NCBI RefSeq assembly: GCF_023015805.1
Contig: NZ_JALKBA010000007.1
Location: 62,001-126,000 of the forward strand
Direction: 5' to 3'
DNA from: Cellulophaga sp. F20128
GTDB lineage: Bacteria; Bacteroidota; Bacteroidia; Flavobacteriales; Flavobacteriaceae
Length of the DNA: 64,000 bases
The first letter of the stretch is position 1. Every line of letters begins with the position of its first letter. The translations under genes were made by a program, and so were the position numbers. Positions 1 through 64,000 of this stretch are shown here, one piece after another. Below the pieces are notes generated by a model. It was not told the origin of the DNA. It saw only the letters and a list, made by a program, of their open reading frames with translations, and did no database searches.

Positions 1-741
1 TGGAATCCTGAAACTGGCCTTATTCACCCTAAAAACATTGACGGCTCATGGATTGATGATTTTAGTCCCATTGCAGAAAAATTCAATACCAAGGGTTTTT
101 GCGAAAGTAATTCTGCCATTTACTCTAACTATGTACCACATAATATGGACGGTTTAATGGGTTTGTTTGGGGGTAAAGAAAAGTATACGGACTTCCTAAT
201 TAGCTCATTTAACAAGGCAGCTCCAGAACGCTATATAGCCGCACATGGCGTACACGCAAAGAGTTGGGTAGATTATGAAAACCAACCTTCCTGCCAAATG
301 GCACATTTATTTAATTTCAGTGGTGCTCCTTGGCTTACACAAAAATATGTACGGGAAGTAAAAGAAGTAACTTTTGGAGACATTACACCTTATGGAGGTT
401 ATAATGGTGATGAAGACCAAGGACAAATGGGCGCTTTGGGTGTCCTTATGGCTATTGGCCTTTTTCAAATGGATGGCGGGGTTTCTATAAATTCACCGTA
501 TGATATAACTTCACCAATATTTGATAGTGTTGAAATTTCACTACATCAAAATTATTATCCAGGTGAAAAATTTACCATTGTTACACAAAACAACTCCGCT
601 AAAAATGTTTACATCCAATCTGCAAAATTGAATGGAAAAAATTGGGACAATTGTTTTTTTAAACACGATGTATTTGCCAATGGTGGAAAATTAGATATAG
701 TGCTTGGTGATCAGCCGAATAAAGCTTGGGGAAAAAGATAG
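1..741 (+). CDS. GH92-like glycosidase, C-terminal part (5' truncated by window edge)
   Basis: The reading frame is open from base 1, so the gene starts upstream; 246 residues are visible. The stretch around PWLTQKYVREV, followed by GDEDQGQMGALGVLMAIG, aligns with the GH92 signature in which an Asp of a D-D-x-G-Q-M-S-A-W motif lies just before a Y-V-F-S-A-L-G-F-Y-P segment. GH92 enzymes are calcium-dependent exo-alpha-mannosidases acting outside the cytoplasm. The usual W-Y-V-F and F-Y-P residues are replaced here, so this is a divergent member and its substrate may not be mannose. The visible part ends with the family's C-terminal beta-sandwich. The gene converges on a sulfatase with a shared hairpin between them. 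Confidence 0.72.
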   Translation, partial: WNPETGLIHPKNIDGSWIDDFSPIAEKFNTKGFCESNSAIYSNYVPHNMDGLMGLFGGKEKYTDFLISSFNKAAPERYIAAHGVHAKSWVDYENQPSCQMAHLFNFSGAPWLTQKYVREVKEVTFGDITPYGGYNGDEDQGQMGALGVLMAIGLFQMDGGVSINSPYDITSPIFDSVEISLHQNYYPGEKFTIVTQNNSAKNVYIQSAKLNGKNWDNCFFKHDVFANGGKLDIVLGDQPNKAWGKR

Positions 742-762
742 TCCGGACTAAACCTAAAAAAA

Positions 763-798
763 TAAACCCGCAATATAAGTTGTATATATGCGGGTTTA
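763..798. terminator. Bidirectional terminator hairpin between convergent genes
   Basis: A 10-bp perfect stem (TAAACCCGCA at 763-772 pairing with 789-798) lies between the GH92-like stop and the sulfatase stop. A-rich sequence on the left gives a T run on the minus strand. Confidence 0.65.
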
Positions 799-817
799 CT
801 ATTGTATTCAATTTTAC

Positions 818-2242
818 CTATAACGATTGTCTTTCTTTCGAAAACAATTTTTCGTCTGGTTGCTCAGGAAGAGTCTTTTGCCAATCTTCAATTTTAGCAA
901 TCAAGTTTTTTACAATTTCGGTATGGGTATCTTTTACATCTGTTTGTTCATAAACGTCTGTTGTAATATCATAAAGCTCCACATAACTCAAATCATTATT
1001 TGCCGTGAGTTTCCATTTTTGATCTACTACAGCATAAGATACCCAATGATCGGGTTTATTTTTATTTGCTGGCCAACTAGCGCCTATTTTCCAAAAAAGT
1101 GGTTTGGTGCGCAAAGGATATGATTCTCCTAACAGGGTAGCAACTTGACTAATTCCGTCTGGTTTGTAGGCTGTAGGTAAAGCTACACCGCCTATTTCAC
1201 AAAACGTAGGTAGCAGATCTACAGCAGAAATCAAAGAAACAGCATCAATAGCTCCTGCCTTTATTTTTCCAGGCCAACGTGCAATAAAAGGCACACCTAT
1301 TCCGCCTTCAAAAAGCGAAGCCTTATAGCCTTTTCGTCCACCAGTGATCCCCTTAGAAGCGCCAACCCCAAAACCTGCTCCCGTAGCCGAATCAAACATC
1401 AGTTTTAAATCTTCAACTTTGGTAGCGGCCCTAGCCGGCCCATTGTCCGAACTAAAAATTACTAGTGTATTATCGGTTAAACCCAATCGATCTAAGGCAT
1501 CTAACACCTCTCCTATTCTATCATCGGCATGCGATAACACAGAGGCATAAATATTATCTGCTTCTGATAAATCAGGAAAACGCCATTGGTATTTGGGAAC
1601 CACATGATGTGGGGTATGTGGCTCATGCACCCATAAATTGATAAAAAAAGGCTTGTTTTCTTGCTTTGATTCTTCAATAAAAGCAATGGCGTTAGCCGCA
1701 TCTTCATGTACCGGCATTTGCTCACCAGAACTATTAAATGCTCCAAAGGTATCATACCCATAGGTGCCTGGCGAAGGTGAATCGGGAATCATATTATTAG
1801 AAAGGTGCCATTTCCCAAAATGTGCCGTTGCATAGCCACTCTGTTGCATTAACCTTGGCAGTAGTGTGGTTTCATTGTCTAACCAATCTGGCATATTTCG
1901 TTTGGCATTACTAGGTACCCAAGCAAAATGACCATCAATATTATGGCGAGCCGGAAATTGACCTGTTACTACTGCAGCTCTACTCGGCGAACATACACCA
2001 CTTGCCACAGTAAATCGTTGAAAATCGGTGCCTTCTTTTACAAGTCTATCAATATTCGGTGTTTTTACATAAGGATGACCATGAGCGCTTAAATCTCCCC
2101 AGCCCCAATCATCTGCAAAAATAAATACAATATTAGGTTTTGTGTCTTTCTTAGTATCCATTGCCGTTGGCTGTTCGTTTTTACAGCCTTGAAGCAATAC
2201 AACAAAAATAAAGCACAATTGAAATAGATTGGTTTTTTTCAT
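818..2242 (-). CDS. S1-family sulfatase, lipoprotein
   Basis: 474 residues. An N-terminal lipoprotein signal ends at Cys20 (LLQGC), so the enzyme is probably membrane-anchored in the periplasm or on the surface. The first metal-binding pair is Asp44/Asp45 in FADDWGWGD. The modification motif CSPSR has Cys84, expected to be oxidised to formylglycine, and the family motif GKWHLS follows. It hydrolyses sulfate esters; the exact substrate cannot be read from the sequence. It is the only sulfatase in the window on the minus strand. Its promoter region carries a Bacteroidetes -7 box and an 18-bp palindrome, so it seems to be regulated separately from the large plus-strand operons. A maturation enzyme for formylglycine is not in the window. 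Confidence 0.93.
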   Translation of the reverse strand: MKKTNLFQLCFIFVVLLQGCKNEQPTAMDTKKDTKPNIVFIFADDWGWGDLSAHGHPYVKTPNIDRLVKEGTDFQRFTVASGVCSPSRAAVVTGQFPARHNIDGHFAWVPSNAKRNMPDWLDNETTLLPRLMQQSGYATAHFGKWHLSNNMIPDSPSPGTYGYDTFGAFNSSGEQMPVHEDAANAIAFIEESKQENKPFFINLWVHEPHTPHHVVPKYQWRFPDLSEADNIYASVLSHADDRIGEVLDALDRLGLTDNTLVIFSSDNGPARAATKVEDLKLMFDSATGAGFGVGASKGITGGRKGYKASLFEGGIGVPFIARWPGKIKAGAIDAVSLISAVDLLPTFCEIGGVALPTAYKPDGISQVATLLGESYPLRTKPLFWKIGASWPANKNKPDHWVSYAVVDQKWKLTANNDLSYVELYDITTDVYEQTDVKDTHTEIVKNLIAKIEDWQKTLPEQPDEKLFSKERQSL

Positions 2243-2271
2243 ACTAACAATTTAATGAGTTCCATACATTA

Positions 2272-2279
2272 CAAATCTA
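2272..2279 (-). promoter_or_regulatory. Bacteroidetes -7 promoter box for the sulfatase at 818-2242
   Basis: On the minus strand the sequence is TAGATTTG, an exact match to the TAnnTTTG consensus for Bacteroidetes housekeeping sigma. It lies about 30 bases upstream of the start codon. No clear TTG -33 element is seen, because a palindrome occupies that zone. Confidence 0.45.
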
Positions 2280-2287
2280 TACAATCT

Positions 2288-2305
2288 GCACCGTTTTAAC
2301 GGTGC
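2288..2305. promoter_or_regulatory. Palindromic operator candidate
   Basis: The sequence GCACCGTTTTAACGGTGC is a perfect inverted repeat with 8-bp arms and a 2-base centre. It starts 8 bases upstream of the -7 box of the minus-strand sulfatase and so covers the -33 region, the usual place for a repressor site. It is also about 135 bases upstream of the divergent esterase gene. The binding protein is unknown; GntR- and LacI-type regulators bind palindromes of this size. Confidence 0.45.
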
Positions 2306-2439
2306 TTAAATCTATCATACTATTTCTCAAATCGACCATAATTTAGCAATAATGAAAGAAATGAGTTAAATTTTGATAAAATAGAGAAAGTAAACCCCTT
2401 AATCTTATTCTAAATTTACCAATAACTAACACACAACTA

Positions 2440-4677
2440 ATGCGGACTTTTCAAACACACTTCATCCTTTTCATTTTTCTACTACAGGGAATAGCTTCAT
2501 TTTCTCAAGAACTCCATTTTTCAGCAGCACCTGAAAATTACCAATTGTATGCTCGTGATTCATCAAACACGGCTACGGTACAAATTTCTGGTGCCGTAAA
2601 TGGAACCCCTGATTTTAAGCAAATGACGCTAAAGGTATTTAAAGATGGTGATTTAATAGACGAGAAAATAACTGCATTAAAAGACAAAAGGTTTTCGCTT
2701 GCAACTAAAATAAATGCGGGCTTGCATCAGTTTAGATTTGAGCTCTACCTTCAAAAAAAATCAAAAGACAGTCTTTATCTCACCGTAGACAATGTTGTAT
2801 GTGGCGATGCCTATATTATTTCAGGCCAATCCAATTCCCATGCCAGCAGTAGCGAATCTAACTATAGTAGTCCGTTTTGCAGAAGTTTTGGTGTTAAAAC
2901 GGGTTTTGAATCCTATTCCGAGGAGGATAAAAAAGTGCGTTGGGGCTTAGCAACCGGTAACTTAAAAGATCTAAAAGGAATTGGTGGTTGGTTTAAGAAA
3001 AATCCATTTGGTGTTGGAGTTTGGGGAATGGAGCTTATGAAACTTTTGGTTGAAAAGCACCAGGTTCCCGTTTGCATTATTAATGGCGGCAGTGGCTCTT
3101 CATCCATAGAGCAAAATATGCTTTACCCAGAAAAACCATCTTTAGACACCAGTTTTGGAAGGTTAGCTTATCGTGTTGACCAAGCGGGTTTAAAGGATAA
3201 AGTTAAAGCCATAATGTGGCATCAAGGGGAGTCTAATGCCAACACCCAAGAAAGTTATGGTGGGTACGCTTCTAATTTTGATATTCTTTTAAAGGATTGG
3301 AAAAGTTTGTATACCGGTTTGGAGAAAGTATATTTGTTTCAGTTGCATCCAGGATGCGGACGCACTTCGGAAGGGTACAACGCAGAAATGCGAGAGGTAC
3401 AAAACCAATTAGCCGAAAAATATAAAATGGTAGATATCATGTCTACCATTGGTGTACCGGGCCACGACGGCTGCCATTTTTCCCATGAAGGATATTTAGC
3501 GTTTGCACGGCAACTGTTTCCATTGGTTTCTCGTGATTTCTACGGAGAAAGTGCAAATTATTCCATTACACCGCCCAAATTATTAAATGCTACCTATGAC
3601 AATCCGAAACAATTGCGATTAACTTTTGATCAGCCTGTTTTTTTAGAGGAAAAAAGGGAAGTTAACGGGAAGGTTCACTACCTAAAAGATCAGTTTTTCC
3701 TTAGTGAAAAATTAGGTGCAACAAATATTCCGGCCATTGTTAAAAGCATAAAAAGCGATCAAAACACACTTGTACTCTCTATGGATAAAGCATCTAATTA
3801 CAAGTTCATCACCTATTTACCAAGTAAATTTTACGCAGACACCAATGAAATTTATAATGGTCCCTGGTTATTTGGCTCTGAAAATAAAATAGGGGCTTTA
3901 AGTTTCCACCAAAGGCCTATAGCTAACCCTAGCGATCTCCTACAAAATTCACAATCATTATGGCATGGCTATACAATGCTTAATGGGACACGAAATGGCG
4001 TTAACTATAAGGTGGTATTTCCTAAAAAGGAAAATAAAAATAGGGACTGGATATGGAGGGCTCGTTTTTGGGGCCATGAACCCCAAACCGATATAGCGCT
4101 TTTAGAGCAAGGTTTTCATGTAGCCTATATTGAAGTAGGCGGACTTTTCGGGAACGAAAAAGCCATTAAAATTTGGGATGATTTCTATGCTTTTATTACT
4201 GACACCTATAATCTAAATTCTAAAGTGGTCTTGGAAGGTAAGAGCAGGGGCGGGCTAATCATTTTCAATTGGGGAAATAGAAATGCTGAAAAAGTGGCCT
4301 GTATTTATGCAGATGCACCCGTTTGCGATTTTAAAAGTTGGCCCGCTGGAAAAGGTAGCGGAAAAGGTTCGGAACAGGCATGGGCAGAATGCTTAACCCA
4401 ATATGGCTTTTCGGAAGATGTGGCCCTACAATTTAATGGCAACCCAATTAGTCATATGGAAAATTTAGCCAGTTATAAAGTCCCAATTCTAGCTGTTGTT
4501 GGTGATGCAGATGATGTTGTTCCTGTTTCAGAAAATATAGCCTTGGTACAAAAACGATTGGTTTCTCTGGGCTGGGACCTAGACATTATTCACAAGCCTA
4601 AGGTAGGCCATCATCCGCACTCTTTAAAAGACCCAAAACCCATTGTAGATTTTATTTTAAAGTATACTACTAATTAA
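2440..4677 (+). CDS. Two-domain carbohydrate esterase: SGNH/SASA esterase fused to alpha/beta hydrolase
   Basis: 745 residues with a signal peptide ending near residue 24 (ASFSQ). Residues about 110-360 form a sialate O-acetylesterase-like SGNH domain: nucleophile Ser131 in SGQSN, the block HQGESN from His261, and Asp343/His346 in GHDGCH. Residues about 500-745 form an alpha/beta hydrolase with Ser602 in GKSRGG, an acidic VGDADDVV segment and a late His in VGHHPH. Both domains keep catalytic residues, so the protein could remove two different ester groups from a decorated polysaccharide. Its stop lies 12 bases before the next start, so the two genes are probably cotranscribed. Ester specificity is inferred only from the locus. 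Confidence 0.8.
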   Translation: MRTFQTHFILFIFLLQGIASFSQELHFSAAPENYQLYARDSSNTATVQISGAVNGTPDFKQMTLKVFKDGDLIDEKITALKDKRFSLATKINAGLHQFRFELYLQKKSKDSLYLTVDNVVCGDAYIISGQSNSHASSSESNYSSPFCRSFGVKTGFESYSEEDKKVRWGLATGNLKDLKGIGGWFKKNPFGVGVWGMELMKLLVEKHQVPVCIINGGSGSSSIEQNMLYPEKPSLDTSFGRLAYRVDQAGLKDKVKAIMWHQGESNANTQESYGGYASNFDILLKDWKSLYTGLEKVYLFQLHPGCGRTSEGYNAEMREVQNQLAEKYKMVDIMSTIGVPGHDGCHFSHEGYLAFARQLFPLVSRDFYGESANYSITPPKLLNATYDNPKQLRLTFDQPVFLEEKREVNGKVHYLKDQFFLSEKLGATNIPAIVKSIKSDQNTLVLSMDKASNYKFITYLPSKFYADTNEIYNGPWLFGSENKIGALSFHQRPIANPSDLLQNSQSLWHGYTMLNGTRNGVNYKVVFPKKENKNRDWIWRARFWGHEPQTDIALLEQGFHVAYIEVGGLFGNEKAIKIWDDFYAFITDTYNLNSKVVLEGKSRGGLIIFNWGNRNAEKVACIYADAPVCDFKSWPAGKGSGKGSEQAWAECLTQYGFSEDVALQFNGNPISHMENLASYKVPILAVVGDADDVVPVSENIALVQKRLVSLGWDLDIIHKPKVGHHPHSLKDPKPIVDFILKYTTN

Positions 4678-4689
4678 TTGAAGCGTACA

Positions 4690-6954
4690 ATGAAACAACT
4701 ATCTGTAGGTCTTAAACCGTTTTTATTTGTCGTTATTCTTTGCATTTTTATTGGATCATGTTCCAATAAAGCTACGCAAAAAACTACAGCAATCTATGTT
4801 TCAGTTGCTGGTGATGATACTGGTGATGGCAGTATCACAAATCCCTATGCTACACTTCTGGAAGCTGTAAAAGCCTCCCGGAATTTGCGAAAATCTGGAG
4901 TTCATGATCCTATTGTCATTTATTTAAGAGAGGGACGTCATCAACTAAACCAAACCTTAGTGCTAGGATTGCTAGACGGGAGACCTACGCAATCCAATAC
5001 AGGGTCCTTTGACACATATGGGGCAGGTGAAACAAGTCTGCCTCCCTATTTAACCATTGCATCTTATCAAGAAGAGCAAGCCGTGGTGAGTAGTGGAGTA
5101 CCCATTACCAATTGGAAGCTCTTGAACAATATACCGACTGAACTCCCTATAAATGCGGCTGGAAAAGTATGGGTAGCCGATATGCCCAATACACTTGATA
5201 AATTCTATACACTTTATGATGGTGAGGGACGATTAAATCGCGCTAGAGATAAAGGATTTGCACCCACAAAACGAGGAGATAAAAGAACCCTTTATTTTCC
5301 TAAGGAAACTTTAAAAAATTGGAGTAATCTCAGTGATGTAGAAATTAACATACGGCCTTCTAGAGCATGGGCTATTAACATGCTCCCTTTAGCTTCGGTT
5401 AATGTGGCTGAAGGCATTGCGAAAACCGGAGTAACTGCTACCTATGACTTAGGTCCGCTTCCTGCGTGGGTACATACAAAAGACGGGGCTACCGCCTGGG
5501 TTGAAAACACACTAGAAGGTCTTAATGAACCTGGGGAATGGGTGGTAAATACAAAAACGAAAAAGGTGTATTTGTGGCCTAAAAATCCCGCAAAAAATGG
5601 TTCTCCTGAAGGGATTTTGGCGCCAAGTACTAGTGAACTTATTAAGGTTGAGGGGACTGTTGATTACAATGGCTCTACGGATACTCCAGTATCCGGAATT
5701 GCCTTTAAAGGCCTAACTTTTTCTCATGGAGACAGATGGGGCTGGACCACTGATGAGAGTCGTTTGGGATGGGGGATGCAACACGATTGGGATATGTTTG
5801 ACAGACCTACAGCTATGCTGCGTTTTCGGGCAGCCGAAAACTGTGAGGTTACCGATTGTAATTTCATAAATTCCGGAGGCTCAGGAGTGCGATTAGATTT
5901 GCATGCGCAACGCAATCGCATTGAAAATAGCGAATTTGCCCATTTGGGTGAGGCCGGAATTCTCCTTGCCGGTTATGGCCCTGGTACAAAAAACGTTAAT
6001 CATCACAATGATATTATAAACAATCACATCCATCATTTTAGTGAAATAACTTGGCATTCTCCCGGAATATGGGCCTGGCAAAGTGGCCATAACCATATGG
6101 CACACAATTACGTACATCACAGTGGGTACGCGGCTGTGCTCATCACAAATAGGGTTGAGCCTGATAGGTCTTTAAACGGAGAAGGAGGAAGAACTATTCG
6201 TCAAGATGAAATTCCTAAACAGATAAAAGACAGCACTAAAGAAACCTATGAAAACTGGAAGGTACGTGAGAAATACAATCATGCGAGACACAACCTTTTT
6301 GAATATAACGAAATTACCCACGCCGTTCAAAAGCTTTCCGATGGAAATGCCATATACGTTTCTGGTGCAGGCACAGGAAATATTCTTCGATACAACTACA
6401 TCCATGATAATTTTGAGCATTCTTTTCCAGCGGCAATTCGTTGTGATGACGACCAGCACGAAACTCTTATTTACGGAAACGTACTGTATAACAACTATGG
6501 ATTTTCTGCTGGAATTGCTTCCAAAGGGGTCAACGATATTATCAATAATTTTATTATACAGCCTTTAACAGCACCTAAATGGGGTTATGTTAGTTTTGAA
6601 TGGGTTAGTGTAAAAGGATCAAAAGTGCACCACAATATTATAATTCCCCACCCTGATGGTGGCAATGCACATGGTGAACGACCTATTGCCAGAAGTGAGG
6701 ACGGAGCTCCTTTCCTCGTAGAAACGGAAATGGACTCTAATCTTTATTATCATCCAACAAATCCGAAATGGATGGATAGACACTTTGATAAAATGCGTGC
6801 AGTAGGCAAAGAGAAAGCAAGTCTTTTTGCCAATCCAATGTTTATAGATGTTAAGAATAAAAATTTTGGCTTTAAAGAAGGTAGTCCGGCTTTAAAATTA
6901 GGCATTGAACCTCTTGATGTGTCAACTATGGGCCTTCTAAAAAAGAACCACTGA
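4690..6954 (+). CDS. Right-handed parallel beta-helix enzyme, GH141-like, lipoprotein
   Basis: 754 residues from ATG 4690. A TTG at 4678 is also in frame, but the ATG gives a clean lipoprotein signal ending in IGSC. The N-terminal block (YVSVAGDDTGDG, then LREGRHQLNQTL) is typical of large PbH1 beta-helix proteins. A central beta-helix carries HDWDMFDRP, the HSPGIWAWQSG turn and DGNAIYVSGAG. The architecture resembles GH141, whose founder members act on fucosides or xylans; polysaccharide lyases share the fold, so the activity is not certain. It is paralogous to the protein at 42270-44453 and shares the C-terminal SPALKLGI-PLDVS motif. With GH29 in the same locus, an alpha-L-fucosidase role is a reasonable inference. 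Confidence 0.7.
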   Translation: MKQLSVGLKPFLFVVILCIFIGSCSNKATQKTTAIYVSVAGDDTGDGSITNPYATLLEAVKASRNLRKSGVHDPIVIYLREGRHQLNQTLVLGLLDGRPTQSNTGSFDTYGAGETSLPPYLTIASYQEEQAVVSSGVPITNWKLLNNIPTELPINAAGKVWVADMPNTLDKFYTLYDGEGRLNRARDKGFAPTKRGDKRTLYFPKETLKNWSNLSDVEINIRPSRAWAINMLPLASVNVAEGIAKTGVTATYDLGPLPAWVHTKDGATAWVENTLEGLNEPGEWVVNTKTKKVYLWPKNPAKNGSPEGILAPSTSELIKVEGTVDYNGSTDTPVSGIAFKGLTFSHGDRWGWTTDESRLGWGMQHDWDMFDRPTAMLRFRAAENCEVTDCNFINSGGSGVRLDLHAQRNRIENSEFAHLGEAGILLAGYGPGTKNVNHHNDIINNHIHHFSEITWHSPGIWAWQSGHNHMAHNYVHHSGYAAVLITNRVEPDRSLNGEGGRTIRQDEIPKQIKDSTKETYENWKVREKYNHARHNLFEYNEITHAVQKLSDGNAIYVSGAGTGNILRYNYIHDNFEHSFPAAIRCDDDQHETLIYGNVLYNNYGFSAGIASKGVNDIINNFIIQPLTAPKWGYVSFEWVSVKGSKVHHNIIIPHPDGGNAHGERPIARSEDGAPFLVETEMDSNLYYHPTNPKWMDRHFDKMRAVGKEKASLFANPMFIDVKNKNFGFKEGSPALKLGIEPLDVSTMGLLKKNH

Positions 6955-7086
6955 ATCTAGTGATTAAAAATATATGACAGTATGGGAAATAAAAGATTAT
7001 CAATACGTCCAGACAAAAAAACACTTATCCATGAGATATCGATTCAATTGCGCTCTTACTCCAAATTAGCGAGAAATACGATAGCC

Positions 7087-7878
7087 ATGCGTTACCTAGT
7101 TCGTTTAGGGTTATTTCTCTTATTTACAACTGCTTTGCTTACCGGATGTAAATCCAAAGAAGGACTACCCAGAGAAGGCTTAAAAATATACTATATCCGC
7201 CATGCTGAAGGCGGACATAATGTAAAAAAGGCGTGGGAGGAAAAGGGAGTTCCGGAATCAGAATGGCCATCCTATGTCGGCAATCCTAATATGTTCACCC
7301 CTAGAGGCGAGAAAGAGGTGGTTGCGGCCACAGAGAAGCTGCAAGACTATAGCTTTGATTTCATAGCCACCAGTAACATCTGGCGGGTGCGCAACACCAT
7401 TTTACCATACCTTAAGGCCTCCAATCAGACCGCCGAAGTCTGGCCAGAACTAAGAGAAGGACCAGGAATGACAACCATCCTGTCAAAGGATATTCCCGAT
7501 CTTGATATCGAAATCCTCAACCTTGGAAACCCAATTGAACTACCGGAGATGGAGCAGAACTTTTTTGTGTTGCGCAAAGATTCTCCAAATGACTATAAGG
7601 CATACCCCAAAGGAAGTGAAGAAAATTTGAAGGTTGCCTATATGAAGCACGTCTCGCTTTATGCCATCGAAATGATTGAAAAACGCTTTGGTGGAACCGA
7701 TAAATCCATCTTGCTCGCAGGACACAATAGTTCTGGCGTCTCCCTTCTAAAACTCTTGCTCAAAAAGGAGCCGGAATCAAAAAAAGGAATTACTAGTTCT
7801 GGAATTTGGATGGTAGAACAACAAAAGGATGGGACATATCAACTGAAAATCTATAATAATGAAGTTGTGGGAGAATAG
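7087..7878 (+). CDS. Histidine phosphatase superfamily lipoprotein
   Basis: 263 residues from ATG 7087. The frame is open from 6982, but the internal ATG gives a proper lipoprotein signal (TALLTGC), so it is preferred. The phosphoglycerate-mutase-like motif is YIRHAEGGHN with His39, and the second catalytic histidine is His213 in LAGHNSSG. Family members remove phosphate from small molecules or sugars through a phosphohistidine. Export suggests an extracytoplasmic substrate. It is an odd presence among sulfatases. Directly downstream lies the C-terminal fragment of a beta-helix gene, so this gene appears to have landed inside or replaced an older locus member. Confidence 0.8.
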   Translation: MRYLVRLGLFLLFTTALLTGCKSKEGLPREGLKIYYIRHAEGGHNVKKAWEEKGVPESEWPSYVGNPNMFTPRGEKEVVAATEKLQDYSFDFIATSNIWRVRNTILPYLKASNQTAEVWPELREGPGMTTILSKDIPDLDIEILNLGNPIELPEMEQNFFVLRKDSPNDYKAYPKGSEENLKVAYMKHVSLYAIEMIEKRFGGTDKSILLAGHNSSGVSLLKLLLKKEPESKKGITSSGIWMVEQQKDGTYQLKIYNNEVVGE

Positions 7879-7880
7879 CG

Positions 7881-7955
7881 TTTGTTGCTATCGAAAATGG
7901 CAACTTTGAATTGAAGGAGAATTCCCCAGCTATAAAATTAGGATTTAGGCCATGA
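7881..7955 (+). pseudogene. C-terminal remnant of a GH141-like beta-helix gene
   Basis: The frame starting at 7881 reads FVAIENGNF, then ELKENSPAIKLGFRP, then TGA. This matches the tails of the two intact beta-helix proteins in the window (VDPENGDFRFKTESPALKLGI and DVKNKNFGFKEGSPALKLGI). No start codon or upstream body remains, so it is a gene fragment left 3' of the histidine phosphatase. Confidence 0.65.
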
Positions 7956-8005
7956 CCATCATTACATTCAAAACCTAGCAAAACAACAATCATCCATTTT
8001 AAAAC

Positions 8006-8758
8006 ATGAAAAAACTAGCTTTAGTCGTCATCCTTTTACTTTTCAATCTTGAAATTGTTTTCGGACAAGATCAATACATTTTTGCCTATGGTGGTGTACA
8101 AGTCAAACAATTTGTTAACGAAATAATAAAACTAACCGGCAAGGAACGCCCAAAAATCTGTTTCCTCCCAACAGCTTCAGGAGACAATGCCAAAGATATC
8201 ATTCGTTGGTATGATCTGGTTCATGACCTATCTGTAGAGCCAACAGTGCAGCGCACCTTTGAGATAGGTTCTAAAAACCAAAAGGTTTCTTTTCAGGAAG
8301 TCCTACTTAATGTAGATGCCATTGTTGTAGGAGGCGGAAATACTGTTAATATGATGGCTGTTTGGAAAGCACAAGGAATAGATATAGTTCTTAAAAAAGC
8401 ATTGGAGAAGGGCATTGTACTTGCCGGCAACAGTGCAGGATCGCTTTGCTGGTTTGAAAAAGGCATAACAGATTCACGACCCGTAAAACTGGGTGTGGTT
8501 GAAGGACTGGGGTTTCTAACATATAGCAATTGTCCTCATTATGATGCGGATAAGGCACGACAGGAACTTTATCATGAATATATTAAAACCGGAATATTTA
8601 AAGCAGGTTATGCCTTTGGAAGTAGCTCAGGAATTATATTTAAAAATGGAAAGCCATTTAAGGTGGTATCTACAAGTATAGAACACAATTCATACTTTGT
8701 ATCTCTTCAGAATGGTGAAATAGTAACAGAAAAACTTGAGTCTATTGTACTAAAATAA
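8006..8758 (+). CDS. Exported S51-family peptidase (peptidase E / cyanophycinase-like)
   Basis: 250 residues with an N-terminal signal peptide (hydrophobic core VVILLLFNLEIVFG). The class I glutamine-amidotransferase-like fold shows VVGGGNTVNMM and the nucleophile elbow GNSAGS with Ser143, as in aspartyl dipeptidases and cyanophycinases. Family members cleave Asp-X bonds or cyanophycin-type isopeptides. An exported version is common in Bacteroidetes, but the substrate is not known. It sits between a histidine phosphatase and a degenerate phosphoesterase and has no obvious link to glycan breakdown. Confidence 0.82.
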   Translation: MKKLALVVILLLFNLEIVFGQDQYIFAYGGVQVKQFVNEIIKLTGKERPKICFLPTASGDNAKDIIRWYDLVHDLSVEPTVQRTFEIGSKNQKVSFQEVLLNVDAIVVGGGNTVNMMAVWKAQGIDIVLKKALEKGIVLAGNSAGSLCWFEKGITDSRPVKLGVVEGLGFLTYSNCPHYDADKARQELYHEYIKTGIFKAGYAFGSSSGIIFKNGKPFKVVSTSIEHNSYFVSLQNGEIVTEKLESIVLK

Positions 8759-8785
8759 AGTAACCTATGAGTAAAATTGCTTCTG

Positions 8786-8857
8786 GCATACAGCGTAGGG
8801 AATTCACCCCACATAGAATTTGACAACGGAGAACTACTAAGGGAAAATTGGATATAA
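8786..8857 (+). pseudogene. Possible C-terminal fragment of an unidentified gene
   Basis: The frame reads AYSVGNSPHIEFDNGELL followed by RENWI and a stop, with no start and a different frame upstream. The amphipathic, protein-like composition suggests the tail of a lost gene, in line with other fragments nearby. The parent family is not recognised. Confidence 0.25.
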
Positions 8858-8936
8858 TAAATATATAAACCTTGATTTTTGAACCAATCTCAATAAAGCA
8901 GGTAGAATAAATCTATTAAATTAAATATTTAAAAAG

Positions 8937-9812
8937 ATGAAAAAAGTTATTGATTTCAAATGGGTATTTATTGCTTTTGCAATGGTGGTTTTTACAATTA
9001 AAATAGCATGGTCAAACGGGCAGCCAACAAATAAAGAAATTAACCACAACGCTAAAATGGTCAATTCTACCGTTTCTCTGGATTCCGTGTCCAGAAATAC
9101 CTTTATGGTATTGGGCAATACTTACATAAAGACCCTTGGGGCAAAGACAAGCATTCTTGCGTCTATAAACAAGGCTGTGGAAGACGCTCAAATTGATTTT
9201 GTTATCATGGTGGGCGAGTTGACCATAGGGGCTAGTAAGGAGCAGTTTAAGGCGGTAAAGTATGTGATGGCCAATTCCCCAGTTCCAGTTTATGTGACTG
9301 CTAGTAACCATGATCTGGCATATGACAACGGGGATTGGAAAACTGGTAAAAGTGATAATTATGCACGATTCCGTAGGATGTTGGAGACTGAAACCGAGTA
9401 CACAATATCCAAAGGCCGCAGCTATTTTATTATGCAATCCCATATCGATAGTATAGGAACCAATTTCACCAATAACGAGCTGAAAAAGCTAGAAAACAAC
9501 ACCACTTATGACTTCGTTTATCATGTTATAGAGGTACCCTTGATTGGTGCAATTAACCTAGATAACAAACCTGTTATTGGCATTAGTGGTGGAAGTTCAA
9601 AAGGTGTTAACATCAATGCCTTTAATGGTCGTCATGTAAGAGTTAGACCTACCGAGAATAAGATTAATGATGATGAAGATGACTATCTAATTTTTAAAGA
9701 AAATGAAGGTTTTGTTGTGGTGGAATCATACGTTGATCGCAGCTTAAATAAAAGTTTTAAAATAAATATGAATCGCTCCACGGGAACTTGTTCTGTAGAA
9801 ACGCAATATTAG
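8937..9812 (+). CDS. Degenerate metallophosphoesterase-like exported protein
   Basis: 291 residues with an N-terminal membrane/signal segment (residues about 8-26). The order of blocks follows calcineurin-like phosphoesterases: a beta strand (FMVLGNTYIK) where Asp-x-His should be, VGELT where Gly-Asp is expected, then TASNHD keeping the Asn-His-Asp motif, and a late HVIEVPL where a metal-binding His-x-Pro region is usual. The first two metal-ligand motifs are therefore altered, and the protein may be inactive or have a different chemistry. The family assignment rests on this block order and is moderate. It lies alone between fragment-containing spacers. Confidence 0.5.
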   Translation: MKKVIDFKWVFIAFAMVVFTIKIAWSNGQPTNKEINHNAKMVNSTVSLDSVSRNTFMVLGNTYIKTLGAKTSILASINKAVEDAQIDFVIMVGELTIGASKEQFKAVKYVMANSPVPVYVTASNHDLAYDNGDWKTGKSDNYARFRRMLETETEYTISKGRSYFIMQSHIDSIGTNFTNNELKKLENNTTYDFVYHVIEVPLIGAINLDNKPVIGISGGSSKGVNINAFNGRHVRVRPTENKINDDEDDYLIFKENEGFVVVESYVDRSLNKSFKINMNRSTGTCSVETQY

Positions 9813-10433
9813 CTTATATACAATTGCTTTATTGTACTATACCTCAACAAGCCTATTTAGGGCATTGAAATGAATATAAAATAAACTAGGACCTTATGAA
9901 ATATAAAATACACTAACTATGGCTTTATAGCCTCCTTTGGGAACATCAAACATCTAATTATTTTAGGCGCTCTATTGATACTGTATTGGGTCTTTTTATA
10001 TGAAATGCCCAGGGTAGCACCAATGAATAAAAACAAATTGCAGATAATTGAAAAATTAAGCATTGTTTTTTAACAACTAACTTTTAGACTGCCTAGATAG
10101 TGTGAATCATAGCTAAAAGTAAAAATTAGTATATTCAATTATTAGTTGATTTCTGTTCATACATTAATTGAGCAATAGAATGGTCTATTAAAGAAAAGGA
10201 TTGGGGAAATAATTTTGAATTTTTGTACAAGAACAAGTATTGAAAATGAAATGCCCTGATAAAATTTTTTACTTTATTAAGTATTGTTGTTATTACTTTT
10301 TCTTGTGAAAAAGACCTTAAAGGCCCTATAAAAATCAATCAGGTAATCCATGTGAAGATCCCTCGGCTGGTTTTTTTGTTAAAATAGAAACATAGATTCA
10401 GGATTATTAATAAGTAATATAGATATAGCAAAT
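9813..10433. other. 620-base spacer with gene debris
   Basis: No intact gene is seen. From 9915 to 10073 a frame without a start encodes a hydrophobic segment (LIILGALLILYWVFLYEM) and then a basic tail, like the end of a membrane protein. Around 10165-10240 another short frame reads IEWSIKEKDWGNNFEFLY before a stop. A frameshifted lipoprotein start follows at 10246. Together these suggest several decayed genes. Confidence 0.4.
10246..10387 (+). pseudogene. Frameshifted lipoprotein fragment
   Basis: ATG AAA at 10246 is followed, one base out of frame, by a coherent lipoprotein signal: NALIKFFTLLSIVVITFSC and then EKDLKGPIK, ending at TAG 10385-10387. A single missing base after the second codon would explain the break. 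The frame stops after about 45 codons, so the body is lost as well. The parent family cannot be told. Confidence 0.4.
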
Positions 10434-12227
10434 ATGAATTTAAGAACTTTAAAAATTAACACATTAGGTGCACTAATAATTTTGATGGCTTTTTCTACAA
10501 TTTCATCAGCTCAAAAAAAACCTAATGTCATTGTTGTTATTACTGATGACCAAGGCTTTAATGATTTAGGAGCTATGGGAAACCCCTATATTAAAACACC
10601 CAATATAGACCAATTTTACAAGGAATCTGTACGGTTTACAAACTTCCATGTTTCTACCACCTGTGCACCAAGCAGAGGGGCTTTAATGACTGGCAGACAT
10701 ACCAACCGGGTAAATGTGTATCATACGATTATGGGGCGTTCATTATTGTATGATGATGAAGTTATTCTACCCCAAATTTTTGCTCAAAACGGATATACAA
10801 ACGGAATGTTTGGCAAATGGCATTTAGGCGACAATTACCCGTACCGGCCAGAAGATCGTGGATTTCATGAAGTGGTACGACACGGTGGTGGTGGCATTAC
10901 GCAAGGTCCAGACTACTGGGGCAATGATTATTTTGATGATACCTATTGGCACAATGGAAAAACAGAAAAATACAAAGGGTATTGTCCCGATGTATTCTTT
11001 TCTGAAGCATTAGATTTCATAGAAGACAATAAGGACAATCCCTTTTTCTGTTATATCTCTACCAATGCTCCCCATGCACCCTATAATGTACCTCAGAAAT
11101 ACTATGACCTTTATAAGGACCAAAGCGAATTGCCTGATCAGTTTAAGCGGTTCTATGGTATGATCACCAATATTGATGACAACTTTAAAGTTTTACAAAA
11201 AAAATTAGACGCCTTAAATCTAACGGATAATACCGTGCTTATTTTTATGACCGATAATGGAACAGCCGGTGGTAATAGAATTTTTGATGCCGGAATGAAA
11301 GGCTCTAAAGGCAGTGTTTATGAGGGCGGGCACCGAGTGCCATTGTTTATTCGTTGGCCAGACGGAAAACTCACAGGTGGTAAGGATATCGATAAATTAG
11401 TGGCGCATTATGATTTGCTTCCAACCTTTGTTGATTTACTTGGCTTAGATTTCAATCCAGTGAAACCATTAGATGGCATCAGTTTAAAACCACTTTTACA
11501 CAATACAGGCGAAACCATACCCAATAGAGTAATGTATGTAGATACTCAACGCATGCAAAATCTTATTAAGTACAAGTCGTATGCAGTTATGGATGATAAC
11601 TGGAGATTGGTCAATGGCGATGAACTTTACAATATAAAAGAAGATAAAATTCAGTCTAAAAATGTTATTGCCAATCACCCAGAAGTTGTACAAAGACTGG
11701 CTTTAGGATATGAAAAATGGTGGCAATCATTTATAGATGAAGGCGTAGATGAAAAATACAGTTATATAAAAGTTGGCTCCAATTATGAAAACCCTTCTCG
11801 AATATCTGCTCATGATATGCTTACAGGTAAATTTGGACATGTATGGCATCAATATGGAGCTACAACGGGTTCTGCGGCATCGGGTCGATGGAAGATAGAA
11901 TTCGTGGCAGATGGAAATTACAAAATAAGTCTTAGACGCTTTCCTAGAGAAAGTGGTTTGGCCATTAACGCAACCTTCCCAGAAACACCAAAAACTCCAG
12001 AATTAGATAGGAGTATGCCTGCCAGTATAAAATCAGATTTTGAACAAGCCTATATTTATGTAGCCAATTTGGCAAAATCAGACAAAATTAAGGAGGGACA
12101 AGAGGAAGTAACTTTTTCTGGATATATCCCCGCAGGGAAGTATGACATGGAAGCACAACTCATAGACAAAAACAATGTAGTACATCCCGCCTATTATGTA
12201 TATATAGAAAAAATAGCAATCCAATAA
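10434..12227 (+). CDS. S1-family sulfatase with C-terminal accessory domain
   Basis: 597 residues with a signal peptide ending at SSAQ. Metal ligands lie in ITDDQGFND. The motif CAPSR has Cys77 as the formylglycine precursor, and GKWHLGDN and the EGGHRVPL block follow. After the sulfatase core (about residue 460) comes a C-terminal region of about 130 residues with ISLRRFPRESG and a final YYVYIEKI strand. The same tail occurs in the sulfatases at 13522 and 37242. It removes sulfate esters from the target glycan or its oligosaccharides. First gene of a plus-strand run, followed after 11 bases by the TIM-barrel protein. Confidence 0.94.
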   Translation: MNLRTLKINTLGALIILMAFSTISSAQKKPNVIVVITDDQGFNDLGAMGNPYIKTPNIDQFYKESVRFTNFHVSTTCAPSRGALMTGRHTNRVNVYHTIMGRSLLYDDEVILPQIFAQNGYTNGMFGKWHLGDNYPYRPEDRGFHEVVRHGGGGITQGPDYWGNDYFDDTYWHNGKTEKYKGYCPDVFFSEALDFIEDNKDNPFFCYISTNAPHAPYNVPQKYYDLYKDQSELPDQFKRFYGMITNIDDNFKVLQKKLDALNLTDNTVLIFMTDNGTAGGNRIFDAGMKGSKGSVYEGGHRVPLFIRWPDGKLTGGKDIDKLVAHYDLLPTFVDLLGLDFNPVKPLDGISLKPLLHNTGETIPNRVMYVDTQRMQNLIKYKSYAVMDDNWRLVNGDELYNIKEDKIQSKNVIANHPEVVQRLALGYEKWWQSFIDEGVDEKYSYIKVGSNYENPSRISAHDMLTGKFGHVWHQYGATTGSAASGRWKIEFVADGNYKISLRRFPRESGLAINATFPETPKTPELDRSMPASIKSDFEQAYIYVANLAKSDKIKEGQEEVTFSGYIPAGKYDMEAQLIDKNNVVHPAYYVYIEKIAIQ

Positions 12228-12238
12228 TTAACAATATT

Positions 12239-13450
12239 ATGTACAAAAGCAACCACAAACCCATTTTTGTTATCATATGCCTCTTTGCATATTCCCTTTT
12301 TAGCCCAAAGGCCATTGCACAAAACAGTTATAGCCTGAGTGATGGCAGCAGTTTTACTAGCAAGGATTTTTACCCTAATTTCAGTTGGGAAACCACTCCT
12401 ATGTATTATATGTTTGGGGATAGCAAGCGCACACTTAGTTCCAAAGAGGTTCGTTTTATTGCTGAAAAATCAGATTTTATATGTATTGAAAAATCACATG
12501 GGTTAAATGAATTAGGGGCAGCAGAATTAGGAGCCAAACACGAGGCTGCAGCTTTTAAGAAAATAAATCCAAATGCCAAAGTATTATTCTATTACAACTC
12601 TGCCTATGCTTGGCCCTTTACCTCTTACAATAAAAATTTTACGAATAAGAATATTAATGACCATCCCGAGCTTAAGAAGTTTTTGATCATTGATCCTGAG
12701 ACGGGAAAATTAGCACATCGAAATAATGTGTTCTTTTTTGATGTTTTAAATCCTGATTTAAGAGAATGGTGGGTAAACACAGTTGCTAAAGGGGTGGAAG
12801 AATCTGGTTGCGACGGAGCTTTTATTGACCAAATGCATGGCTTTGCTTGGTTGCGTAATGATAAAAGTGAAGCTGTTAAAAAAGCAATGGGTGAAATGAT
12901 GACCAGATTAAAGGAGAGGCTTGGACCAGACAAGATTCTGTTGGGTAATAATGCTGCACAAGAGATCGCTTCATATGCCTACCCTGCCACAGACGCTATT
13001 ATGTTTGAACATTACAACGAGAAGCTACTAAGCAAAGAAAAGCTTTTGGAGGATTGGGAAAATATGCTCCGAATTGCCAAGGATGGAAAAATGTCTATTT
13101 TCCGAATCGGAGTAGAATCGGATGTCCTTGGTAAAGAAAAGGACAAAGATTTTTTTAAAGGTAAAAAACGAAATAAAAGATATGCTGCCTTAGCCAAAGA
13201 ACGTCTGGAATATTACCAAGCTTGCTTCCTAATTGGAGCACAACCATATTCATATTTTCAATATGGTTGGGGTTGGGCATTGTCTTCCGGATCATTAGTA
13301 AATTTTCCCGATTTATTAAAACCCCTAGGCACTCCCAAAGGAGCTTACCAACGTAAAACTGAAGATGGATGGGAATTTACGCGCGAATTTGAACATGCTT
13401 CTGTTTGGGTCAATACCGAAAAAGGAGAAGGAAAAATACGATGGAAATAA
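12239..13450 (+). CDS. Putative TIM-barrel glycoside hydrolase (GHL15-like), paralog A
   Basis: 403 residues with a signal peptide (ending near KAIAQ). The N-terminal FSWETTPMYYMFG strand, then CDGAFIDQMHG (Asp192, Asp197) and IMFEHY (Glu257), resemble the barrel strands of putative glycosidase families such as GHL15. The acids at the strand ends are possible catalytic residues. The C-terminus ends in FEHASVWVNTEKGEG and IRWK, a motif shared with two paralogs at 21894 and 31871. No family with proven activity is recognised. It is sandwiched between two sulfatases with a short spacer, so it probably acts on the same sulfated glycan. Confidence 0.6.
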   Translation: MYKSNHKPIFVIICLFAYSLFSPKAIAQNSYSLSDGSSFTSKDFYPNFSWETTPMYYMFGDSKRTLSSKEVRFIAEKSDFICIEKSHGLNELGAAELGAKHEAAAFKKINPNAKVLFYYNSAYAWPFTSYNKNFTNKNINDHPELKKFLIIDPETGKLAHRNNVFFFDVLNPDLREWWVNTVAKGVEESGCDGAFIDQMHGFAWLRNDKSEAVKKAMGEMMTRLKERLGPDKILLGNNAAQEIASYAYPATDAIMFEHYNEKLLSKEKLLEDWENMLRIAKDGKMSIFRIGVESDVLGKEKDKDFFKGKKRNKRYAALAKERLEYYQACFLIGAQPYSYFQYGWGWALSSGSLVNFPDLLKPLGTPKGAYQRKTEDGWEFTREFEHASVWVNTEKGEGKIRWK

Positions 13451-13521
13451 ATAACCCCTAAACAATTGAACACCCAACGAATAGTCTTAAATTACAAGCA
13501 GTTAAAAACAATGTACCAATT

Positions 13522-15390
13522 ATGAAACTACACCTAAAAACATTAATCGCAGAAATTTGGCAACGGTCAAATATAAAGAGCACAAAACACCTTGTTCTAA
13601 TTTTAATATGCCCTATTATTCTTTTTTCATGTAAAGAAAAACAGGATAAAACGGAAAAGGAAGGTCCCGCAAAGAAGCCAAACATCATCTTTGTTATAAC
13701 TGATGATCAAGGGTATGGTGATTTGGGACATACAGGAAACTCAGTGATAAAAACACCAGCTATTGATAAGTTTTCTAAAGAAGCAGTAAACCTAACCAAT
13801 TACCATGTAGGCACCACATGCGCACCCACCAGGGCAGGATTATTAACAGGAAGGAATGCGAACAGAAATGGTGTATGGCATACCATAATGGGGGCTTCTA
13901 TTTTAAATCGTGAAGAAGTTACTATGGCAGATGTCATGCAGGAAAACGGCTATAAGACTGGAATGTTTGGCAAATGGCACTTGGGGGACAACCATCCTTT
14001 TGCACCAGAAGAAAGAGGTTTTGACGAGGCCTTTTACCACGGTGGTGGTGGTGTTGGACAAACACCAGATTATTGGAATAATGATTATTTTGATGACACT
14101 TATTTTAGAAATGGCACACCTGAAAAAAAAGAAGGGTATTGTACAGATGTGTGGTTTGACGAAGCCTTAAGCTTTATAGAAAACAAAAAAGATGAACCTT
14201 TCTTCTGTTATTTAAGTTTAAATGCCCCTCATGGTCCATATAATCTTCCAGAGAAATATTATGACATTTATAAAGATGAAGATAGAATTGATGAAACGCA
14301 GAAGCGTTTTTATGGTATGATTACCAATATTGACGATAACTTCTCTAGACTTTTGAACAAATTGGAAACCCTTGGAATTGCAGAAAACACGATCCTGATT
14401 TTTACGACAGATAATGGTACTGCCAGAGGCTACAATGTGAATAAGAAAACAGGTGAAGTTTTTGGATACAATGCTGGTATGCGCGGCACAAAAGGAAGTG
14501 AATATGATGGTGGTCATAGAGTTCCTTTTATTATTAGATGGCCAAACGGAAAGTTAACAGGCGGCAAAAAACTAGATAACTTAGTTGCTCACGTTGATAT
14601 CTTACCTACTCTTACAAAATTAACTGGTCAAGATTTTACGCCTAAAAAAACAATGGATGGTAAAGATATGAGTGAATATATCTTAGGAAAAAGTGAAGCA
14701 ACACCAAGGTATTTAGTAACCGATACCCAACGTGTATCCTGGCCAATTAAAGATAAAAATAGTTGTGTAATGGATGACACATGGCGCCTTATAAAAGGCA
14801 AGGAGCTTTATAATATTGTTGAAGATCCAGGGCAAGAAAACAATATTGCTGATCAGCATCCAGAAAAAGTAGCAGAAATGAATGCTTTTTACAATAGCTG
14901 GTGGGAAGATGTAATTAAGGAAACTAAATATTCGGTTATTGATTTAGGCACCGGTAAAACTGATGTCTTAACCTGTCATGACGCCCGTACCATAGATTAC
15001 TACCCACCTTGGAACCAACAAATGATTCGTTCAGGAAAACCTATGAAACCAGCCCCTTTTTCCGTAAATTTTGTAACTGCAGGGAAATATAAGTTTCACT
15101 TACGAAGGTGGCCAGCAGAGAGTGGTTTAGCTCTTGGCGCTGCCATAAAAGACGGAACACCTGGCACACACTATATGGCTGGAAACGCCAATGGAAAGGC
15201 TATGAAGTTTAAAAAAGCGCATTTAAAAATAGCAGACAAAACAATTACTATTGATGTAAACAATGCCGCTGAAGCCGCTGTTATAGAGATGGAAGTAGCC
15301 CAAGGCGAAACAGAACTTTTAGCCTATTTTGATATGGTTGATGGTACTCCAAGCAATGCATTTTATATTAATGTGGAGAAAGTAAATTAA
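13522..15390 (+). CDS. S1-family sulfatase with C-terminal accessory domain, lipoprotein
   Basis: 622 residues. The lipoprotein signal ends with ILFSC (Cys37). ITDDQGYGD holds metal ligands; CAPTR with Cys100 is the formylglycine motif; GKWHLGDN and DGGHRVPF follow. The C-terminal region (about residue 490 on) has FHLRRWPAESG and ends FYINVEKV, like the sulfatases at 10434 and 37242. Its sequence is close to the 10434 enzyme throughout the core (shared PDYWGNDYFDDTY/PDYWNNDYFDDTY block), so the two probably arose by duplication and may recognise related positions. Confidence 0.94.
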   Translation: MKLHLKTLIAEIWQRSNIKSTKHLVLILICPIILFSCKEKQDKTEKEGPAKKPNIIFVITDDQGYGDLGHTGNSVIKTPAIDKFSKEAVNLTNYHVGTTCAPTRAGLLTGRNANRNGVWHTIMGASILNREEVTMADVMQENGYKTGMFGKWHLGDNHPFAPEERGFDEAFYHGGGGVGQTPDYWNNDYFDDTYFRNGTPEKKEGYCTDVWFDEALSFIENKKDEPFFCYLSLNAPHGPYNLPEKYYDIYKDEDRIDETQKRFYGMITNIDDNFSRLLNKLETLGIAENTILIFTTDNGTARGYNVNKKTGEVFGYNAGMRGTKGSEYDGGHRVPFIIRWPNGKLTGGKKLDNLVAHVDILPTLTKLTGQDFTPKKTMDGKDMSEYILGKSEATPRYLVTDTQRVSWPIKDKNSCVMDDTWRLIKGKELYNIVEDPGQENNIADQHPEKVAEMNAFYNSWWEDVIKETKYSVIDLGTGKTDVLTCHDARTIDYYPPWNQQMIRSGKPMKPAPFSVNFVTAGKYKFHLRRWPAESGLALGAAIKDGTPGTHYMAGNANGKAMKFKKAHLKIADKTITIDVNNAAEAAVIEMEVAQGETELLAYFDMVDGTPSNAFYINVEKVN

Positions 15391-15420
15391 ATTTCTAAGT
15401 AATTCTTTTTAGAACCTAGC

Positions 15421-15466
15421 TAACAACCACTAACTTTTGTTTTATAAAAAAAGTTAGTGGTTGTTA
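15421..15466. terminator. Long perfect stem-loop between two sulfatase genes
   Basis: An 18-bp perfect inverted repeat (15421-15438 with 15449-15466; arm begins TAACAACCACTAAC) surrounds a 10-base AT loop. It sits 31 bases after one sulfatase and 27 before the next. There is no T run after it on the plus strand, so it may be a partial terminator or an mRNA-processing or stability element and not a full stop. Confidence 0.5.
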
Positions 15467-15492
15467 ATCAATTCACATTAATATATATTCCT

Positions 15493-16971
15493 ATGAAAAA
15501 GTTTTTAAAATTTGTAGTAGTAATACCTATTGCATCGTTGTTGTTTTGTAACTGTAAAAATGCAAAAACTCAACCTAAAGAAGAAAAACGGCCTAATTTT
15601 TTATTCGTTTTGGTCGATGATCAATCTCCATTTGATTTACAGGTTTACGATCCTAAATCTATATTAGAAACGCCTAACATAAGTAAGTTGGCTGAAGATG
15701 GACTTGTATTAGAAAGTGCTTACCATATGGGATCTTGGTCTGGCGCTGTGTGTACCCCTTCTCGCCATATGATTATGAGCGGAAGAACCCTTTGGCATTT
15801 GCCTTCCCGTGGAAAACAATTTCAAAATCCTAATCCACCAGATAGTTTGGAGAATCAGACGATGGCCGCAGTATTTAACAGCGCAGGATATAAAACCATG
15901 CGCACCTGTAAAATGGGAAATTCATATGCAGCAGCAAATGCACAATTTACCGAGGTATATGACGCTACCAAACGAGGAGGTACGGAAGAGACAGGAAGTG
16001 CTTGGCATGCAAAACAAGTTTTAGGCTATTTAGACAGACGGAATTCAACACAAGAAGAAGATCCTTTTTTAATTTATTTTGGTTTTTCACACCCACATGA
16101 TGTTCGCGATGGCACTCCAGAATTGCTCGCCAAGTACGGCGCTACAAACCATAAAGATAAAGAAAGTCTTCCTCCTGCCAATAGTAAACAACCTCCTTTA
16201 CAAGACAACTACCTTGCAGCACACCCATTTTTTCATGGTCATCCTAATTTAAGAGATGAAGACAAGGTAAGTGGGGTATGGAAAAACAGAGACGAACAAA
16301 CGGTTCGCAATGAGCTAGGGCGTGAATACGCTTGCTCTGAAAATATAGATATTCAAATTGGCAAAGTCCTTAAAAAGCTTGAAGAAATGGGAGAATTGGA
16401 TAATACGTACATTATCTATACTTCAGACCATGGGATGTCTATTGGACGACATGGCTTAATGGGAAAACAAAACTTATACGAACATACTTGGCGCGTTCCA
16501 TTTATTATCAAAGGCCCAGGCATAACTGCTGGGAAACGCTTAAAAGGGAACTCCTATTTGCTTGATATTTTACCAACACTCTGTGATTTGGCAGGTATTC
16601 CACAGCCTGAAACCGTTGAAGGAATAAGTTTAAAACCAGTAATTGAGGGTAAAAAAGAGGTTGTAAGGGAGGTTATGTACGGTGTGTACTCTGGAGGTAC
16701 AAAACCTGGTATGCGAAGCGTAAAGAAAGGAGATTGGAAACTGATAAAGTACGACACTATGGATGGTACTGTACGGGAAACACAATTGTTTAACCTTGCA
16801 GAAAACCCAAATGAATATCTCGCTGAACATAAAAGGACTAAGGAAATGGAGACCAATTTGGCAGCTAACCCAAAATTTGCAAGTAAACTTGCGGAGATGG
16901 AAGCTTTATTATTGGACCAAATGGAACAACATGATGATCCATACCGCCTTTGGAATCAAAGCCAACACTAA
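15493..16971 (+). CDS. S1-family sulfatase, lipoprotein
   Basis: 492 residues from ATG 15493; an in-frame GTG at 15457 lies inside the stem-loop and is unlikely to be the start. The lipoprotein-like signal has cysteines at 19 and 21. LVDDQSPFD holds metal ligands, and SGAVCTPSR has Cys87 for formylglycine. The wide spacing, the early GRTLWHLP block, and TSDHGMSIGRHG near residue 310 set it apart from the sulfatases on either side and recall choline- or iduronate-sulfatase-like subfamilies, so it likely removes sulfate from another position. A hairpin precedes it; the DUF642-ThuA gene follows 15 bases later. Confidence 0.93.
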   Translation: MKKFLKFVVVIPIASLLFCNCKNAKTQPKEEKRPNFLFVLVDDQSPFDLQVYDPKSILETPNISKLAEDGLVLESAYHMGSWSGAVCTPSRHMIMSGRTLWHLPSRGKQFQNPNPPDSLENQTMAAVFNSAGYKTMRTCKMGNSYAAANAQFTEVYDATKRGGTEETGSAWHAKQVLGYLDRRNSTQEEDPFLIYFGFSHPHDVRDGTPELLAKYGATNHKDKESLPPANSKQPPLQDNYLAAHPFFHGHPNLRDEDKVSGVWKNRDEQTVRNELGREYACSENIDIQIGKVLKKLEEMGELDNTYIIYTSDHGMSIGRHGLMGKQNLYEHTWRVPFIIKGPGITAGKRLKGNSYLLDILPTLCDLAGIPQPETVEGISLKPVIEGKKEVVREVMYGVYSGGTKPGMRSVKKGDWKLIKYDTMDGTVRETQLFNLAENPNEYLAEHKRTKEMETNLAANPKFASKLAEMEALLLDQMEQHDDPYRLWNQSQH

Positions 16972-16986
16972 TAAACTACATACCCA

Positions 16987-18894
16987 ATGAACAACCACTC
17001 TTTTAAGAAATTATTCCTTATTGCATTATTCCTATGCTGTAATATACTCGTTTTACAAGCACAAATAAAAAATGCATCGTTTGAAAAAGACAAGGTGACT
17101 GGCGAAAATGAGGTTGTAAAAAAGTTAAATGGATGGACTATTACTCGTGGAAACGTTGAATTGATTACAAACAATGTGTTTTCTGCCGTAGAAGGAAATC
17201 AAGTGCTGGATTTAAACGGGAGTGAACCTGGGAGTATTAAGCAGACGATAAAAGGACTTCAAAAATCTACTGACTATACTCTAAAATTTGAATATGCAGA
17301 TCAAAAAGGCAGAAAACGAGATACTGAAACGCTGCTTGCAACTGCTAACATTATCATTAACGGAAAAACTGTTACAACACTCCGTAATTTGTCACCCGCA
17401 CCTAATTATATAGGTGGTATTGGTTTTGGCTTTACATCAACAGCAAAAGGAACCGCTACTATTGAATTTGTTTCAACAACAAATGGCAATATGGGGCTAG
17501 TGATTGATAACCTTCGAATAACTGCTGGTTTACCCATAAAACCCCCTGTAAATACGCATTTGGTAAATGGTGATTTTGAAATGAAAGTGGATAGTGAAAG
17601 TGGGAATCCGCATATATATGGGGAGCAATTACCAGGATGGCTAATTATGCGGGAGAATATTGACCTTATTGCGATTAAGCGGTTTGGAACACCCAGTGGC
17701 AAGTGGGTGATAGATTTAGGAGGGCATGGCCCAGGTGGTATTGCGCAAACTATAACGAGCCTCTCACCTGGTGAAACGTATCGATTATCAATGCTTTATT
17801 CTAGACATAAATCCTGGGATGAAGAAGACCCATTAACAGGTGAAATTCTTATTGATAATGAAGTAGTATTGCGGTTAAACCGAAATAAATCTACAAAAGC
17901 ACCCCGTTGGGAAAAGGTCACTTATGACTTTATTGCCCCAACCAATGGAGAAATAACCCTCTCTTTGTATTCAACAGCATTTAAAGTTGGTGGTGGTATA
18001 TTATATGACGACATCAAGATTGAAAAAGTTAGGGATATTGTTGCTCCAAAAAAAATATCAGTCCTAATTGTTGACGGTTTAAGTAATCATCAATGGGAAA
18101 CAAACACCAAATATCTTCAACAAATATTGGAAGCCACTGGAAAGTTCAACGTATCCGTTAGTACATGTCCAAATCAACAAAAAAATCCAAACGATTGGGA
18201 GAATTGGAATCCTGATTTTAAAAAGTATTCCGTAGTAATTCAAACGTATAACAATATCTTTAAAGAAAATGATTTGCAATGGCCTGTCCATATAAAACGA
18301 TCTTTTGAAAAATATGTAGATGAAGGTGGTGGTGTTTATATCTATCATAGTGCTTCCAATGCATTTAAAGGGTGGGCTGCGTATAATGAAATGATTGGTT
18401 TGGGCTGGAGAAATAAGGATTCTGGTTTAGCTGTTACAATCAATGACAAGGAAGAACTAGAGATTATTCCAAAAGGAGAAGGTGAAAACTCAGGACACGG
18501 CCCTAGAACAGATCCATTGATAACTCGCATTGGTGATCATCCTATTCATATAGGTATGCCAAAAACCTGGAAGGCTGCTGACGTAGAAATTTATAAATAT
18601 TTAAGAGGTACAACCAAAAATTTAGAAGTTATATCCTATGCCAAAGACCAAAAAACCGCATTAAATTTTCCAATGGAATGGACTGTAAATTATGGAAAAG
18701 GTAAAGTTTACTGTTCTACCTATGGTCATTTCTGGAAGAATCAAGATTGGCCTCCAAGTATGCGATGTGTAGCATTTCAACATTCAATGGTGAGAGCTTT
18801 ACAATGGTTGAGTGGTACTGAGGTTGAAAATTTTGTGGAGGCTGATTTTCCAACCAGTGAAAGCATCGTTTTAAAACAACCTTTATTAGATTAA
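16987..18894 (+). CDS. Exported protein with two DUF642-like domains and a ThuA domain
   Basis: 635 residues with a signal peptide (to about residue 25, LQAQ). Two tandem beta-sandwich domains (residues about 26-180 and 192-345) start with IKNASFE and VNGDFEM and have the hallmarks of DUF642/choice-of-anchor carbohydrate-binding domains. Residues about 355-620 form a ThuA-like domain (ISVLIVDGLSNHQW, GGGVYIYHSASNAF, YGKGKVYCSTYGHFW). ThuA of rhizobia works with the dehydrogenase ThuB in the use of 3-keto disaccharides. The next gene is a quinoprotein dehydrogenase with a DUF1080 domain, so the pair may form an oxidative branch of glycan breakdown. The enzyme reaction here is inferred. Confidence 0.75.
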   Translation: MNNHSFKKLFLIALFLCCNILVLQAQIKNASFEKDKVTGENEVVKKLNGWTITRGNVELITNNVFSAVEGNQVLDLNGSEPGSIKQTIKGLQKSTDYTLKFEYADQKGRKRDTETLLATANIIINGKTVTTLRNLSPAPNYIGGIGFGFTSTAKGTATIEFVSTTNGNMGLVIDNLRITAGLPIKPPVNTHLVNGDFEMKVDSESGNPHIYGEQLPGWLIMRENIDLIAIKRFGTPSGKWVIDLGGHGPGGIAQTITSLSPGETYRLSMLYSRHKSWDEEDPLTGEILIDNEVVLRLNRNKSTKAPRWEKVTYDFIAPTNGEITLSLYSTAFKVGGGILYDDIKIEKVRDIVAPKKISVLIVDGLSNHQWETNTKYLQQILEATGKFNVSVSTCPNQQKNPNDWENWNPDFKKYSVVIQTYNNIFKENDLQWPVHIKRSFEKYVDEGGGVYIYHSASNAFKGWAAYNEMIGLGWRNKDSGLAVTINDKEELEIIPKGEGENSGHGPRTDPLITRIGDHPIHIGMPKTWKAADVEIYKYLRGTTKNLEVISYAKDQKTALNFPMEWTVNYGKGKVYCSTYGHFWKNQDWPPSMRCVAFQHSMVRALQWLSGTEVENFVEADFPTSESIVLKQPLLD

Positions 18895-18912
18895 CTTATT
18901 ACAAAGCATAAT

Positions 18913-21771
18913 ATGAGTAACAAAAATAGCTTTTTTACTACAACTTCTTTTAAGTCACTGTTACTCCTGACTTTTATTCTCTTATCCTTTTATTCATGTC
19001 ATGTAGAAAAACCAAAAACGACGACTGATATACAGAAAAATATAGACCCACTAGACAACTACACAGATTGGTCTATTTACAGAGGCGACAAAAAGGGAAA
19101 TCAATACTCTGAATTGGCCCAAATACATGCTGCTAATGTGCATAATCTTGCATTGGTTTGGCAATACCAAACGGGTGATGCTACAAAAAATTCATCCATT
19201 CAAGTAAACCCAATTATTGTAGACGGATTGATGTATATTTCATCTCCTAGTTTAAATGCAATTGCTTTAGACGCTACAACAGGAGAAGAAGTCTGGGTTT
19301 TTAATTCCTCAAAATACAATGAAAATCAAACTGCTTTTAAAGGCAGAACAAGAGGAGTTACCTATTGGAGTTCTAAAGACGGTAGTGACCAACGCATTTT
19401 TCTTTTTGTTAAAAACAGAGTCTATGCTTTAGAAGCAAAAACAGGAAAACTCATTACTTCATTTGGAATAAATGGCCATATCGACTTACGTGAAAATTTA
19501 GATATGGATATTAATAAAGCATCCATTGAAGTAACGTCTCCAGGCATCATTTATGAAAACTTTTTAATAGTGGGCTCTCGCGTGCCTGAAGGATATAATT
19601 CTACACCCGGTAATATTAGGGCTTACGATGCCATCACAGGAAAATTTAAATGGGTTTTTCGCACTATTCCTAAAGAAGGTGATTTTGGGTTTGATACTTG
19701 GCAGTTTCAGGAAGATGAAACCTATGGTGGAGCCAATGCTTGGAGCGGTTTTACTGTTGATGAAAAGCGCGGTTGGGTGTTTTTAGCTACTGGGTCACCA
19801 GCCTATGATTTTTATGGAGGTCACAGGAAAGGTGAAAATTTATTTGGAAATTGTGTATTGGCTCTTAATGCGAAAACAGGTGAACGAATTTGGCATTACC
19901 AAACTGTTCATCATGATATTTGGGATTATGATAATCCTTCAGCCCCCATTTTAATAACCATTGATGATGGTAAAGAGAAAAAAGATGCCGTTGTTCAACT
20001 TACAAAAATGGGGTTTGTATTTGTTTTGGATAGAGAAACTGGAAAACCACTCTTTCCAACCTTAGAAATGCCTGTTCCAAAATCAGAGATTGATGGTGAA
20101 GAAGCATGGCCTACTCAACCTATGCCTACTAAGCCCCTTCCTTTAAGTCGCCAAGGCATTACTGAAGCTGATTTAACGGATATATCTCCCGAATCCAATG
20201 AATATGCAAGAAAAGAATTTAATACTTATAAGTCTGCAAGTTTATACACACCACCTTCGGAAAGAGGAACATTAACTAGCCCAAGTGTTTTAGGAGGAGT
20301 AGAATGGCAAGGTGGATCTTACGATCCGTATACTAATATACTTTATGTGAATGCCAATAATGTTGCTAGTATCTCAAAATTAAAAAAAGTATACGAAACT
20401 GCAAACACTTCTAAATTGACAAATTTAGAAGTTGGTCATCAAATATATCTGAATAATTGTGCCTCTTGTCACGGTATAGATAGAACGGGTATAGCGCCAT
20501 TATACCCTGCAGTCATCAACCTGATTAAATCAAAAGAAGAGATTGCAGCAATTATAAAAAACGGCAAAAATACAATGCCCTCTTTTTCACAATTAACAAC
20601 CAAAGAACTTGATGCTATTACTGAATTCATTGCTGGTAATGATTCCTTGGTAAAAGATAAAAAGAGTAATTCAGGCACAAAGACACGATACTTACATACA
20701 GGGTACAGTCTTTTTCTAGATCAAAATGGGTACCCTGGAACTAAACCACCTTGGGGAACATTAAATGCTATTGATATGTCTAGCGGTGATTATGTTTGGA
20801 AAAAACCTTTAGGAGAATATCCTGAACTTGTGAAACAAAACATACGCAATACGGGCACCTTAAATTACGGTGGGGCTGTTGCAACTGCTGGAGGTCTTAT
20901 TTTTATCGCTGCTACGGCCGATGAAAAATTTAGAGCTTTCGAGAAAAGCCGAGGTCGTATTTTATGGGAGTACAAATTACCCGCTGGTGGCTATGCAACC
21001 CCAAGTGTTTTTATGCAAAACGGGAGACAATACATAGCAATAGTAGCTGGTGGAGGAGGCAAAAACAATACACCTTCTGGTGATTCTGTAATGGTATTTG
21101 CTTTGCCAGAAAACAACGATACTAAAAACACACCAAAAAATAGTACTGCAATCCCTAATAAATGGATTTCTCTTTTTGACGGCAAAACCTTAGATGGATG
21201 GGTACATATGAATGGGTCTCACAGTTATTCGGTAGAAAATGGTGCCATAATTGGAAGAACCACGGCAAAAAGTGCCAATTCTTTTTTATGCTCTCTTGAT
21301 GAATTTGAAAATTTTGAATTGGAATGCGAAGTTAAAGTAGATGATATTACAAACCAAGGCATACAGTTTCGTTCTTCGGTACGTCCAATAACTGAAAAGA
21401 ATCATCCAGCATGGAGAGCAGGGAGGGTTTGGGGGCCTCAGTTAGAAATACGTAGAAAGATGGGCGAAAATTCAATTACAACAGGTCTACTTTATGGAGA
21501 AGCACTTGGAACTGGTTGGATTTCCTCAAAAGAAAAAATAGAAAAAGGACATGATTATTTTATTCCTGAAGCTTGGAATAAAATTAGGATAGTTGCAGAC
21601 GGCCCAAGAATTCAAACTTTTGTAAATGGTCACTTAATTGAAGATATTATAGATAAAGAAGTATACAAGTCCCATCCAAAAGGGTTTATAGCGCTACAAG
21701 TGCACGGTATTAACGGTGAAAGGCAATTTTCAATGGGATGGAGAAACATAAAAATCCGCAGCATAAAATAA
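18913..21771 (+). CDS. PQQ-dependent dehydrogenase fused to cytochrome c and DUF1080 domain
   Basis: 952 residues. A lipoprotein signal ends in FYSC (Cys29). Residues about 45-740 form a quinoprotein propeller of the membrane glucose/alcohol dehydrogenase type (TDWSIYRGDKKGNQYS; HHDIWDYDNPSAP). A cytochrome c domain is inserted in the propeller at about residues 500-580, with haem motif CASCH at 516-520 and a likely Met ligand at 555. Residues about 750-952 are a DUF1080 domain (ISLFDGKTLDGW), a family with 3-keto-glycoside hydrolase/lyase members. One chain could thus oxidise a sugar with electrons passing to haem, and then break the glycosidic bond. PQQ synthesis genes are not in the window. 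It ends the plus-strand run and converges on a minus-strand operon. Confidence 0.88.
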   Translation: MSNKNSFFTTTSFKSLLLLTFILLSFYSCHVEKPKTTTDIQKNIDPLDNYTDWSIYRGDKKGNQYSELAQIHAANVHNLALVWQYQTGDATKNSSIQVNPIIVDGLMYISSPSLNAIALDATTGEEVWVFNSSKYNENQTAFKGRTRGVTYWSSKDGSDQRIFLFVKNRVYALEAKTGKLITSFGINGHIDLRENLDMDINKASIEVTSPGIIYENFLIVGSRVPEGYNSTPGNIRAYDAITGKFKWVFRTIPKEGDFGFDTWQFQEDETYGGANAWSGFTVDEKRGWVFLATGSPAYDFYGGHRKGENLFGNCVLALNAKTGERIWHYQTVHHDIWDYDNPSAPILITIDDGKEKKDAVVQLTKMGFVFVLDRETGKPLFPTLEMPVPKSEIDGEEAWPTQPMPTKPLPLSRQGITEADLTDISPESNEYARKEFNTYKSASLYTPPSERGTLTSPSVLGGVEWQGGSYDPYTNILYVNANNVASISKLKKVYETANTSKLTNLEVGHQIYLNNCASCHGIDRTGIAPLYPAVINLIKSKEEIAAIIKNGKNTMPSFSQLTTKELDAITEFIAGNDSLVKDKKSNSGTKTRYLHTGYSLFLDQNGYPGTKPPWGTLNAIDMSSGDYVWKKPLGEYPELVKQNIRNTGTLNYGGAVATAGGLIFIAATADEKFRAFEKSRGRILWEYKLPAGGYATPSVFMQNGRQYIAIVAGGGGKNNTPSGDSVMVFALPENNDTKNTPKNSTAIPNKWISLFDGKTLDGWVHMNGSHSYSVENGAIIGRTTAKSANSFLCSLDEFENFELECEVKVDDITNQGIQFRSSVRPITEKNHPAWRAGRVWGPQLEIRRKMGENSITTGLLYGEALGTGWISSKEKIEKGHDYFIPEAWNKIRIVADGPRIQTFVNGHLIEDIIDKEVYKSHPKGFIALQVHGINGERQFSMGWRNIKIRSIK

Positions 21772-21802
21772 CCAATTGTTGTAGACAACACTACCCATAA
21801 AA

Positions 21803-21836
21803 ATAAAACCATTATTTAAAATAATAATGGTTTTAT
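21803..21836. terminator. Bidirectional terminator between convergent operons
   Basis: A 14-bp stem (ATAAAACCATTATT at 21803-21816 pairing with 21823-21836) with a 6-base loop lies between the dehydrogenase stop and the minus-strand TIM-barrel stop. A/T-rich flanks suit both directions. Confidence 0.6.
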
Positions 21837-21893
21837 ACTTACTGGCTACAAGATATTTAATACCTTCTAGGGAACTAGAGAAATCAAAAATTA

Positions 21894-23072
21894 CTATTTC
21901 CAGTCAATTTTAGCTTCTTTCGTTTCCAAATTAACCCAAATAGAAGCGTGTTCAAAATCGCGCTTTAGCTTCCAACCATTAACTTTCATATCATGCAATG
22001 GTTTCCCTAAGGGTTTATCAAATTCAGGATACCAATCTACAGCTCCATGTTTAAAGCGATATCCCCAATTGTAAATAAAATAAGAATTTTCTTGTGCCCC
22101 CACTAAAAAGGATGCCAGTGGAAATGTGATGTTTTCCTTTGAAATCTGTTGCTTTTCCGTCAATGGTTTTGCCATAAAATCTTTATCGATCCATGCATAA
22201 CCAGGCCATCCCTTAAAAACTACTATTTTACCCGTCTTGCCTGCTTTCTCCATTTCTTGTATGTCTTTTAACATACTCTCTTTAGAGTTACTTTTAATGA
22301 TACCAAAATGTTCTATCATGACAGCATCGGTATGTTCTGGAAAATTATTGCCGGTATTATTGTCTGGTATAGATCGTATCCCATTATAAACAATAAGTTT
22401 CTCACTCCCTAAGGCCTGGCGTGTTTCTGTGATGAGATCCTTTAATCCTTGTTGCATAGCGTCGTACTTTTCTTGGCCCCAAAGCTTGATATTATCTTTA
22501 CTTGCAACCTGAATAAAAGCGTCCATAAAAACACCATCGGTAGGGCCATTTAAAACTTCCTTTTTTGCAGTTTCTACCCACCATTTTCGGACTTCAGGAT
22601 TAGACAGGTCGTACCGTTTAATACTTCCATTTTTTAGATCATAGTTGCCGTCTTTCGTTTTTAACCACCATTCTGGGTGACTTTCATAAACAGCATGTGC
22701 TTTATACATGGAATAATCCAAAAAGGCATTCCAATAGAAAATGACTTTCATATTGGGATTCAACTTTTTTAATTTTATAGCTTCTTGCGCAATGCCATCT
22801 TCGGTATTGTTATAGGTTGGCAAGCCATGTCCTTTTTCCAATACGATAAAATTTGACTTAGAAGTAATAAATTTTGCTTCATCCTGGGTTAAATCCCCTG
22901 CTTTACCAAAATGAAATGCTATTGGCACTTTTTCCCAACTAAAAATTGGATATACCTCGTTTTTTTGTTGGGGTAACCTAGTCTCTATTTTAGCTGTATT
23001 ACAACTAGAAAGCCCAAGTAAAAAAACACAACAAAGGCTTTTTAAAACAGTATTTTTATCCCGCAGATTCAT
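21894..23072 (-). CDS. Putative TIM-barrel glycoside hydrolase (GHL15-like), paralog B, lipoprotein
   Basis: 392 residues with lipoprotein signal LLGLSSC. The same blocks occur as in the paralogs at 12239 and 31871: FSWEKVPIAFHFG, DGVFMDAF with Asp179 and Asp184, MIEHFG with Glu254, and the tail FEHASIWVNLETKEA ending DWK. The start follows the GH29 stop after 4 bases, so both genes are cotranscribed. Placement directly after a fucosidase suggests work on fucose-containing oligosaccharides. The family has no function that can be read from the sequence. Confidence 0.6.
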   Translation of the reverse strand: MNLRDKNTVLKSLCCVFLLGLSSCNTAKIETRLPQQKNEVYPIFSWEKVPIAFHFGKAGDLTQDEAKFITSKSNFIVLEKGHGLPTYNNTEDGIAQEAIKLKKLNPNMKVIFYWNAFLDYSMYKAHAVYESHPEWWLKTKDGNYDLKNGSIKRYDLSNPEVRKWWVETAKKEVLNGPTDGVFMDAFIQVASKDNIKLWGQEKYDAMQQGLKDLITETRQALGSEKLIVYNGIRSIPDNNTGNNFPEHTDAVMIEHFGIIKSNSKESMLKDIQEMEKAGKTGKIVVFKGWPGYAWIDKDFMAKPLTEKQQISKENITFPLASFLVGAQENSYFIYNWGYRFKHGAVDWYPEFDKPLGKPLHDMKVNGWKLKRDFEHASIWVNLETKEAKIDWK

Positions 23073-23076
23073 AGGC

Positions 23077-24909
23077 CTAATTTATAGGTTTTAGTTTCAT
23101 CGATTTTAAGCCTGATGTTTCAGGATCGCCTTCAATCAATGAGGTTGAAATAGTGTGAATTCCAGGTGTTTTAAATTCTATGATGCCCATATTGTAAAAA
23201 ACAAATTTTTCGGTAGCGGCTTGTTGATTTTGAACCTTCACCCCTTCATCTGTCACTGTTTTCCAGACCAAACGACCACTTCCTTTATAACATAAGTCTA
23301 TATAATACAATCCTGGTTGCTGTACATTAACGGTCCAAGTTATACTTCCATCTTCTTTCCAATTATTGACCTGGTCCGCGTGTTTCCATTCGCCAAACTT
23401 CTCCATCCAACGAATTTCATTATGCTCTGCATTATTAACTTCACCAAATTGTGTAAGTAATGTTGTTTCGATATTAGGATATACCCCTAAATTTGTTTTC
23501 ACTACTGTTTTAGAAGCTTGGGTTTTTAGTTTAACTTCTATTACAGTTACCAAAGCATCCGGTTTTTTATAGGGAACGTCAAAGACTATCCAATTATTTT
23601 CTACGGTATACTTTAACTTTTTACCAGAGGCATAATTCAAAATAGTAGCCGATTCTATATCACTTTCTAAACCTGGCAGGTACAATTTACCATCCTGTGG
23701 CCAATCAAAAACAGAAAGAAACAAAGAATTATCTTTTGTAGTGACATCTCCCCAAGGCAAGGCATGCTGCCAAGGTGAACTTCCTGCATTGTAAATTACT
23801 TGAGGATATTTTTTAATCCACGCTCCTGTTTCTTCTAAAAAATTTTGTCCAATTTCGGGTACTACACCCAAACCATCAGGTCCAACATTAAACAAATAAG
23901 ACCCCCCTCTCCCAACAGTTGAAATTAGTCTGTTTAATATTTCTTCTGGCTTTTTAAAATTATTATCATACCACGCATAAGACCAAGAATCATTATTGGT
24001 ATCACAAGTTTCCCACAACCCTGGTAAATTTTTGGTGGGTACTTGCATATCTCCAATACTCGCATAATCTCCAAGGCCATGACCTACCCTGCTGCACATC
24101 ATGGCATTAGGTTGTAGTTCCTTCACCATATCTACCAGTTCCGTAACATATTTTTTCTCTATAGCTCCTGGGGTATCAAACCAAACAAAATCGATATCGC
24201 CATAATTGGTACAAATCTCTTTAACTTGAGGTTTACATTTATTATAAAAATAGTCTTCAAAATCTGCGGCCTTACCCTCTTCATCTACTTTTGGCCCTCC
24301 AGTTGCTCCCGGGGTTGTCCAATCTTGGTTGTGTGAATAATAAAACCCAAAACCAAGGCCAATATCATGACAAGCCTTAGAGAGTTCCTTCATAGGATCA
24401 CGGGCAAAGGGGGATGCATCTACAATATTAAAATCACTTGCCTTAGAATCGAACATAGCAAATCCATCATGGTGTTTGCTTGTGATAATAATATATTTCA
24501 TTCCTGCGTCTTTTGCCAGTTGCGCTATTTTTTTGGCATCAAAATCTTTAGGATTAAAGCTTTTGGCTGTTTCCATATACTCTGCAGGCGGAATATTGGC
24601 AACCCTTGGGTTCATAAGCCATTCTCCAATTCCGTAATACGTTTTGCCTTTCCATTCACCTGCAAGTTTTGAGAATAAGCCCCAGTGGATAAACATCCCA
24701 AAATTGCCCTCGTCAAAAAGTTTTGCTTTCCCTGTTCTTAAGGCGTCCGAAGAGGCTGTTGCATCTCCCCACATTTCATCCATATTTTTCGACTTCTCTT
24801 GTGCAAAAGCATTGCAACAAAAAAGAAGGGAGGATACGATTAACAATAAAGTAAGTCTCGTTTTCCTTTGCAGTATTATTTGTATGGGCATAAATTGAAT
24901 TTTTTTCAT
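23077..24909 (-). CDS. GH29 alpha-L-fucosidase
   Basis: 610 residues with an N-terminal signal (LLLIVSSLLFCCNAFAQ); a second in-frame ATG at codon 7 is an alternative start. The GH29 blocks are clear: FGMFIHWGLFS, SKHHDGFAMFDS, GFYYSHNQDW and IDFVWFDTPG, where Asp245 is the expected nucleophile. A C-terminal beta-sandwich follows the barrel, and residues about 480-610 look like a further carbohydrate-binding type module. The enzyme releases alpha-L-fucose with retention of configuration, probably in the periplasm. It is the strongest pointer to a fucose-containing substrate. It is followed at 4 bases by TIM-barrel paralog B and separated from susD by a terminator, so it likely has its own promoter. 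Confidence 0.95.
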   Translation of the reverse strand: MKKIQFMPIQIILQRKTRLTLLLIVSSLLFCCNAFAQEKSKNMDEMWGDATASSDALRTGKAKLFDEGNFGMFIHWGLFSKLAGEWKGKTYYGIGEWLMNPRVANIPPAEYMETAKSFNPKDFDAKKIAQLAKDAGMKYIIITSKHHDGFAMFDSKASDFNIVDASPFARDPMKELSKACHDIGLGFGFYYSHNQDWTTPGATGGPKVDEEGKAADFEDYFYNKCKPQVKEICTNYGDIDFVWFDTPGAIEKKYVTELVDMVKELQPNAMMCSRVGHGLGDYASIGDMQVPTKNLPGLWETCDTNNDSWSYAWYDNNFKKPEEILNRLISTVGRGGSYLFNVGPDGLGVVPEIGQNFLEETGAWIKKYPQVIYNAGSSPWQHALPWGDVTTKDNSLFLSVFDWPQDGKLYLPGLESDIESATILNYASGKKLKYTVENNWIVFDVPYKKPDALVTVIEVKLKTQASKTVVKTNLGVYPNIETTLLTQFGEVNNAEHNEIRWMEKFGEWKHADQVNNWKEDGSITWTVNVQQPGLYYIDLCYKGSGRLVWKTVTDEGVKVQNQQAATEKFVFYNMGIIEFKTPGIHTISTSLIEGDPETSGLKSMKLKPIN

Positions 24910-25014
24910 TATTTAATTATATTTTTTTTCATAAGTATGGCCTGTGTTTTTAGAAAAAACCAGGATTAACCTATCCCATTTTTTTTAAAAACAAGTTGTA
25001 ATAAGCGGTGAACT

Positions 25015-25047
25015 AAAAGGCATTAAAACCATTAGGTAATGCCTTTT
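25015..25047 (-). terminator. Terminator after susD
   Basis: An 11-bp stem (AAAAGGCATTA at 25015-25025 pairing with 25037-25047) lies just after the susD stop on the minus strand and ends in a short T run, separating susCD from the GH29 gene. Confidence 0.6.
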
Positions 25048-25070
25048 AAAGCTCAATTCTTTATTTGGGG

Positions 25071-26756
25071 TTAATACCCTTCATTCTGCATCCAACCGTT
25101 GTCAATATTTAAATCAATTTCTGACTGAGGAATTGGAAATAGCCATTCATTATCTGGCCATTGGGGTCTATCATTATAAAAAGGCGTATAGCAATTAACA
25201 TAATCAGACAGAGAGCCCTGATCTGCAGTCCAATCTAAGTTAATATTGGTAGTTTCGGTGACTAGCCTATTGGTTCTAATCAAATCAAACTTACGCTTAA
25301 ACTCTGCATTTAACTCCACCCGTCTTTCTTGCCAAACCGCGGCTCTAAAATCTGGCTGTGATAGGCCTGCTGTTAAATTATCCAATCCCGCTCTATTTCT
25401 AAGCGCATTCACAGCAGTATATGAAGCAGCATTTGGTGCACCATCCGCTTCGTTCTGTGCCTCTGCATAAATTAATAAGGCATCTGCAAAGCGATACAAA
25501 ACAATATTAGAATTGGTGTATTGAAAACTAGTTCCTTCTTCTCCTGTATAATAAGAGATATCTATAAATTTTCTAAAGGTAGGCTGACAGAGATAAGGTC
25601 TCCCTGAGGGGGTTTCATACCTTGTCATAACACTAAAATCACGTCTTTCATCACCATCTTCAAAAGCATCATATAGATCAGGTGTAGGTAGTTGAACACC
25701 AACACCTGGAGGGCCTCCCTTAAAAAACAGTCCGTCTGGATTTGCATCCGTTTCTCTTCTTAAATCTCCTGGCCATCCCTCTGCTGTCAAGGGTGTTGCG
25801 TTAGGGTTTATACCCCAATAACCAGTTGCCGTACCAGTACCATTGCTCTCCCTACTCAACCAGTTTCCAAGACCTAAAACCTGCACATAAGACAACTCTA
25901 ACATAGATTCTTTGGTAAATGGGTTATTATCATCCCACGCCATACCATAAGCCGGAGTACTATTGGCACCATTTGTTTTGCCTTCTAAATTTAAAGAATT
26001 AGGAGCATCGTCTATAACCTCCTTTGCTTTATCTCTAGCCAATGCCCAATTGGAGGCATCCCCTTGAATAAAATCACCTTGAGAAGTTCTTCGATGGCCA
26101 GCACGCGTTAAGTAAACCTCTGACAAAATTAACTTGGCTGTCCATTTTGTAATATGCCCATCATGCAAACCGTCTGTACAATTATTTTCTGCAAACTGAA
26201 GGTCTGGAATAATAATTTCATCATAAATAGTTTCTACACTAGCTCTGGGTTTTTGAAAATCTGCTTCAGTAGTTACCGCATCAACAATAAGGGGTACATC
26301 ACCATAGGCACGAACCAATTGGTAATAGTAAAATGCTCTTAAGGCCCTTGCTTCGCCTAGAATTACATTTTTTTCAGTTTCATCCATATCGATCCCTGGT
26401 ACAAACTTTAAAACATTATTGGCTCTTCCAATTCCTATCCACCATTCACTGTATATCCCAAATTGCTCAAACATTTGATGTGATGGAGTTACAGTATGTG
26501 TGCCAAAGGCATTGTGAAAACCTCCCTGTGTCCTACTTACCTGATCATCGGTATAGGCGTCTACAACCGGCCAAAACCTATTGTGTACATCATTCAATTT
26601 TTGATACACACCGTTGACGGCTGTTCTAGCATCACTTGCTGTTTGCCAATAATTACTTGCTGAAATGAAAGTTGGTGGTTCTTCAAGAAGATATTCTTCA
26701 CAGGATATACTCATCACTGTAATCAGTAATAAGCCTATTTTTACTTTTATATTCAT
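25071..26756 (-). CDS. SusD/RagB-family glycan-binding outer-membrane lipoprotein
   Basis: 561 residues from the ATG at 26756, which gives MNIKVKIG and the lipobox ISC; an ATG eight codons earlier (26780) is also possible. Typical SusD features are the LEEPPTFIS start, NDVHNRFWPV, the RALRAFYYYQLVRAYGDVPL helix pair of the TPR-like scaffold, and a C-terminal ALLIYAEAQNEADG and LNALRNRAG-like region. It forms the surface lid of the SusC channel and binds oligosaccharides. It lies directly downstream of susC, as is standard. The ligand is inferred to be a sulfated fucose-containing glycan. Confidence 0.95.
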   Translation of the reverse strand: MNIKVKIGLLLITVMSISCEEYLLEEPPTFISASNYWQTASDARTAVNGVYQKLNDVHNRFWPVVDAYTDDQVSRTQGGFHNAFGTHTVTPSHQMFEQFGIYSEWWIGIGRANNVLKFVPGIDMDETEKNVILGEARALRAFYYYQLVRAYGDVPLIVDAVTTEADFQKPRASVETIYDEIIIPDLQFAENNCTDGLHDGHITKWTAKLILSEVYLTRAGHRRTSQGDFIQGDASNWALARDKAKEVIDDAPNSLNLEGKTNGANSTPAYGMAWDDNNPFTKESMLELSYVQVLGLGNWLSRESNGTGTATGYWGINPNATPLTAEGWPGDLRRETDANPDGLFFKGGPPGVGVQLPTPDLYDAFEDGDERRDFSVMTRYETPSGRPYLCQPTFRKFIDISYYTGEEGTSFQYTNSNIVLYRFADALLIYAEAQNEADGAPNAASYTAVNALRNRAGLDNLTAGLSQPDFRAAVWQERRVELNAEFKRKFDLIRTNRLVTETTNINLDWTADQGSLSDYVNCYTPFYNDRPQWPDNEWLFPIPQSEIDLNIDNGWMQNEGY

Positions 26757-26785
26757 CTTTTTAAATTTTTTAGTTAGCATTTCTT

Positions 26786-29700
26786 TTAGAATTTTAAGTT
26801 AACACCCATTCTAATAACACGTCCTGCAGGGTAACCCGCATAGTCATGCCCCAAATTGGTAGTGGCAGAACCGCGTAAAGATACATCTGGACTAAAGCCC
26901 GTATAATCTGTCCATATTGCAATATTTGAACCTGAAACATAAACCCGCAATGCATTTAGGTTTAATTTTCTGGTTAGCTTGCTAGAAAAATTGTATCCAA
27001 TAGTAATGTTTTGCAAACGAACAAAAGACGCATCTTCTATATAGCGATCGCTAAACAAATTAGAACCATTATTACCTTGATCTACTCTTGGCCAAAGGGT
27101 ACTCGGGTTTTCTGGAGTCCACCGGTCATTTGTTACCGCCAAACCTTGGCGACCAGAAAAATCTAACAATCCGTAGTTTTGGATATTAGCAATATCCTTA
27201 CCCAATTGAGAATCTATAAAAAAGCTAAAGTCTAAACCACCAATGGTAAAAGAATTATTGATACCAAAGGTTAGATCTGGTTGGGCATGACCAATTACCG
27301 TTCTATCATCTCCTGTTATTTCACCGTCTGGTGTAACATCCTCATACAATTGCTCCCCAGGGCGGGCGTTGGCAGTAACCGAAGGATAACCTCCGTTATA
27401 ACCATCTACAAATGTATAAGTGGCATTTGGGGTTAGCTGATAAAGATCTACGCGTTCCTGATTGCTCAGTCCTTGAAATTCCACAAAATCATCAAACTGA
27501 GCAATTCCAGTTCTTTTGTAGCCAAAAAATGATCCTATTTCCTCGCCTATTATCAAACGTTGGGTACCTCCAGAAATATAACCTGGATCCCAACCACTAA
27601 ATAGATAATCAGAGGCCATATCTTTTACCTTGGTTTTTCCGGTAGCAATATTGCCATTTAGTGTCCAAGAAAAATTATCGTTACTAACAAGTCTAGCATT
27701 AAATGCCAATTCGTACCCATTTGTTTCTAATGAACCGTAATTTTCGGTAAATGTACCCTGTCCAGACTGTACTGGAATTCTATTGCCTGCAAATAACAAG
27801 TCGTCTGTTGTTTTTTTATAATAGTCTAAAGTAGCCGTAAACCGATCTCTGAAAAATCCCATATCTATTCCCGCATCTAATTGTGTGGTAGTCTCCCATG
27901 TTAAATTTGGGCTAGGCAATTGATTCTGATAATATATAGTAGTGGTAGCCTCATTAAAAGGAGTTAAACCACTGGCATATTGATCTAAAGACTGGTAGGT
28001 ACCAATAGCTTGATTTCCTGCCATACCGTAACTCAATCGCAGTTTTAACTCCGATACTGTCTCATTATTTTTTAAGAAATTCTCTTCTGAAAGTTTATAT
28101 GCAAAAGCTGCTGCTGGAAAAAATGCCCACTTATTATTGGCAGCAAATTTTGAAGATCCATCATACCTACCCGTCAAGGTAAATAAATACTTATTGTTAT
28201 ATGTATAATTTACTCTTCCAAAAACTGAAGCTAATTTATTGGACGAATACCGCACCACATCTGGATCAAAAAACGTTGCAGAACCAGGATCATAATAGGT
28301 TAGAAGATCATTGGCAAACCCATAATTTGAAACATAAATTCCTTCGGTTTCAAACGATTCTAAAGACTGTCCAACAACCGCATTTATCCTATTGCGTTTT
28401 CCTAATTGTTTATTAAAGTTTAAGGTATTTGTTATTGAAGAAGTTGTTACCCTTACATCTCCAGTCTTTGCCCTTCCCCCTTCGGCAACATTATTAGGTA
28501 AAATATTGTACTGATAATAACGCTGTGCTGTATTTCTATTTTGGTAGGTAAAGGTTGTTTTAAAGGATAAAGCATCAGTAAAGCTATACTCCGCATTGAC
28601 ACTTCCGATAAATTGTGTGAGTAAATTATTATATCGATTGGCTTCTAATGCTGTAACAGGTGTCCAAAGTTCTATTCCTTCATCCTCATCATCGGCTAGA
28701 AGCCCTGTTGTAGGCGCAGCTCTAAGGGCTCTAACGATAGCACTTGTAGCTCCTCTCAAATTATTTACACCTGTACTAATCGCAGATTGGTTAGACGTTA
28801 CATGCGAATAATTTATTGTAGTCCCTACCGTAAATCTTTCAGACATATTAGCATTCAGATTAATCCGTGTTGAAGCCCGTTTATAATCTGTACTTTCTAC
28901 AACCCCTTTTGCATTTAGTAGGTTCGATGAAATTAAATAGCGAACTTCCTCATTTCCACCACTAAAATTCACATTCGTATTTGAAGTGGTTCCCGTACGT
29001 ATTATTGTTTTTTGCCAATTACTACTTGGTATTAAACCGGCTCTAGCAGAATCTAATCGCACTATTTGTTCTGGCTCTGTAATAGCATTACCTACATTTG
29101 TAAAAGCTTCTCTATTTAAAATATAATAGTCATTTGATTCTAAGACATCTATGAAATTAGGAACCTCTGTAATACCATATTCTTGTTCTATAGTAATAAC
29201 TCCCTTTCCTGTTTTTCCCTTTTTTGTCGTAATTAATATAACACCATTAGCTCCACGAGAACCATAAATAGCCGTTGAAGATGCATCCTTTAAAATCTCT
29301 ACAGATGCTATATCCGACGGATTAATCATTGACAATGGACTCATAGAAGAACTTTCTACGTCTTGATTACCTAATCCTCCAGCACTTGTATTATCCATAG
29401 GAATACCATCTATAACATACAATGGTTCACTTCCATTTAAGGAGCTCACCGCTCTAACCCTAATTGAAGCTCCAGCTCCTGGTTCCCCAGAACTCTGAGT
29501 TACCAAAACACCAGGGGCTCTACCCGCCAGTGCCTGGTCTAAACCTACAGCACCAGATTTGGAAATCTCCTCTGCCTTTACAGAAGATACGGAACCTGTT
29601 AAATCACTTTTTCTCACACTTCCGTAACCCACAACAACAACTTCTTCTAATTCCTCGCTAGAGTTGGTTAAAACCACATACATTGTAACACCATCTCCAA

Positions 29701-29941
29701 CAACAACTTCTTTGCTTTCCATACCTATAAAGGTGAAAACTAATGTATCTCCAGTCTTAGCAGTAATGGCATAATTTCCATCAAAGTCTGAAGTAGTTCC
29801 CCTTGCAGTTCCCTTAACAATAACAGTAACTCCTAATAAAGGTTCTCCTGATTCTCCTGTAATATTACCTGTAATCCGTTTCTCCTGAGAAAAAACAGAA
29901 ACAGATAGCATAACAAGAAAAATAGTTAGTATTCTTTTCAT
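26786..29941 (-). CDS. SusC/RagA-family TonB-dependent transporter
   Basis: 1051 residues. Signal peptide (SVSVFSQ), then a carboxypeptidase-regulatory-like N-terminal domain (ITGNITGESGEPLLGVTVIV), the EEVVVVGYGS segment, the plug (GLDQALAGRAPGV, ASTAIYGSRGANGVILITTKKG) and a long beta-barrel ending in a hydrophobic residue (GVNLKF). It imports oligosaccharides across the outer membrane with TonB energy. It is the only SusC in the window and thus the likely entry port for the whole locus. Its start faces the large plus-strand sulfatase operon across a 423-base shared promoter region. Confidence 0.97.
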   Translation of the reverse strand: MKRILTIFLVMLSVSVFSQEKRITGNITGESGEPLLGVTVIVKGTARGTTSDFDGNYAITAKTGDTLVFTFIGMESKEVVVGDGVTMYVVLTNSSEELEEVVVVGYGSVRKSDLTGSVSSVKAEEISKSGAVGLDQALAGRAPGVLVTQSSGEPGAGASIRVRAVSSLNGSEPLYVIDGIPMDNTSAGGLGNQDVESSSMSPLSMINPSDIASVEILKDASSTAIYGSRGANGVILITTKKGKTGKGVITIEQEYGITEVPNFIDVLESNDYYILNREAFTNVGNAITEPEQIVRLDSARAGLIPSSNWQKTIIRTGTTSNTNVNFSGGNEEVRYLISSNLLNAKGVVESTDYKRASTRINLNANMSERFTVGTTINYSHVTSNQSAISTGVNNLRGATSAIVRALRAAPTTGLLADDEDEGIELWTPVTALEANRYNNLLTQFIGSVNAEYSFTDALSFKTTFTYQNRNTAQRYYQYNILPNNVAEGGRAKTGDVRVTTSSITNTLNFNKQLGKRNRINAVVGQSLESFETEGIYVSNYGFANDLLTYYDPGSATFFDPDVVRYSSNKLASVFGRVNYTYNNKYLFTLTGRYDGSSKFAANNKWAFFPAAAFAYKLSEENFLKNNETVSELKLRLSYGMAGNQAIGTYQSLDQYASGLTPFNEATTTIYYQNQLPSPNLTWETTTQLDAGIDMGFFRDRFTATLDYYKKTTDDLLFAGNRIPVQSGQGTFTENYGSLETNGYELAFNARLVSNDNFSWTLNGNIATGKTKVKDMASDYLFSGWDPGYISGGTQRLIIGEEIGSFFGYKRTGIAQFDDFVEFQGLSNQERVDLYQLTPNATYTFVDGYNGGYPSVTANARPGEQLYEDVTPDGEITGDDRTVIGHAQPDLTFGINNSFTIGGLDFSFFIDSQLGKDIANIQNYGLLDFSGRQGLAVTNDRWTPENPSTLWPRVDQGNNGSNLFSDRYIEDASFVRLQNITIGYNFSSKLTRKLNLNALRVYVSGSNIAIWTDYTGFSPDVSLRGSATTNLGHDYAGYPAGRVIRMGVNLKF

Positions 29942-30364
29942 AAAATTTAGTTTAATTAGTTAAAACGAATGTATCCTATTTATTAAACCTACTGTTTCTG
30001 TAATCACTCATATGTTTGCTCATATTGTGTAACAATAGCCTGCAACCCTTATTTACTACATTCCATAATTGAGGTATGAGAATAATTCGCAATGTTGTAT
30101 TTATTTTCTAGCAAAGAATAAACAAGAATTGTGGGGCAGTTTACCTTATTGCATTTTAGCTCTATATAAAACAATCTGATTTCAATACTCTTGTTTATGC
30201 GAGAATAGAGCAAGATTAAGACGAAATAGAGTCAATAACTTTACTAAAAATACCCTAATTTGAACTCAAGAAACAACAAACTAAAACAAGGTATATACAG
30301 GAGAAATAAATACCATTTCTAGACTAACTCTTGGATGTAACCAAACTGCAATTAAGATGTAACT
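29942..30364. promoter_or_regulatory. Divergent control region between susC and the large sulfatase operon
   Basis: This 423-base AT-rich gap has no open gene. It must hold promoters for both the susCD unit and the 13-gene plus-strand unit. No convincing full promoter was found by eye; on the plus strand TATGTTTG near 30012 fits the -7 consensus but is far from 30365. GAGAATA-like words recur near 30079 and 30203. As the only large divergent spacer in the locus, it is the most likely binding site for the hybrid regulator at 48361. Confidence 0.5.
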
Positions 30365-31870
30365 ATGACAATTACAATAAAAGGACTTTTGGGGTTTACA
30401 TTACTATTTGTTGTACAGTTTCTAACTGGGCAATCGGAAGCTACTAATATTCGTCCTAATATTATCTACCTAATGGCCGATGACCAAAACACATTATCTG
30501 TAGGTTGTTATGGTAATTCTGAAGTTCTTACTCCTCATATGGACAAGTTGGGAAATGACGGACTCATCTTTGACAAGCACTACAATACCACATCTATATG
30601 TATGGCTAGTAGAGCCTCTGTAATGACCGGAATGTATGAATATAAAACAGGTACTAATTTTAACCACGGCAATATGAAGCCTGAGGTGTGGCTAAAATCA
30701 TACCCGGTCCTTTTAAAAGAAGCCGGATACATATCGGCTTTTGCTGGTAAATTTGGATTTGAGGTTGAAGGCAAAGGCCTTTGTGAAGATGATTTTGATT
30801 TTTGGGGAGGTGCTCCTGGGCAATCTAGTTATAAAACCGCTGCAAATAAATCGATGCAAAAATATGCAGAAAAATATCCACATTCTACCTTATCCTACGG
30901 TGCTTTTGGACAAGATGTTATTGCGGCATCTGTAAAATTAAACAAACCGTTCTGTTTATCCATCAGTTTTAAAGCACCACACAAACCAGCAACTCCTGAC
31001 CCAAAATTTGATTCCATTTATCAAGGAAAAACATTTACCAAACCCGGTAATTTTGGACGAGAATATGCAAAACACCTTTCTGAACAAAGTAAATCTGGCC
31101 GGCAATATCCTAGGTTTACAGAATGGCATTACGATACCGACTACGATGGTGAGATGCAAAAATATTACCAACAAATTTATGCCATAGATGTAGCTATTGG
31201 AATGATACGAGATGAACTGGAAAAGATGGGAATTTCTGATAATACTGTAATTATCTACACCAGTGATAACGGCTATATTAATGGCTCTCATGGGTATGGT
31301 TCCAAGGTATTACCTATGGAAGAATCATCACGTGTACCACTACTTATTTATGACCCACGATCCAAAACCTCGGGCAAAAAATTAAGAACAAATGCGCTAA
31401 CAGGAAACATTGATTTTGCGCCTACCATTTTAGAATTGGCAGGCCTTCCCATCCCAGAAAATATGGACGGAAAAAGTCTTGTCCCCATTCTAAAAAACCC
31501 AAAAAAAGACATTCGAAATCAAATGGCATTTATCAATGTATATGGTCCTATAGCCACGCATAGTCTTAGCTGCCTTACCAAACAATGGAAGTATACCTAT
31601 TGGTGGTATGGAAAAGGAATGGAGCCTGTTGAAGAATTATTTGATTTAAAAAACGATCCCTTAGAACTTAAAAACTGTGCCACCGATGCTAACTACAGTT
31701 CAGAGCTCGCTATCATGCGCACAAAATATGCCAAGGAATTAGCACTATGGAAAAAAGAAAGTGTTCCCTATAATGATTATGAACGCTATGGCGTGTTGTT
31801 TGACAAAACAATTTCGTGGAATAAAAAAGAGAATCTAGCTGAAGGAAACAAACCTAGTAAAGACAAATAG
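30365..31870 (+). CDS. S1-family sulfatase with Ala in place of Pro in the modification motif
   Basis: 501 residues, signal peptide to about residue 23. Metal ligands in MADDQNTLS. The formylglycine motif reads CMASR (Cys79), so the usual Pro is Ala; C/S-x-A/P-x-R variants are known among sulfatases, and the Ser and Arg are kept. [13 protein letters not shown] and a late [14 protein letters not shown] block follow. It resembles heparan N-sulfatase/sulfoglucosamine-type or broad S1 members with the C-Y-G-N segment, but this is weak. It opens the large plus-strand operon and ends next to the TIM-barrel paralog C (adjacent stop and start). Confidence 0.9.
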
Positions 31871-33049
31871 ATGAACTACAAATTCGCACTTTTAATGGTA
31901 ATTCTCTGTCACAATCTAGGCACAACACAAGAAAAGAAAACCGTTACAAATCAGAAGAATTTTCCTGAATTTTCTTGGGATACCATGCCGCTTTATATGC
32001 ACCTTAGAAAAGGTACAGCTTTCAATAAGAAAGAAGTTGCCTTTTTAGCTAAATTCCCCTTGATCACTTTTGAAAAAACTACAGGAAGTAAAACCTATGG
32101 CTCTACAGAGTCCGGTACCATTGAAGCTGCAAAAGCTGTTAAAATGATAAATCCTAAAACCAAAATATTATACTATAAAAATGTAGTTATCAATTGGGGG
32201 GCCTATAAAGAAGATGAAGTATTTCTAAAAGAATACCCTGATGCACTTCTTAGAAATGCAGATGAAAAAAAAGCCTTAATGCCGAATGGCAAAACTGGTT
32301 TTTTTGATATTTCACAGGAATATATTCGTTCGTATTGGCTAAACCATATAAGAAAAGTCACCGACAATCCCCATATTGACGGAGTATTTTTAGACGCCAA
32401 TATTAAAGCCTTGGTTCCCGCATTTTTTAATAGCAGGGTGGGCACAGAAAAACAAAAAGAAATTGAGTTGGGTTACCTTTCCATGATGCAACAGTTACAC
32501 GATCGTTTCGGAAAAGACAACTTACTTATTGCCAACATAATTCGTGTTCGACCCGAATTTAAGGATGAAGGGCAAGAATATTTAAAATTTTTTAACGGAT
32601 CTTATATAGAAGGTTTTGAACATGAAAATTTTGGAATGACCTATGCAGAGTATCTTTCCAAAGGGATCCAAGCCGTTCAAAACGCAGCACAAAACGGGAA
32701 TATCATTGCCATGTCTCTAGGGATAGGCAAAGCCTTGCAAAATTCCGAAATAGGTTTTGACGATAAAAGAGGGCAGCTTCAGAATACTGAAAAAATTAAA
32801 GAACGGATAGACTACCTGTTGGCCATATTCTTGGTCTGTGCAGAAAAGTACAGTTATGTATATCCGCATGACGGATATGGCATAGAAAAATCGAGTATTT
32901 GGATGAAAACATTTCCGCAATATAATAGGAAGTTAGGCCCACCAAAAGCAGCGGCAAAAAAGGAAGGATATGTCTATACAAGATCCTTTGAATATGTAGA
33001 TGTTTGGCTAGATATTGAGCAGCAAAAAGCGGTGTTACATTGGAAATAA
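31871..33049 (+). CDS. Putative TIM-barrel glycoside hydrolase (GHL15-like), paralog C
   Basis: 392 residues, signal peptide ending near GTTQE. Blocks shared with paralogs at 12239 and 21894 are FSWDTMPLYMHLR, DGVFLDAN (Asp170, Asp175), YIEGFEHENFG (Glu247, Glu250) and a tail FEYVDVWLDIEQQKA ending HWK. The start codon follows the sulfatase stop without a gap, and the next sulfatase begins 12 bases after its stop, so it is translated as part of the operon. It is the most divergent of the three paralogs and may differ in specificity. Confidence 0.6.
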   Translation: MNYKFALLMVILCHNLGTTQEKKTVTNQKNFPEFSWDTMPLYMHLRKGTAFNKKEVAFLAKFPLITFEKTTGSKTYGSTESGTIEAAKAVKMINPKTKILYYKNVVINWGAYKEDEVFLKEYPDALLRNADEKKALMPNGKTGFFDISQEYIRSYWLNHIRKVTDNPHIDGVFLDANIKALVPAFFNSRVGTEKQKEIELGYLSMMQQLHDRFGKDNLLIANIIRVRPEFKDEGQEYLKFFNGSYIEGFEHENFGMTYAEYLSKGIQAVQNAAQNGNIIAMSLGIGKALQNSEIGFDDKRGQLQNTEKIKERIDYLLAIFLVCAEKYSYVYPHDGYGIEKSSIWMKTFPQYNRKLGPPKAAAKKEGYVYTRSFEYVDVWLDIEQQKAVLHWK

Positions 33050-33061
33050 AAACAATACTTT

Positions 33062-34966
33062 ATGAAACGAATTAAATTAGGCGGACTCAAATGTGCATGG
33101 ATACTTGTATTGCTATTGTTTATTCAGTGTAAGGTAAGTGGTCAAAAAGATGAAGTAAAACCGAATATTATTATTTTTTATGCGGATGATTTAGGTTGGC
33201 AAGACACGCAACTAAATGACTTGGATGCTCCAACGCCTTGGGAAACACCCAATCTTTTAAAGTTGGCAAAAGAAGGAATAAATTTCACAAACGCCTATTC
33301 TCCCGCACCAACATGTGCACCATCCAGATGTGCTCTTTTAAGTGGATTACACCCAGCCAAAACAGGAATTACACATGTGTCTGGAGGGGATGTTCCGTCA
33401 GCTAGATATACAAATTATGTAGCGCCATACTACCCAATAGGGCTTATGCCTGAAAATTTTACTATAGCAGAATCTTTAAAAAAGAATGGATATATAACCG
33501 GACATGTTGGAAAATGGCATGCTGGTGGTCTTAAAATTCAAAGCCCATCAAATCAAGGATTCGATTTTGTACATGAATCGAGAGGAGCTCACCAAGGCCC
33601 TAAAAATCCTGGCAATCGTTTAACTGAGTTTGCAACGTATGCAAAGAATGACAAATATCGCTTAAGTGACGAAAAATATCCTCCATTTACTACAGAATCT
33701 CCAAATGGTATTTCTTATCCAAAAGACGATGTTACGGAGAATGCTCTAAAATTCATAAGGCAAAGTAAAGAAGAACCTTTCTTTTTGTATTTAGCACATT
33801 GGTTGGTACACGCGCCTATTCACACTAAAAACAAGGAATTATTACAATATTACAGTGATAAGTTAGGAGTAGATTTTCCTACCAAAGACATTCCTGTTAC
33901 CACAGAAGGACAAACAAATCCTTACTATGGAGCTATGGTTACTACTTTAGATTGGAGTTTAGGTCGTATAGTAGATTTATTAAAGAAAACAGACGACCCA
34001 AGAAATCCTGGAAAAAAATTATATGAGACTACTTATATATTTTTCTCTTCTGATAATGGAGGTGTTGAAAGAGCAAATAGAGATATTGTTACAGATAATG
34101 CTCCTTTAGATGAAGGTAAAAAATACGCTCAAGAAGGAGGAATTAGAGTACCAATGGTTATTGCAGGACCAAATCTTCCAAAAGGAAAAACATTTGATTA
34201 TTTAATAAATCAGTTAGATTTTTACCCTACGATTTTAAATCTTACGCAAAGTAAAATAGCAACTGAGTATAGTTCAGATTTAGATGGCTTAGATATTTCT
34301 GGAGTTTTACTAAATAATGAGAAAAACATTAAAGGTAAAAATGGAAAAGCGAGAGAAGATTTATGGTGGCATTTTCCCCATAATCAAGATCATCAAATGC
34401 AATCTGCCATAAGAGCAGGTGATTTTAAGTTGTACAAAAACCATCTAAAAGGTAATTACGAATTGTATCAATTGTACAACAATGGAAAAAGAGTAGATTT
34501 AGAGGAGAAATTTGATATAGCATCAAAATCACCTGAAGTTGTTAAGGCGTTGTCTGAAAAATTAGAGAAATATCTAAAAGATTATGATGCTAAACTTCCT
34601 TATAAGGATCCTTTAAAAACTAAAGATGCTTCCGAAAAACAAAATATAGCTTCTATTCCTATTGTGGAAATTGATTCATTTGACTCCAAAACAAATAAAC
34701 TTTCTGTTACATTAGTAAATGGAAAAACGGACGTAACTGAAAGCTATGCACTTATAAAAATAGGCGACCCTCCAAGTTTTGATAAGAATGGTACTAAAAG
34801 AAAACTCGGAAAACATGGTACAACTTATATAAAAGTGCCTGTTGAAAGTAGTGAAAATGGATTAGCATACACTGTATCAGTTCCTAAAGAGGCGTTAGAG
34901 TGCGGTATTATTCTAATAGATAAAAACAAGTTTATTGTGAAAAGTAAATTTCATAAAATAAACTAA
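33062..34966 (+). CDS. S1-family sulfatase with C-terminal extension
   Basis: 634 residues with a lipoprotein-like signal (LLLFIQC). YADDLGWQD holds metal ligands; APTCAPSRCALLSG has Cys85 for formylglycine; GHVGKWHAGG and FSSDNGGVE follow. About 100 extra C-terminal residues form a likely beta-rich tail. The second half of the gene is clearly more AT-rich than its neighbours in a hand count (about 28-33 percent GC in sampled lines against about 40-45 percent), with many TTA and AAA codons, which could mean separate acquisition. It lies within the tight plus-strand operon. Confidence 0.93.
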   Translation: MKRIKLGGLKCAWILVLLLFIQCKVSGQKDEVKPNIIIFYADDLGWQDTQLNDLDAPTPWETPNLLKLAKEGINFTNAYSPAPTCAPSRCALLSGLHPAKTGITHVSGGDVPSARYTNYVAPYYPIGLMPENFTIAESLKKNGYITGHVGKWHAGGLKIQSPSNQGFDFVHESRGAHQGPKNPGNRLTEFATYAKNDKYRLSDEKYPPFTTESPNGISYPKDDVTENALKFIRQSKEEPFFLYLAHWLVHAPIHTKNKELLQYYSDKLGVDFPTKDIPVTTEGQTNPYYGAMVTTLDWSLGRIVDLLKKTDDPRNPGKKLYETTYIFFSSDNGGVERANRDIVTDNAPLDEGKKYAQEGGIRVPMVIAGPNLPKGKTFDYLINQLDFYPTILNLTQSKIATEYSSDLDGLDISGVLLNNEKNIKGKNGKAREDLWWHFPHNQDHQMQSAIRAGDFKLYKNHLKGNYELYQLYNNGKRVDLEEKFDIASKSPEVVKALSEKLEKYLKDYDAKLPYKDPLKTKDASEKQNIASIPIVEIDSFDSKTNKLSVTLVNGKTDVTESYALIKIGDPPSFDKNGTKRKLGKHGTTYIKVPVESSENGLAYTVSVPKEALECGIILIDKNKFIVKSKFHKIN

Positions 34967-34973
34967 TTAAACT

Positions 34974-36467
34974 ATGAAAATTAAAATCATAAAGAACTCA
35001 GTTGTAATCTGTTGCTTGTGCTACCTTTTTTTGGTTCAAATTAGCAATGCTCAAAAAACGAATAACTCTCTAAAAAACAGCAGACCGAACATTATCTTTG
35101 TAATGACAGATGACCAGGGCATGGGCGATTTGTCTTGTATGGGGAACAAGGTTGTAAAAACCCCACATATTGATGCTTTCTATAAAAAATCGACCCGATT
35201 TACAGAATACCATGTAAGTCCAACATGTGCGCCAACGAGAGCTGCTTTAATGAGCGGCCGCCACGAATTTAGAGTGGGTGTTACCCACACCATTTTGGAG
35301 CGCGAAAGAATGGCTTTGGATGTTCATACCTTACCACAGGTATTACAATCGGCTGGCTATAACACTGGACTTTTTGGAAAATGGCATTTGGGCGATGGTG
35401 AAGAATATCTTCCACAAAATCGCGGTTTCGACGAGGTTTTAATGCATGGCGCCGGAGGCATAGGGCAGGTATCTTTGGGAGATTTTCCCCCAAACAAGGA
35501 AAATTTGTATTTTGACAATGTCTTGCTACACAACCAAACCATTGTTAAAACCAAAGGTTTTTGTACCGATGTCTTTTTTAATGCCGCCTTGGCTTGGACA
35601 AAAAAGCAACTTGAAGCTCAAAAATCTTATTTTACCTATATTTCTTTAAATGCACCGCACGCACCGCTTATTGCACCCGAGGCCTATACCAAACGTTTTT
35701 TAGATTTGGGGTATGATAAAGGAACCGCTGGTAGGTATGGCATGATAGAGAATATTGATGCTAATTTTGGGATGCTTATGAACAAACTAAAAGAGTGGGA
35801 TGCTTTAGACAATACCCTTGTAATCTTTACCACAGACAATGGTGGCACACATTTAAGAGGTTCCTTAAACGGAGAGAAAGTAGTTCATTTTAATGCGGGT
35901 TTAAAAGGCGGTAAAAATTCACCCTATGAAGGCGGAAACCACGTTCCTTTCTTTTGGTATTGGAAAGGCGTATTATCAGAAGGAAAGGATATCAATGCCC
36001 TTACGGCTCATATCGATATTTACAAAACCTTTGCTGACTTGGCTGGTGCCAAATTACCAAAAAAAATGCAGCCTCTTGAAGGCAGATCCCTTTTGCCCTT
36101 ACTAGAAAATACTGAAGAATCATGGGAAGATCTCATGTTATTTACCCATTGTGGGAGATGGGATACTGGCGAAACATCAGAGGCAAAATACAAGAAATTC
36201 GCTATACGTACACAGCAATGGCGCTTTGTAAACAATAAAGAACTATACGATATTTCTATAGATCCAGGGGAAACCACAAATGTTGCAGCATCGAATGCTG
36301 ATATTCTAGCGAAGTTTAAGGCCCCGTATGATCGTTGGTGGAAAACTTCTTTACCCTTAATGGTGAATGAAAACCGCGATAAAGTTGCAACACAACCTTT
36401 GCATACTCGCTATTACAAACAATTAAAGGAACAAGGGATACCAGCTTGGCACCCAGAGTTTAACTAA
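34974..36467 (+). CDS. S1-family sulfatase
   Basis: 497 residues with signal peptide ending ISNAQ. TDDQGMGD carries metal ligands, SPTCAPTR has Cys85, and GKWHLGDGEEYLP and EGGNHVPFFW follow. The core resembles the sulfatases at 10434, 13522 and 37242, but it lacks their C-terminal accessory domain, ending shortly after the core. It starts 7 bases after the previous stop. It acts on sulfate esters; position specificity is not readable. Confidence 0.94.
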   Translation: MKIKIIKNSVVICCLCYLFLVQISNAQKTNNSLKNSRPNIIFVMTDDQGMGDLSCMGNKVVKTPHIDAFYKKSTRFTEYHVSPTCAPTRAALMSGRHEFRVGVTHTILERERMALDVHTLPQVLQSAGYNTGLFGKWHLGDGEEYLPQNRGFDEVLMHGAGGIGQVSLGDFPPNKENLYFDNVLLHNQTIVKTKGFCTDVFFNAALAWTKKQLEAQKSYFTYISLNAPHAPLIAPEAYTKRFLDLGYDKGTAGRYGMIENIDANFGMLMNKLKEWDALDNTLVIFTTDNGGTHLRGSLNGEKVVHFNAGLKGGKNSPYEGGNHVPFFWYWKGVLSEGKDINALTAHIDIYKTFADLAGAKLPKKMQPLEGRSLLPLLENTEESWEDLMLFTHCGRWDTGETSEAKYKKFAIRTQQWRFVNNKELYDISIDPGETTNVAASNADILAKFKAPYDRWWKTSLPLMVNENRDKVATQPLHTRYYKQLKEQGIPAWHPEFN

Positions 36468-36477
36468 AAGCATAAAA

Positions 36478-37215
36478 ATGAGAGTAGCACTATTTTTTAC
36501 TTTTTACTTTTTCATCACATTTCATATGCTTTCTGCTCAAGAAAGTAATAGATCTAACACTATATGGGAAAACCCTTTTAAATCCGAAACTTATTATCAA
36601 ATAACACCTTCTAAAACAGTAAGAAATCAGAAAATATTTGAGGTAAAAGGTAAGAAAATAAAGGCTTTATTTGATTGGGAAGATAAAAAAGCACCTTTTG
36701 GGATGATTGTTACAAAGAAGGAATACGGCTATTACAATCTTGAATTTAAATACAAATGGGGTAAGCGAAAGTTTGAACCAAGGGCTAAAGAAAAAAGGGA
36801 TGCAGGAATACTATTTCATATTCAAAAAAACAGAAATGAAATTTGGCCTTCATCCTTGGAGTGTCAAATACAAGAAGGTGACACGGGGGATTTATGGGTT
36901 ATAAAAGGGCCTAAAGTTTCCGTTGTGCTAGAAGACGGAACAACTAAATTCATTGATTCCTCACAAAAACAAAAATACTTGCGCAACATAAAATTCAATA
37001 ATTATGAAAATAAGGGATGGAATCTTGTACGCCTAGAAGTTCGTGGTTCAGAATCGGCAAAATTCTATGTCAACGGGCATTTGGTAAATGAAATTAAGGA
37101 TTTCTTAAAGGATGATGATTCGCCCCTAACCAAAGGCAGTATCTTGTTACAAGCTGAAGGTGCCGAAATTACTTATAAAAACATACGAATCCAGGAGTTA
37201 GCTAGCACAAAATAA
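36478..37215 (+). CDS. DUF1080 (3-keto-glycoside hydrolase-like) exported protein
   Basis: 245 residues, signal peptide to about residue 21 (HMLSAQ). A concanavalin-like beta-sandwich of the DUF1080 type is seen: MIVTKKEYGYYNLEFKYKWG, DAGILFHIQ, WPSSLECQIQEGDTGD, and the end VNGHLVNEIKD with the strand ITYKNIRIQEL. Members of this family have been shown to cleave 3-keto glycosides; others may only bind sugars. It sits between two sulfatases and 10 bases after the first. A paralog lies at 47280 and a fused copy in the dehydrogenase at 18913. Confidence 0.8.
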   Translation: MRVALFFTFYFFITFHMLSAQESNRSNTIWENPFKSETYYQITPSKTVRNQKIFEVKGKKIKALFDWEDKKAPFGMIVTKKEYGYYNLEFKYKWGKRKFEPRAKEKRDAGILFHIQKNRNEIWPSSLECQIQEGDTGDLWVIKGPKVSVVLEDGTTKFIDSSQKQKYLRNIKFNNYENKGWNLVRLEVRGSESAKFYVNGHLVNEIKDFLKDDDSPLTKGSILLQAEGAEITYKNIRIQELASTK

Positions 37216-37241
37216 AGAACGACTAAGTAAAAAAATAGAAA

Positions 37242-38993
37242 ATGAATCGTTATCAACTTAAAGCATTTTTATCAGTTTTGATTGCCTTCTTTGGGATTCA
37301 AACAAGAGCAGAAAGTCAAGAAAATTATTCGAAACCGAACGTCATTGTAATTATGACAGACGATCAAGGGTATGGAGATTTGAGTAGCCATGGAAATCCC
37401 ATTTTAAAAACACCAAACTTGGACCGTTTATATTCAGAATCCATTCGGCTGACTAATTTCCACGTGAGTCCTTTTTGCACACCCACAAGAGCCGCTTTAA
37501 TGACCGGTCGCTACCCCGGTAGAACAGGTGCTTACCGGACTAGTTCAGGAAGAACATTGTTACATACAGATGAGCAAACTATTGCCAATGTATTTTCCCA
37601 GAACGGGTATAAAACCGCTATGGTTGGCAAATGGCATTTAGGGGACAATGCCCCACATCGTCCACAAGACAGGGGTTTTGAAGAAGTGGTTTGGCATCGT
37701 TGTGGGGGTATAGGACAAGCTTCAGATTATTATGGAAATGATTATTTTGATGACACCTACGATCGAAATGGCACCTATGAAAAGTTTGAAGGGTATTGTA
37801 CCGATGTTTGGTTTAATGAAACAAAACGATTCATAACTGAGAATAAAGAGAAGCCTTTTTTCCTCTACCTAGCTACAAATGCCCCACATGGCCCTTATTT
37901 AGTTGATTCAAAATGGAGTGATCCATACCAAGAAAAAGCAACTTGGAAAAATGGTCCTCAATTTTATGGCATGATTGCCAATTTTGATCATAATGTTGGT
38001 TTACTGCGAGAGGAACTAGAATCACAAGGCTTAGCAGAAAACACCATCCTTATATTTATGACGGATAACGGTACTGCCGCTGGAGGAGCTTTTAATGGTT
38101 TGGATTCTGAACCTAAGCAGGGGTTCAATGCAGGTATGCGAGGCAAAAAATCCTCAGTATATGAAGGTGGACATCGGGTGCCTTTTTTTATACACTGGCC
38201 TCAAGGCAATCTAACTGGTGGTAGGGATGTTGCGGCATTAACAGCTCATATTGATGTATTGCCAACCTTGGCAGACTTATGTAACATCACTGTTCCAGAA
38301 ACACATCACCCAGATGGACTTTCCTTTAAAAATTCCCTAAAAAACCCAGAAGCTACTGCAACTCGTGATCATCTTATTGTTCAATTTCAAGGTGGAGCAT
38401 ATTTTAAAGCACAACCCACAGCCTGGGATGATAGTTGTATCCTGAAAGGGGATTGGCGACTTATAAATGGCAAAGAACTTTACAATATAAAGACCGATTT
38501 GGCACAGACAACCGATGTTTCTGCTGAAAATCCCAAAATTGTGGCTGAACTTCGTACACTATACCCACCCTTTTGGAAATCTGTTTCGCCTCGTATGACT
38601 CCTGTTTCCATTGATATAGGAAATCCAACAGAAAAAAAAGTGGTCTTAAGCTCACAAGATTGGTATATGGCTAGTGGTAATCCTCCATGGAATTTTGGAG
38701 CCATCCATAAACTCCCAAAGGTTACCGGCCCTTGGATGGTAGATGTTAAAAAAGCAGGGAGATACAAAATTATCCTAAGACAGTTTCCAGCTGAAGCCAA
38801 TAAGATTGTAAATGCCGTAAGCGCTAAAATTGAAATTGCTGGATTGGTTATGGAATCCAAAGTAGCCGCGGGAAGTAAAGGTGTTGTTTTTGAGATAGCA
38901 CTTCCAAAGGGAAAAACGCAACTAACAACATATCTTTATACTGAAAAAGGGGAAGTTGGTGGCGCGTATTTTACAGAAGTAATAGAAATTTAG
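37242..38993 (+). CDS. S1-family sulfatase with C-terminal accessory domain
   Basis: 583 residues with a cleavable signal (GIQTRAESQ). TDDQGYGD, then CTPTR with Cys79, GKWHLGDNAPH and EGGHRVPF. The tail (residues about 490-583) has KIILRQFPAEAN and ends FTEVIEI, the same accessory domain as in the sulfatases at 10434 and 13522, with which it also shares the FDDTY block. The three probably derive from one ancestor and may act on related sulfate positions. Confidence 0.94.
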   Translation: MNRYQLKAFLSVLIAFFGIQTRAESQENYSKPNVIVIMTDDQGYGDLSSHGNPILKTPNLDRLYSESIRLTNFHVSPFCTPTRAALMTGRYPGRTGAYRTSSGRTLLHTDEQTIANVFSQNGYKTAMVGKWHLGDNAPHRPQDRGFEEVVWHRCGGIGQASDYYGNDYFDDTYDRNGTYEKFEGYCTDVWFNETKRFITENKEKPFFLYLATNAPHGPYLVDSKWSDPYQEKATWKNGPQFYGMIANFDHNVGLLREELESQGLAENTILIFMTDNGTAAGGAFNGLDSEPKQGFNAGMRGKKSSVYEGGHRVPFFIHWPQGNLTGGRDVAALTAHIDVLPTLADLCNITVPETHHPDGLSFKNSLKNPEATATRDHLIVQFQGGAYFKAQPTAWDDSCILKGDWRLINGKELYNIKTDLAQTTDVSAENPKIVAELRTLYPPFWKSVSPRMTPVSIDIGNPTEKKVVLSSQDWYMASGNPPWNFGAIHKLPKVTGPWMVDVKKAGRYKIILRQFPAEANKIVNAVSAKIEIAGLVMESKVAAGSKGVVFEIALPKGKTQLTTYLYTEKGEVGGAYFTEVIEI

Positions 38994-39088
38994 GCTCATG
39001 TTTAATACCTAATTGCAACCAAGTAACAACCTATTTTTTCAACTCCTTCAACTTGAATCGTATTCATAAAAAAATTAAATTACCCATT

Positions 39089-40666
39089 ATGAGCAAACTT
39101 AGTACCTTATTACTTTTTCTATTACTTTTTAGCCTTTCATTAGAAGCTCAAGAAAAACCCAACATCATTGTAATTTATACAGATGATCAAGGATATGGGG
39201 ATGTAAGTGCGTTAAATTCTGAAGCCAAATTTAAAACGCCAAATTTAGACAAACTTATAGCAGAAGGTATTGCGTTTACAAACGGGCATAGTTCGTCATC
39301 CATTTGCACACCCTCACGTTATGGTTTATTAACAGGTCGTTATTCTTGGCGCACTTATTTTAAAAAGAGTGTTTTGGGCGCAGAAAGTAAATGCTTAATT
39401 GAAGATGGACGAATGACCTTGGCTTCACTCTTAAAAAATGAAGGCTATAATACAGCTATGGTTGGCAAATGGCATTTAGGTATGGATTTTCCTGGTGAAT
39501 TAGGAAATCGCGATTGGTCACAACCGGTAAAAGACATGCCCTTAGACAAAGGATTCGATTATTTTTATGGCATACCAGCTTCTTTAAATTATGGTGTATT
39601 GGCCTGGTTTGAAGGACGCTATGCTAAAGTACCTCCTACCTTACACACCTATAAAAAAGAAAATCCAAGAAGTTCTGATTATATAGTAGCGCCTCCATAC
39701 AACAATACCATTGAAGAAGTTAAAAAATATGGCGGTAAAAAAATTCTGGAAGTGGCACCAGATTTTATAGACAGCCAATGCCTAACAAGATTCACTACCA
39801 AAGCTATGGAGTGGATGGATACCAAGTTAGCGGATTCTAAAAACGGCAAACCTTTTTTCCTCTACCTCCCTTATACATCTCCTCATTATCCTGTGAGTCC
39901 TTTACCTGAATTTAAAGGACAGGGAGATGCTGGTGCTTATGGGGAATTTGTAATTGAAACCGATTATCACGTAGGGCAGATTATGAATTACCTTAAGGAA
40001 AATGGAATAGATAAAAATACACTCGTAGTATTTACAAGTGATAATGGTCCAGAAAATTCATGGGCAAGTCGCATTAAAGAATTTAACCACGATAGCCGAG
40101 GTGGCTTTAAAGAAGGCAAGCGTTCTGTTTATGAAGGCGGACATCGGGTGCCTTTTATTTTACATTGGCCAGCCGGTATTAAAAACCCTGGTAGACAATG
40201 GGATAAACCAGTAGGACAAACGGATTTACTAGCTACTTTTGCCGATTTACTGGATGTAAAATTACCTAACAATGCAGGGGAAGACAGTGAAAGTTTTGCT
40301 TCCGTTTTAGACAATCCTAAAACAAAACACAACCGCCTACCCTTAATAAATCGTGGTGATTCTGGTAGCCGTAACCAACGGTATTCCATTACTGAAGGAG
40401 ATTGGAAGCTAAACCTACCTTCAGCTAATAAGCCCGCCGAACTTTACAATCTAGCTCAAGACCCAAGTGAAAGTAATAACATCGCTGATTCCAATCAAAA
40501 AAGAGTAATCGCATTAACTAAAAAAATGAATGCCATAGTTGTAAATGGAAGGACAACAAAAGGGGTAAAACAAGCCAATGACACAGGATATTGGGATGAT
40601 TTGGCTTGGATGACACCCCAGGAATATGCAACCAAGAGCAAAAAAAGTAGTGAAAATGAAAAATAA
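39089..40666 (+). CDS. S1-family sulfatase
   Basis: 525 residues from ATG 39089; an in-frame TTG at 39053 would add 12 residues before the signal peptide and is less likely. Signal SLSLEAQ. TDDQGYGD, CTPSR with Cys73, GKWHLGMDFPG and TSDNGPENSW blocks. The RYSWRT segment after the motif and ENPRSSDYIV region group it with the next sulfatase and with S1 enzymes that act on terminal hexose or hexosamine sulfates, though this is only a resemblance. It overlaps the next gene by 11 bases, so the two are translationally coupled. Confidence 0.93.
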   Translation: MSKLSTLLLFLLLFSLSLEAQEKPNIIVIYTDDQGYGDVSALNSEAKFKTPNLDKLIAEGIAFTNGHSSSSICTPSRYGLLTGRYSWRTYFKKSVLGAESKCLIEDGRMTLASLLKNEGYNTAMVGKWHLGMDFPGELGNRDWSQPVKDMPLDKGFDYFYGIPASLNYGVLAWFEGRYAKVPPTLHTYKKENPRSSDYIVAPPYNNTIEEVKKYGGKKILEVAPDFIDSQCLTRFTTKAMEWMDTKLADSKNGKPFFLYLPYTSPHYPVSPLPEFKGQGDAGAYGEFVIETDYHVGQIMNYLKENGIDKNTLVVFTSDNGPENSWASRIKEFNHDSRGGFKEGKRSVYEGGHRVPFILHWPAGIKNPGRQWDKPVGQTDLLATFADLLDVKLPNNAGEDSESFASVLDNPKTKHNRLPLINRGDSGSRNQRYSITEGDWKLNLPSANKPAELYNLAQDPSESNNIADSNQKRVIALTKKMNAIVVNGRTTKGVKQANDTGYWDDLAWMTPQEYATKSKKSSENEK

Positions 40667-42257
40667 ATACCTGCAGCAAAATGTTTACATTTTGGTACTA
40701 ACTCTTGTACTCCTTGTTTGTAGTGGTCAGCATACGTATGCTCAAAACAAAACATCAAAGCCAAATATTATTTACATTTTGGCAGATGATTTAGGCATAG
40801 GTGATTTAAGTGTTTATAATGAAAATGGTAAAATAAACACTCCGCATTTAGATCAAATGGCTGCAGAAGGTATGCGCTTTACAGATGCCCACACCTCATC
40901 ATCTGTTTGCACTCCTACTAGATATGGCATCCTAACCGGACGTTACAATTGGAGAACTCCTTTAAAAAGTTTTGTTACCTGGGGAAATTCTCCCACTTTA
41001 ATCAAAGAAGGGCGCTTAACCATGGCACAAATGCTTAAAGACAAAGGCTATACCACTGCTAATATTGGAAAATGGCATTTGGGAATTAATTGGGCTATGA
41101 AAGATGGTGCAAAGTCGTATGACCACTTTTCTACTTTTACAGATCGGGTAGATTTTTCAAAAATTGATTATAGTAAGCCCATACAATTTGGTCCTACTAA
41201 TTTGGGATTCGACTATTCGTTTATGCTCGCTGCCTCCTTAAACATGCCTCCCTTTATTTATTTTGAGAACGATTCTGCCACTATGCTTCCCACAAAAAAA
41301 TCGGAACAGAACCGAGCTACCCATCCCTATACTTCATGGATAAAAGGAGATATATCAGACGATTTTATACACGAGCAAGTACTCCCTACTTTTGTGGATA
41401 AAACCATTTCCTATATAGAGAAGAATGCAAATGAAGATAAACCTTTTTTTATATACCTACCCTTACCAGCCCCTCATAGTCCTGTTTTGCCCATTGCACC
41501 ATGGACCGGCACTAGTGGTTTAAATGAATATGCCGATTTTGTAATTATGATAGATGATTTAATGGGGCGCATTTTTAAAACCCTAAAAGACCAAGGTATT
41601 GAAGAAAATACTATGGTAATTTTTACAAGTGATAATGGCTGTGCTGGGACAGCAAATCTTTCCTTATTAAAATCCAAAGGCCATAATCCAAGTTATATCT
41701 ACAGTGGTAATAAAGGCAGTTATTTAGAAGGCGGACATCGGGTACCTTTTCTTGTAAAATGGCCAAAAATGATTGTAGCAAATTCGGTTTCTAATGCCAC
41801 CATTTGTACCACAGATTTTATGGCAACTTGTGCAGATCTCGTCAACTATTCTTTAAAGGACAATGAAGCCGAAGACAGCTTTAGTATACTGCCCTTACTA
41901 CTCAAAAAAGAAGGTTACCAAAGAGCGGCAACCATTCACCATAGTAAAACAGGCATTTTTGCAATACGGAAAGGGGATTGGAAATTAATTGTATCTCCCA
42001 ACGCTGGCGTAAATGCCGCAGGCAAACCAGAGAAACCAAAAAAAGCACTGCCAGAGGAAATACTATACAATCTTAAAACTGATGTAGCTGAAAAAGTAAA
42101 TTTAGCTGAAAAGTATCCTGAAAAAGTTGCTGAATTAAAATCCCTCCTCATCAAACAAATAACAGATGGTAGAACTACAAAGGGAAAAATTCAGGATAAT
42201 GATGCCATTTCATCTCCTTGGGTGCAAACAGCCTTTACTTCAAAAAACACCAACTAA
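40656..42257 (+). CDS. S1-family sulfatase
   Basis: 533 residues from ATG 40656, inside the end of the preceding gene; a further ATG at 40626 is in frame but would give a long charged lead before the signal. Signal peptide ends QHTYAQ. ADDLGIGD, CTPTR with Cys85, GRYNWRTPLK, GKWHLGINW and TSDNGCAG. It is a diverged relative of the sulfatase just upstream (same RY-WRT and ILTGR layout), probably a tandem duplicate. It ends 12 bases before the beta-helix enzyme. Confidence 0.93.
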   Translation: MKNKYLQQNVYILVLTLVLLVCSGQHTYAQNKTSKPNIIYILADDLGIGDLSVYNENGKINTPHLDQMAAEGMRFTDAHTSSSVCTPTRYGILTGRYNWRTPLKSFVTWGNSPTLIKEGRLTMAQMLKDKGYTTANIGKWHLGINWAMKDGAKSYDHFSTFTDRVDFSKIDYSKPIQFGPTNLGFDYSFMLAASLNMPPFIYFENDSATMLPTKKSEQNRATHPYTSWIKGDISDDFIHEQVLPTFVDKTISYIEKNANEDKPFFIYLPLPAPHSPVLPIAPWTGTSGLNEYADFVIMIDDLMGRIFKTLKDQGIEENTMVIFTSDNGCAGTANLSLLKSKGHNPSYIYSGNKGSYLEGGHRVPFLVKWPKMIVANSVSNATICTTDFMATCADLVNYSLKDNEAEDSFSILPLLLKKEGYQRAATIHHSKTGIFAIRKGDWKLIVSPNAGVNAAGKPEKPKKALPEEILYNLKTDVAEKVNLAEKYPEKVAELKSLLIKQITDGRTTKGKIQDNDAISSPWVQTAFTSKNTN

Positions 42258-42269
42258 ACAAACTAGCGT

Positions 42270-44453
42270 ATGAAAAGGCAACTGATATTAATTTTAACCC
42301 TAATGTTTGGATCTTTTAACTGTGTCTCCCAGACCTCGTTAAATTCTAAAGCCGATTTGTATATTTCCACTAAAGGCTCAGATACTTGGTCTGGAACCTT
42401 GGCAAGTCCAAATTCACAAAAAACCGATGGTCCATTTGCTACTTTAGCCCGTGCCAGAGATGAAGTTCGTCATTTAAAAAAGCGTAAATCAGAGCATATT
42501 GTGGTTCACATCCGTGAAGGAAATTATCTGTTAAACAAAACGGTGGTATTTGGATTAGAAGATTCAGGAGAAGGAGAATACACCATTACTTATGCGGCAT
42601 ACCCTGGAGAGAAACCAGTATTTAGTTCAGGAAAAGAAATAAAAGGCTGGAAAAAAGTAACTACTGAGCTCCCTGGATTGCCTGAAGAAGCAAAAGGAAA
42701 AATAGTTGTTGCCGATGTTTCTTCTAAGTTTCTTACCCTTTATGATACTGAAGGAATGTTGCCACGCGCCCAGTCTGAAGGCATCATAACCGGAGAAGAA
42801 AAAAATGGGCGAAATCGACTTCAATTTCCAAAAGGATTTTTAAAAAATTGGTCCAATATCACGGATGTAGAGCTAAAAGTTAGACCACATCATGCATGGA
42901 TTGTGAATATGCTTCCGCTAAAATCTGTAGATGAAGAAACACTTACCGCCACAACTTCGCTAGAAGCTACTTATGCTATGAATAAACTTCATTTTCTAAA
43001 AACTACTGAAAATTGTTGGGTAGAAAATGTATTGGAGGCTCTAGATAAACCAGGTGAGTGGGTATTAAACACTACAGAGAAAAAAGTATACCTCTGGCCA
43101 CGAAACCAGTCTACCGTAATAGCTCCACAACTTTTAGAACTTATCCAGGTAGAAGGAAAAATAGATAAGGCAGGCCCTACAGACATTCCCGTTCGCAACC
43201 TTCATTTTAAAGGATTAACCTTTAAACACGGTGAACGATATACGGTTACTACGGACGATGCCGGACTGCAACACGATTGGGATATGTTCGACAAAAATAA
43301 CGCGCTAGTTCGTTTTCGAGGTACTGAGAATTGTGTTATTGAACAGTGCCATTTTTTAGATAGTGGTAGTGGCGGCATACGTGTAGATTTGCATGGAATC
43401 AATAACAAAATTGCAAATAACCATATAGAACATATGGGAGGAGGCGGTATTCTGCTTGCTGGGTATGGGCCAGGAACAAAAGATGTCAACAAAAAGAATA
43501 TCGTTTACAATAACAATATTCACAATATCGGTGAAATTTATTGGCATTCACCGGGCATTTTCGTTTGGCAAAGTGGGGAAAACCAAATCATAAACAACCT
43601 CATTCATCATACAGATTATACAGCAATTATTTTATCTGGTTGTATGACCGATTTTTTCAAGAAAAATCCGAATGGACGTGAATTAACGCGTACTATTCGT
43701 CGGCATGAAGTATCAGACCTTCCCAAAGATCTTGAACTTGAAGATGTTTTACCCTATTTACATACACATGACAACCTTATTGAATACAATGAAATTCATC
43801 ATGCGATGCAGCGTTTAGGAGATGGAAATGCGATCTATATTCGGGGTGCAGGCAAGAATAATCATATTCGTCGCAACTATATTCACCATATGGAAGCAGA
43901 TATGATTATGCAAGCAGCAATTCGCACTGATGGCGGTCAAACAGGCACTTTTATAACGGAAAACCTTATCTACAAAGCTACATCACAAGGAATCCTTACC
44001 AAACTAGACAACACGGTCGAAAACAACATTGTTGTAGATATTATTGCGCCACCTCGTGGTTATTATTTATCGGTACGAGAAGGGCCGTTGACAGGAGCCT
44101 CAATTCAGCGAAACATATTTTATTCGCTATCAGAAAACGACAAATTTATTGATGAATTACCTCCAGGTAAGGAAGGAAGTTCAGAAGATCGTCGTGGACG
44201 AACATTAGCGCGGGTAAAGGATGCCAAGACCGATTATAACATCTATTTCTGCAAAGCCGATGTACATAAGGGAAAAGAGTTCCTCCAAATGAATCAAAAA
44301 GAGGGGATAGATGAACACAGTTTAGCAGTTGACCCTATGTTTGTTGATCCTGAAAATGGTGATTTCAGATTTAAAACAGAATCACCTGCATTAAAATTAG
44401 GAATCGTCCCCATAGATGTATCAAAAATTGGATTGCGCCCAAATAATCAGTAA
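42270..44453 (+). CDS. Right-handed parallel beta-helix enzyme, GH141-like
   Basis: 727 residues with signal peptide (FGSFNCVSQ). The N-terminal block YISTKGSDTWSGT, FATLARARDEVRHLK and VVHIREGNYLLNKTVVF is typical of GH141-like beta-helix proteins. HDWDMFDKN, HSPGIFVWQSGENQI and GDGNAIYIRGAG line the helix. The C-terminus has FKTESPALKLGIVPIDVS. It is a full paralog of 4690-6954. GH141 includes fucosidases; a polysaccharide lyase or epimerase of the same fold cannot be excluded. It is flanked by a sulfatase and an esterase in one operon. Confidence 0.72.
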   Translation: MKRQLILILTLMFGSFNCVSQTSLNSKADLYISTKGSDTWSGTLASPNSQKTDGPFATLARARDEVRHLKKRKSEHIVVHIREGNYLLNKTVVFGLEDSGEGEYTITYAAYPGEKPVFSSGKEIKGWKKVTTELPGLPEEAKGKIVVADVSSKFLTLYDTEGMLPRAQSEGIITGEEKNGRNRLQFPKGFLKNWSNITDVELKVRPHHAWIVNMLPLKSVDEETLTATTSLEATYAMNKLHFLKTTENCWVENVLEALDKPGEWVLNTTEKKVYLWPRNQSTVIAPQLLELIQVEGKIDKAGPTDIPVRNLHFKGLTFKHGERYTVTTDDAGLQHDWDMFDKNNALVRFRGTENCVIEQCHFLDSGSGGIRVDLHGINNKIANNHIEHMGGGGILLAGYGPGTKDVNKKNIVYNNNIHNIGEIYWHSPGIFVWQSGENQIINNLIHHTDYTAIILSGCMTDFFKKNPNGRELTRTIRRHEVSDLPKDLELEDVLPYLHTHDNLIEYNEIHHAMQRLGDGNAIYIRGAGKNNHIRRNYIHHMEADMIMQAAIRTDGGQTGTFITENLIYKATSQGILTKLDNTVENNIVVDIIAPPRGYYLSVREGPLTGASIQRNIFYSLSENDKFIDELPPGKEGSSEDRRGRTLARVKDAKTDYNIYFCKADVHKGKEFLQMNQKEGIDEHSLAVDPMFVDPENGDFRFKTESPALKLGIVPIDVSKIGLRPNNQ

Positions 44454-44462
44454 AAAAAAAAT

Positions 44463-45584
44463 ATGAAAAACCAGCTTTCACTCTTTCTATTTCTTGTATC
44501 AATTACCGTCGCCCTAGCACAAAAGGACGATAGCTCTAATGGGGTCTATGGCAACAAATACATTAATGCGGCATGGGGCAAATTGGATAAAAATAAAGAT
44601 GACACATACACCAAAGCTGAAGCTAACAACGAAAGAATTTGGAATCGATTTAGCTATTTGGATGCGAATGCGAACAACGAAATTAGTGCAGCAGAGTTTC
44701 GTAAACTAGAGATTCCGTATTTGGAGACTGGAGGAGAACGAAAATTAAATGTTTTGTATAAAGAAACTGATGAAGGGAACCTTTACCTTGATATCTACTA
44801 TCCTAAAAACAGAACTAAAGGCCAAAAATTACCTGTAGTTGTCTACACCCATGGCGGAGGTTGGGCAGCAGGTAGTCGGCACGGCGCTTCCAATGCCTCA
44901 TTTAAAACCGTGCATACCGAACTTTTAAACAAAGGCTTTTGTGTAGTATCTGTAAGCTACCGACTTTGGAATAAAAAGAGAACTACTGCTATGCGAGACT
45001 GTGTTATAGACAGCAAAGATGCTTTACGGTATTTATCAAAAAATAGTAAGGAGCTAGGAGTAGATCCAAATCGATTCTTTTCTTTTGGCGACTCTGCTGG
45101 GGGACAAATTTCACAGATGTTACTCCTAAGCCCCCCTGAAACTTTGTTAGGCGATGCTGCCTTGGCCGATTACACCTATACTATGGTAGCTGGCGTTTCA
45201 TGGTATGGTCCATCTGATTTTGAAAAAATGAGTTTATTTAATCATGATGATCGCCCTAATTTTACAGATAGATTTGAGCCTAGAATTTTAAAGCCTGATA
45301 CTGATCCTAAGGATAAATTAGCATTTTACAGAGAAATGAGTCCGGTGAATTACTTGCAAAAAAACAGTGCTCCATTATTTATGATTCAAGGCGATAGCGA
45401 CACTACCATTCCCGTAAAGCACGCTTACTATATGGCAAAAAAAGCAACTGAACTAGGTGCGCCTGTGACCACTTTAATTATTAAAAATGCAGGGCATAAT
45501 TGGAGGCGAGTTGAAAATGACATCGACCCAACACGCGCATCAATTATTCAACGGACCATAGATTATTTTGTATCACATTTATAA
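44463..45584 (+). CDS. Alpha/beta-hydrolase esterase with N-terminal EF-hand-like pair
   Basis: 373 residues, signal peptide to about residue 19 (VALAQ). Residues about 35-85 contain two acidic loops, [13 protein letters not shown] and [13 protein letters not shown], like paired EF-hands that could bind calcium. The rest is a lipase/acetylesterase-type alpha/beta hydrolase: oxyanion motif THGGGW, nucleophile elbow GDSAGG, acid in QGDSDTTIP and catalytic His in NAGHNW. It probably removes acetyl or similar esters from the glycan. The spacing to neighbours is 9 bases on each side. Confidence 0.85.
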
Positions 45585-45593
45585 AAACTAAAT

Positions 45594-47165
45594 ATGAAGA
45601 AAGTACATTCAATTATTACCTTTATTATATTCAATTTTGCCTTTTGTTTCTTAATAAACACCGCTTGTTATGCAACCCCTAAAATTGATACAATCCCAAC
45701 AGCACAGACTTTAGAAGTAGCGTCATTATTTAAGGACCATATGGTTTTGCAACGGGATATGCCCATTCCAATATGGGGTAAGGCACAAGCAGGAGCTATC
45801 ATTACAGTTGCCTTTGCTAATTCGGAGAAAAGTACTGTTGCAGATTTAAACGGAAAATGGCGTGTAGATTTAGATGCCTTAAAAGCTAGTTTTGCGTCAA
45901 GAACTATGCGGATCTCCTCCTCTGCAGATAAGGACGTTGTACAAATTTCAGATATTGTTGTTGGCGAGGTATGGATTTGTTCTGGCCAATCGAACATGCA
46001 AATGGGCTTTGATGGCATCCCAGAAATAAAGGCCCTAACAACAACGGCATCCAATATTAGAAGTTTTAACGTAAAACGAACCGTTGCCTTTGAACCTCAG
46101 GATAGCTGTGCCGGTGAATGGGTTACCGAACACCCAAATAGTGCCGTTGCATTTTCTTTTGCGCATTATTTAGAAAAATCTGCCAATGTGCCCGTAGGCA
46201 TTATTTTAACAGCTTGGGGAAGCTCTTCCTTAGAGGCTTGGATGCCTCGAGATATGACCCAAACCGTACCACATTTTAAAACTATGATGGAGGAATTTGA
46301 TGCTGACTCCGAAACCAAAACTAGAATTCAATCAATTTTAGACGGACCAAAACCTTGGCCAAATCAGGATGATATTTTCTTGCGCAGACAGTCTAATATC
46401 CTATATAATGCCATGATACATCCCTTGATTCCGTTTGCCTGTCGCGGCTTGGTTTGGTACCAAGGAGAACGCAATACACAATCCATGCAGGGCATGTTAA
46501 AAGAGCCGTGGTACTCAAGAAATTCGGGAATGCTAAAGTACGGTGATGCGCTACAAGAATGGGTAAAACGCTACCGAAAGGAATGGAGCAAAAATGATTT
46601 TGAATTTTTAGTAATTATGCTTCCTGGTTTTGGAAAAAATTTAGATGCCGGAAAGCCCATCGATCCTAAAAGTCCGGCTGCCCATTCCTGGGCTTGGATG
46701 CGTGAATCTCAATTAAAAGCCTTAGAGTTGCCCCATACTTCCGTTATTAACACCATAGATTTGGGAGACATTAAAAACATACACCCCAAAGACAAATTAC
46801 CTATTGGAAAGCGTTTGGCTTTGGTTGCTATTAAAAATAATGGCGATAAAACCACCAAAGCAAACGGACCAACATTAAAGCGCGTTACTGTAAAAAAAGG
46901 ATCCTTAGTTGTTCATTTTACCAATGCCAAGGACCTACAAACCGTAGATGGAAAAGCGCCTCGAAGTTTTTGGTTGGCGGACGAGGCCGGACAATGGTTT
47001 CCTGCCGAGGCCCGAATTAAAGGCAAGAGCGTAATGCTACACTGTTCTCAATTAAAAAACCCACTTTATGTTCGTTATGCTTTTGTAGGGAAACCAGATG
47101 TAAACTTGGTCAATGACGCCAACCTGCCTGCCTATCCTTTTAGAACAGACAGTATTAAACCATAA
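45594..47165 (+). CDS. SASA-type carbohydrate O-acetylesterase (CE20-like)
   Basis: 523 residues, signal peptide ending near CYATP. Sialate-O-acetylesterase layout: LFKDHMVLQRDMPIPIWG beta-domain, then VGEVWICSGQSNMQM with the nucleophile Ser, the block LVWYQGERNTQ, and a late jelly-roll. In polysaccharide loci such proteins deacetylate plant or algal glycans rather than sialic acid. It follows another esterase, and a third is encoded at 2440, so the substrate is likely acetylated. After its stop a spacer of 114 bases precedes the last operon gene. Confidence 0.88.
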   Translation: MKKVHSIITFIIFNFAFCFLINTACYATPKIDTIPTAQTLEVASLFKDHMVLQRDMPIPIWGKAQAGAIITVAFANSEKSTVADLNGKWRVDLDALKASFASRTMRISSSADKDVVQISDIVVGEVWICSGQSNMQMGFDGIPEIKALTTTASNIRSFNVKRTVAFEPQDSCAGEWVTEHPNSAVAFSFAHYLEKSANVPVGIILTAWGSSSLEAWMPRDMTQTVPHFKTMMEEFDADSETKTRIQSILDGPKPWPNQDDIFLRRQSNILYNAMIHPLIPFACRGLVWYQGERNTQSMQGMLKEPWYSRNSGMLKYGDALQEWVKRYRKEWSKNDFEFLVIMLPGFGKNLDAGKPIDPKSPAAHSWAWMRESQLKALELPHTSVINTIDLGDIKNIHPKDKLPIGKRLALVAIKNNGDKTTKANGPTLKRVTVKKGSLVVHFTNAKDLQTVDGKAPRSFWLADEAGQWFPAEARIKGKSVMLHCSQLKNPLYVRYAFVGKPDVNLVNDANLPAYPFRTDSIKP

Positions 47166-47279
47166 TCATAAAAAAATAATTATTAACCATTTTTATTGAT
47201 TCCATTTGCGTTACACCTATAACCAAAGGATAATTAATACCTAATTGATCAACATAAAATTAATCCATAAATCACAGCT

Positions 47280-48101
47280 ATGCATCTAATAAAAATTAAC
47301 CTATCATCCCTATTCATTCTTGCACTTTTTTTATTACCAACCGCTTTAAGTGCTCAAAATAATAAGCAGAAGAAAAATGGTTATGTAAAACTTTTTAATG
47401 GTAAAAATTGGGATGGATGGCGACTAGAATTGAGGAATAAGGATACCGTAATGGCTAAAAAAGTATATGCTATAGAAAAGGGTCTGGTACATGTTTTTAA
47501 AGATTTTCCTGATAGTTTAAATTTGAATACCGGTGATAATGGTACACATGGCCTTTTTTACACCACCAAAAAATACAGCAAATACATTCTAAAGTTTGAC
47601 TATAAATGGGGCGATAAAATAACAAACAATTTTGATAGATGGCAATATGATGCTGGCTGTTATTACCATGTTTTTGATGCTAAAATTTGGCCAAAAGGAA
47701 TTGAATACCAAGTACGATACAATCATATTACCAAAAAGAATCACACAGGCGATTTTTGGGCTGCCGGCACAACTTTAGATTGGTATTCAAAAGATGGAAA
47801 AACATTTCTTTCACCAAAAGATGGTGGAATAAAAAAAGAGCAAAAGAAAAATGAGCTTTACGGTCATGCGAACCCAAAACACAATGCACTAAACAACAAA
47901 TGGAACCGATGTGAAATCATTGTGATGGGAGACAAATACACCATTCATAAACTAAACGGGAAGATTGTAAACATAGGAACTAATCTATCCGTAAGCGAAG
48001 GTATAATAGGGTTTCAATCTGAAACTGCAGAAATATATTATCGGAATATAAAAATCAAAGAATTTAATGAGGAAATTCCAATGGAAAAATTTCTAAAGTA
48101 G
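47280..48101 (+). CDS. DUF1080 (3-keto-glycoside hydrolase-like) exported protein
   Basis: 273 residues, signal peptide to about residue 26 (TALSAQ). The DUF1080 opening YVKLFNGKNWDGWRLE, the core YILKFDYKWGDK, DAGCYYHVF, IWPKGIEYQVRY and TGDFWAAG, and the final IYYRNIKIKEF are clear. It probably acts on or binds sugars in the periplasm; 3-keto-glycoside cleavage is known for some relatives. A 114-base spacer upstream leaves room for its own promoter. A sulfatase remnant follows it. Confidence 0.82.
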   Translation: MHLIKINLSSLFILALFLLPTALSAQNNKQKKNGYVKLFNGKNWDGWRLELRNKDTVMAKKVYAIEKGLVHVFKDFPDSLNLNTGDNGTHGLFYTTKKYSKYILKFDYKWGDKITNNFDRWQYDAGCYYHVFDAKIWPKGIEYQVRYNHITKKNHTGDFWAAGTTLDWYSKDGKTFLSPKDGGIKKEQKKNELYGHANPKHNALNNKWNRCEIIVMGDKYTIHKLNGKIVNIGTNLSVSEGIIGFQSETAEIYYRNIKIKEFNEEIPMEKFLK

Positions 48102-48182
48102 GAAGTATAATTTAGGTGGCAATTTTCTGCATTCAAATTAAAAATTAAATACATACAAGAAAACCATTAATAGAATATAGCT

Positions 48183-48364
48183 ATGAAATTCATCCTAAAA
48201 ATATGCTTTCTATACTTTTTACAGGCGTAGACAGTAATGTATTTGCTCAAGAACAACCAGATAAACCAAACATCCTATTTATGATGTGTGCTAATCTAGG
48301 AAGCTTATGTCAGACCCTCGGTATCTTTAACAGCAATAACACATTTACAATATTGCTCCCCTAG
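48183..48364 (+). pseudogene. N-terminal remnant of an S1 sulfatase gene
   Basis: ATG 48183 starts a signal peptide (MKFILKICFLYFLQ) that stops after 15 codons. A second frame from ATG 48203 reads SNVFAQEQPDKPNILFMM and then CANLGSLCQ before a stop at 48364. The AQEQPDKPNILF segment is the usual junction of a signal peptide with the first sulfatase strand, and the Asp-Asp metal pair is lost. The rest of the gene is gone; the regulator's stop codon overlaps the end. Confidence 0.6.
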
Positions 48365-51300
48365 GATATAGTTTTAGCACTATGTGCTTTTAAAAACTCA
48401 GATGGAGAAACACCATGCAATTTCTTAAAGGATGTAGAAAAATAGGAGTTAGACTCAATTCCGATTTGATACATAACCTCTGCCACATTATAACCTTCAT
48501 TACTTTTTAACAATTCTGCTGCCCGTTGTAACCTAAAATTACGCAAGTATACGTTGGGTATTTGTCCTGTAAGTTGTTTTAACCTTCTGTAAAAATGGGA
48601 GGTACTTAATCCAATTTCTTTGGATAATTCTTCTACACCAAAATTAGAATCTGAAATATTCTCTTCAATAACGGCTATGATCGTATTTAAAAATTCCTTG
48701 TCTCTATTGGAGATTTCAATATTTTCTTTTGGTATTGCACTATTCTTAGCGAAATGCTCTTTCAGCTTAATGTTGTTTTGAATAAGTTTATCTACTCTAA
48801 GCACTAAATGCTTTAATGAAAATGGTTTGCTTAGATATTCATCAGCTCCAAACTCCAACCCCTTTATCAAATTTTCTTCATCGCCTAAGGCAGTTAAAAG
48901 CAGTACTGGAATATGACAGGTTTCTGGCTTAGATTTAATGTTCTCACAAAATGCAAAACCGTCCATCTTAGGCATCATCACATCACTAATTACCAAATCT
49001 GGCTCTTGTTCTTTTATTTTTTGCAACCCGTCAATACCATTGCTTGCAATTAAAATATTATAGGTATTAGACAGGGATGTACTTAAGAAAAGCTGTACAT
49101 CTTCTTCATCTTCCACAATTAGTATGGTATTTTTACTTTTTACGGTTACGTCTTCCTTATTTTTAATAATTTTTTTGAATTCACTAGGCAAAGGAACCCA
49201 ATCCTTGATATATGATTTACTAGATACATTAATTGATTCGTCGCTTTCACCTTCCATTGTTTTAGACGGTATTAACACAGAAAACCTAGTTTCAACATTA
49301 GGTTCGCTTTTCGCGGAAATTTCACCATCGAAAAGTTCCACTAGCGATTTGCAAAAAGCCAAGCCAATACCACCACCACTACTATTTTCTTTTTTATTGC
49401 CCAACTGGTAAAATCTTTCAAAAATATTGTGAAGGTCTTTCGCAGGTATTCCTTGACCACTATCAATTACATCAATCTTAATTGTTTTCCCTTTTTCAGT
49501 GGTAACTATGTCAGATTCAATACTTATATTTCCATGAGGAGGCGTATTCTTAAAGGAGTTTGATAACAGATTAAATATGATCCGTTCTACCTTTTCTACA
49601 TCAATAATAATCTCTTCGTTTGGGGAATTAACTTTATAAAAGAAGTTGATATTCTTCTCAATGGCGTAATTCTCAAAAGCCTCCGTGGTAGGGTAAATAA
49701 AATTACCCAAGGTGCTTTTGTTTAGGTTTAAACTAATAAATCCTTGTTCTGCCTGTCTAAATGTAATTAATTGATCGACTAAACTTAGGAGCCTTTTTGT
49801 ATTTTTTTGGATTATGGCAAGGTATTTTGAATTGGTTGTATCCTTATTTGTTGAGATAATCTGTTCCAATGGACCAGCAATTAAGGTCAATGGCGTTCTA
49901 AATTCATGTGATATATTGGTGAAATACCGAAATTTTCCCTGATTAATGATATCGATCCTTTCCTTATCTAATTGCTCATAATTTAATTTTTGTTTTAGTT
50001 TTTCATGGTTTACAAAATAGATAATGATACCAAAACATACAAATGCGATAAGTGCAAAAAACAAAAGGTAACTCCACCAAGTTTGGTACCATGGTGGTAA
50101 TATATCTACGGCAAGTGTTTTTATTTCCGAATTCCAGATATTATCTCCATTTGCCGCTTTGACCTTAAAAATATATTTTCCGGCAGAGAGGTTTGTATAA
50201 GTTATGGTAGCTTTACCCTCATTGCTTTCTATCCAGCGTTCGTTAAATCCTTCTAATTTATAGGCAAACATATTTTTAGTTGGCGTAGAGGTGTGTTCTA
50301 CGACCAATTGAAAAGCTATGGTTTGTTCGTTTTGACTGATGCTTATTTTTTCCGTTTCAGAAATGGATTTTTCAAGAATTACTTTCTTGTGAAGCTCTTC
50401 TCCAATTTTTACTATTTTATTGTTAATTAAAAGCGAGGTAATTAAAACTCTAGGAGGCATTAAATTTAACTTAATGTTCTCCGGTTTAAATACGGTAATT
50501 CCATTTAGCCCGCCAAAATAAAAATACCCTGAATTTCCTTTAAAGTAAGCCCCCTGTCTAAAATTATTCTGCGCCAATCCATCGCGCACATCAAAAACTT
50601 TAATGGCGTTGTTTTCTAGATTAAATTTAACCAGACCCATATCTGTACTCGCCCATAATAGACTGTCATTTTCTTGTAATATACCATAGATGGCATCATC
50701 TGGTAAGAGGTCGTTCTTTCTAAAAAATTCAATGCTAGTTGGTGTTCGAACATCATCAAAGATTATTTTATTTAATCCCCCACCAAATGTGCCAACCCAA
50801 ATATTTCCACCATTATCTTCATGCAATGAAAAAATATTGGAATAACTGAGCCTTACTTTTTCATCCTTATTGTCCGAAATTCGTAAACTTGTATTTATTT
50901 TTTCACCATCATATCTCCCGCGAATTAAACCTTTGTTTGTCCCAAACCAAAAAGCATCGTTCCGATCCCTTAATACGGCCTGAACACGTTCTTGCTGTAG
51001 TTCTAGCATCGATTTTACTTCAATAATAGGCGTATTTTGAGTTCTAATTTGTTCCCAAGGATTTTCTATTACCGCAATTTGAGTTCCTGAAATCAGAAAA
51101 TTACCATCGTCTAATTGATATATATCCCGATAAGTTTGCTCTAGAAGAAGTTCTCCTTGATCTCTTAAATTAATTTTCTTAAAACGATCACTTAAGGGGT
51201 TATACACTACTAATTCTGTATCTGTACCTAACCAGATGAAGCCTTTTTTGTCCTCATAAATGCATCGAATAACCGACTTACTTAGCAAAGGATATTTAGC

Positions 51301-52593
51301 AGTAATATTATTAAACTTTAGTTTTTGTATGGTTTTATCGTTGACTCTATTGATTGTTTTGAATAGGCTTTTATCATAAACTGACACCCATAACTTGCCT
51401 TTAGAATCTTCTAAAATGGCCGTTATTAAATTACTTGAAATTGCATACTTATCATATGGATTGTGAGCGTAGTTTATAAATTGCTTTTGAGAGATGTCTA
51501 ATTTATTAATTCCTCCTTGAGCCGTACCTATCCATAACACATCATAATTATCTTGAAAAATTGCATTGATATAATTACTACTTATACTTAACGCATATTT
51601 AGGATTATACTTATATGTAACAAAACCATCGTCTTTTTCAATATATTTTAAAAGTCCTTGCTCTGTTGTTCCTATCCATACATCCCCATTCTTATCTTCA
51701 AAAATAGTATTAACCTTATCCTGAATTTTATCAATCTTCTTGATAACATACAACCGATTTTCTTCTAAAGTAGTTTTAAAAAGTTCACCTTCTGCTGCGA
51801 CCCAAAGTATATCTTTTACCTTTTTTATGGTAGTTATGTTTTTGCCATCAAAATTATCATAACTTGTAAAGTCCTCAATTTGAGGGTTTAAACTTGAAAA
51901 ATTATCAACTAAGGTGATACTTTTTAAACCAGAATTAGCTGCCAAGATTAGTGAATTGTCTTCTACAAAATAAAATTCATTTATTAATGTTAAATTAGAA
52001 TTTTCTGGTATGACATTTTCAGAAACCGTAAAACTACCTGTGTCTACATCTGTTAGTTGACAAACGTATAATTTATTTTGTCCGGAAAACCAGACTTCAC
52101 CGTTGGGTCCGGCGCAGATATGGCTAACTTCTAACTTTGAGCTGAGCGGTACGGTATAAAACTTTTCTAACCATGGAATATAAACATCTATCCCCACATT
52201 GGTTCCAATCCAAAGAACCCCCCTGTCATCATTAAATAATTTAGCTATAAAATTACTAGAAATATTACCATCTCCCTTAGTTTGGGTGGTGAAGGTCTCA
52301 AATTCATAGCCATCGTATTTGATTAATCCGTTTGGTGTACCAAACCATAAAAAACCATATCGATCTTGGGTAATCGTATAGGTAGTATTTTGATTAAATC
52401 CTTCTTTATTAGAAAATCTTTCAAAATTTTGGGCTGTACTAACTAAAGCGTTTGATAAAGTAAACAGCACTATTTCCAGTAAAAATACTACGCTTAAGAG
52501 TCTTACTACACTACGTATTATGTTCTGTTTAATTGGAGAAGAATATTTCCTTTGATGTATCATTGAATTTACTAAAATAACAAATTCTAACAC
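48361..52593 (-). CDS. Hybrid two-component system regulator (HTCS)
   Basis: 1410 residues. An N-terminal membrane segment (VVFLLEIVLFTLSNALV) is followed by a periplasmic sensor of many two-bladed-propeller repeats (recurrent GFLWFGTPNGL/VLWIGT-type strands), a Y_Y_Y domain (about 730-800) and a second membrane helix near residue 840. Then come a histidine kinase (His896 in NISHEFRTPL; DSGQGIP and GGGIGLAF ATP-binding motifs), a receiver with Asp1204 (ISDVMMPKMDG), and a C-terminal AraC-type DNA-binding domain. A second in-frame ATG at 52563 is possible as start. Such proteins sense an oligosaccharide directly and activate susCD and enzyme genes; here the likely target is the region 29942-30364. 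Confidence 0.96.
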   Translation of the reverse strand: MLEFVILVNSMIHQRKYSSPIKQNIIRSVVRLLSVVFLLEIVLFTLSNALVSTAQNFERFSNKEGFNQNTTYTITQDRYGFLWFGTPNGLIKYDGYEFETFTTQTKGDGNISSNFIAKLFNDDRGVLWIGTNVGIDVYIPWLEKFYTVPLSSKLEVSHICAGPNGEVWFSGQNKLYVCQLTDVDTGSFTVSENVIPENSNLTLINEFYFVEDNSLILAANSGLKSITLVDNFSSLNPQIEDFTSYDNFDGKNITTIKKVKDILWVAAEGELFKTTLEENRLYVIKKIDKIQDKVNTIFEDKNGDVWIGTTEQGLLKYIEKDDGFVTYKYNPKYALSISSNYINAIFQDNYDVLWIGTAQGGINKLDISQKQFINYAHNPYDKYAISSNLITAILEDSKGKLWVSVYDKSLFKTINRVNDKTIQKLKFNNITAKYPLLSKSVIRCIYEDKKGFIWLGTDTELVVYNPLSDRFKKINLRDQGELLLEQTYRDIYQLDDGNFLISGTQIAVIENPWEQIRTQNTPIIEVKSMLELQQERVQAVLRDRNDAFWFGTNKGLIRGRYDGEKINTSLRISDNKDEKVRLSYSNIFSLHEDNGGNIWVGTFGGGLNKIIFDDVRTPTSIEFFRKNDLLPDDAIYGILQENDSLLWASTDMGLVKFNLENNAIKVFDVRDGLAQNNFRQGAYFKGNSGYFYFGGLNGITVFKPENIKLNLMPPRVLITSLLINNKIVKIGEELHKKVILEKSISETEKISISQNEQTIAFQLVVEHTSTPTKNMFAYKLEGFNERWIESNEGKATITYTNLSAGKYIFKVKAANGDNIWNSEIKTLAVDILPPWYQTWWSYLLFFALIAFVCFGIIIYFVNHEKLKQKLNYEQLDKERIDIINQGKFRYFTNISHEFRTPLTLIAGPLEQIISTNKDTTNSKYLAIIQKNTKRLLSLVDQLITFRQAEQGFISLNLNKSTLGNFIYPTTEAFENYAIEKNINFFYKVNSPNEEIIIDVEKVERIIFNLLSNSFKNTPPHGNISIESDIVTTEKGKTIKIDVIDSGQGIPAKDLHNIFERFYQLGNKKENSSGGGIGLAFCKSLVELFDGEISAKSEPNVETRFSVLIPSKTMEGESDESINVSSKSYIKDWVPLPSEFKKIIKNKEDVTVKSKNTILIVEDEEDVQLFLSTSLSNTYNILIASNGIDGLQKIKEQEPDLVISDVMMPKMDGFAFCENIKSKPETCHIPVLLLTALGDEENLIKGLEFGADEYLSKPFSLKHLVLRVDKLIQNNIKLKEHFAKNSAIPKENIEISNRDKEFLNTIIAVIEENISDSNFGVEELSKEIGLSTSHFYRRLKQLTGQIPNVYLRNFRLQRAAELLKSNEGYNVAEVMYQIGIESNSYFSTSFKKLHGVSPSEFLKAHSAKTIS

Positions 52594-52681
52594 GTGCGGC
52601 TCCGTAAATTAAGAGCAAATGCAATTAAATGGTATTTTTATAAAAAAAGGGAAGGTATTATGGAGAGCTACAAACTAAGGT

Positions 52682-52864
52682 TTATTGTTCAATATCATTG
52701 GCGCCAAAACCAACCAACTCATTATCTCGAAATTCCGGCGTAATTTCAATGGGATTGCAGCATACTTCGCAGTCTTCAATATAAGTTTGCCTTGCCATAG
52801 AACGATCTAAAAGCATGGATATTTCTTCCCAGCAATAGGGACATTGAAAGAAGTGTTCGTACAT
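52682..52864 (-). CDS. Small CPXCG-type zinc-ribbon protein
   Basis: 60 residues with two Cys pairs, CPYC near residue 8 and CEVCC near residue 34, as in the short cysteine-rich CPXCG family of unknown role. It is likely a zinc-binding cytoplasmic protein. The ATG lies 2 bases after the TolC-family stop, so it is the last gene of the efflux operon. It is not related to the polysaccharide locus. Confidence 0.75.
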   Translation of the reverse strand: MYEHFFQCPYCWEEISMLLDRSMARQTYIEDCEVCCNPIEITPEFRDNELVGFGANDIEQ

Positions 52865-52866
52865 AC

Positions 52867-54240
52867 TTAAAACGCAACGTTTAACAACTGCCCTGTTAAT
52901 TGCAACAACTGCAATTCTGCTAATTTAGCATCATACTTCGCTAAATTTTTATTTGTTTCTGCATTCAATAAGTTAATTTGTGCTTGTCTAAATTCTATGG
53001 AACTGATACGCCCCAACTGAAACTGTTCTATGGAACGTTCAAAATTATTCTGGTTGGTTCTTACGTTTTGCTCCTGAATTTCATAAATACGAAGTCTATT
53101 GTCATAGGCTGCTAAAGCATTCTTTACATCGGCATTGGTTTGCATGGCAACCTGTTTTATAGCCAATTCTTGATTCTGATAAACAATTTTAGCATTTTTT
53201 ATTCTAGTGGTAGTACTACCCCCATCAAACAAATTCCAGCGCAGGCTAGCTCCCAATCCTAGCGCATTTGTTTTAGAGTTTGTTCCGCCAAAAAATGCTG
53301 AGGGTGCACTTTGGTTATAATTCCACCCATAGGTGCCAGTTAAGTCTAAAGTTGGCAAGTAACCCGACTTGCTTACTTTGATATCATAATCGTTAATTGT
53401 TAAATTACTTTTTGCCTGCTGTAAACTCACGTTATTCACTAATGCATTTTCTACATAGGAATTAAATGTTAATCTGGGTAAAAAGGTAACAATGGTATCT
53501 GCCCTGAATTTGGTCTCCAAATCCTGATTTAAAATCACATTTAAATCGCGTTTCGCAGTGCTTAACTGCAAATTATTATTTAAAACATTAATGCTATCGT
53601 TGGTTAAATCTACCTGCGCATTTAAAATATCTAACTTGCTATTTTGTCCGTATTCAAAAGCGTATTCTGCTCTGGTTACACGCTGACTAGATATTTGTAG
53701 TGTTTCGGTTAAAACTTGTTCGTTTTCTTCCAAACGAGCTATTTCATAATACACACTAAACAATTGCAGCAATGTGTTTTCTATTGTTTCACGCGCTTGT
53801 AATTCACTTAATTTATACTGCTCCTTTAAACGCTGGTAGTTATAATGCCTTCCTAAACCATCAAATAAGGTGTAGGAGAGATTTAATCCCGAATTATAAC
53901 GACGTGCCTCGGCCTCATTTATTTCAGCATCTGGTCTAGGCTCACCGCCTTCTAAAAACTGTCCAGGATATTCAAAATTACTATTGGTATTACTATAATC
54001 TGCAGCTGCCGTTGCTGATAATGATGGGAGGTAACCAGAATTTAAAACAGCGGCATTATTTTCAGCTATTTCAATATCATTAGCGGCCATTTGAATGCCA
54101 AAATTACTTTCTAATGCCAATGTGATAGCAGCCGACTTTGTAAGAATAGGATCTTGTGCAAAACCGATCTCGACCACAAAAAAACTCACCAGAGATAAGA
54201 AGTAATATTGAAATATGTATTTATTAAGTTTATTCATCAT
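52867..54240 (-). CDS. TolC-family outer-membrane efflux protein
   Basis: 457 residues with a signal peptide (VVEIGFAQ). Two related halves of long alpha-helical coiled-coil and short beta segments are seen (LTKSAAITLALESNFGIQMA, then NNVSLQQAKSNLTIND), with the YNSGLNLSYTLFDG and ALGLGASLRWNLFDGG strands of the barrel. It forms the outer-membrane exit duct of a tripartite pump. It starts 20 bases after the RND gene stop and works with the pump and adaptor genes upstream. Confidence 0.94.
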   Translation of the reverse strand: MMNKLNKYIFQYYFLSLVSFFVVEIGFAQDPILTKSAAITLALESNFGIQMAANDIEIAENNAAVLNSGYLPSLSATAAADYSNTNSNFEYPGQFLEGGEPRPDAEINEAEARRYNSGLNLSYTLFDGLGRHYNYQRLKEQYKLSELQARETIENTLLQLFSVYYEIARLEENEQVLTETLQISSQRVTRAEYAFEYGQNSKLDILNAQVDLTNDSINVLNNNLQLSTAKRDLNVILNQDLETKFRADTIVTFLPRLTFNSYVENALVNNVSLQQAKSNLTINDYDIKVSKSGYLPTLDLTGTYGWNYNQSAPSAFFGGTNSKTNALGLGASLRWNLFDGGSTTTRIKNAKIVYQNQELAIKQVAMQTNADVKNALAAYDNRLRIYEIQEQNVRTNQNNFERSIEQFQLGRISSIEFRQAQINLLNAETNKNLAKYDAKLAELQLLQLTGQLLNVAF

Positions 54241-54260
54241 ATTAAAAATTATGCTACAAT

Positions 54261-57200
54261 CTATACGTCTTTTTTAATGTTAAGACCCTCTAAATGGGTG
54301 GCTTCTTTTTGTTCTTTGATTGCACGTTCTACTTCCTCCTTAGTAACATCTTCACCTGTTGCCAACCATTTACTACCCACTTTAATGGTATTGCTAAAGG
54401 ACAAAAATAACGGTAACAAAATCAAGGTAAGCACCGTAGCAAAACCAATTCCATACGCAATGGAGATTGCCATAGGCTTTAAAAATTGTGCTTGCCTACT
54501 CTTTTCAAGCATCAAAGGCGCTAAGCCGGCTATAGTTGTTACAGAAGTTAAAAATATAGCTCTAAATCTTGTTCTACCCGCTTCGTACAAGGCATCATCA
54601 AACTTTAGACCTTCTCTAAGGTTATTGTTAAATTTACCGATAAGCACCAGTCCATCGTTCACCATAATCCCAATTAAGGCAATTATCCCTAAAGCAGAGA
54701 GCATATTTAATGGGAAATCATGAATCCAGTGTCCCCAAGCAACAGCTGTTAAACTAAATGGCACTAATAGCATTAATAATAAAGGCTGACTAAAGCTTCT
54801 AAATGTAAATGCTATGGTAATATAAATAAGAATCAGCACTGAAAAAGCCACAAAACCAACGGAGTCTGTCATTTTTTGACGCTCTCTATTTTGCCCTTCA
54901 TATGAAACGCTCACTGTTGGGTATTTAGAAAGAATATCTGGCATCACATCTTTACGCAAACTAGCCATAATATCTACCGCTGTTGTTGTTTTATCATCTT
55001 TGATATCTGCAGAAACCTCAATTTCCCTTCTTCCATCCAAATGATTTATGGCAACATCACCCCTTTCAATAGTATAAGTAGCAATTTCTTTTAAAGGAAT
55101 TTTATCTCCACTAGGCGTTTCAATTCTCATTTCATCCAAATTGGTAATGGAGGAACGATCTTCTCTATCATACCGTACCCAAACTCTAATCTCATCTTGC
55201 CCCCGTTGAAAACGTTGCACTTGTGCACCAAAGAATCCGGCACGAACTTGACTCATTACACTTCTTAAATCGAGCCCTAAGAGATAGGCATTATCTTTTA
55301 ATTCTAATCGAATCTCTTTAATCCCTGCTGGATCATTATCCGCTACATCTTTTAAAAGAACATTGTTTAACAAGGCGTCCTTTACTTCTTTTTTAGCGCC
55401 TTTGAGTTCATTGATATTATTCCCCAACAAGGAAACCGAAACTGGACTCCCTCCAAAATTACCGCCAGAGCCATATATTAAACTCTCTACCCCTATTACA
55501 GGACCCACCAACTCTTCTAACCTGTTGGTAACAATATTAGATTGTATCGCATCTGGACGTTGTTCTCCTGGCAATAAGCTAATTTGCAATTCGGCACTAG
55601 AGGAACCAGGACCCAAGGTCTTAATGAGGTTTACAAAAAGTACTTTATCTGTTCCTTGCAAATATTTTTCAGTGAGTTCCTTATTGACAATTTTAGCCTT
55701 TTCTTCTATTAGACTAATAATTGAGTCTGTAACCTTCTCATTGGTGCCGTTAGGCATGGTCAAGGTTACCCGGGCAGAATCACTTGCCGTTCTTGGAAAG
55801 AACGCAACCCTTACAATATTCCCCATAGTAGACCCAATGGTCAATAACAACATGGCTACAAAAATTGAAAACGTCAAGAATTTATTTTTAAGAGAAAAGT
55901 GTAAAACAGGACTGTACAGCTTATCTCGAAGCCAAACCATTATTTTATCTCCAAATACATTAATGACCCTAAGTTTACTAAATAAGGCAGCAATGCCTTT
56001 CTTAGGTTCTTTATCTTCAGGTTTCAATGCTTTGGAATGTGCCAAATGCGCTGGCAAAATAATTAAAGCCTCCACTAAGGATACAACCAAGGTTAATATC
56101 ACAATGATGGAAACCTCACCAAAAAACTGCCCTATTCTACCATCTAAAAATAAGAATATAGAAAAGGCTAAAATTGTAGTTACTACCGCTGCTATAATAG
56201 GAGGGATTACTTCCATAATCCCATCAATAGCCGCTTCAATTGGGTTTTTTCCTTTCTCGTAATGTTGGTAAATATTTTCTGCTATTACAATACCATCATC
56301 CACTAAAATACCAATTACTATAATCATCCCAAATAAGGATAGTACATTGATGGTTACATTAAAAAACCCAGCAAAAATAAACATCCCTAAAAAAGCAACA
56401 GGCAATCCAAAAGCAACCCAAAAAGCAAGTCTCGTATTTAGGAAAAGTGATAAAAATATCAAGACTAGAATGATACCACTTATGGCATTTTCTATTAAAA
56501 GTGTGGTCCGTTCGTTTAGAGTTACCGATCTATCATCAACCACATGCAATTGAATGTGACTATTTTTTTCGTTATACTCTTTAATATACGTCTTTATTTT
56601 TTCGGCCGATGTTAACAAATCTTCCGTATTGGTACTTGTAATCTCCGCGTAAACCGCTATTTCTCCATCAAAATATAAGGCATTAGGAGTTTCTGAAAAT
56701 CGATCTCTAGTGGTAGCCACATCTTTTAAACGAATGGTAAGCCCAGATGGATCTGCTCTAACAATTAAATTAGAAAGTTCATCCCCGTAGTAGGATTTGT
56801 TATTGGCTCTAATTAAAAACTCTTCTGTACTGGTTTTAATAGTACCCCCAGTAGTAAGAATATTTGAATTAGCAACAGCTTGTGCTACATCATCAAAGGA
56901 AAGATTATAGGCCAATAATTTACTCTCATTTACGGCAATTTCAATTTCTTCTTCAGGATAACCTGATATTTCAATTTGAGATATGCCATCCATTCCCCTA
57001 ATATCATTTTCTATCTGTCTCCCAATATGTTTTAAAGTCGTTAAAGGAACATTTGCTCCACTAATAGCAAAACTTATCGTTTCTCTTATTATTTCTCTTT
57101 TTGAAACTACCAAAGGTTCCATGCCCGTAGGAAAAGAGGGTACTCTGTCTACCGCGTTTTTAACCTCCAAGAGCATAAAGTCTACATCTCTACCCCTTTC

Positions 57201-57488
57201 AATTTCTACATTGATGGTTCCACTATTTTCTCTAGACGTAGAAGTTACCCTGTCTATGCCTTGCAAGCCTTTTAAATTATCTTCAATTTGTAGAACAATA
57301 CCTTCTTCTACCTCTTGTGGAGAAGCTCCTGGGTAAGCAATACTAATCGTTATATTTTGAGTTTCTGATAATGGAAAATAGGACGATTTTAAGTTGAGCG
57401 CCCCTACCACACCAAAAATAAAAAATGCAATCACAATAACATTTACGGCAACGTGATACTTGATAAAATAAGCTACTAGATTTCTCAT
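54261..57488 (-). CDS. RND-family efflux transporter (inner-membrane pump)
   Basis: 1075 residues. First membrane helix VNVIVIAFFIFGVVGAL, then the porter-domain start YPGASPQEVEEGIVLQIEDN typical of the HAE/AcrB class. The proton-relay helix motifs VDDGIVIAENIY in the first half and GIMVNDGLVLIGKFN in the second mark the two six-helix bundles. The start codon overlaps the adaptor stop by one base (TAATG), so the three pump genes form one operon. The substrate (toxic organics, antibiotics or lipids) cannot be told. Confidence 0.95.
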   Translation of the reverse strand: MRNLVAYFIKYHVAVNVIVIAFFIFGVVGALNLKSSYFPLSETQNITISIAYPGASPQEVEEGIVLQIEDNLKGLQGIDRVTSTSRENSGTINVEIERGRDVDFMLLEVKNAVDRVPSFPTGMEPLVVSKREIIRETISFAISGANVPLTTLKHIGRQIENDIRGMDGISQIEISGYPEEEIEIAVNESKLLAYNLSFDDVAQAVANSNILTTGGTIKTSTEEFLIRANNKSYYGDELSNLIVRADPSGLTIRLKDVATTRDRFSETPNALYFDGEIAVYAEITSTNTEDLLTSAEKIKTYIKEYNEKNSHIQLHVVDDRSVTLNERTTLLIENAISGIILVLIFLSLFLNTRLAFWVAFGLPVAFLGMFIFAGFFNVTINVLSLFGMIIVIGILVDDGIVIAENIYQHYEKGKNPIEAAIDGIMEVIPPIIAAVVTTILAFSIFLFLDGRIGQFFGEVSIIVILTLVVSLVEALIILPAHLAHSKALKPEDKEPKKGIAALFSKLRVINVFGDKIMVWLRDKLYSPVLHFSLKNKFLTFSIFVAMLLLTIGSTMGNIVRVAFFPRTASDSARVTLTMPNGTNEKVTDSIISLIEEKAKIVNKELTEKYLQGTDKVLFVNLIKTLGPGSSSAELQISLLPGEQRPDAIQSNIVTNRLEELVGPVIGVESLIYGSGGNFGGSPVSVSLLGNNINELKGAKKEVKDALLNNVLLKDVADNDPAGIKEIRLELKDNAYLLGLDLRSVMSQVRAGFFGAQVQRFQRGQDEIRVWVRYDREDRSSITNLDEMRIETPSGDKIPLKEIATYTIERGDVAINHLDGRREIEVSADIKDDKTTTAVDIMASLRKDVMPDILSKYPTVSVSYEGQNRERQKMTDSVGFVAFSVLILIYITIAFTFRSFSQPLLLMLLVPFSLTAVAWGHWIHDFPLNMLSALGIIALIGIMVNDGLVLIGKFNNNLREGLKFDDALYEAGRTRFRAIFLTSVTTIAGLAPLMLEKSRQAQFLKPMAISIAYGIGFATVLTLILLPLFLSFSNTIKVGSKWLATGEDVTKEEVERAIKEQKEATHLEGLNIKKDV

Positions 57489-58615
57489 TATTTGGCAGCT
57501 TTAGTTTTTCCTTCATAAATACTCACCAACATGCCTGCATAAGCTCCTACCACAGGCTTAGAAACGATTACTTCTCCATCTGGCACATTTTTAAGTACTA
57601 CTTTTTTATCCGTAAAATAAATAGGGTTTACATCTATATAGTCTAAAACAGAATCTTTTACAACATATATTCGGTTGTTTTCTAACAACAAACCGCGATC
57701 AATTTCAATAGCGTCTTCTTCTTCTTTAGCATTTAAAGTTGCTTCCAAAAACATTCCTTCGCGCAAACCATCATTTGCCACCTCTATAAAGGCAGTAATG
57801 GTCTGTGATGCCTGATCTACTCTTCCGTTTATTCTGGCAACTTTACCGGTGTAGGTTTCTGTTTTGTTCAGGTTGGTTAAAGCTACTGGTTTACCTATAC
57901 GTAACAAATCGCTATAGGTTTTACCTATAGCTACTTCTAACTCATACTCATTGGTATTAATAAATTCACCAAGTTTTTGACCCGACCGAACCAAGGTACC
58001 TTCGGTAACTAAAGCTTCAATTAAAATACCATTATATGGTGCCTTTATCTGGTATTTTGCAAGGCGTTGTTCTAGGTTTTTAACATTGTAATAATTGGTG
58101 AGTATCCCTTTGCCCGAAATAAAGAACTTTTCCTTTTCAGAGGTCATTGCTGGCAATTCTGGTGTCCCTTTATTTATGTCAAAATCTGTGAGATATTTAT
58201 TCCATTTCTCAAACACTAACGGATAGTCTAGCCTTAAGTCTGGCATTATAGACGTTATTAAATTATAAAGATTACTTTTTGCAGATTGTACACTGGCATA
58301 GTATTCCGCAGCATCGATACTAATAATTGTTTCTCCTTTTTTATACTCTTGCCCTTCTTTAAATAACTTTCTACCTGTTTTAAAAACACCTTGGACTTCG
58401 GAGTACAACGCCAACCTTCTTTTTGCAACTAAATTCCCATTGGCTTCTATCATAATAGGAATGGTCCCATTTTTAACAGTATCAACAAAAACAGTTTTTA
58501 TTATTTTTTTTGGTTTTGGAATTTCTTTCTTACCTCCACCCGCAATTGAATAAGAAGCTAGAATAGCTAAAGCTAGAATAACTACTCCTAAAATTATCAA
58601 TATATTTCTACGCAT
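57488..58615 (-). CDS. RND efflux periplasmic adaptor (membrane-fusion protein)
   Basis: 375 residues. N-terminal anchor ILIILGVVILALAILASYSIAG, lipoyl/barrel-sandwich halves around LALYSEVQGVFKTGRKLFKEG and YQIKAPYNGILIEALVTEG, a coiled-coil hairpin of about 100 residues between them, and a beta-barrel with GREG-like GLREGMFLEATL. It links the RND pump to the TolC duct. First gene of the efflux operon. Confidence 0.94.
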   Translation of the reverse strand: MRRNILIILGVVILALAILASYSIAGGGKKEIPKPKKIIKTVFVDTVKNGTIPIMIEANGNLVAKRRLALYSEVQGVFKTGRKLFKEGQEYKKGETIISIDAAEYYASVQSAKSNLYNLITSIMPDLRLDYPLVFEKWNKYLTDFDINKGTPELPAMTSEKEKFFISGKGILTNYYNVKNLEQRLAKYQIKAPYNGILIEALVTEGTLVRSGQKLGEFINTNEYELEVAIGKTYSDLLRIGKPVALTNLNKTETYTGKVARINGRVDQASQTITAFIEVANDGLREGMFLEATLNAKEEEDAIEIDRGLLLENNRIYVVKDSVLDYIDVNPIYFTDKKVVLKNVPDGEVIVSKPVVGAYAGMLVSIYEGKTKAAK

Positions 58616-58671
58616 CCTTTTTTCAACAAAACTAGGGATTTTAGCCCCTATTAAATTGTTAAATTAATCAT

Positions 58672-58704
58672 AAAAAAAGAGCACCATTACGTGCTCTTTT
58701 AAAA
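58672..58704 (-). terminator. Rho-independent terminator after the LRR gene
   Basis: On the minus strand AAAAGAGCAC, a short loop and GTGCTCTTTTTTTA form a 10-bp stem with a T run, just after the LRR stop and before the efflux operon. Confidence 0.8.
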
Positions 58705-58725
58705 TAACCAACTTATACTAACTAA

Positions 58726-59604
58726 CTAATTCTCTTTATCCTCTTCAAATTCTGTTTCTGCAACACCCGTTTTTGCCGCATTTATATCTCTAAACTTAAA
58801 CCCAGGCTCTTTACCATCAAAATCAAAAACTAAGATCTCTTTTGAGTTTATAAAGTCTAAACTTTTAAATGAATTGAATTTATTATTTTGTAGTTGTAAC
58901 ACCTGTAAATTTACCAACTGCCCAAATTCTTTTGGAATGTCTCCCATTAATTGATTATTGGCAATAACCAACTCTTTTAGTGCAACAAGATTCCCTATTT
59001 CTGAAGGAATAAAACCAACCAAGGTATTTTCAAAAAGTCCCAAACTTTCTAACTTAGATAAAAGCCCTAACTCATCAGGGATCCTTCCAACCAATTTATT
59101 ACTAGAAACGTTGAGTTCTTTTAAATTATGTAATTCTCCTATACTTTCAGGAATTTCTCCGGTAATTAAATTGTTAAACAACACCAAACTTTCTAACTGG
59201 GTTAATTTTCCAATTTTTTGAGGCAATTCGCCACCGAGCAAATTCATTTCTAAATTTAACTTTTTTAATTCTGTTAATTTACAAATTGTTTCAGGGATAT
59301 TACCCTCCAGCCTATTAAACGCTAGATTTAAACTCTCTAGGTGTTTTAATTTATGAATACTCTGTGGAATTGTACCTTGAAGATTATTGCGAAATAATTT
59401 TAAACCTACAACGCGATCCTCTTTTACAGTAACTCCTTTCCAAGTAGCTACAGGAGCATTTAAATCCCATGTATTATTCCATTCACTACCATTGGTAGCA
59501 TTGTATAAATCTACTAAAGCTTGTTCCTCCTTATGACTAATCTGGCCAAACGCTTGAACTATACCAAAAAATAGCGCAATTAAAACTATAAATCCTCTCT
59601 TCAT
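58726..59604 (-). CDS. Exported leucine-rich-repeat protein
   Basis: 292 residues, signal peptide ending GIVQAFGQ. After a capping segment with NATNGSEWNNTW (residues 35-47) come about seven repeats of the plant-like type L-x-x-L-x-L-x-x-N-x-L-x-G-x-I-P (residues about 60-235), e.g. LNLAFNRLEGNIPETIC. Such repeats make a protein-binding surface. The partner is not known. No sorting domain is clear at the C-terminus, which is acidic. It has its own terminator. Confidence 0.88.
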   Translation of the reverse strand: MKRGFIVLIALFFGIVQAFGQISHKEEQALVDLYNATNGSEWNNTWDLNAPVATWKGVTVKEDRVVGLKLFRNNLQGTIPQSIHKLKHLESLNLAFNRLEGNIPETICKLTELKKLNLEMNLLGGELPQKIGKLTQLESLVLFNNLITGEIPESIGELHNLKELNVSSNKLVGRIPDELGLLSKLESLGLFENTLVGFIPSEIGNLVALKELVIANNQLMGDIPKEFGQLVNLQVLQLQNNKFNSFKSLDFINSKEILVFDFDGKEPGFKFRDINAAKTGVAETEFEEDKEN

Positions 59605-59661
59605 TTTTACTTAATTTAACAAGTATTGTTGTACAAAGAGAAGATATAATTAGAGAATGAG

Positions 59662-59669
59662 CAAAAATA
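59662..59669 (-). promoter_or_regulatory. Possible -7 box for the LRR gene
   Basis: The minus strand reads TATTTTTG, matching TAnnTTTG, about 58 bases upstream of the LRR start. No good -33 element is seen, so this is tentative. Confidence 0.28.
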
Positions 59670-59759
59670 TTAGTTCAAATGCTGTAAAAACGGTAATATT
59701 TGTTGCGAAACACACAATTTAGGTGGTATATTTCCTACATGATAGGTGCTATTTAAGAC

Positions 59760-61670
59760 CTATAGCCCTTCTAAATCTATTGTAAGGGTTTCCCAGGTAC
59801 TCATTAATTGTTTCAGTTTTTTCTTTTTCGCTTCATACTGGTCAAAGAAATTAGGCTTTGCTATGGTGGCATCGTAATTTAGCAAAAGATCTTGGTCTAT
59901 CTTTTTTATTTCTTTTTCCAAACTAGAAATATCACTCTCTACTGAACTTAACTTATTCTTCAAGGATTTAATCTTTTTTTGATCTTTATACTCTACCTTT
60001 TTGTTTTCGTCTTTTTTCTCAGCCTTCTTTACTTTTGTCTTTTTTTCAATAGCTCTAAAGTTTTCTACTTTACGCGCATCAAGGTAGTAATCAATATCGC
60101 CTAAGTATTCTTTGATTTTACGATCCTTAAACTCGTATACCTTGTTTGTTAATCCTTGTAAGAAATCTCTATCGTGCGATACCAAGATCAAAGTTCCTTC
60201 AAAGTTTTGCAAGGCTTGTTTTAAAACATTCTTCGACTTAATATCTAAATGGTTTGTAGGTTCATCCATAACCAAGACATTTAAGGGCTGAAGCAACATT
60301 TTAGCCAAGGCCAAACGATTGCGTTCTCCTCCTGACAATACTCTTACATACTTATCTGCTTCATCTCCTCGAAACAAAAAGGACCCTAAGATATCTCTTA
60401 CTTTACTCCTATTGGTTTCATTAGCAGCGTCAATCATTGTATCCAAAACGGTTTTACTCCCATCCAAATACTCGGCTTGATTTTGAGCAAAATATCCTAT
60501 TTGAACATTATGACCTAGTTTTAAATGTCCCGTATATTTGATATCCCCAACCATTATCTTGGCAAGCGTAGATTTCCCTTGCCCGTTTTGTCCAACAAAT
60601 GCAGTTTTACTATCCCTCTCAATTAATAAATCGATGTTTTGCAATACATGGTTATCTCCATAACTTTTAGACAGGTCCTCAATCTCTGCAATTATTTTAC
60701 CTGGGGTTACAGAAATAGGAAAGCGTAAGCTCATAACACTATTATCATCTTCATCAACCTCAATTCTATCTATCTTGTCTAATTTTTTTATCAACGATTG
60801 GGCCATTGACGCTTTTGAGGCCTTGGCTCTAAACTTTTCAATCAGTTTTTCTGTTTGTTGTATCTGCTTTTCCTGATTTTTCTGGGCACTTAATTGTTGC
60901 GTCTTTAATTCATTCCGCTGAATGAGATATTTAGAATACGGTTTGTTGTAATCATAAATTCTACCCAATGAGATTTCAATGGTTCTATTCGTGACATTGT
61001 CTAAAAACATTTTATCGTGTGATACAATAACCACCGATCCTGTATACCCCTTTAAAAACTGCTCCAACCAAATAATAGATTCTATATCTAAGTGGTTGGT
61101 AGGCTCATCTAATAGCAATACATCGTTAGTTTGCAGTAACAGTTTTGCCAATTCAATACGCATTCGCCAACCCCCAGAAAAGGTTTCCGTTTTTTTATCA
61201 AAATCCTCTCTTCTAAACCCCAGTCCTTGAAGTACTTTTTCCGTTTCTCCTTGGTAATTATACCCTCCTAATATTTCATAATGATGTGTGATATCATTTA
61301 AGTCTACTATAAGCTGACTATAACTTTCACTTTCGTAGTCTGTACGTTCTGCCAATTGATGGTTTATAGAATCTAGCTTCCCCTCTAACTCCTTAATCTC
61401 TTCAAATGCCTGATACGATTCTTCAAGTACAGACCTTCCTTCCACAAAGTCGATATCTTGTTTTAAGAATCCTATTTTCACATCCTTGTCTGATGCAATT
61501 GTACCACTATCCAAGGGCATTTCTTTAGATAGTAATTTTAATAAGGTGGATTTTCCAGCACCATTTTTTCCTATCAGTCCAACACGGTTTCCCGGGCTTA
61601 GTCGAAACGATATTTCTTCAAATAAATATTCTCCTCCAAAAGAGACAGATAGGTTGTGTATATTAAGCAT
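59760..61670 (-). CDS. ABC-F family ATPase (ribosome-associated)
   Basis: 636 residues with two ABC domains and no membrane part. Walker A motifs are GKNGAGKST (first) and GQNGQGKST (second). Signatures are FSGGWRMRIELAKLLL and LSGGERNRLALAKMLL, with LLLDEPTNHLDI and LVMDEPTNHLDI as Walker B regions. A charged linker lies between the domains and a C-terminal coiled coil of about 100 residues (KKAEKKDENKKVEYK region) follows. This layout is that of Uup/YheS-type ABC-F proteins that act on ribosomes. The precise subfamily and any antibiotic role are not decided here. Confidence 0.94.
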   Translation of the reverse strand: MLNIHNLSVSFGGEYLFEEISFRLSPGNRVGLIGKNGAGKSTLLKLLSKEMPLDSGTIASDKDVKIGFLKQDIDFVEGRSVLEESYQAFEEIKELEGKLDSINHQLAERTDYESESYSQLIVDLNDITHHYEILGGYNYQGETEKVLQGLGFRREDFDKKTETFSGGWRMRIELAKLLLQTNDVLLLDEPTNHLDIESIIWLEQFLKGYTGSVVIVSHDKMFLDNVTNRTIEISLGRIYDYNKPYSKYLIQRNELKTQQLSAQKNQEKQIQQTEKLIEKFRAKASKASMAQSLIKKLDKIDRIEVDEDDNSVMSLRFPISVTPGKIIAEIEDLSKSYGDNHVLQNIDLLIERDSKTAFVGQNGQGKSTLAKIMVGDIKYTGHLKLGHNVQIGYFAQNQAEYLDGSKTVLDTMIDAANETNRSKVRDILGSFLFRGDEADKYVRVLSGGERNRLALAKMLLQPLNVLVMDEPTNHLDIKSKNVLKQALQNFEGTLILVSHDRDFLQGLTNKVYEFKDRKIKEYLGDIDYYLDARKVENFRAIEKKTKVKKAEKKDENKKVEYKDQKKIKSLKNKLSSVESDISSLEKEIKKIDQDLLLNYDATIAKPNFFDQYEAKKKKLKQLMSTWETLTIDLEGL

Positions 61671-61710
61671 ATTTTATAACTATTATTAGCTTTTAAATTC
61701 ATCAAAATGA

Positions 61711-61718
61711 TACATTTG
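61711..61718 (+). promoter_or_regulatory. -7 promoter box for the DUF983 gene
   Basis: TACATTTG matches the Bacteroidetes TAnnTTTG consensus exactly and sits 16 bases before the chosen ATG, which supports a short leader. The -33 element is not clear. Confidence 0.42.
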
Positions 61719-61733
61719 TAAAAACTTTTGCAA

Positions 61734-62117
61734 ATGTTAAAAAAAGGAAACAAACTCTATAGTATTTTAACAGGAACTTGTCCAAAATGCCATCTAGAAA
61801 GTATGTATACGGACAAAAATCCGTACAGAATGGCAAATATATTTAATATGTTCGAGCGTTGCTCACATTGCAACACTAAATATAAAATAGAACCGTCTTT
61901 TTTTTATGGTGCAATGTACGTTAGTTACGGAGTAGGGATTGCTTTTTCAGTTGCCGCCTTTATGATTTCATTTTTATGGATTGAAACGAGCTTATTTGTC
62001 AGCTTTTTGTGTATTGTTGGAACCTTAGTCGCTTTTATGCCAGTCATTATGCGGTTATCAAGAAATATTTGGATTAATCTGTTTATTCATTATGATCCTA
62101 CTGCTGTAAAGAAGTAA
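61734..62117 (+). CDS. DUF983 membrane protein
   Basis: 127 residues from ATG 61734; an in-frame TTG at 61728 is less likely. An N-terminal zinc-ribbon-like part has CPKC and CSHC pairs (GTCPKCHLESMY, ERCSHCNTKY), followed by two membrane helices (YGVGIAFSVAAFMISFLW and LFVSFLCIVGTLVAFMPVI). This matches DUF983, a conserved small membrane family without a known role. Its end overlaps the tail of the convergent FAD oxidoreductase by 20 bases. Confidence 0.85.
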   Translation: MLKKGNKLYSILTGTCPKCHLESMYTDKNPYRMANIFNMFERCSHCNTKYKIEPSFFYGAMYVSYGVGIAFSVAAFMISFLWIETSLFVSFLCIVGTLVAFMPVIMRLSRNIWINLFIHYDPTAVKK

Positions 62118-63162
62118 TATATCTTTTCAGAAAGCGTTTACAATCTATTTCTGAAGCAATTGGGGTCTTCTGCTCTATAAAATTATACAACTGAAGGGCT
62201 GCATAAGGTCCGGTCATCACCCCTCGTGAACCAAAACCGTTTAAAACAAAGACATTTTTAAATTTTGGGTGCTCTCCAACCAATGGTTTACGATCTGCAA
62301 CTGTAGGCCGTATACCAGCTTTGTGATCTACAACCTCATAGGAACACTTTAAAAATGTATCTAATTTTTTTAAGAGTTCTTCTTTTGCCTCCGCAGACAC
62401 ATTATTGGTTTTATCATCCCTATTATATGTAGCTCCAATTCGGTACAAATCATTCCCCATTGGAATAATAAAAACGGATGATTTTACCACCTTATTTTCT
62501 TTTAGCTCTGGTGCCTTAATGGTTAATAACTCACCCTTGGTTCCATGTAGCGGTAAATAATTAAAATACGGATTGCCTTGTAATCCAAAACCTGTGGCAA
62601 ATACTATTCTTTTAGCTATAATACCTTTGTATGAAACACTGTGGTTTTCTACTTTTAATTCTGAAAACTCAAAAGTTTCATTGCACAACGCTTCCTTTCT
62701 TTCAAGGTATGCCTTATAGGCCAATAAAAGGGTCTTGGTATCTATCCTTCCTGTGTCTAAAACTTCACCGTAGCCAAAGGGAGCATCAATATTAGGGTTC
62801 TTATTTTGAATAATTTTGGGAGATAAAAAGTGATGTAATTGTGGCTTATCTAAAGCCTCAAACCACAAATTCTGTTCTTCTATGGAGGCAAATTTACGCA
62901 ATACAGGAATCTTATAATCGAGCTGCAGCTGCAACTTAACTTCTAAATTTTTGTACAATGGCAAGGCAATGCTTAATTGTTCTTTGGCGTTCCAGGCCAG
63001 GGTAAACCTTTTTAGAATAACAGGATTGTATAAACCCCCTGCTACCACAGAAGACGTCTGAGATTCATCTGCAATTACTTTAAAACTATTTTGGTTCTTT
63101 TCTAAGGTCTCACACATTGCAATACCCGCCAAACCTAAACCTATAACCAAATAATCTACCAT
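62098..63162 (-). CDS. FAD-dependent oxidoreductase (DAO family)
   Basis: 354 residues. The N-terminal dinucleotide-binding motif VIGLGLAGIAMCETL is followed by SSVVAGGLYNPV, and the C-terminal GIRPTVADRKPLVGEHP plus VLNGFGSRGVMTGPYAA is the usual FAD-contacting end of D-amino-acid-oxidase-like enzymes. Related proteins oxidise amines or are tRNA-modification partners (MnmC-like). No signal peptide, so cytoplasmic. The substrate is not known. Confidence 0.88.
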   Translation of the reverse strand: MVDYLVIGLGLAGIAMCETLEKNQNSFKVIADESQTSSVVAGGLYNPVILKRFTLAWNAKEQLSIALPLYKNLEVKLQLQLDYKIPVLRKFASIEEQNLWFEALDKPQLHHFLSPKIIQNKNPNIDAPFGYGEVLDTGRIDTKTLLLAYKAYLERKEALCNETFEFSELKVENHSVSYKGIIAKRIVFATGFGLQGNPYFNYLPLHGTKGELLTIKAPELKENKVVKSSVFIIPMGNDLYRIGATYNRDDKTNNVSAEAKEELLKKLDTFLKCSYEVVDHKAGIRPTVADRKPLVGEHPKFKNVFVLNGFGSRGVMTGPYAALQLYNFIEQKTPIASEIDCKRFLKRYITSLQQ

Positions 63163-63203
63163 CCCGCAAAAGTATAGAAAGTAGCTGGATTTATACCATA
63201 AAA

Positions 63204-63235
63204 AAACTCTCTTGGAAAAATATCCAAGAGAGTTT
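63204..63235 (-). terminator. Rho-independent terminator after gldN
   Basis: A 13-bp perfect stem (AAACTCTCTTGGA at 63204-63216 pairing with 63223-63235) with a 6-base loop. On the minus strand it runs into seven T residues, 30 bases after the gldN stop. Confidence 0.85.
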
Positions 63236-63267
63236 AATTTTATTTTTGAATTGGAATTCTAAAACAT

Positions 63268-64000
63268 TTAATAGCTCCACATATCTTGTTCTCTATCCCT
63301 GATAGCCTCTTTAATTCTTTTAGACTCAAGCAATTGGAACAAGGCATTGTCTGAAATATAATCTTTAATTTCACGATCGCCATGTACATTCTCTTCTTTG
63401 TAAATAACCGCATTAAACCTTCTAGAGTTTAACAACATATCAAACGATATTGGACTAGCGGTATTTCTTTGGTTAAAGACCTTTGCTTCATGCAAAATTT
63501 GCCGAGCATCTGGATACCATACCCAGAAAAGTGGAATTTTATTACCTTCCATAGCGACAGACTCATCGTCAATAAAGTTAACATCTGGTGCTACTGGAGC
63601 AATACCTAACAACCGGTATTTTAATTCTCCCTGTCTTTTGTCAAAATACCAAACTCCTTTAATTAGGTATTCTTCCAAATCGGCAGCAACAAGATCTCTT
63701 TTGTTAATATACTCTGGAGAAACTGCTTCACCTGCATTAAACTGATCGTAACCATAATCGGTAGTATCTACCTTTTGCATAGAGGCCTTAAGATCACTTA
63801 ATTGTCTTTTTTCAGTAAAGTAAGAATCGGCATACACCTCTAATTTTCCTTCTTTAATGCCTTTCATAATAACATGGTACAAAGATCTTCTATCTTTACC
63901 TATGTCTATTGTATCTACGGGGTAATACAGTGGAAAATTCACACGCTCATCCAAGTCAATAACTTCCCATATGGTAGTTGACCACAACATATCTCTGTCG
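63268..64000 (-). CDS. gldN: Gliding motility / type IX secretion protein GldN (5' truncated by window edge)
   Basis: 244 residues are visible and the frame is open to the window end. WEVIDLDERVNFPLYYPVD, DRRSLYHVIMKGIKEGKLEVY, EDLEEYLIKGVWYFDK-like and PLFWVWYPDARQIL segments are characteristic of GldN/PorN. GldN joins GldK in the periplasmic ring of the type IX secretion system, which exports enzymes with C-terminal sorting domains and drives gliding in Bacteroidetes. A strong terminator follows, fitting gldN as the last gene of a gldKLMN operon. The rest of the operon is beyond the right edge. Confidence 0.95.
   Translation of the reverse strand, partial: DRDMLWSTTIWEVIDLDERVNFPLYYPVDTIDIGKDRRSLYHVIMKGIKEGKLEVYADSYFTEKRQLSDLKASMQKVDTTDYGYDQFNAGEAVSPEYINKRDLVAADLEEYLIKGVWYFDKRQGELKYRLLGIAPVAPDVNFIDDESVAMEGNKIPLFWVWYPDARQILHEAKVFNQRNTASPISFDMLLNSRRFNAVIYKEENVHGDREIKDYISDNALFQLLESKRIKEAIRDREQDMWSY

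What the first reader, a model, noticed from the sequence alone, without database searches (positions are those of the whole stretch)
16987..21771. Possible oxidative 3-keto glycan-cleavage module (ThuA plus PQQ-dehydrogenase/cytochrome c/DUF1080 fusion)
Seen: a DUF642-ThuA protein is followed after 18 bases by one polypeptide with a quinoprotein propeller, an inserted CASCH haem domain and a C-terminal DUF1080 domain; two more free DUF1080 proteins are in the locus. Known: some DUF1080 proteins cleave 3-keto glycosides, and ThuA acts with a dehydrogenase in 3-keto-disaccharide use. Inferred: the fused protein oxidises a sugar ring and then breaks the bond, giving a non-hydrolytic route beside the sulfatases, with the quinoprotein in place of the usual NAD-linked Gfo/Idh oxidase.
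Basis: partly seen in the sequence, partly recalled or inferred. Interest (0 to 1): 0.8.

Follow-up and report, generated by a model that had tools for sequence, protein, structure and literature searches.

The report
Quinone sugar oxidase fused to lyase
One secreted bacterial protein joins a PQQ-type sugar oxidase with its own haem wire to a domain related to enzymes that break oxidised sugar bonds; the same pairing recurs, fused or as neighbouring genes, in several bacterial groups and suggests a respiratory way to cut glycans without hydrolysis.

Summary
ORF 18913-21771 encodes a PQQ propeller with an inserted CASCH cytochrome c and a C-terminal DUF1080/PF06439 domain, 18 bases after a ThuA gene. 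It is not an isolated oddity: 9 of the 80 loci kept from a genome-wide scan carry the fusion (one cut by a contig end, one with an in-frame stop), in bins labelled Bacteroidota, Verrucomicrobiota and Acidobacteriota; three Cyclobacterium loci have it as adjacent genes. Close neighbours of the quinohaemoprotein genes are enriched in DUF1080. Residues aligned with the Gcd catalytic Asp and Lys are retained; other cofactor-site positions are not all conserved. The DUF1080 domain is about as constrained as the propeller, and its model matches solved 3-keto-glycoside eliminase/hydratases, with CBM66 close behind. Best reading: the propeller oxidises a glycoside hydroxyl and the tethered DUF1080 domain eliminates or hydrates the ketoglycoside, with electrons going to respiration. 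Ring position, substrate and DUF1080 catalysis are not shown. No PqqC was found, so PQQ would be imported. ThuA linkage is lineage-specific. New variant of a known kind.

The parts
16987..18894 (+). ThuA protein (635 aa): N-terminal beta-sandwich (HpiC1/CBM_4_9/choice-of-anchor C-like), C-terminal ThuA domain (residues 359-584)
   Evidence: next to the fusion also in G129 and G019
18913..21771 (+). fusion protein, 952 aa: quinoprotein propeller + inserted cytochrome c + DUF1080
19069..20415 (+). PQQ propeller, first part (residues 53-501) with E226, W277, D338, K365
   Evidence: PF01011; alignment to E. coli Gcd
20425..20631 (+). inserted cytochrome c domain (residues 505-573; CASCH 516-520, Met555)
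   Evidence: PF13442; C, C, H and M each in 121 of 124 aligned rows
20755..21108 (+). PQQ propeller, closing part (about residues 615-732)
   Evidence: PF13360 and second PF01011 stretch; model
21160..21759 (+). DUF1080 / 3keto-disac_hyd domain (residues 750-949)
   Evidence: PF06439 122.1 bits; model pLDDT 87.9 and PDB matches
36478..37215 (+). free, divergent DUF1080 protein in the same sulfatase locus
47280..48101 (+). free, divergent DUF1080 protein in the same locus
15457..16971 (+). sulfatase gene ending 15 bases before the ThuA gene; two further sulfatases at 10434-12227 and 13522-15390

Best explanation
The fusion is a secreted protein, probably a lipoprotein, that couples two steps of an oxidise-then-eliminate glycan pathway. 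A Ca/PQQ propeller oxidises a ring hydroxyl (most likely C3) of a sugar at the end of an oligosaccharide exposed by the locus's sulfatases. Electrons pass to the inserted cytochrome c and on to the respiratory chain. The tethered DUF1080 domain then acts on the ketoglycoside by elimination and/or hydration, releasing the next sugar unit. ThuA, in this lineage, probably processes the keto product. Shown: architecture, conservation, retained catalytic-type Asp and Lys, fold of DUF1080, recurrent linkage. Inferred: PQQ loading, ring position, substrate, DUF1080 catalysis, electron acceptor, ThuA role, lipoprotein anchor.
For: Architecture. Gcd Asp466 and Lys493 align with D338 and K365, each in 123 of 124 rows (rows not deduplicated, one gap); W404 with W277 (123), Asp354 with E226 (Glu in 109), D730 with D670 (115), N607 with N480 (only 84). 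A match through the DUF1080 domain in 3 of 397 family genomes; fusion in 9 of the 80 loci kept elsewhere, gene G+C from 37 to 66% and within 8 points of its own flank, so not one contaminating source. Split version: Cyclobacterium quinohaemoprotein followed by a DUF1080-DUF6807 protein, 3 loci. L056 has a DUF6807 gene and L067 an AP_endonuc_2 gene, each overlapping the fusion ORF by 4 bases; L080 has Gfo/Idh and a ThuA-DUF1080 protein beside its quinohaemoprotein. Up to two same-strand genes within 200 bases per locus, E up to 0.001: DUF1080 9 of 75, DUF6807 5 (3 of them the Cyclobacterium proteins), AP_endonuc_2 5, ThuA 3; genes over 3 kb away: DUF1080 0 and ThuA 1 of 115 by my HMMs, AP_endonuc_2 2 of 115; Fisher p 1.7e-4 for DUF1080. 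A TIM-barrel enzyme, AtOGE, eliminates 3-keto-glycosides (PMC10628242, passages). Omega, window against G129: DUF1080 0.053, propeller 0.041 and 0.043, cytochrome 0.26. The DUF1080 model matches 8v31, 8tda (titled 3-keto-2-hydroxy-glucal hydratase), 8rr2 and 9fbe (3-keto-glycoside eliminase/hydratase).
Against: No assay. The propeller's best NCBIfam match is the glucose/quinate/shikimate family, well under its cut-off (489.5 against 832.65 bits), so C1 oxidation is possible. Gcd His262 and Asn355 are not conserved, and Ser295 replaces the Asn of 1yiq (Gcd has Val there). The DUF1080 domain is only 16-18% identical to the named hydratases; nearest is 4jqt (BT3469, 35%), titled only 'putative glycosyl hydrolase'; CBM66 follows closely (best E 2e-8 against 1e-9 to 7e-9, 16% identity). 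A DUF1080 protein, THTE_1561, is cited as an endo-xanthanase/lichenase, that is a plain hydrolase (PMC9007349, passage). PqqC: 0 of 69 genomes, and 1 of 24 in a second set. Of the 69 positive family genomes 66 have no match through DUF1080; most of the 79 loci scored have none of these neighbours, and 6 of 6 wider family loci show no DUF1080 or ThuA. Only 1 of 395 phylum genomes, the window's own, has the fusion, and 0 of 2 congeners have even the propeller. Cupin_2 is as frequent among near genes (5 of 75) as AP_endonuc_2. BT2157/BT2158 deletions gave no growth defect on raffinose-family sugars (PMC11501099, passage).
Confidence: 0.55

Rival explanations
1. The propeller is an aldose (C1) or alcohol dehydrogenase of the Gcd type, and the DUF1080 domain is a carbohydrate-binding module that holds the protein on its polysaccharide.
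For: Best NCBIfam match is the glucose/quinate/shikimate PQQ dehydrogenase family; CBM66 is close behind the hydratases among structural matches of the DUF1080 model; the linker looks flexible.
Against: The DUF1080 domain is conserved like the propeller, 74 of 208 positions invariant in ten fusions; a profile search of PDB sequences lists DUF1080-type chains (and one thioredoxin) but no CBM66 up to E 0.01; neighbours include DUF6807 and AP_endonuc_2 genes.
Confidence: 0.2
2. Both domains are active but the DUF1080 domain only hydrates 2-hydroxy-3-keto-glycals; the bond is cut by a separate eliminase (TIM barrel, DUF6807 or ThuA protein).
For: Two solved relatives are titled hydratases (8v31, 8tda); possible eliminase genes sit beside some fusions.
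Against: 8rr2 and 9fbe titles claim both activities for one DUF1080 protein; 5 of 8 fused loci scored show no DUF1080, ThuA, DUF6807, TIM-barrel or Gfo/Idh gene in the flanks held, by my HMMs (several flanks are short).
Confidence: 0.17
3. The protein is present but rarely active as an oxidase, because the host cannot make PQQ.
For: PqqC was found in 0 of 69 family genomes with the quinohaemoprotein, own included, with a working positive in the second search; mixed conservation at the cofactor site.
Against: Strong purifying selection on the propeller and retained Asp/Lys; E. coli Gcd is known to work with imported PQQ (recalled).
Confidence: 0.06

Closest known systems
Gut 3-keto-glycoside pathway (BT2156-2160 of B. 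thetaiotaomicron; Alistipes AL2; PDB 8tda, 8v31, 8rr2, 9fbe)
   Same: DUF1080 fold; coupling of an oxidase with DUF1080
   Different: There the oxidase is BT2158, a periplasmic glycoside 3-dehydrogenase (PMC11300592, passages) of the Gfo/Idh kind (its NCBIfam model hits a Gfo/Idh protein); here a PQQ quinohaemoprotein in the same polypeptide
LacABC plus DUF1080 (Caulobacter lactose use; PMC9007349, passages)
   Same: Periplasmic membrane-bound oxidation of a disaccharide proposed to feed a DUF1080 hydrolase
   Different: LacABC is a separate three-component dehydrogenase (FAD-type, recalled), not a quinoprotein, and not fused
Quinohaemoprotein alcohol dehydrogenases (1kv9, 1kb0, 1yiq) and E. 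coli Gcd
   Same: PQQ propeller fold and catalytic Asp/Lys region; a cytochrome c in the first group
   Different: Cytochrome c is inserted in the propeller rather than at the C-terminus; the Cys-Cys stretch of 1yiq is missing; only about 50 residues precede the propeller; extra DUF1080
BT3469 (PDB 4jqt), double DUF1080 protein
   Same: Nearest solved structure to the fused DUF1080 domain (35% identity, rmsd 2.2)
   Different: No oxidase domain; activity not stated

Membership tests
PQQ-dependent dehydrogenase (PF01011) | propeller over Pfam cut-off and fold | tested here: met
   653.7 bits against 26.7; Foldseek to 8gy2, 1kv9, 1kb0
PQQ-dependent dehydrogenase (PF01011) | catalytic Asp and Lys retained | tested here: met
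   D338 and K365 align with Gcd Asp466 and Lys493; roles recalled
PQQ-dependent dehydrogenase (PF01011) | remaining calcium/PQQ-site residues | tested here: inconclusive
   E226, W277, D670 kept; His262 and Asn355 of Gcd not conserved; Ser295 for the Asn of 1yiq
PQQ-dependent dehydrogenase (PF01011) | PQQ synthesis in the host | tested here: not met
   no PqqC in own genome, G129 or G019; import not tested, so this does not exclude PQQ use
Membrane glucose dehydrogenase (TIGR03074) | curated score cut-off | tested here: not met
   489.5 against 832.65 bits
Type II quinohaemoprotein alcohol dehydrogenase | C-terminal cytochrome c domain | tested here: not met
   cytochrome inserted at 505-573, propeller resumes to about 732
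3-keto-glycoside eliminase/hydratase (DUF1080) | PF06439 over cut-off and the fold | tested here: met
   122.1 against 26.8 bits; model matches 8v31, 8tda, 8rr2, 9fbe
3-keto-glycoside eliminase/hydratase (DUF1080) | catalytic residues | tested here: inconclusive
   Asn814, Trp888, Asn889, Asn905, Gln929, His931, Asn945 kept, but the E-x-Q motif of most other DUF1080s compared reads Q-x-E here; no ligand contacts available to me
3-keto-glycoside eliminase/hydratase (DUF1080) | activity on a ketoglycoside | not testable with these tools
   needs enzyme assay
ThuA | PF06283 over cut-off | tested here: met
   64.3 against 33.4 bits
Oxidative 3-keto pathway with Gfo/Idh oxidase | Gfo/Idh gene in the locus | tested here: not met
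   20 matches to NF058561 in own genome (none over its cut-off), none on contig C92

The most novel reading that the evidence does not exclude
A single polypeptide is a respiratory glycan lyase: it oxidises a sugar ring with PQQ, sends the electrons through its own haem to the respiratory chain, and cuts the glycosidic bond by elimination in its DUF1080 domain. In the window it would work on desulfated (possibly fucan-type) oligosaccharides without a glycoside hydrolase. It would be one of several parallel quinoprotein or cupredoxin versions of the 3-keto pathway.
Probability: 0.42. Interest if true: 0.82.

Novelty: new variant of a known kind. Interest (0 to 1): 0.62.

Why it matters
The stepwise oxidise-eliminate-hydrate route is known from NAD-type gut enzymes (recalled; PDB titles). 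A fused quinohaemoprotein version would put the route into the envelope of bacteria that respire, tie bond cleavage directly to respiration, suggest a function for a widespread family of quinohaemoproteins (69 of 397 family genomes; 56 of 395 phylum genomes), and make it testable with one purified protein.

Tried and rejected
PQQ synthesis: the first PqqC search rang nowhere, so I repeated it with genomes behind other loci (24 searched, 2 of 26 handles not held) and got one positive, L114's genome, which shows that the search works; own genome, G129 and G019 stay negative. ThuA as a general partner of the fusion: rejected, 0 of 8 other fused loci scored have it in the flanks held. Sulfatases as a specific partner: not supported, 3 of 75 near and 7 of 115 far genes. 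Empty-quinoprotein model TIGR04528 scored 246.7 against 650, no better than general similarity, so I do not read the protein as PQQ-free. Papers: DUF1080 is in 6 papers of the library, '3-keto-disaccharide hydrolase' in 0, the PQQ/ThuA/3-keto/DUF1080 search listed 20 of 37; no title or abstract start shown mentions this fusion, but I did not read these papers whole, and most subscription papers are not held. The main paper on the pathway (recalled; Nature 2024) was looked up by a DOI from memory and is not held; I used PDB titles instead.

The far-gene control took 115 of 131 genes, 16 long ones dropped for the residue limit. Near genes came from 79 loci (L057 gave no PQQ ORF), at most two per locus. 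Family counts use E 0.001, not curated cut-offs. All 9 fused loci are from metagenome bins. Of the 9 near genes with DUF1080, 3 are Cyclobacterium and one lies beside a protein that already has DUF1080 (L054). L057 is counted as a fusion although one in-frame stop lies in its cytochrome region; it is not in the ORF table or tree. The tree is the quick method, without bootstrap. L135-L141 were not in the ORF set, so their empty rows there say nothing. My neighbour HMMs were built from few sequences; the TIM-barrel one used one protein chosen by eye (L034:9421-10278).

Full report
What is there. The fusion ORF 18913-21771 (952 aa) starts 18 bases after the ThuA ORF 16987-18894, which itself starts 15 bases after a sulfatase. 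Pfam gives a PQQ propeller (best stretch 53-501, resuming from about 615), an inserted cytochrome c (505-573, CASCH 516-520) and a C-terminal PF06439/DUF1080 domain (750-949). It is the only PF01011 protein found in the genome, which also has 18 PF06439 matches and 10 ThuA matches, 9 of these over the cut-off. The N-terminus looks like a lipoprotein signal by eye (cysteine after a hydrophobic stretch; also in G129, G019, L053, L054 and L067).

Is the oxidase intact? Against E. coli Gcd (fetched), Asp466 and Lys493 align with D338 and K365, each present in 123 of 124 aligned rows (rows not deduplicated, one gap). W404 aligns with W277 (123 rows), Asp354 with E226 (Glu in 109), Asp730 with D670 (115) and Asn607 with N480 (84). 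Not kept: Gcd His262 (Gly144) and Asn355 (Gly227); Ser295 stands where 1yiq has Asn and Gcd has Val. The roles of these residues are recalled. The site is therefore Gcd-like in its catalytic pair but mixed elsewhere, and PQQ binding is not proved. The haem Cys, Cys, His and the likely axial Met555 are each in 121 of 124 rows. The AlphaFold model (pLDDT 82.4, pTM 0.84) matches membrane and quinohaemoprotein alcohol dehydrogenases (8gy2, 1kv9, 1kb0) and, for the last domain, BT3469 (4jqt). The cytochrome is inserted before the last propeller strands rather than C-terminal.

How common is it? The quinohaemoprotein is in 69 of 397 family genomes (E 1e-60) and 56 of 395 phylum genomes (E 1e-100), mostly as a protein of about 720 aa without DUF1080. 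A match through the DUF1080 domain was in 3 of 397 (own, G129 at 84%, G019 at 67%) and in 1 of 395 (own); 0 of 2 congeners had the protein. Of these 80, seven hold a whole single-ORF fusion (L053, L054, L055, L056, L060, L065, L067), one is cut by the contig end (L064) and one has a single in-frame stop in the cytochrome region (L057). Their bins are labelled Bacteroidota (5), Verrucomicrobiota (2) and Acidobacteriota (2); all nine are metagenome bins. Gene G+C runs from 37% to 66% and is within 8 points of the flank in each locus, largest differences G019 and L056, which argues against one contaminating source. Three Cyclobacterium loci carry the quinohaemoprotein followed by a separate protein with DUF1080 and DUF6807. 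In the quick tree the 11 fused rows fall in one 16-row clade (SH-aLRT 100). The other five rows are the three Cyclobacterium loci, L080 (ThuA-DUF1080 protein 121 bases away) and L058 (DUF6807 40 bases away, contig ending 136 bases downstream). The label needs 2 changes, against a mean of 10.4 in 500 shuffles, none as low.

Selection. Between the window and G129, dN/dS is 0.041 and 0.043 for the two propeller parts, 0.053 for DUF1080, 0.26 for the cytochrome and 0.38 for the linker (dS 0.9 to 1.7, near saturation); against G019 the DUF1080 dS could not be computed. Over nine other fusions the DUF1080 domain is 59-84% identical and the main propeller part 56-91%; 74 of 208 positions from residue 745 are invariant. 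A mere binding module would usually drift more; that is inference.

What does DUF1080 resemble? The domain model (pLDDT 87.9) matches 4jqt best (rmsd 2.2, 35% identity). After that come several DUF1080 structures including 8v31 and 8tda (titled 3-keto-2-hydroxy-glucal hydratase), 8rr2 and 9fbe (titled 3-keto-glycoside eliminase/hydratase), all at 16-18% identity, and then CBM66 at a slightly weaker E-value. A sequence profile finds the DUF1080-type chains at E 2e-22 or better and no CBM66 up to E 0.01. Most positions conserved among the 19 DUF1080 domains compared are kept (N814, G816, W888, N889, N905, Q929, H931, N945), but the E-x-Q motif of most others reads Q-x-E here, as in L112, L114 and the first domain of the C31 protein. 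I could not map catalytic residues, so this test is inconclusive. The two free DUF1080 proteins of the window lack His931.

Neighbourhood evidence. For 79 loci I took up to two same-strand genes within 200 bases: 75 proteins, of which PF06439 9, DUF6807 5, AP_endonuc_2 5, Cupin_2 5, ThuA 3, sulfatase 3 at E 0.001. Genes more than 3 kb away, 115 of 131 examined: sulfatase 7, Cupin_2 3, AP_endonuc_2 2, and by my own HMMs ThuA 1 and DUF1080 0; Fisher p 1.7e-4 for DUF1080. Three of the nine are Cyclobacterium, so about seven independent cases. Single loci are telling. L056 has DUF6807 and L067 an AP_endonuc_2 gene overlapping the fusion ORF by 4 bases. L080 has Gfo/Idh, quinohaemoprotein and a ThuA-DUF1080 protein. 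L115 has a protein with a ThuA domain and a sub-cut-off AP_endonuc_2 match 19 bases away. L119 has a ThuA-GSDH-cytochrome protein 135 bases away. Against this, most of the 79 loci show none of these genes. In the window's family, loci with 1.5 kb flanks show DUF1080 in 2, Gfo/Idh in 3 and ThuA in 1 of 27, and six wider loci show no DUF1080 or ThuA. AtOGE, a TIM-barrel enzyme, eliminates 3-keto-glycosides, with preliminary evidence for a hydratase and a Gfo reductase in its operon (PMC10628242, passages). PMC9007349 (passages) links LacABC oxidation to DUF1080 proteins in lactose use, but also cites a DUF1080 endo-xanthanase. PQQ enzymes can make a ring ketone: PQQ-dependent DepA makes 15-acetyl-3-keto-DON (PMC10975547, abstract start in the listing).

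Parallel modules in the same genome. C70: a ThuA-GSDH-PKD-cytochrome c protein, a free ThuA, and a DUF1080 protein followed by a weak cytochrome c match. C48: two proteins with DUF7133/TIGR02604, cupredoxin and ThuA, and a DUF1080 protein followed by a cupredoxin protein with a DUF7133 match just under its cut-off. C31: a double DUF1080 followed by Gfo/Idh. So ThuA or DUF1080 is repeatedly coupled to a secreted oxidoreductase-like protein with a one-electron carrier. This hints that the fusion is one form of a wider scheme; it is a pattern in one genome, not a proof.

Cofactor. PqqC was in 0 of 69 family genomes with the quinohaemoprotein and in 1 of 24 genomes in a second search, which serves as positive control. 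The host would need imported PQQ, as E. coli does for Gcd (recalled).

Verdict. I give 0.55 to a quinohaemoprotein oxidase feeding a ketoglycoside to its own DUF1080 domain. The open steps are PQQ loading, ring position, substrate, DUF1080 chemistry, electron acceptor and the role of ThuA.

Noticed in passing
L033:6837-10190 (G000:C70): ThuA-GSDH-PKD-cytochrome c protein of 1117 aa, beside a free ThuA; a DUF1080 protein (11406-13292) overlaps the ORF of a protein with a weak cytochrome c match (13286-15241).
   Followed up: partly
L034:3758-7087 and 10335-13880; L035:6308-10159 (G000:C48): Two DUF7133/TIGR02604-cupredoxin-ThuA fusions with a Gfo/Idh gene between them, and a DUF1080 gene followed by a cupredoxin gene with a sub-cut-off DUF7133 match.
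   Followed up: partly
L080:6807-11900: Gammaproteobacterial bin with Gfo/Idh, quinohaemoprotein and a ThuA-DUF1080 protein in a row.
   Followed up: partly
L059, L061 and L112, gene after the quinohaemoprotein: DUF1080-DUF6807 two-domain protein, a possible clue to DUF6807 function (Pfam for L112; my HMMs for all three).
   Followed up: partly
L106:5979-7946, L113:10308-12224: DUF1080 joined to FG-GAP repeats next to a quinohaemoprotein gene.
   Followed up: no
L073:6312-10166, L077:1910-5038: Quinohaemoproteins with long N-terminal extensions (about 590 and 360 aa) without a Pfam match at E 0.001.
   Followed up: no
window 4678-52593: Nine sulfatases among the ORFs scanned, three GHL15 proteins, a GH29-type fucosidase and a SusC/SusD pair; GH141-like helix protein at 4678-6954; hybrid two-component regulator at 48361-52593.
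   Followed up: no
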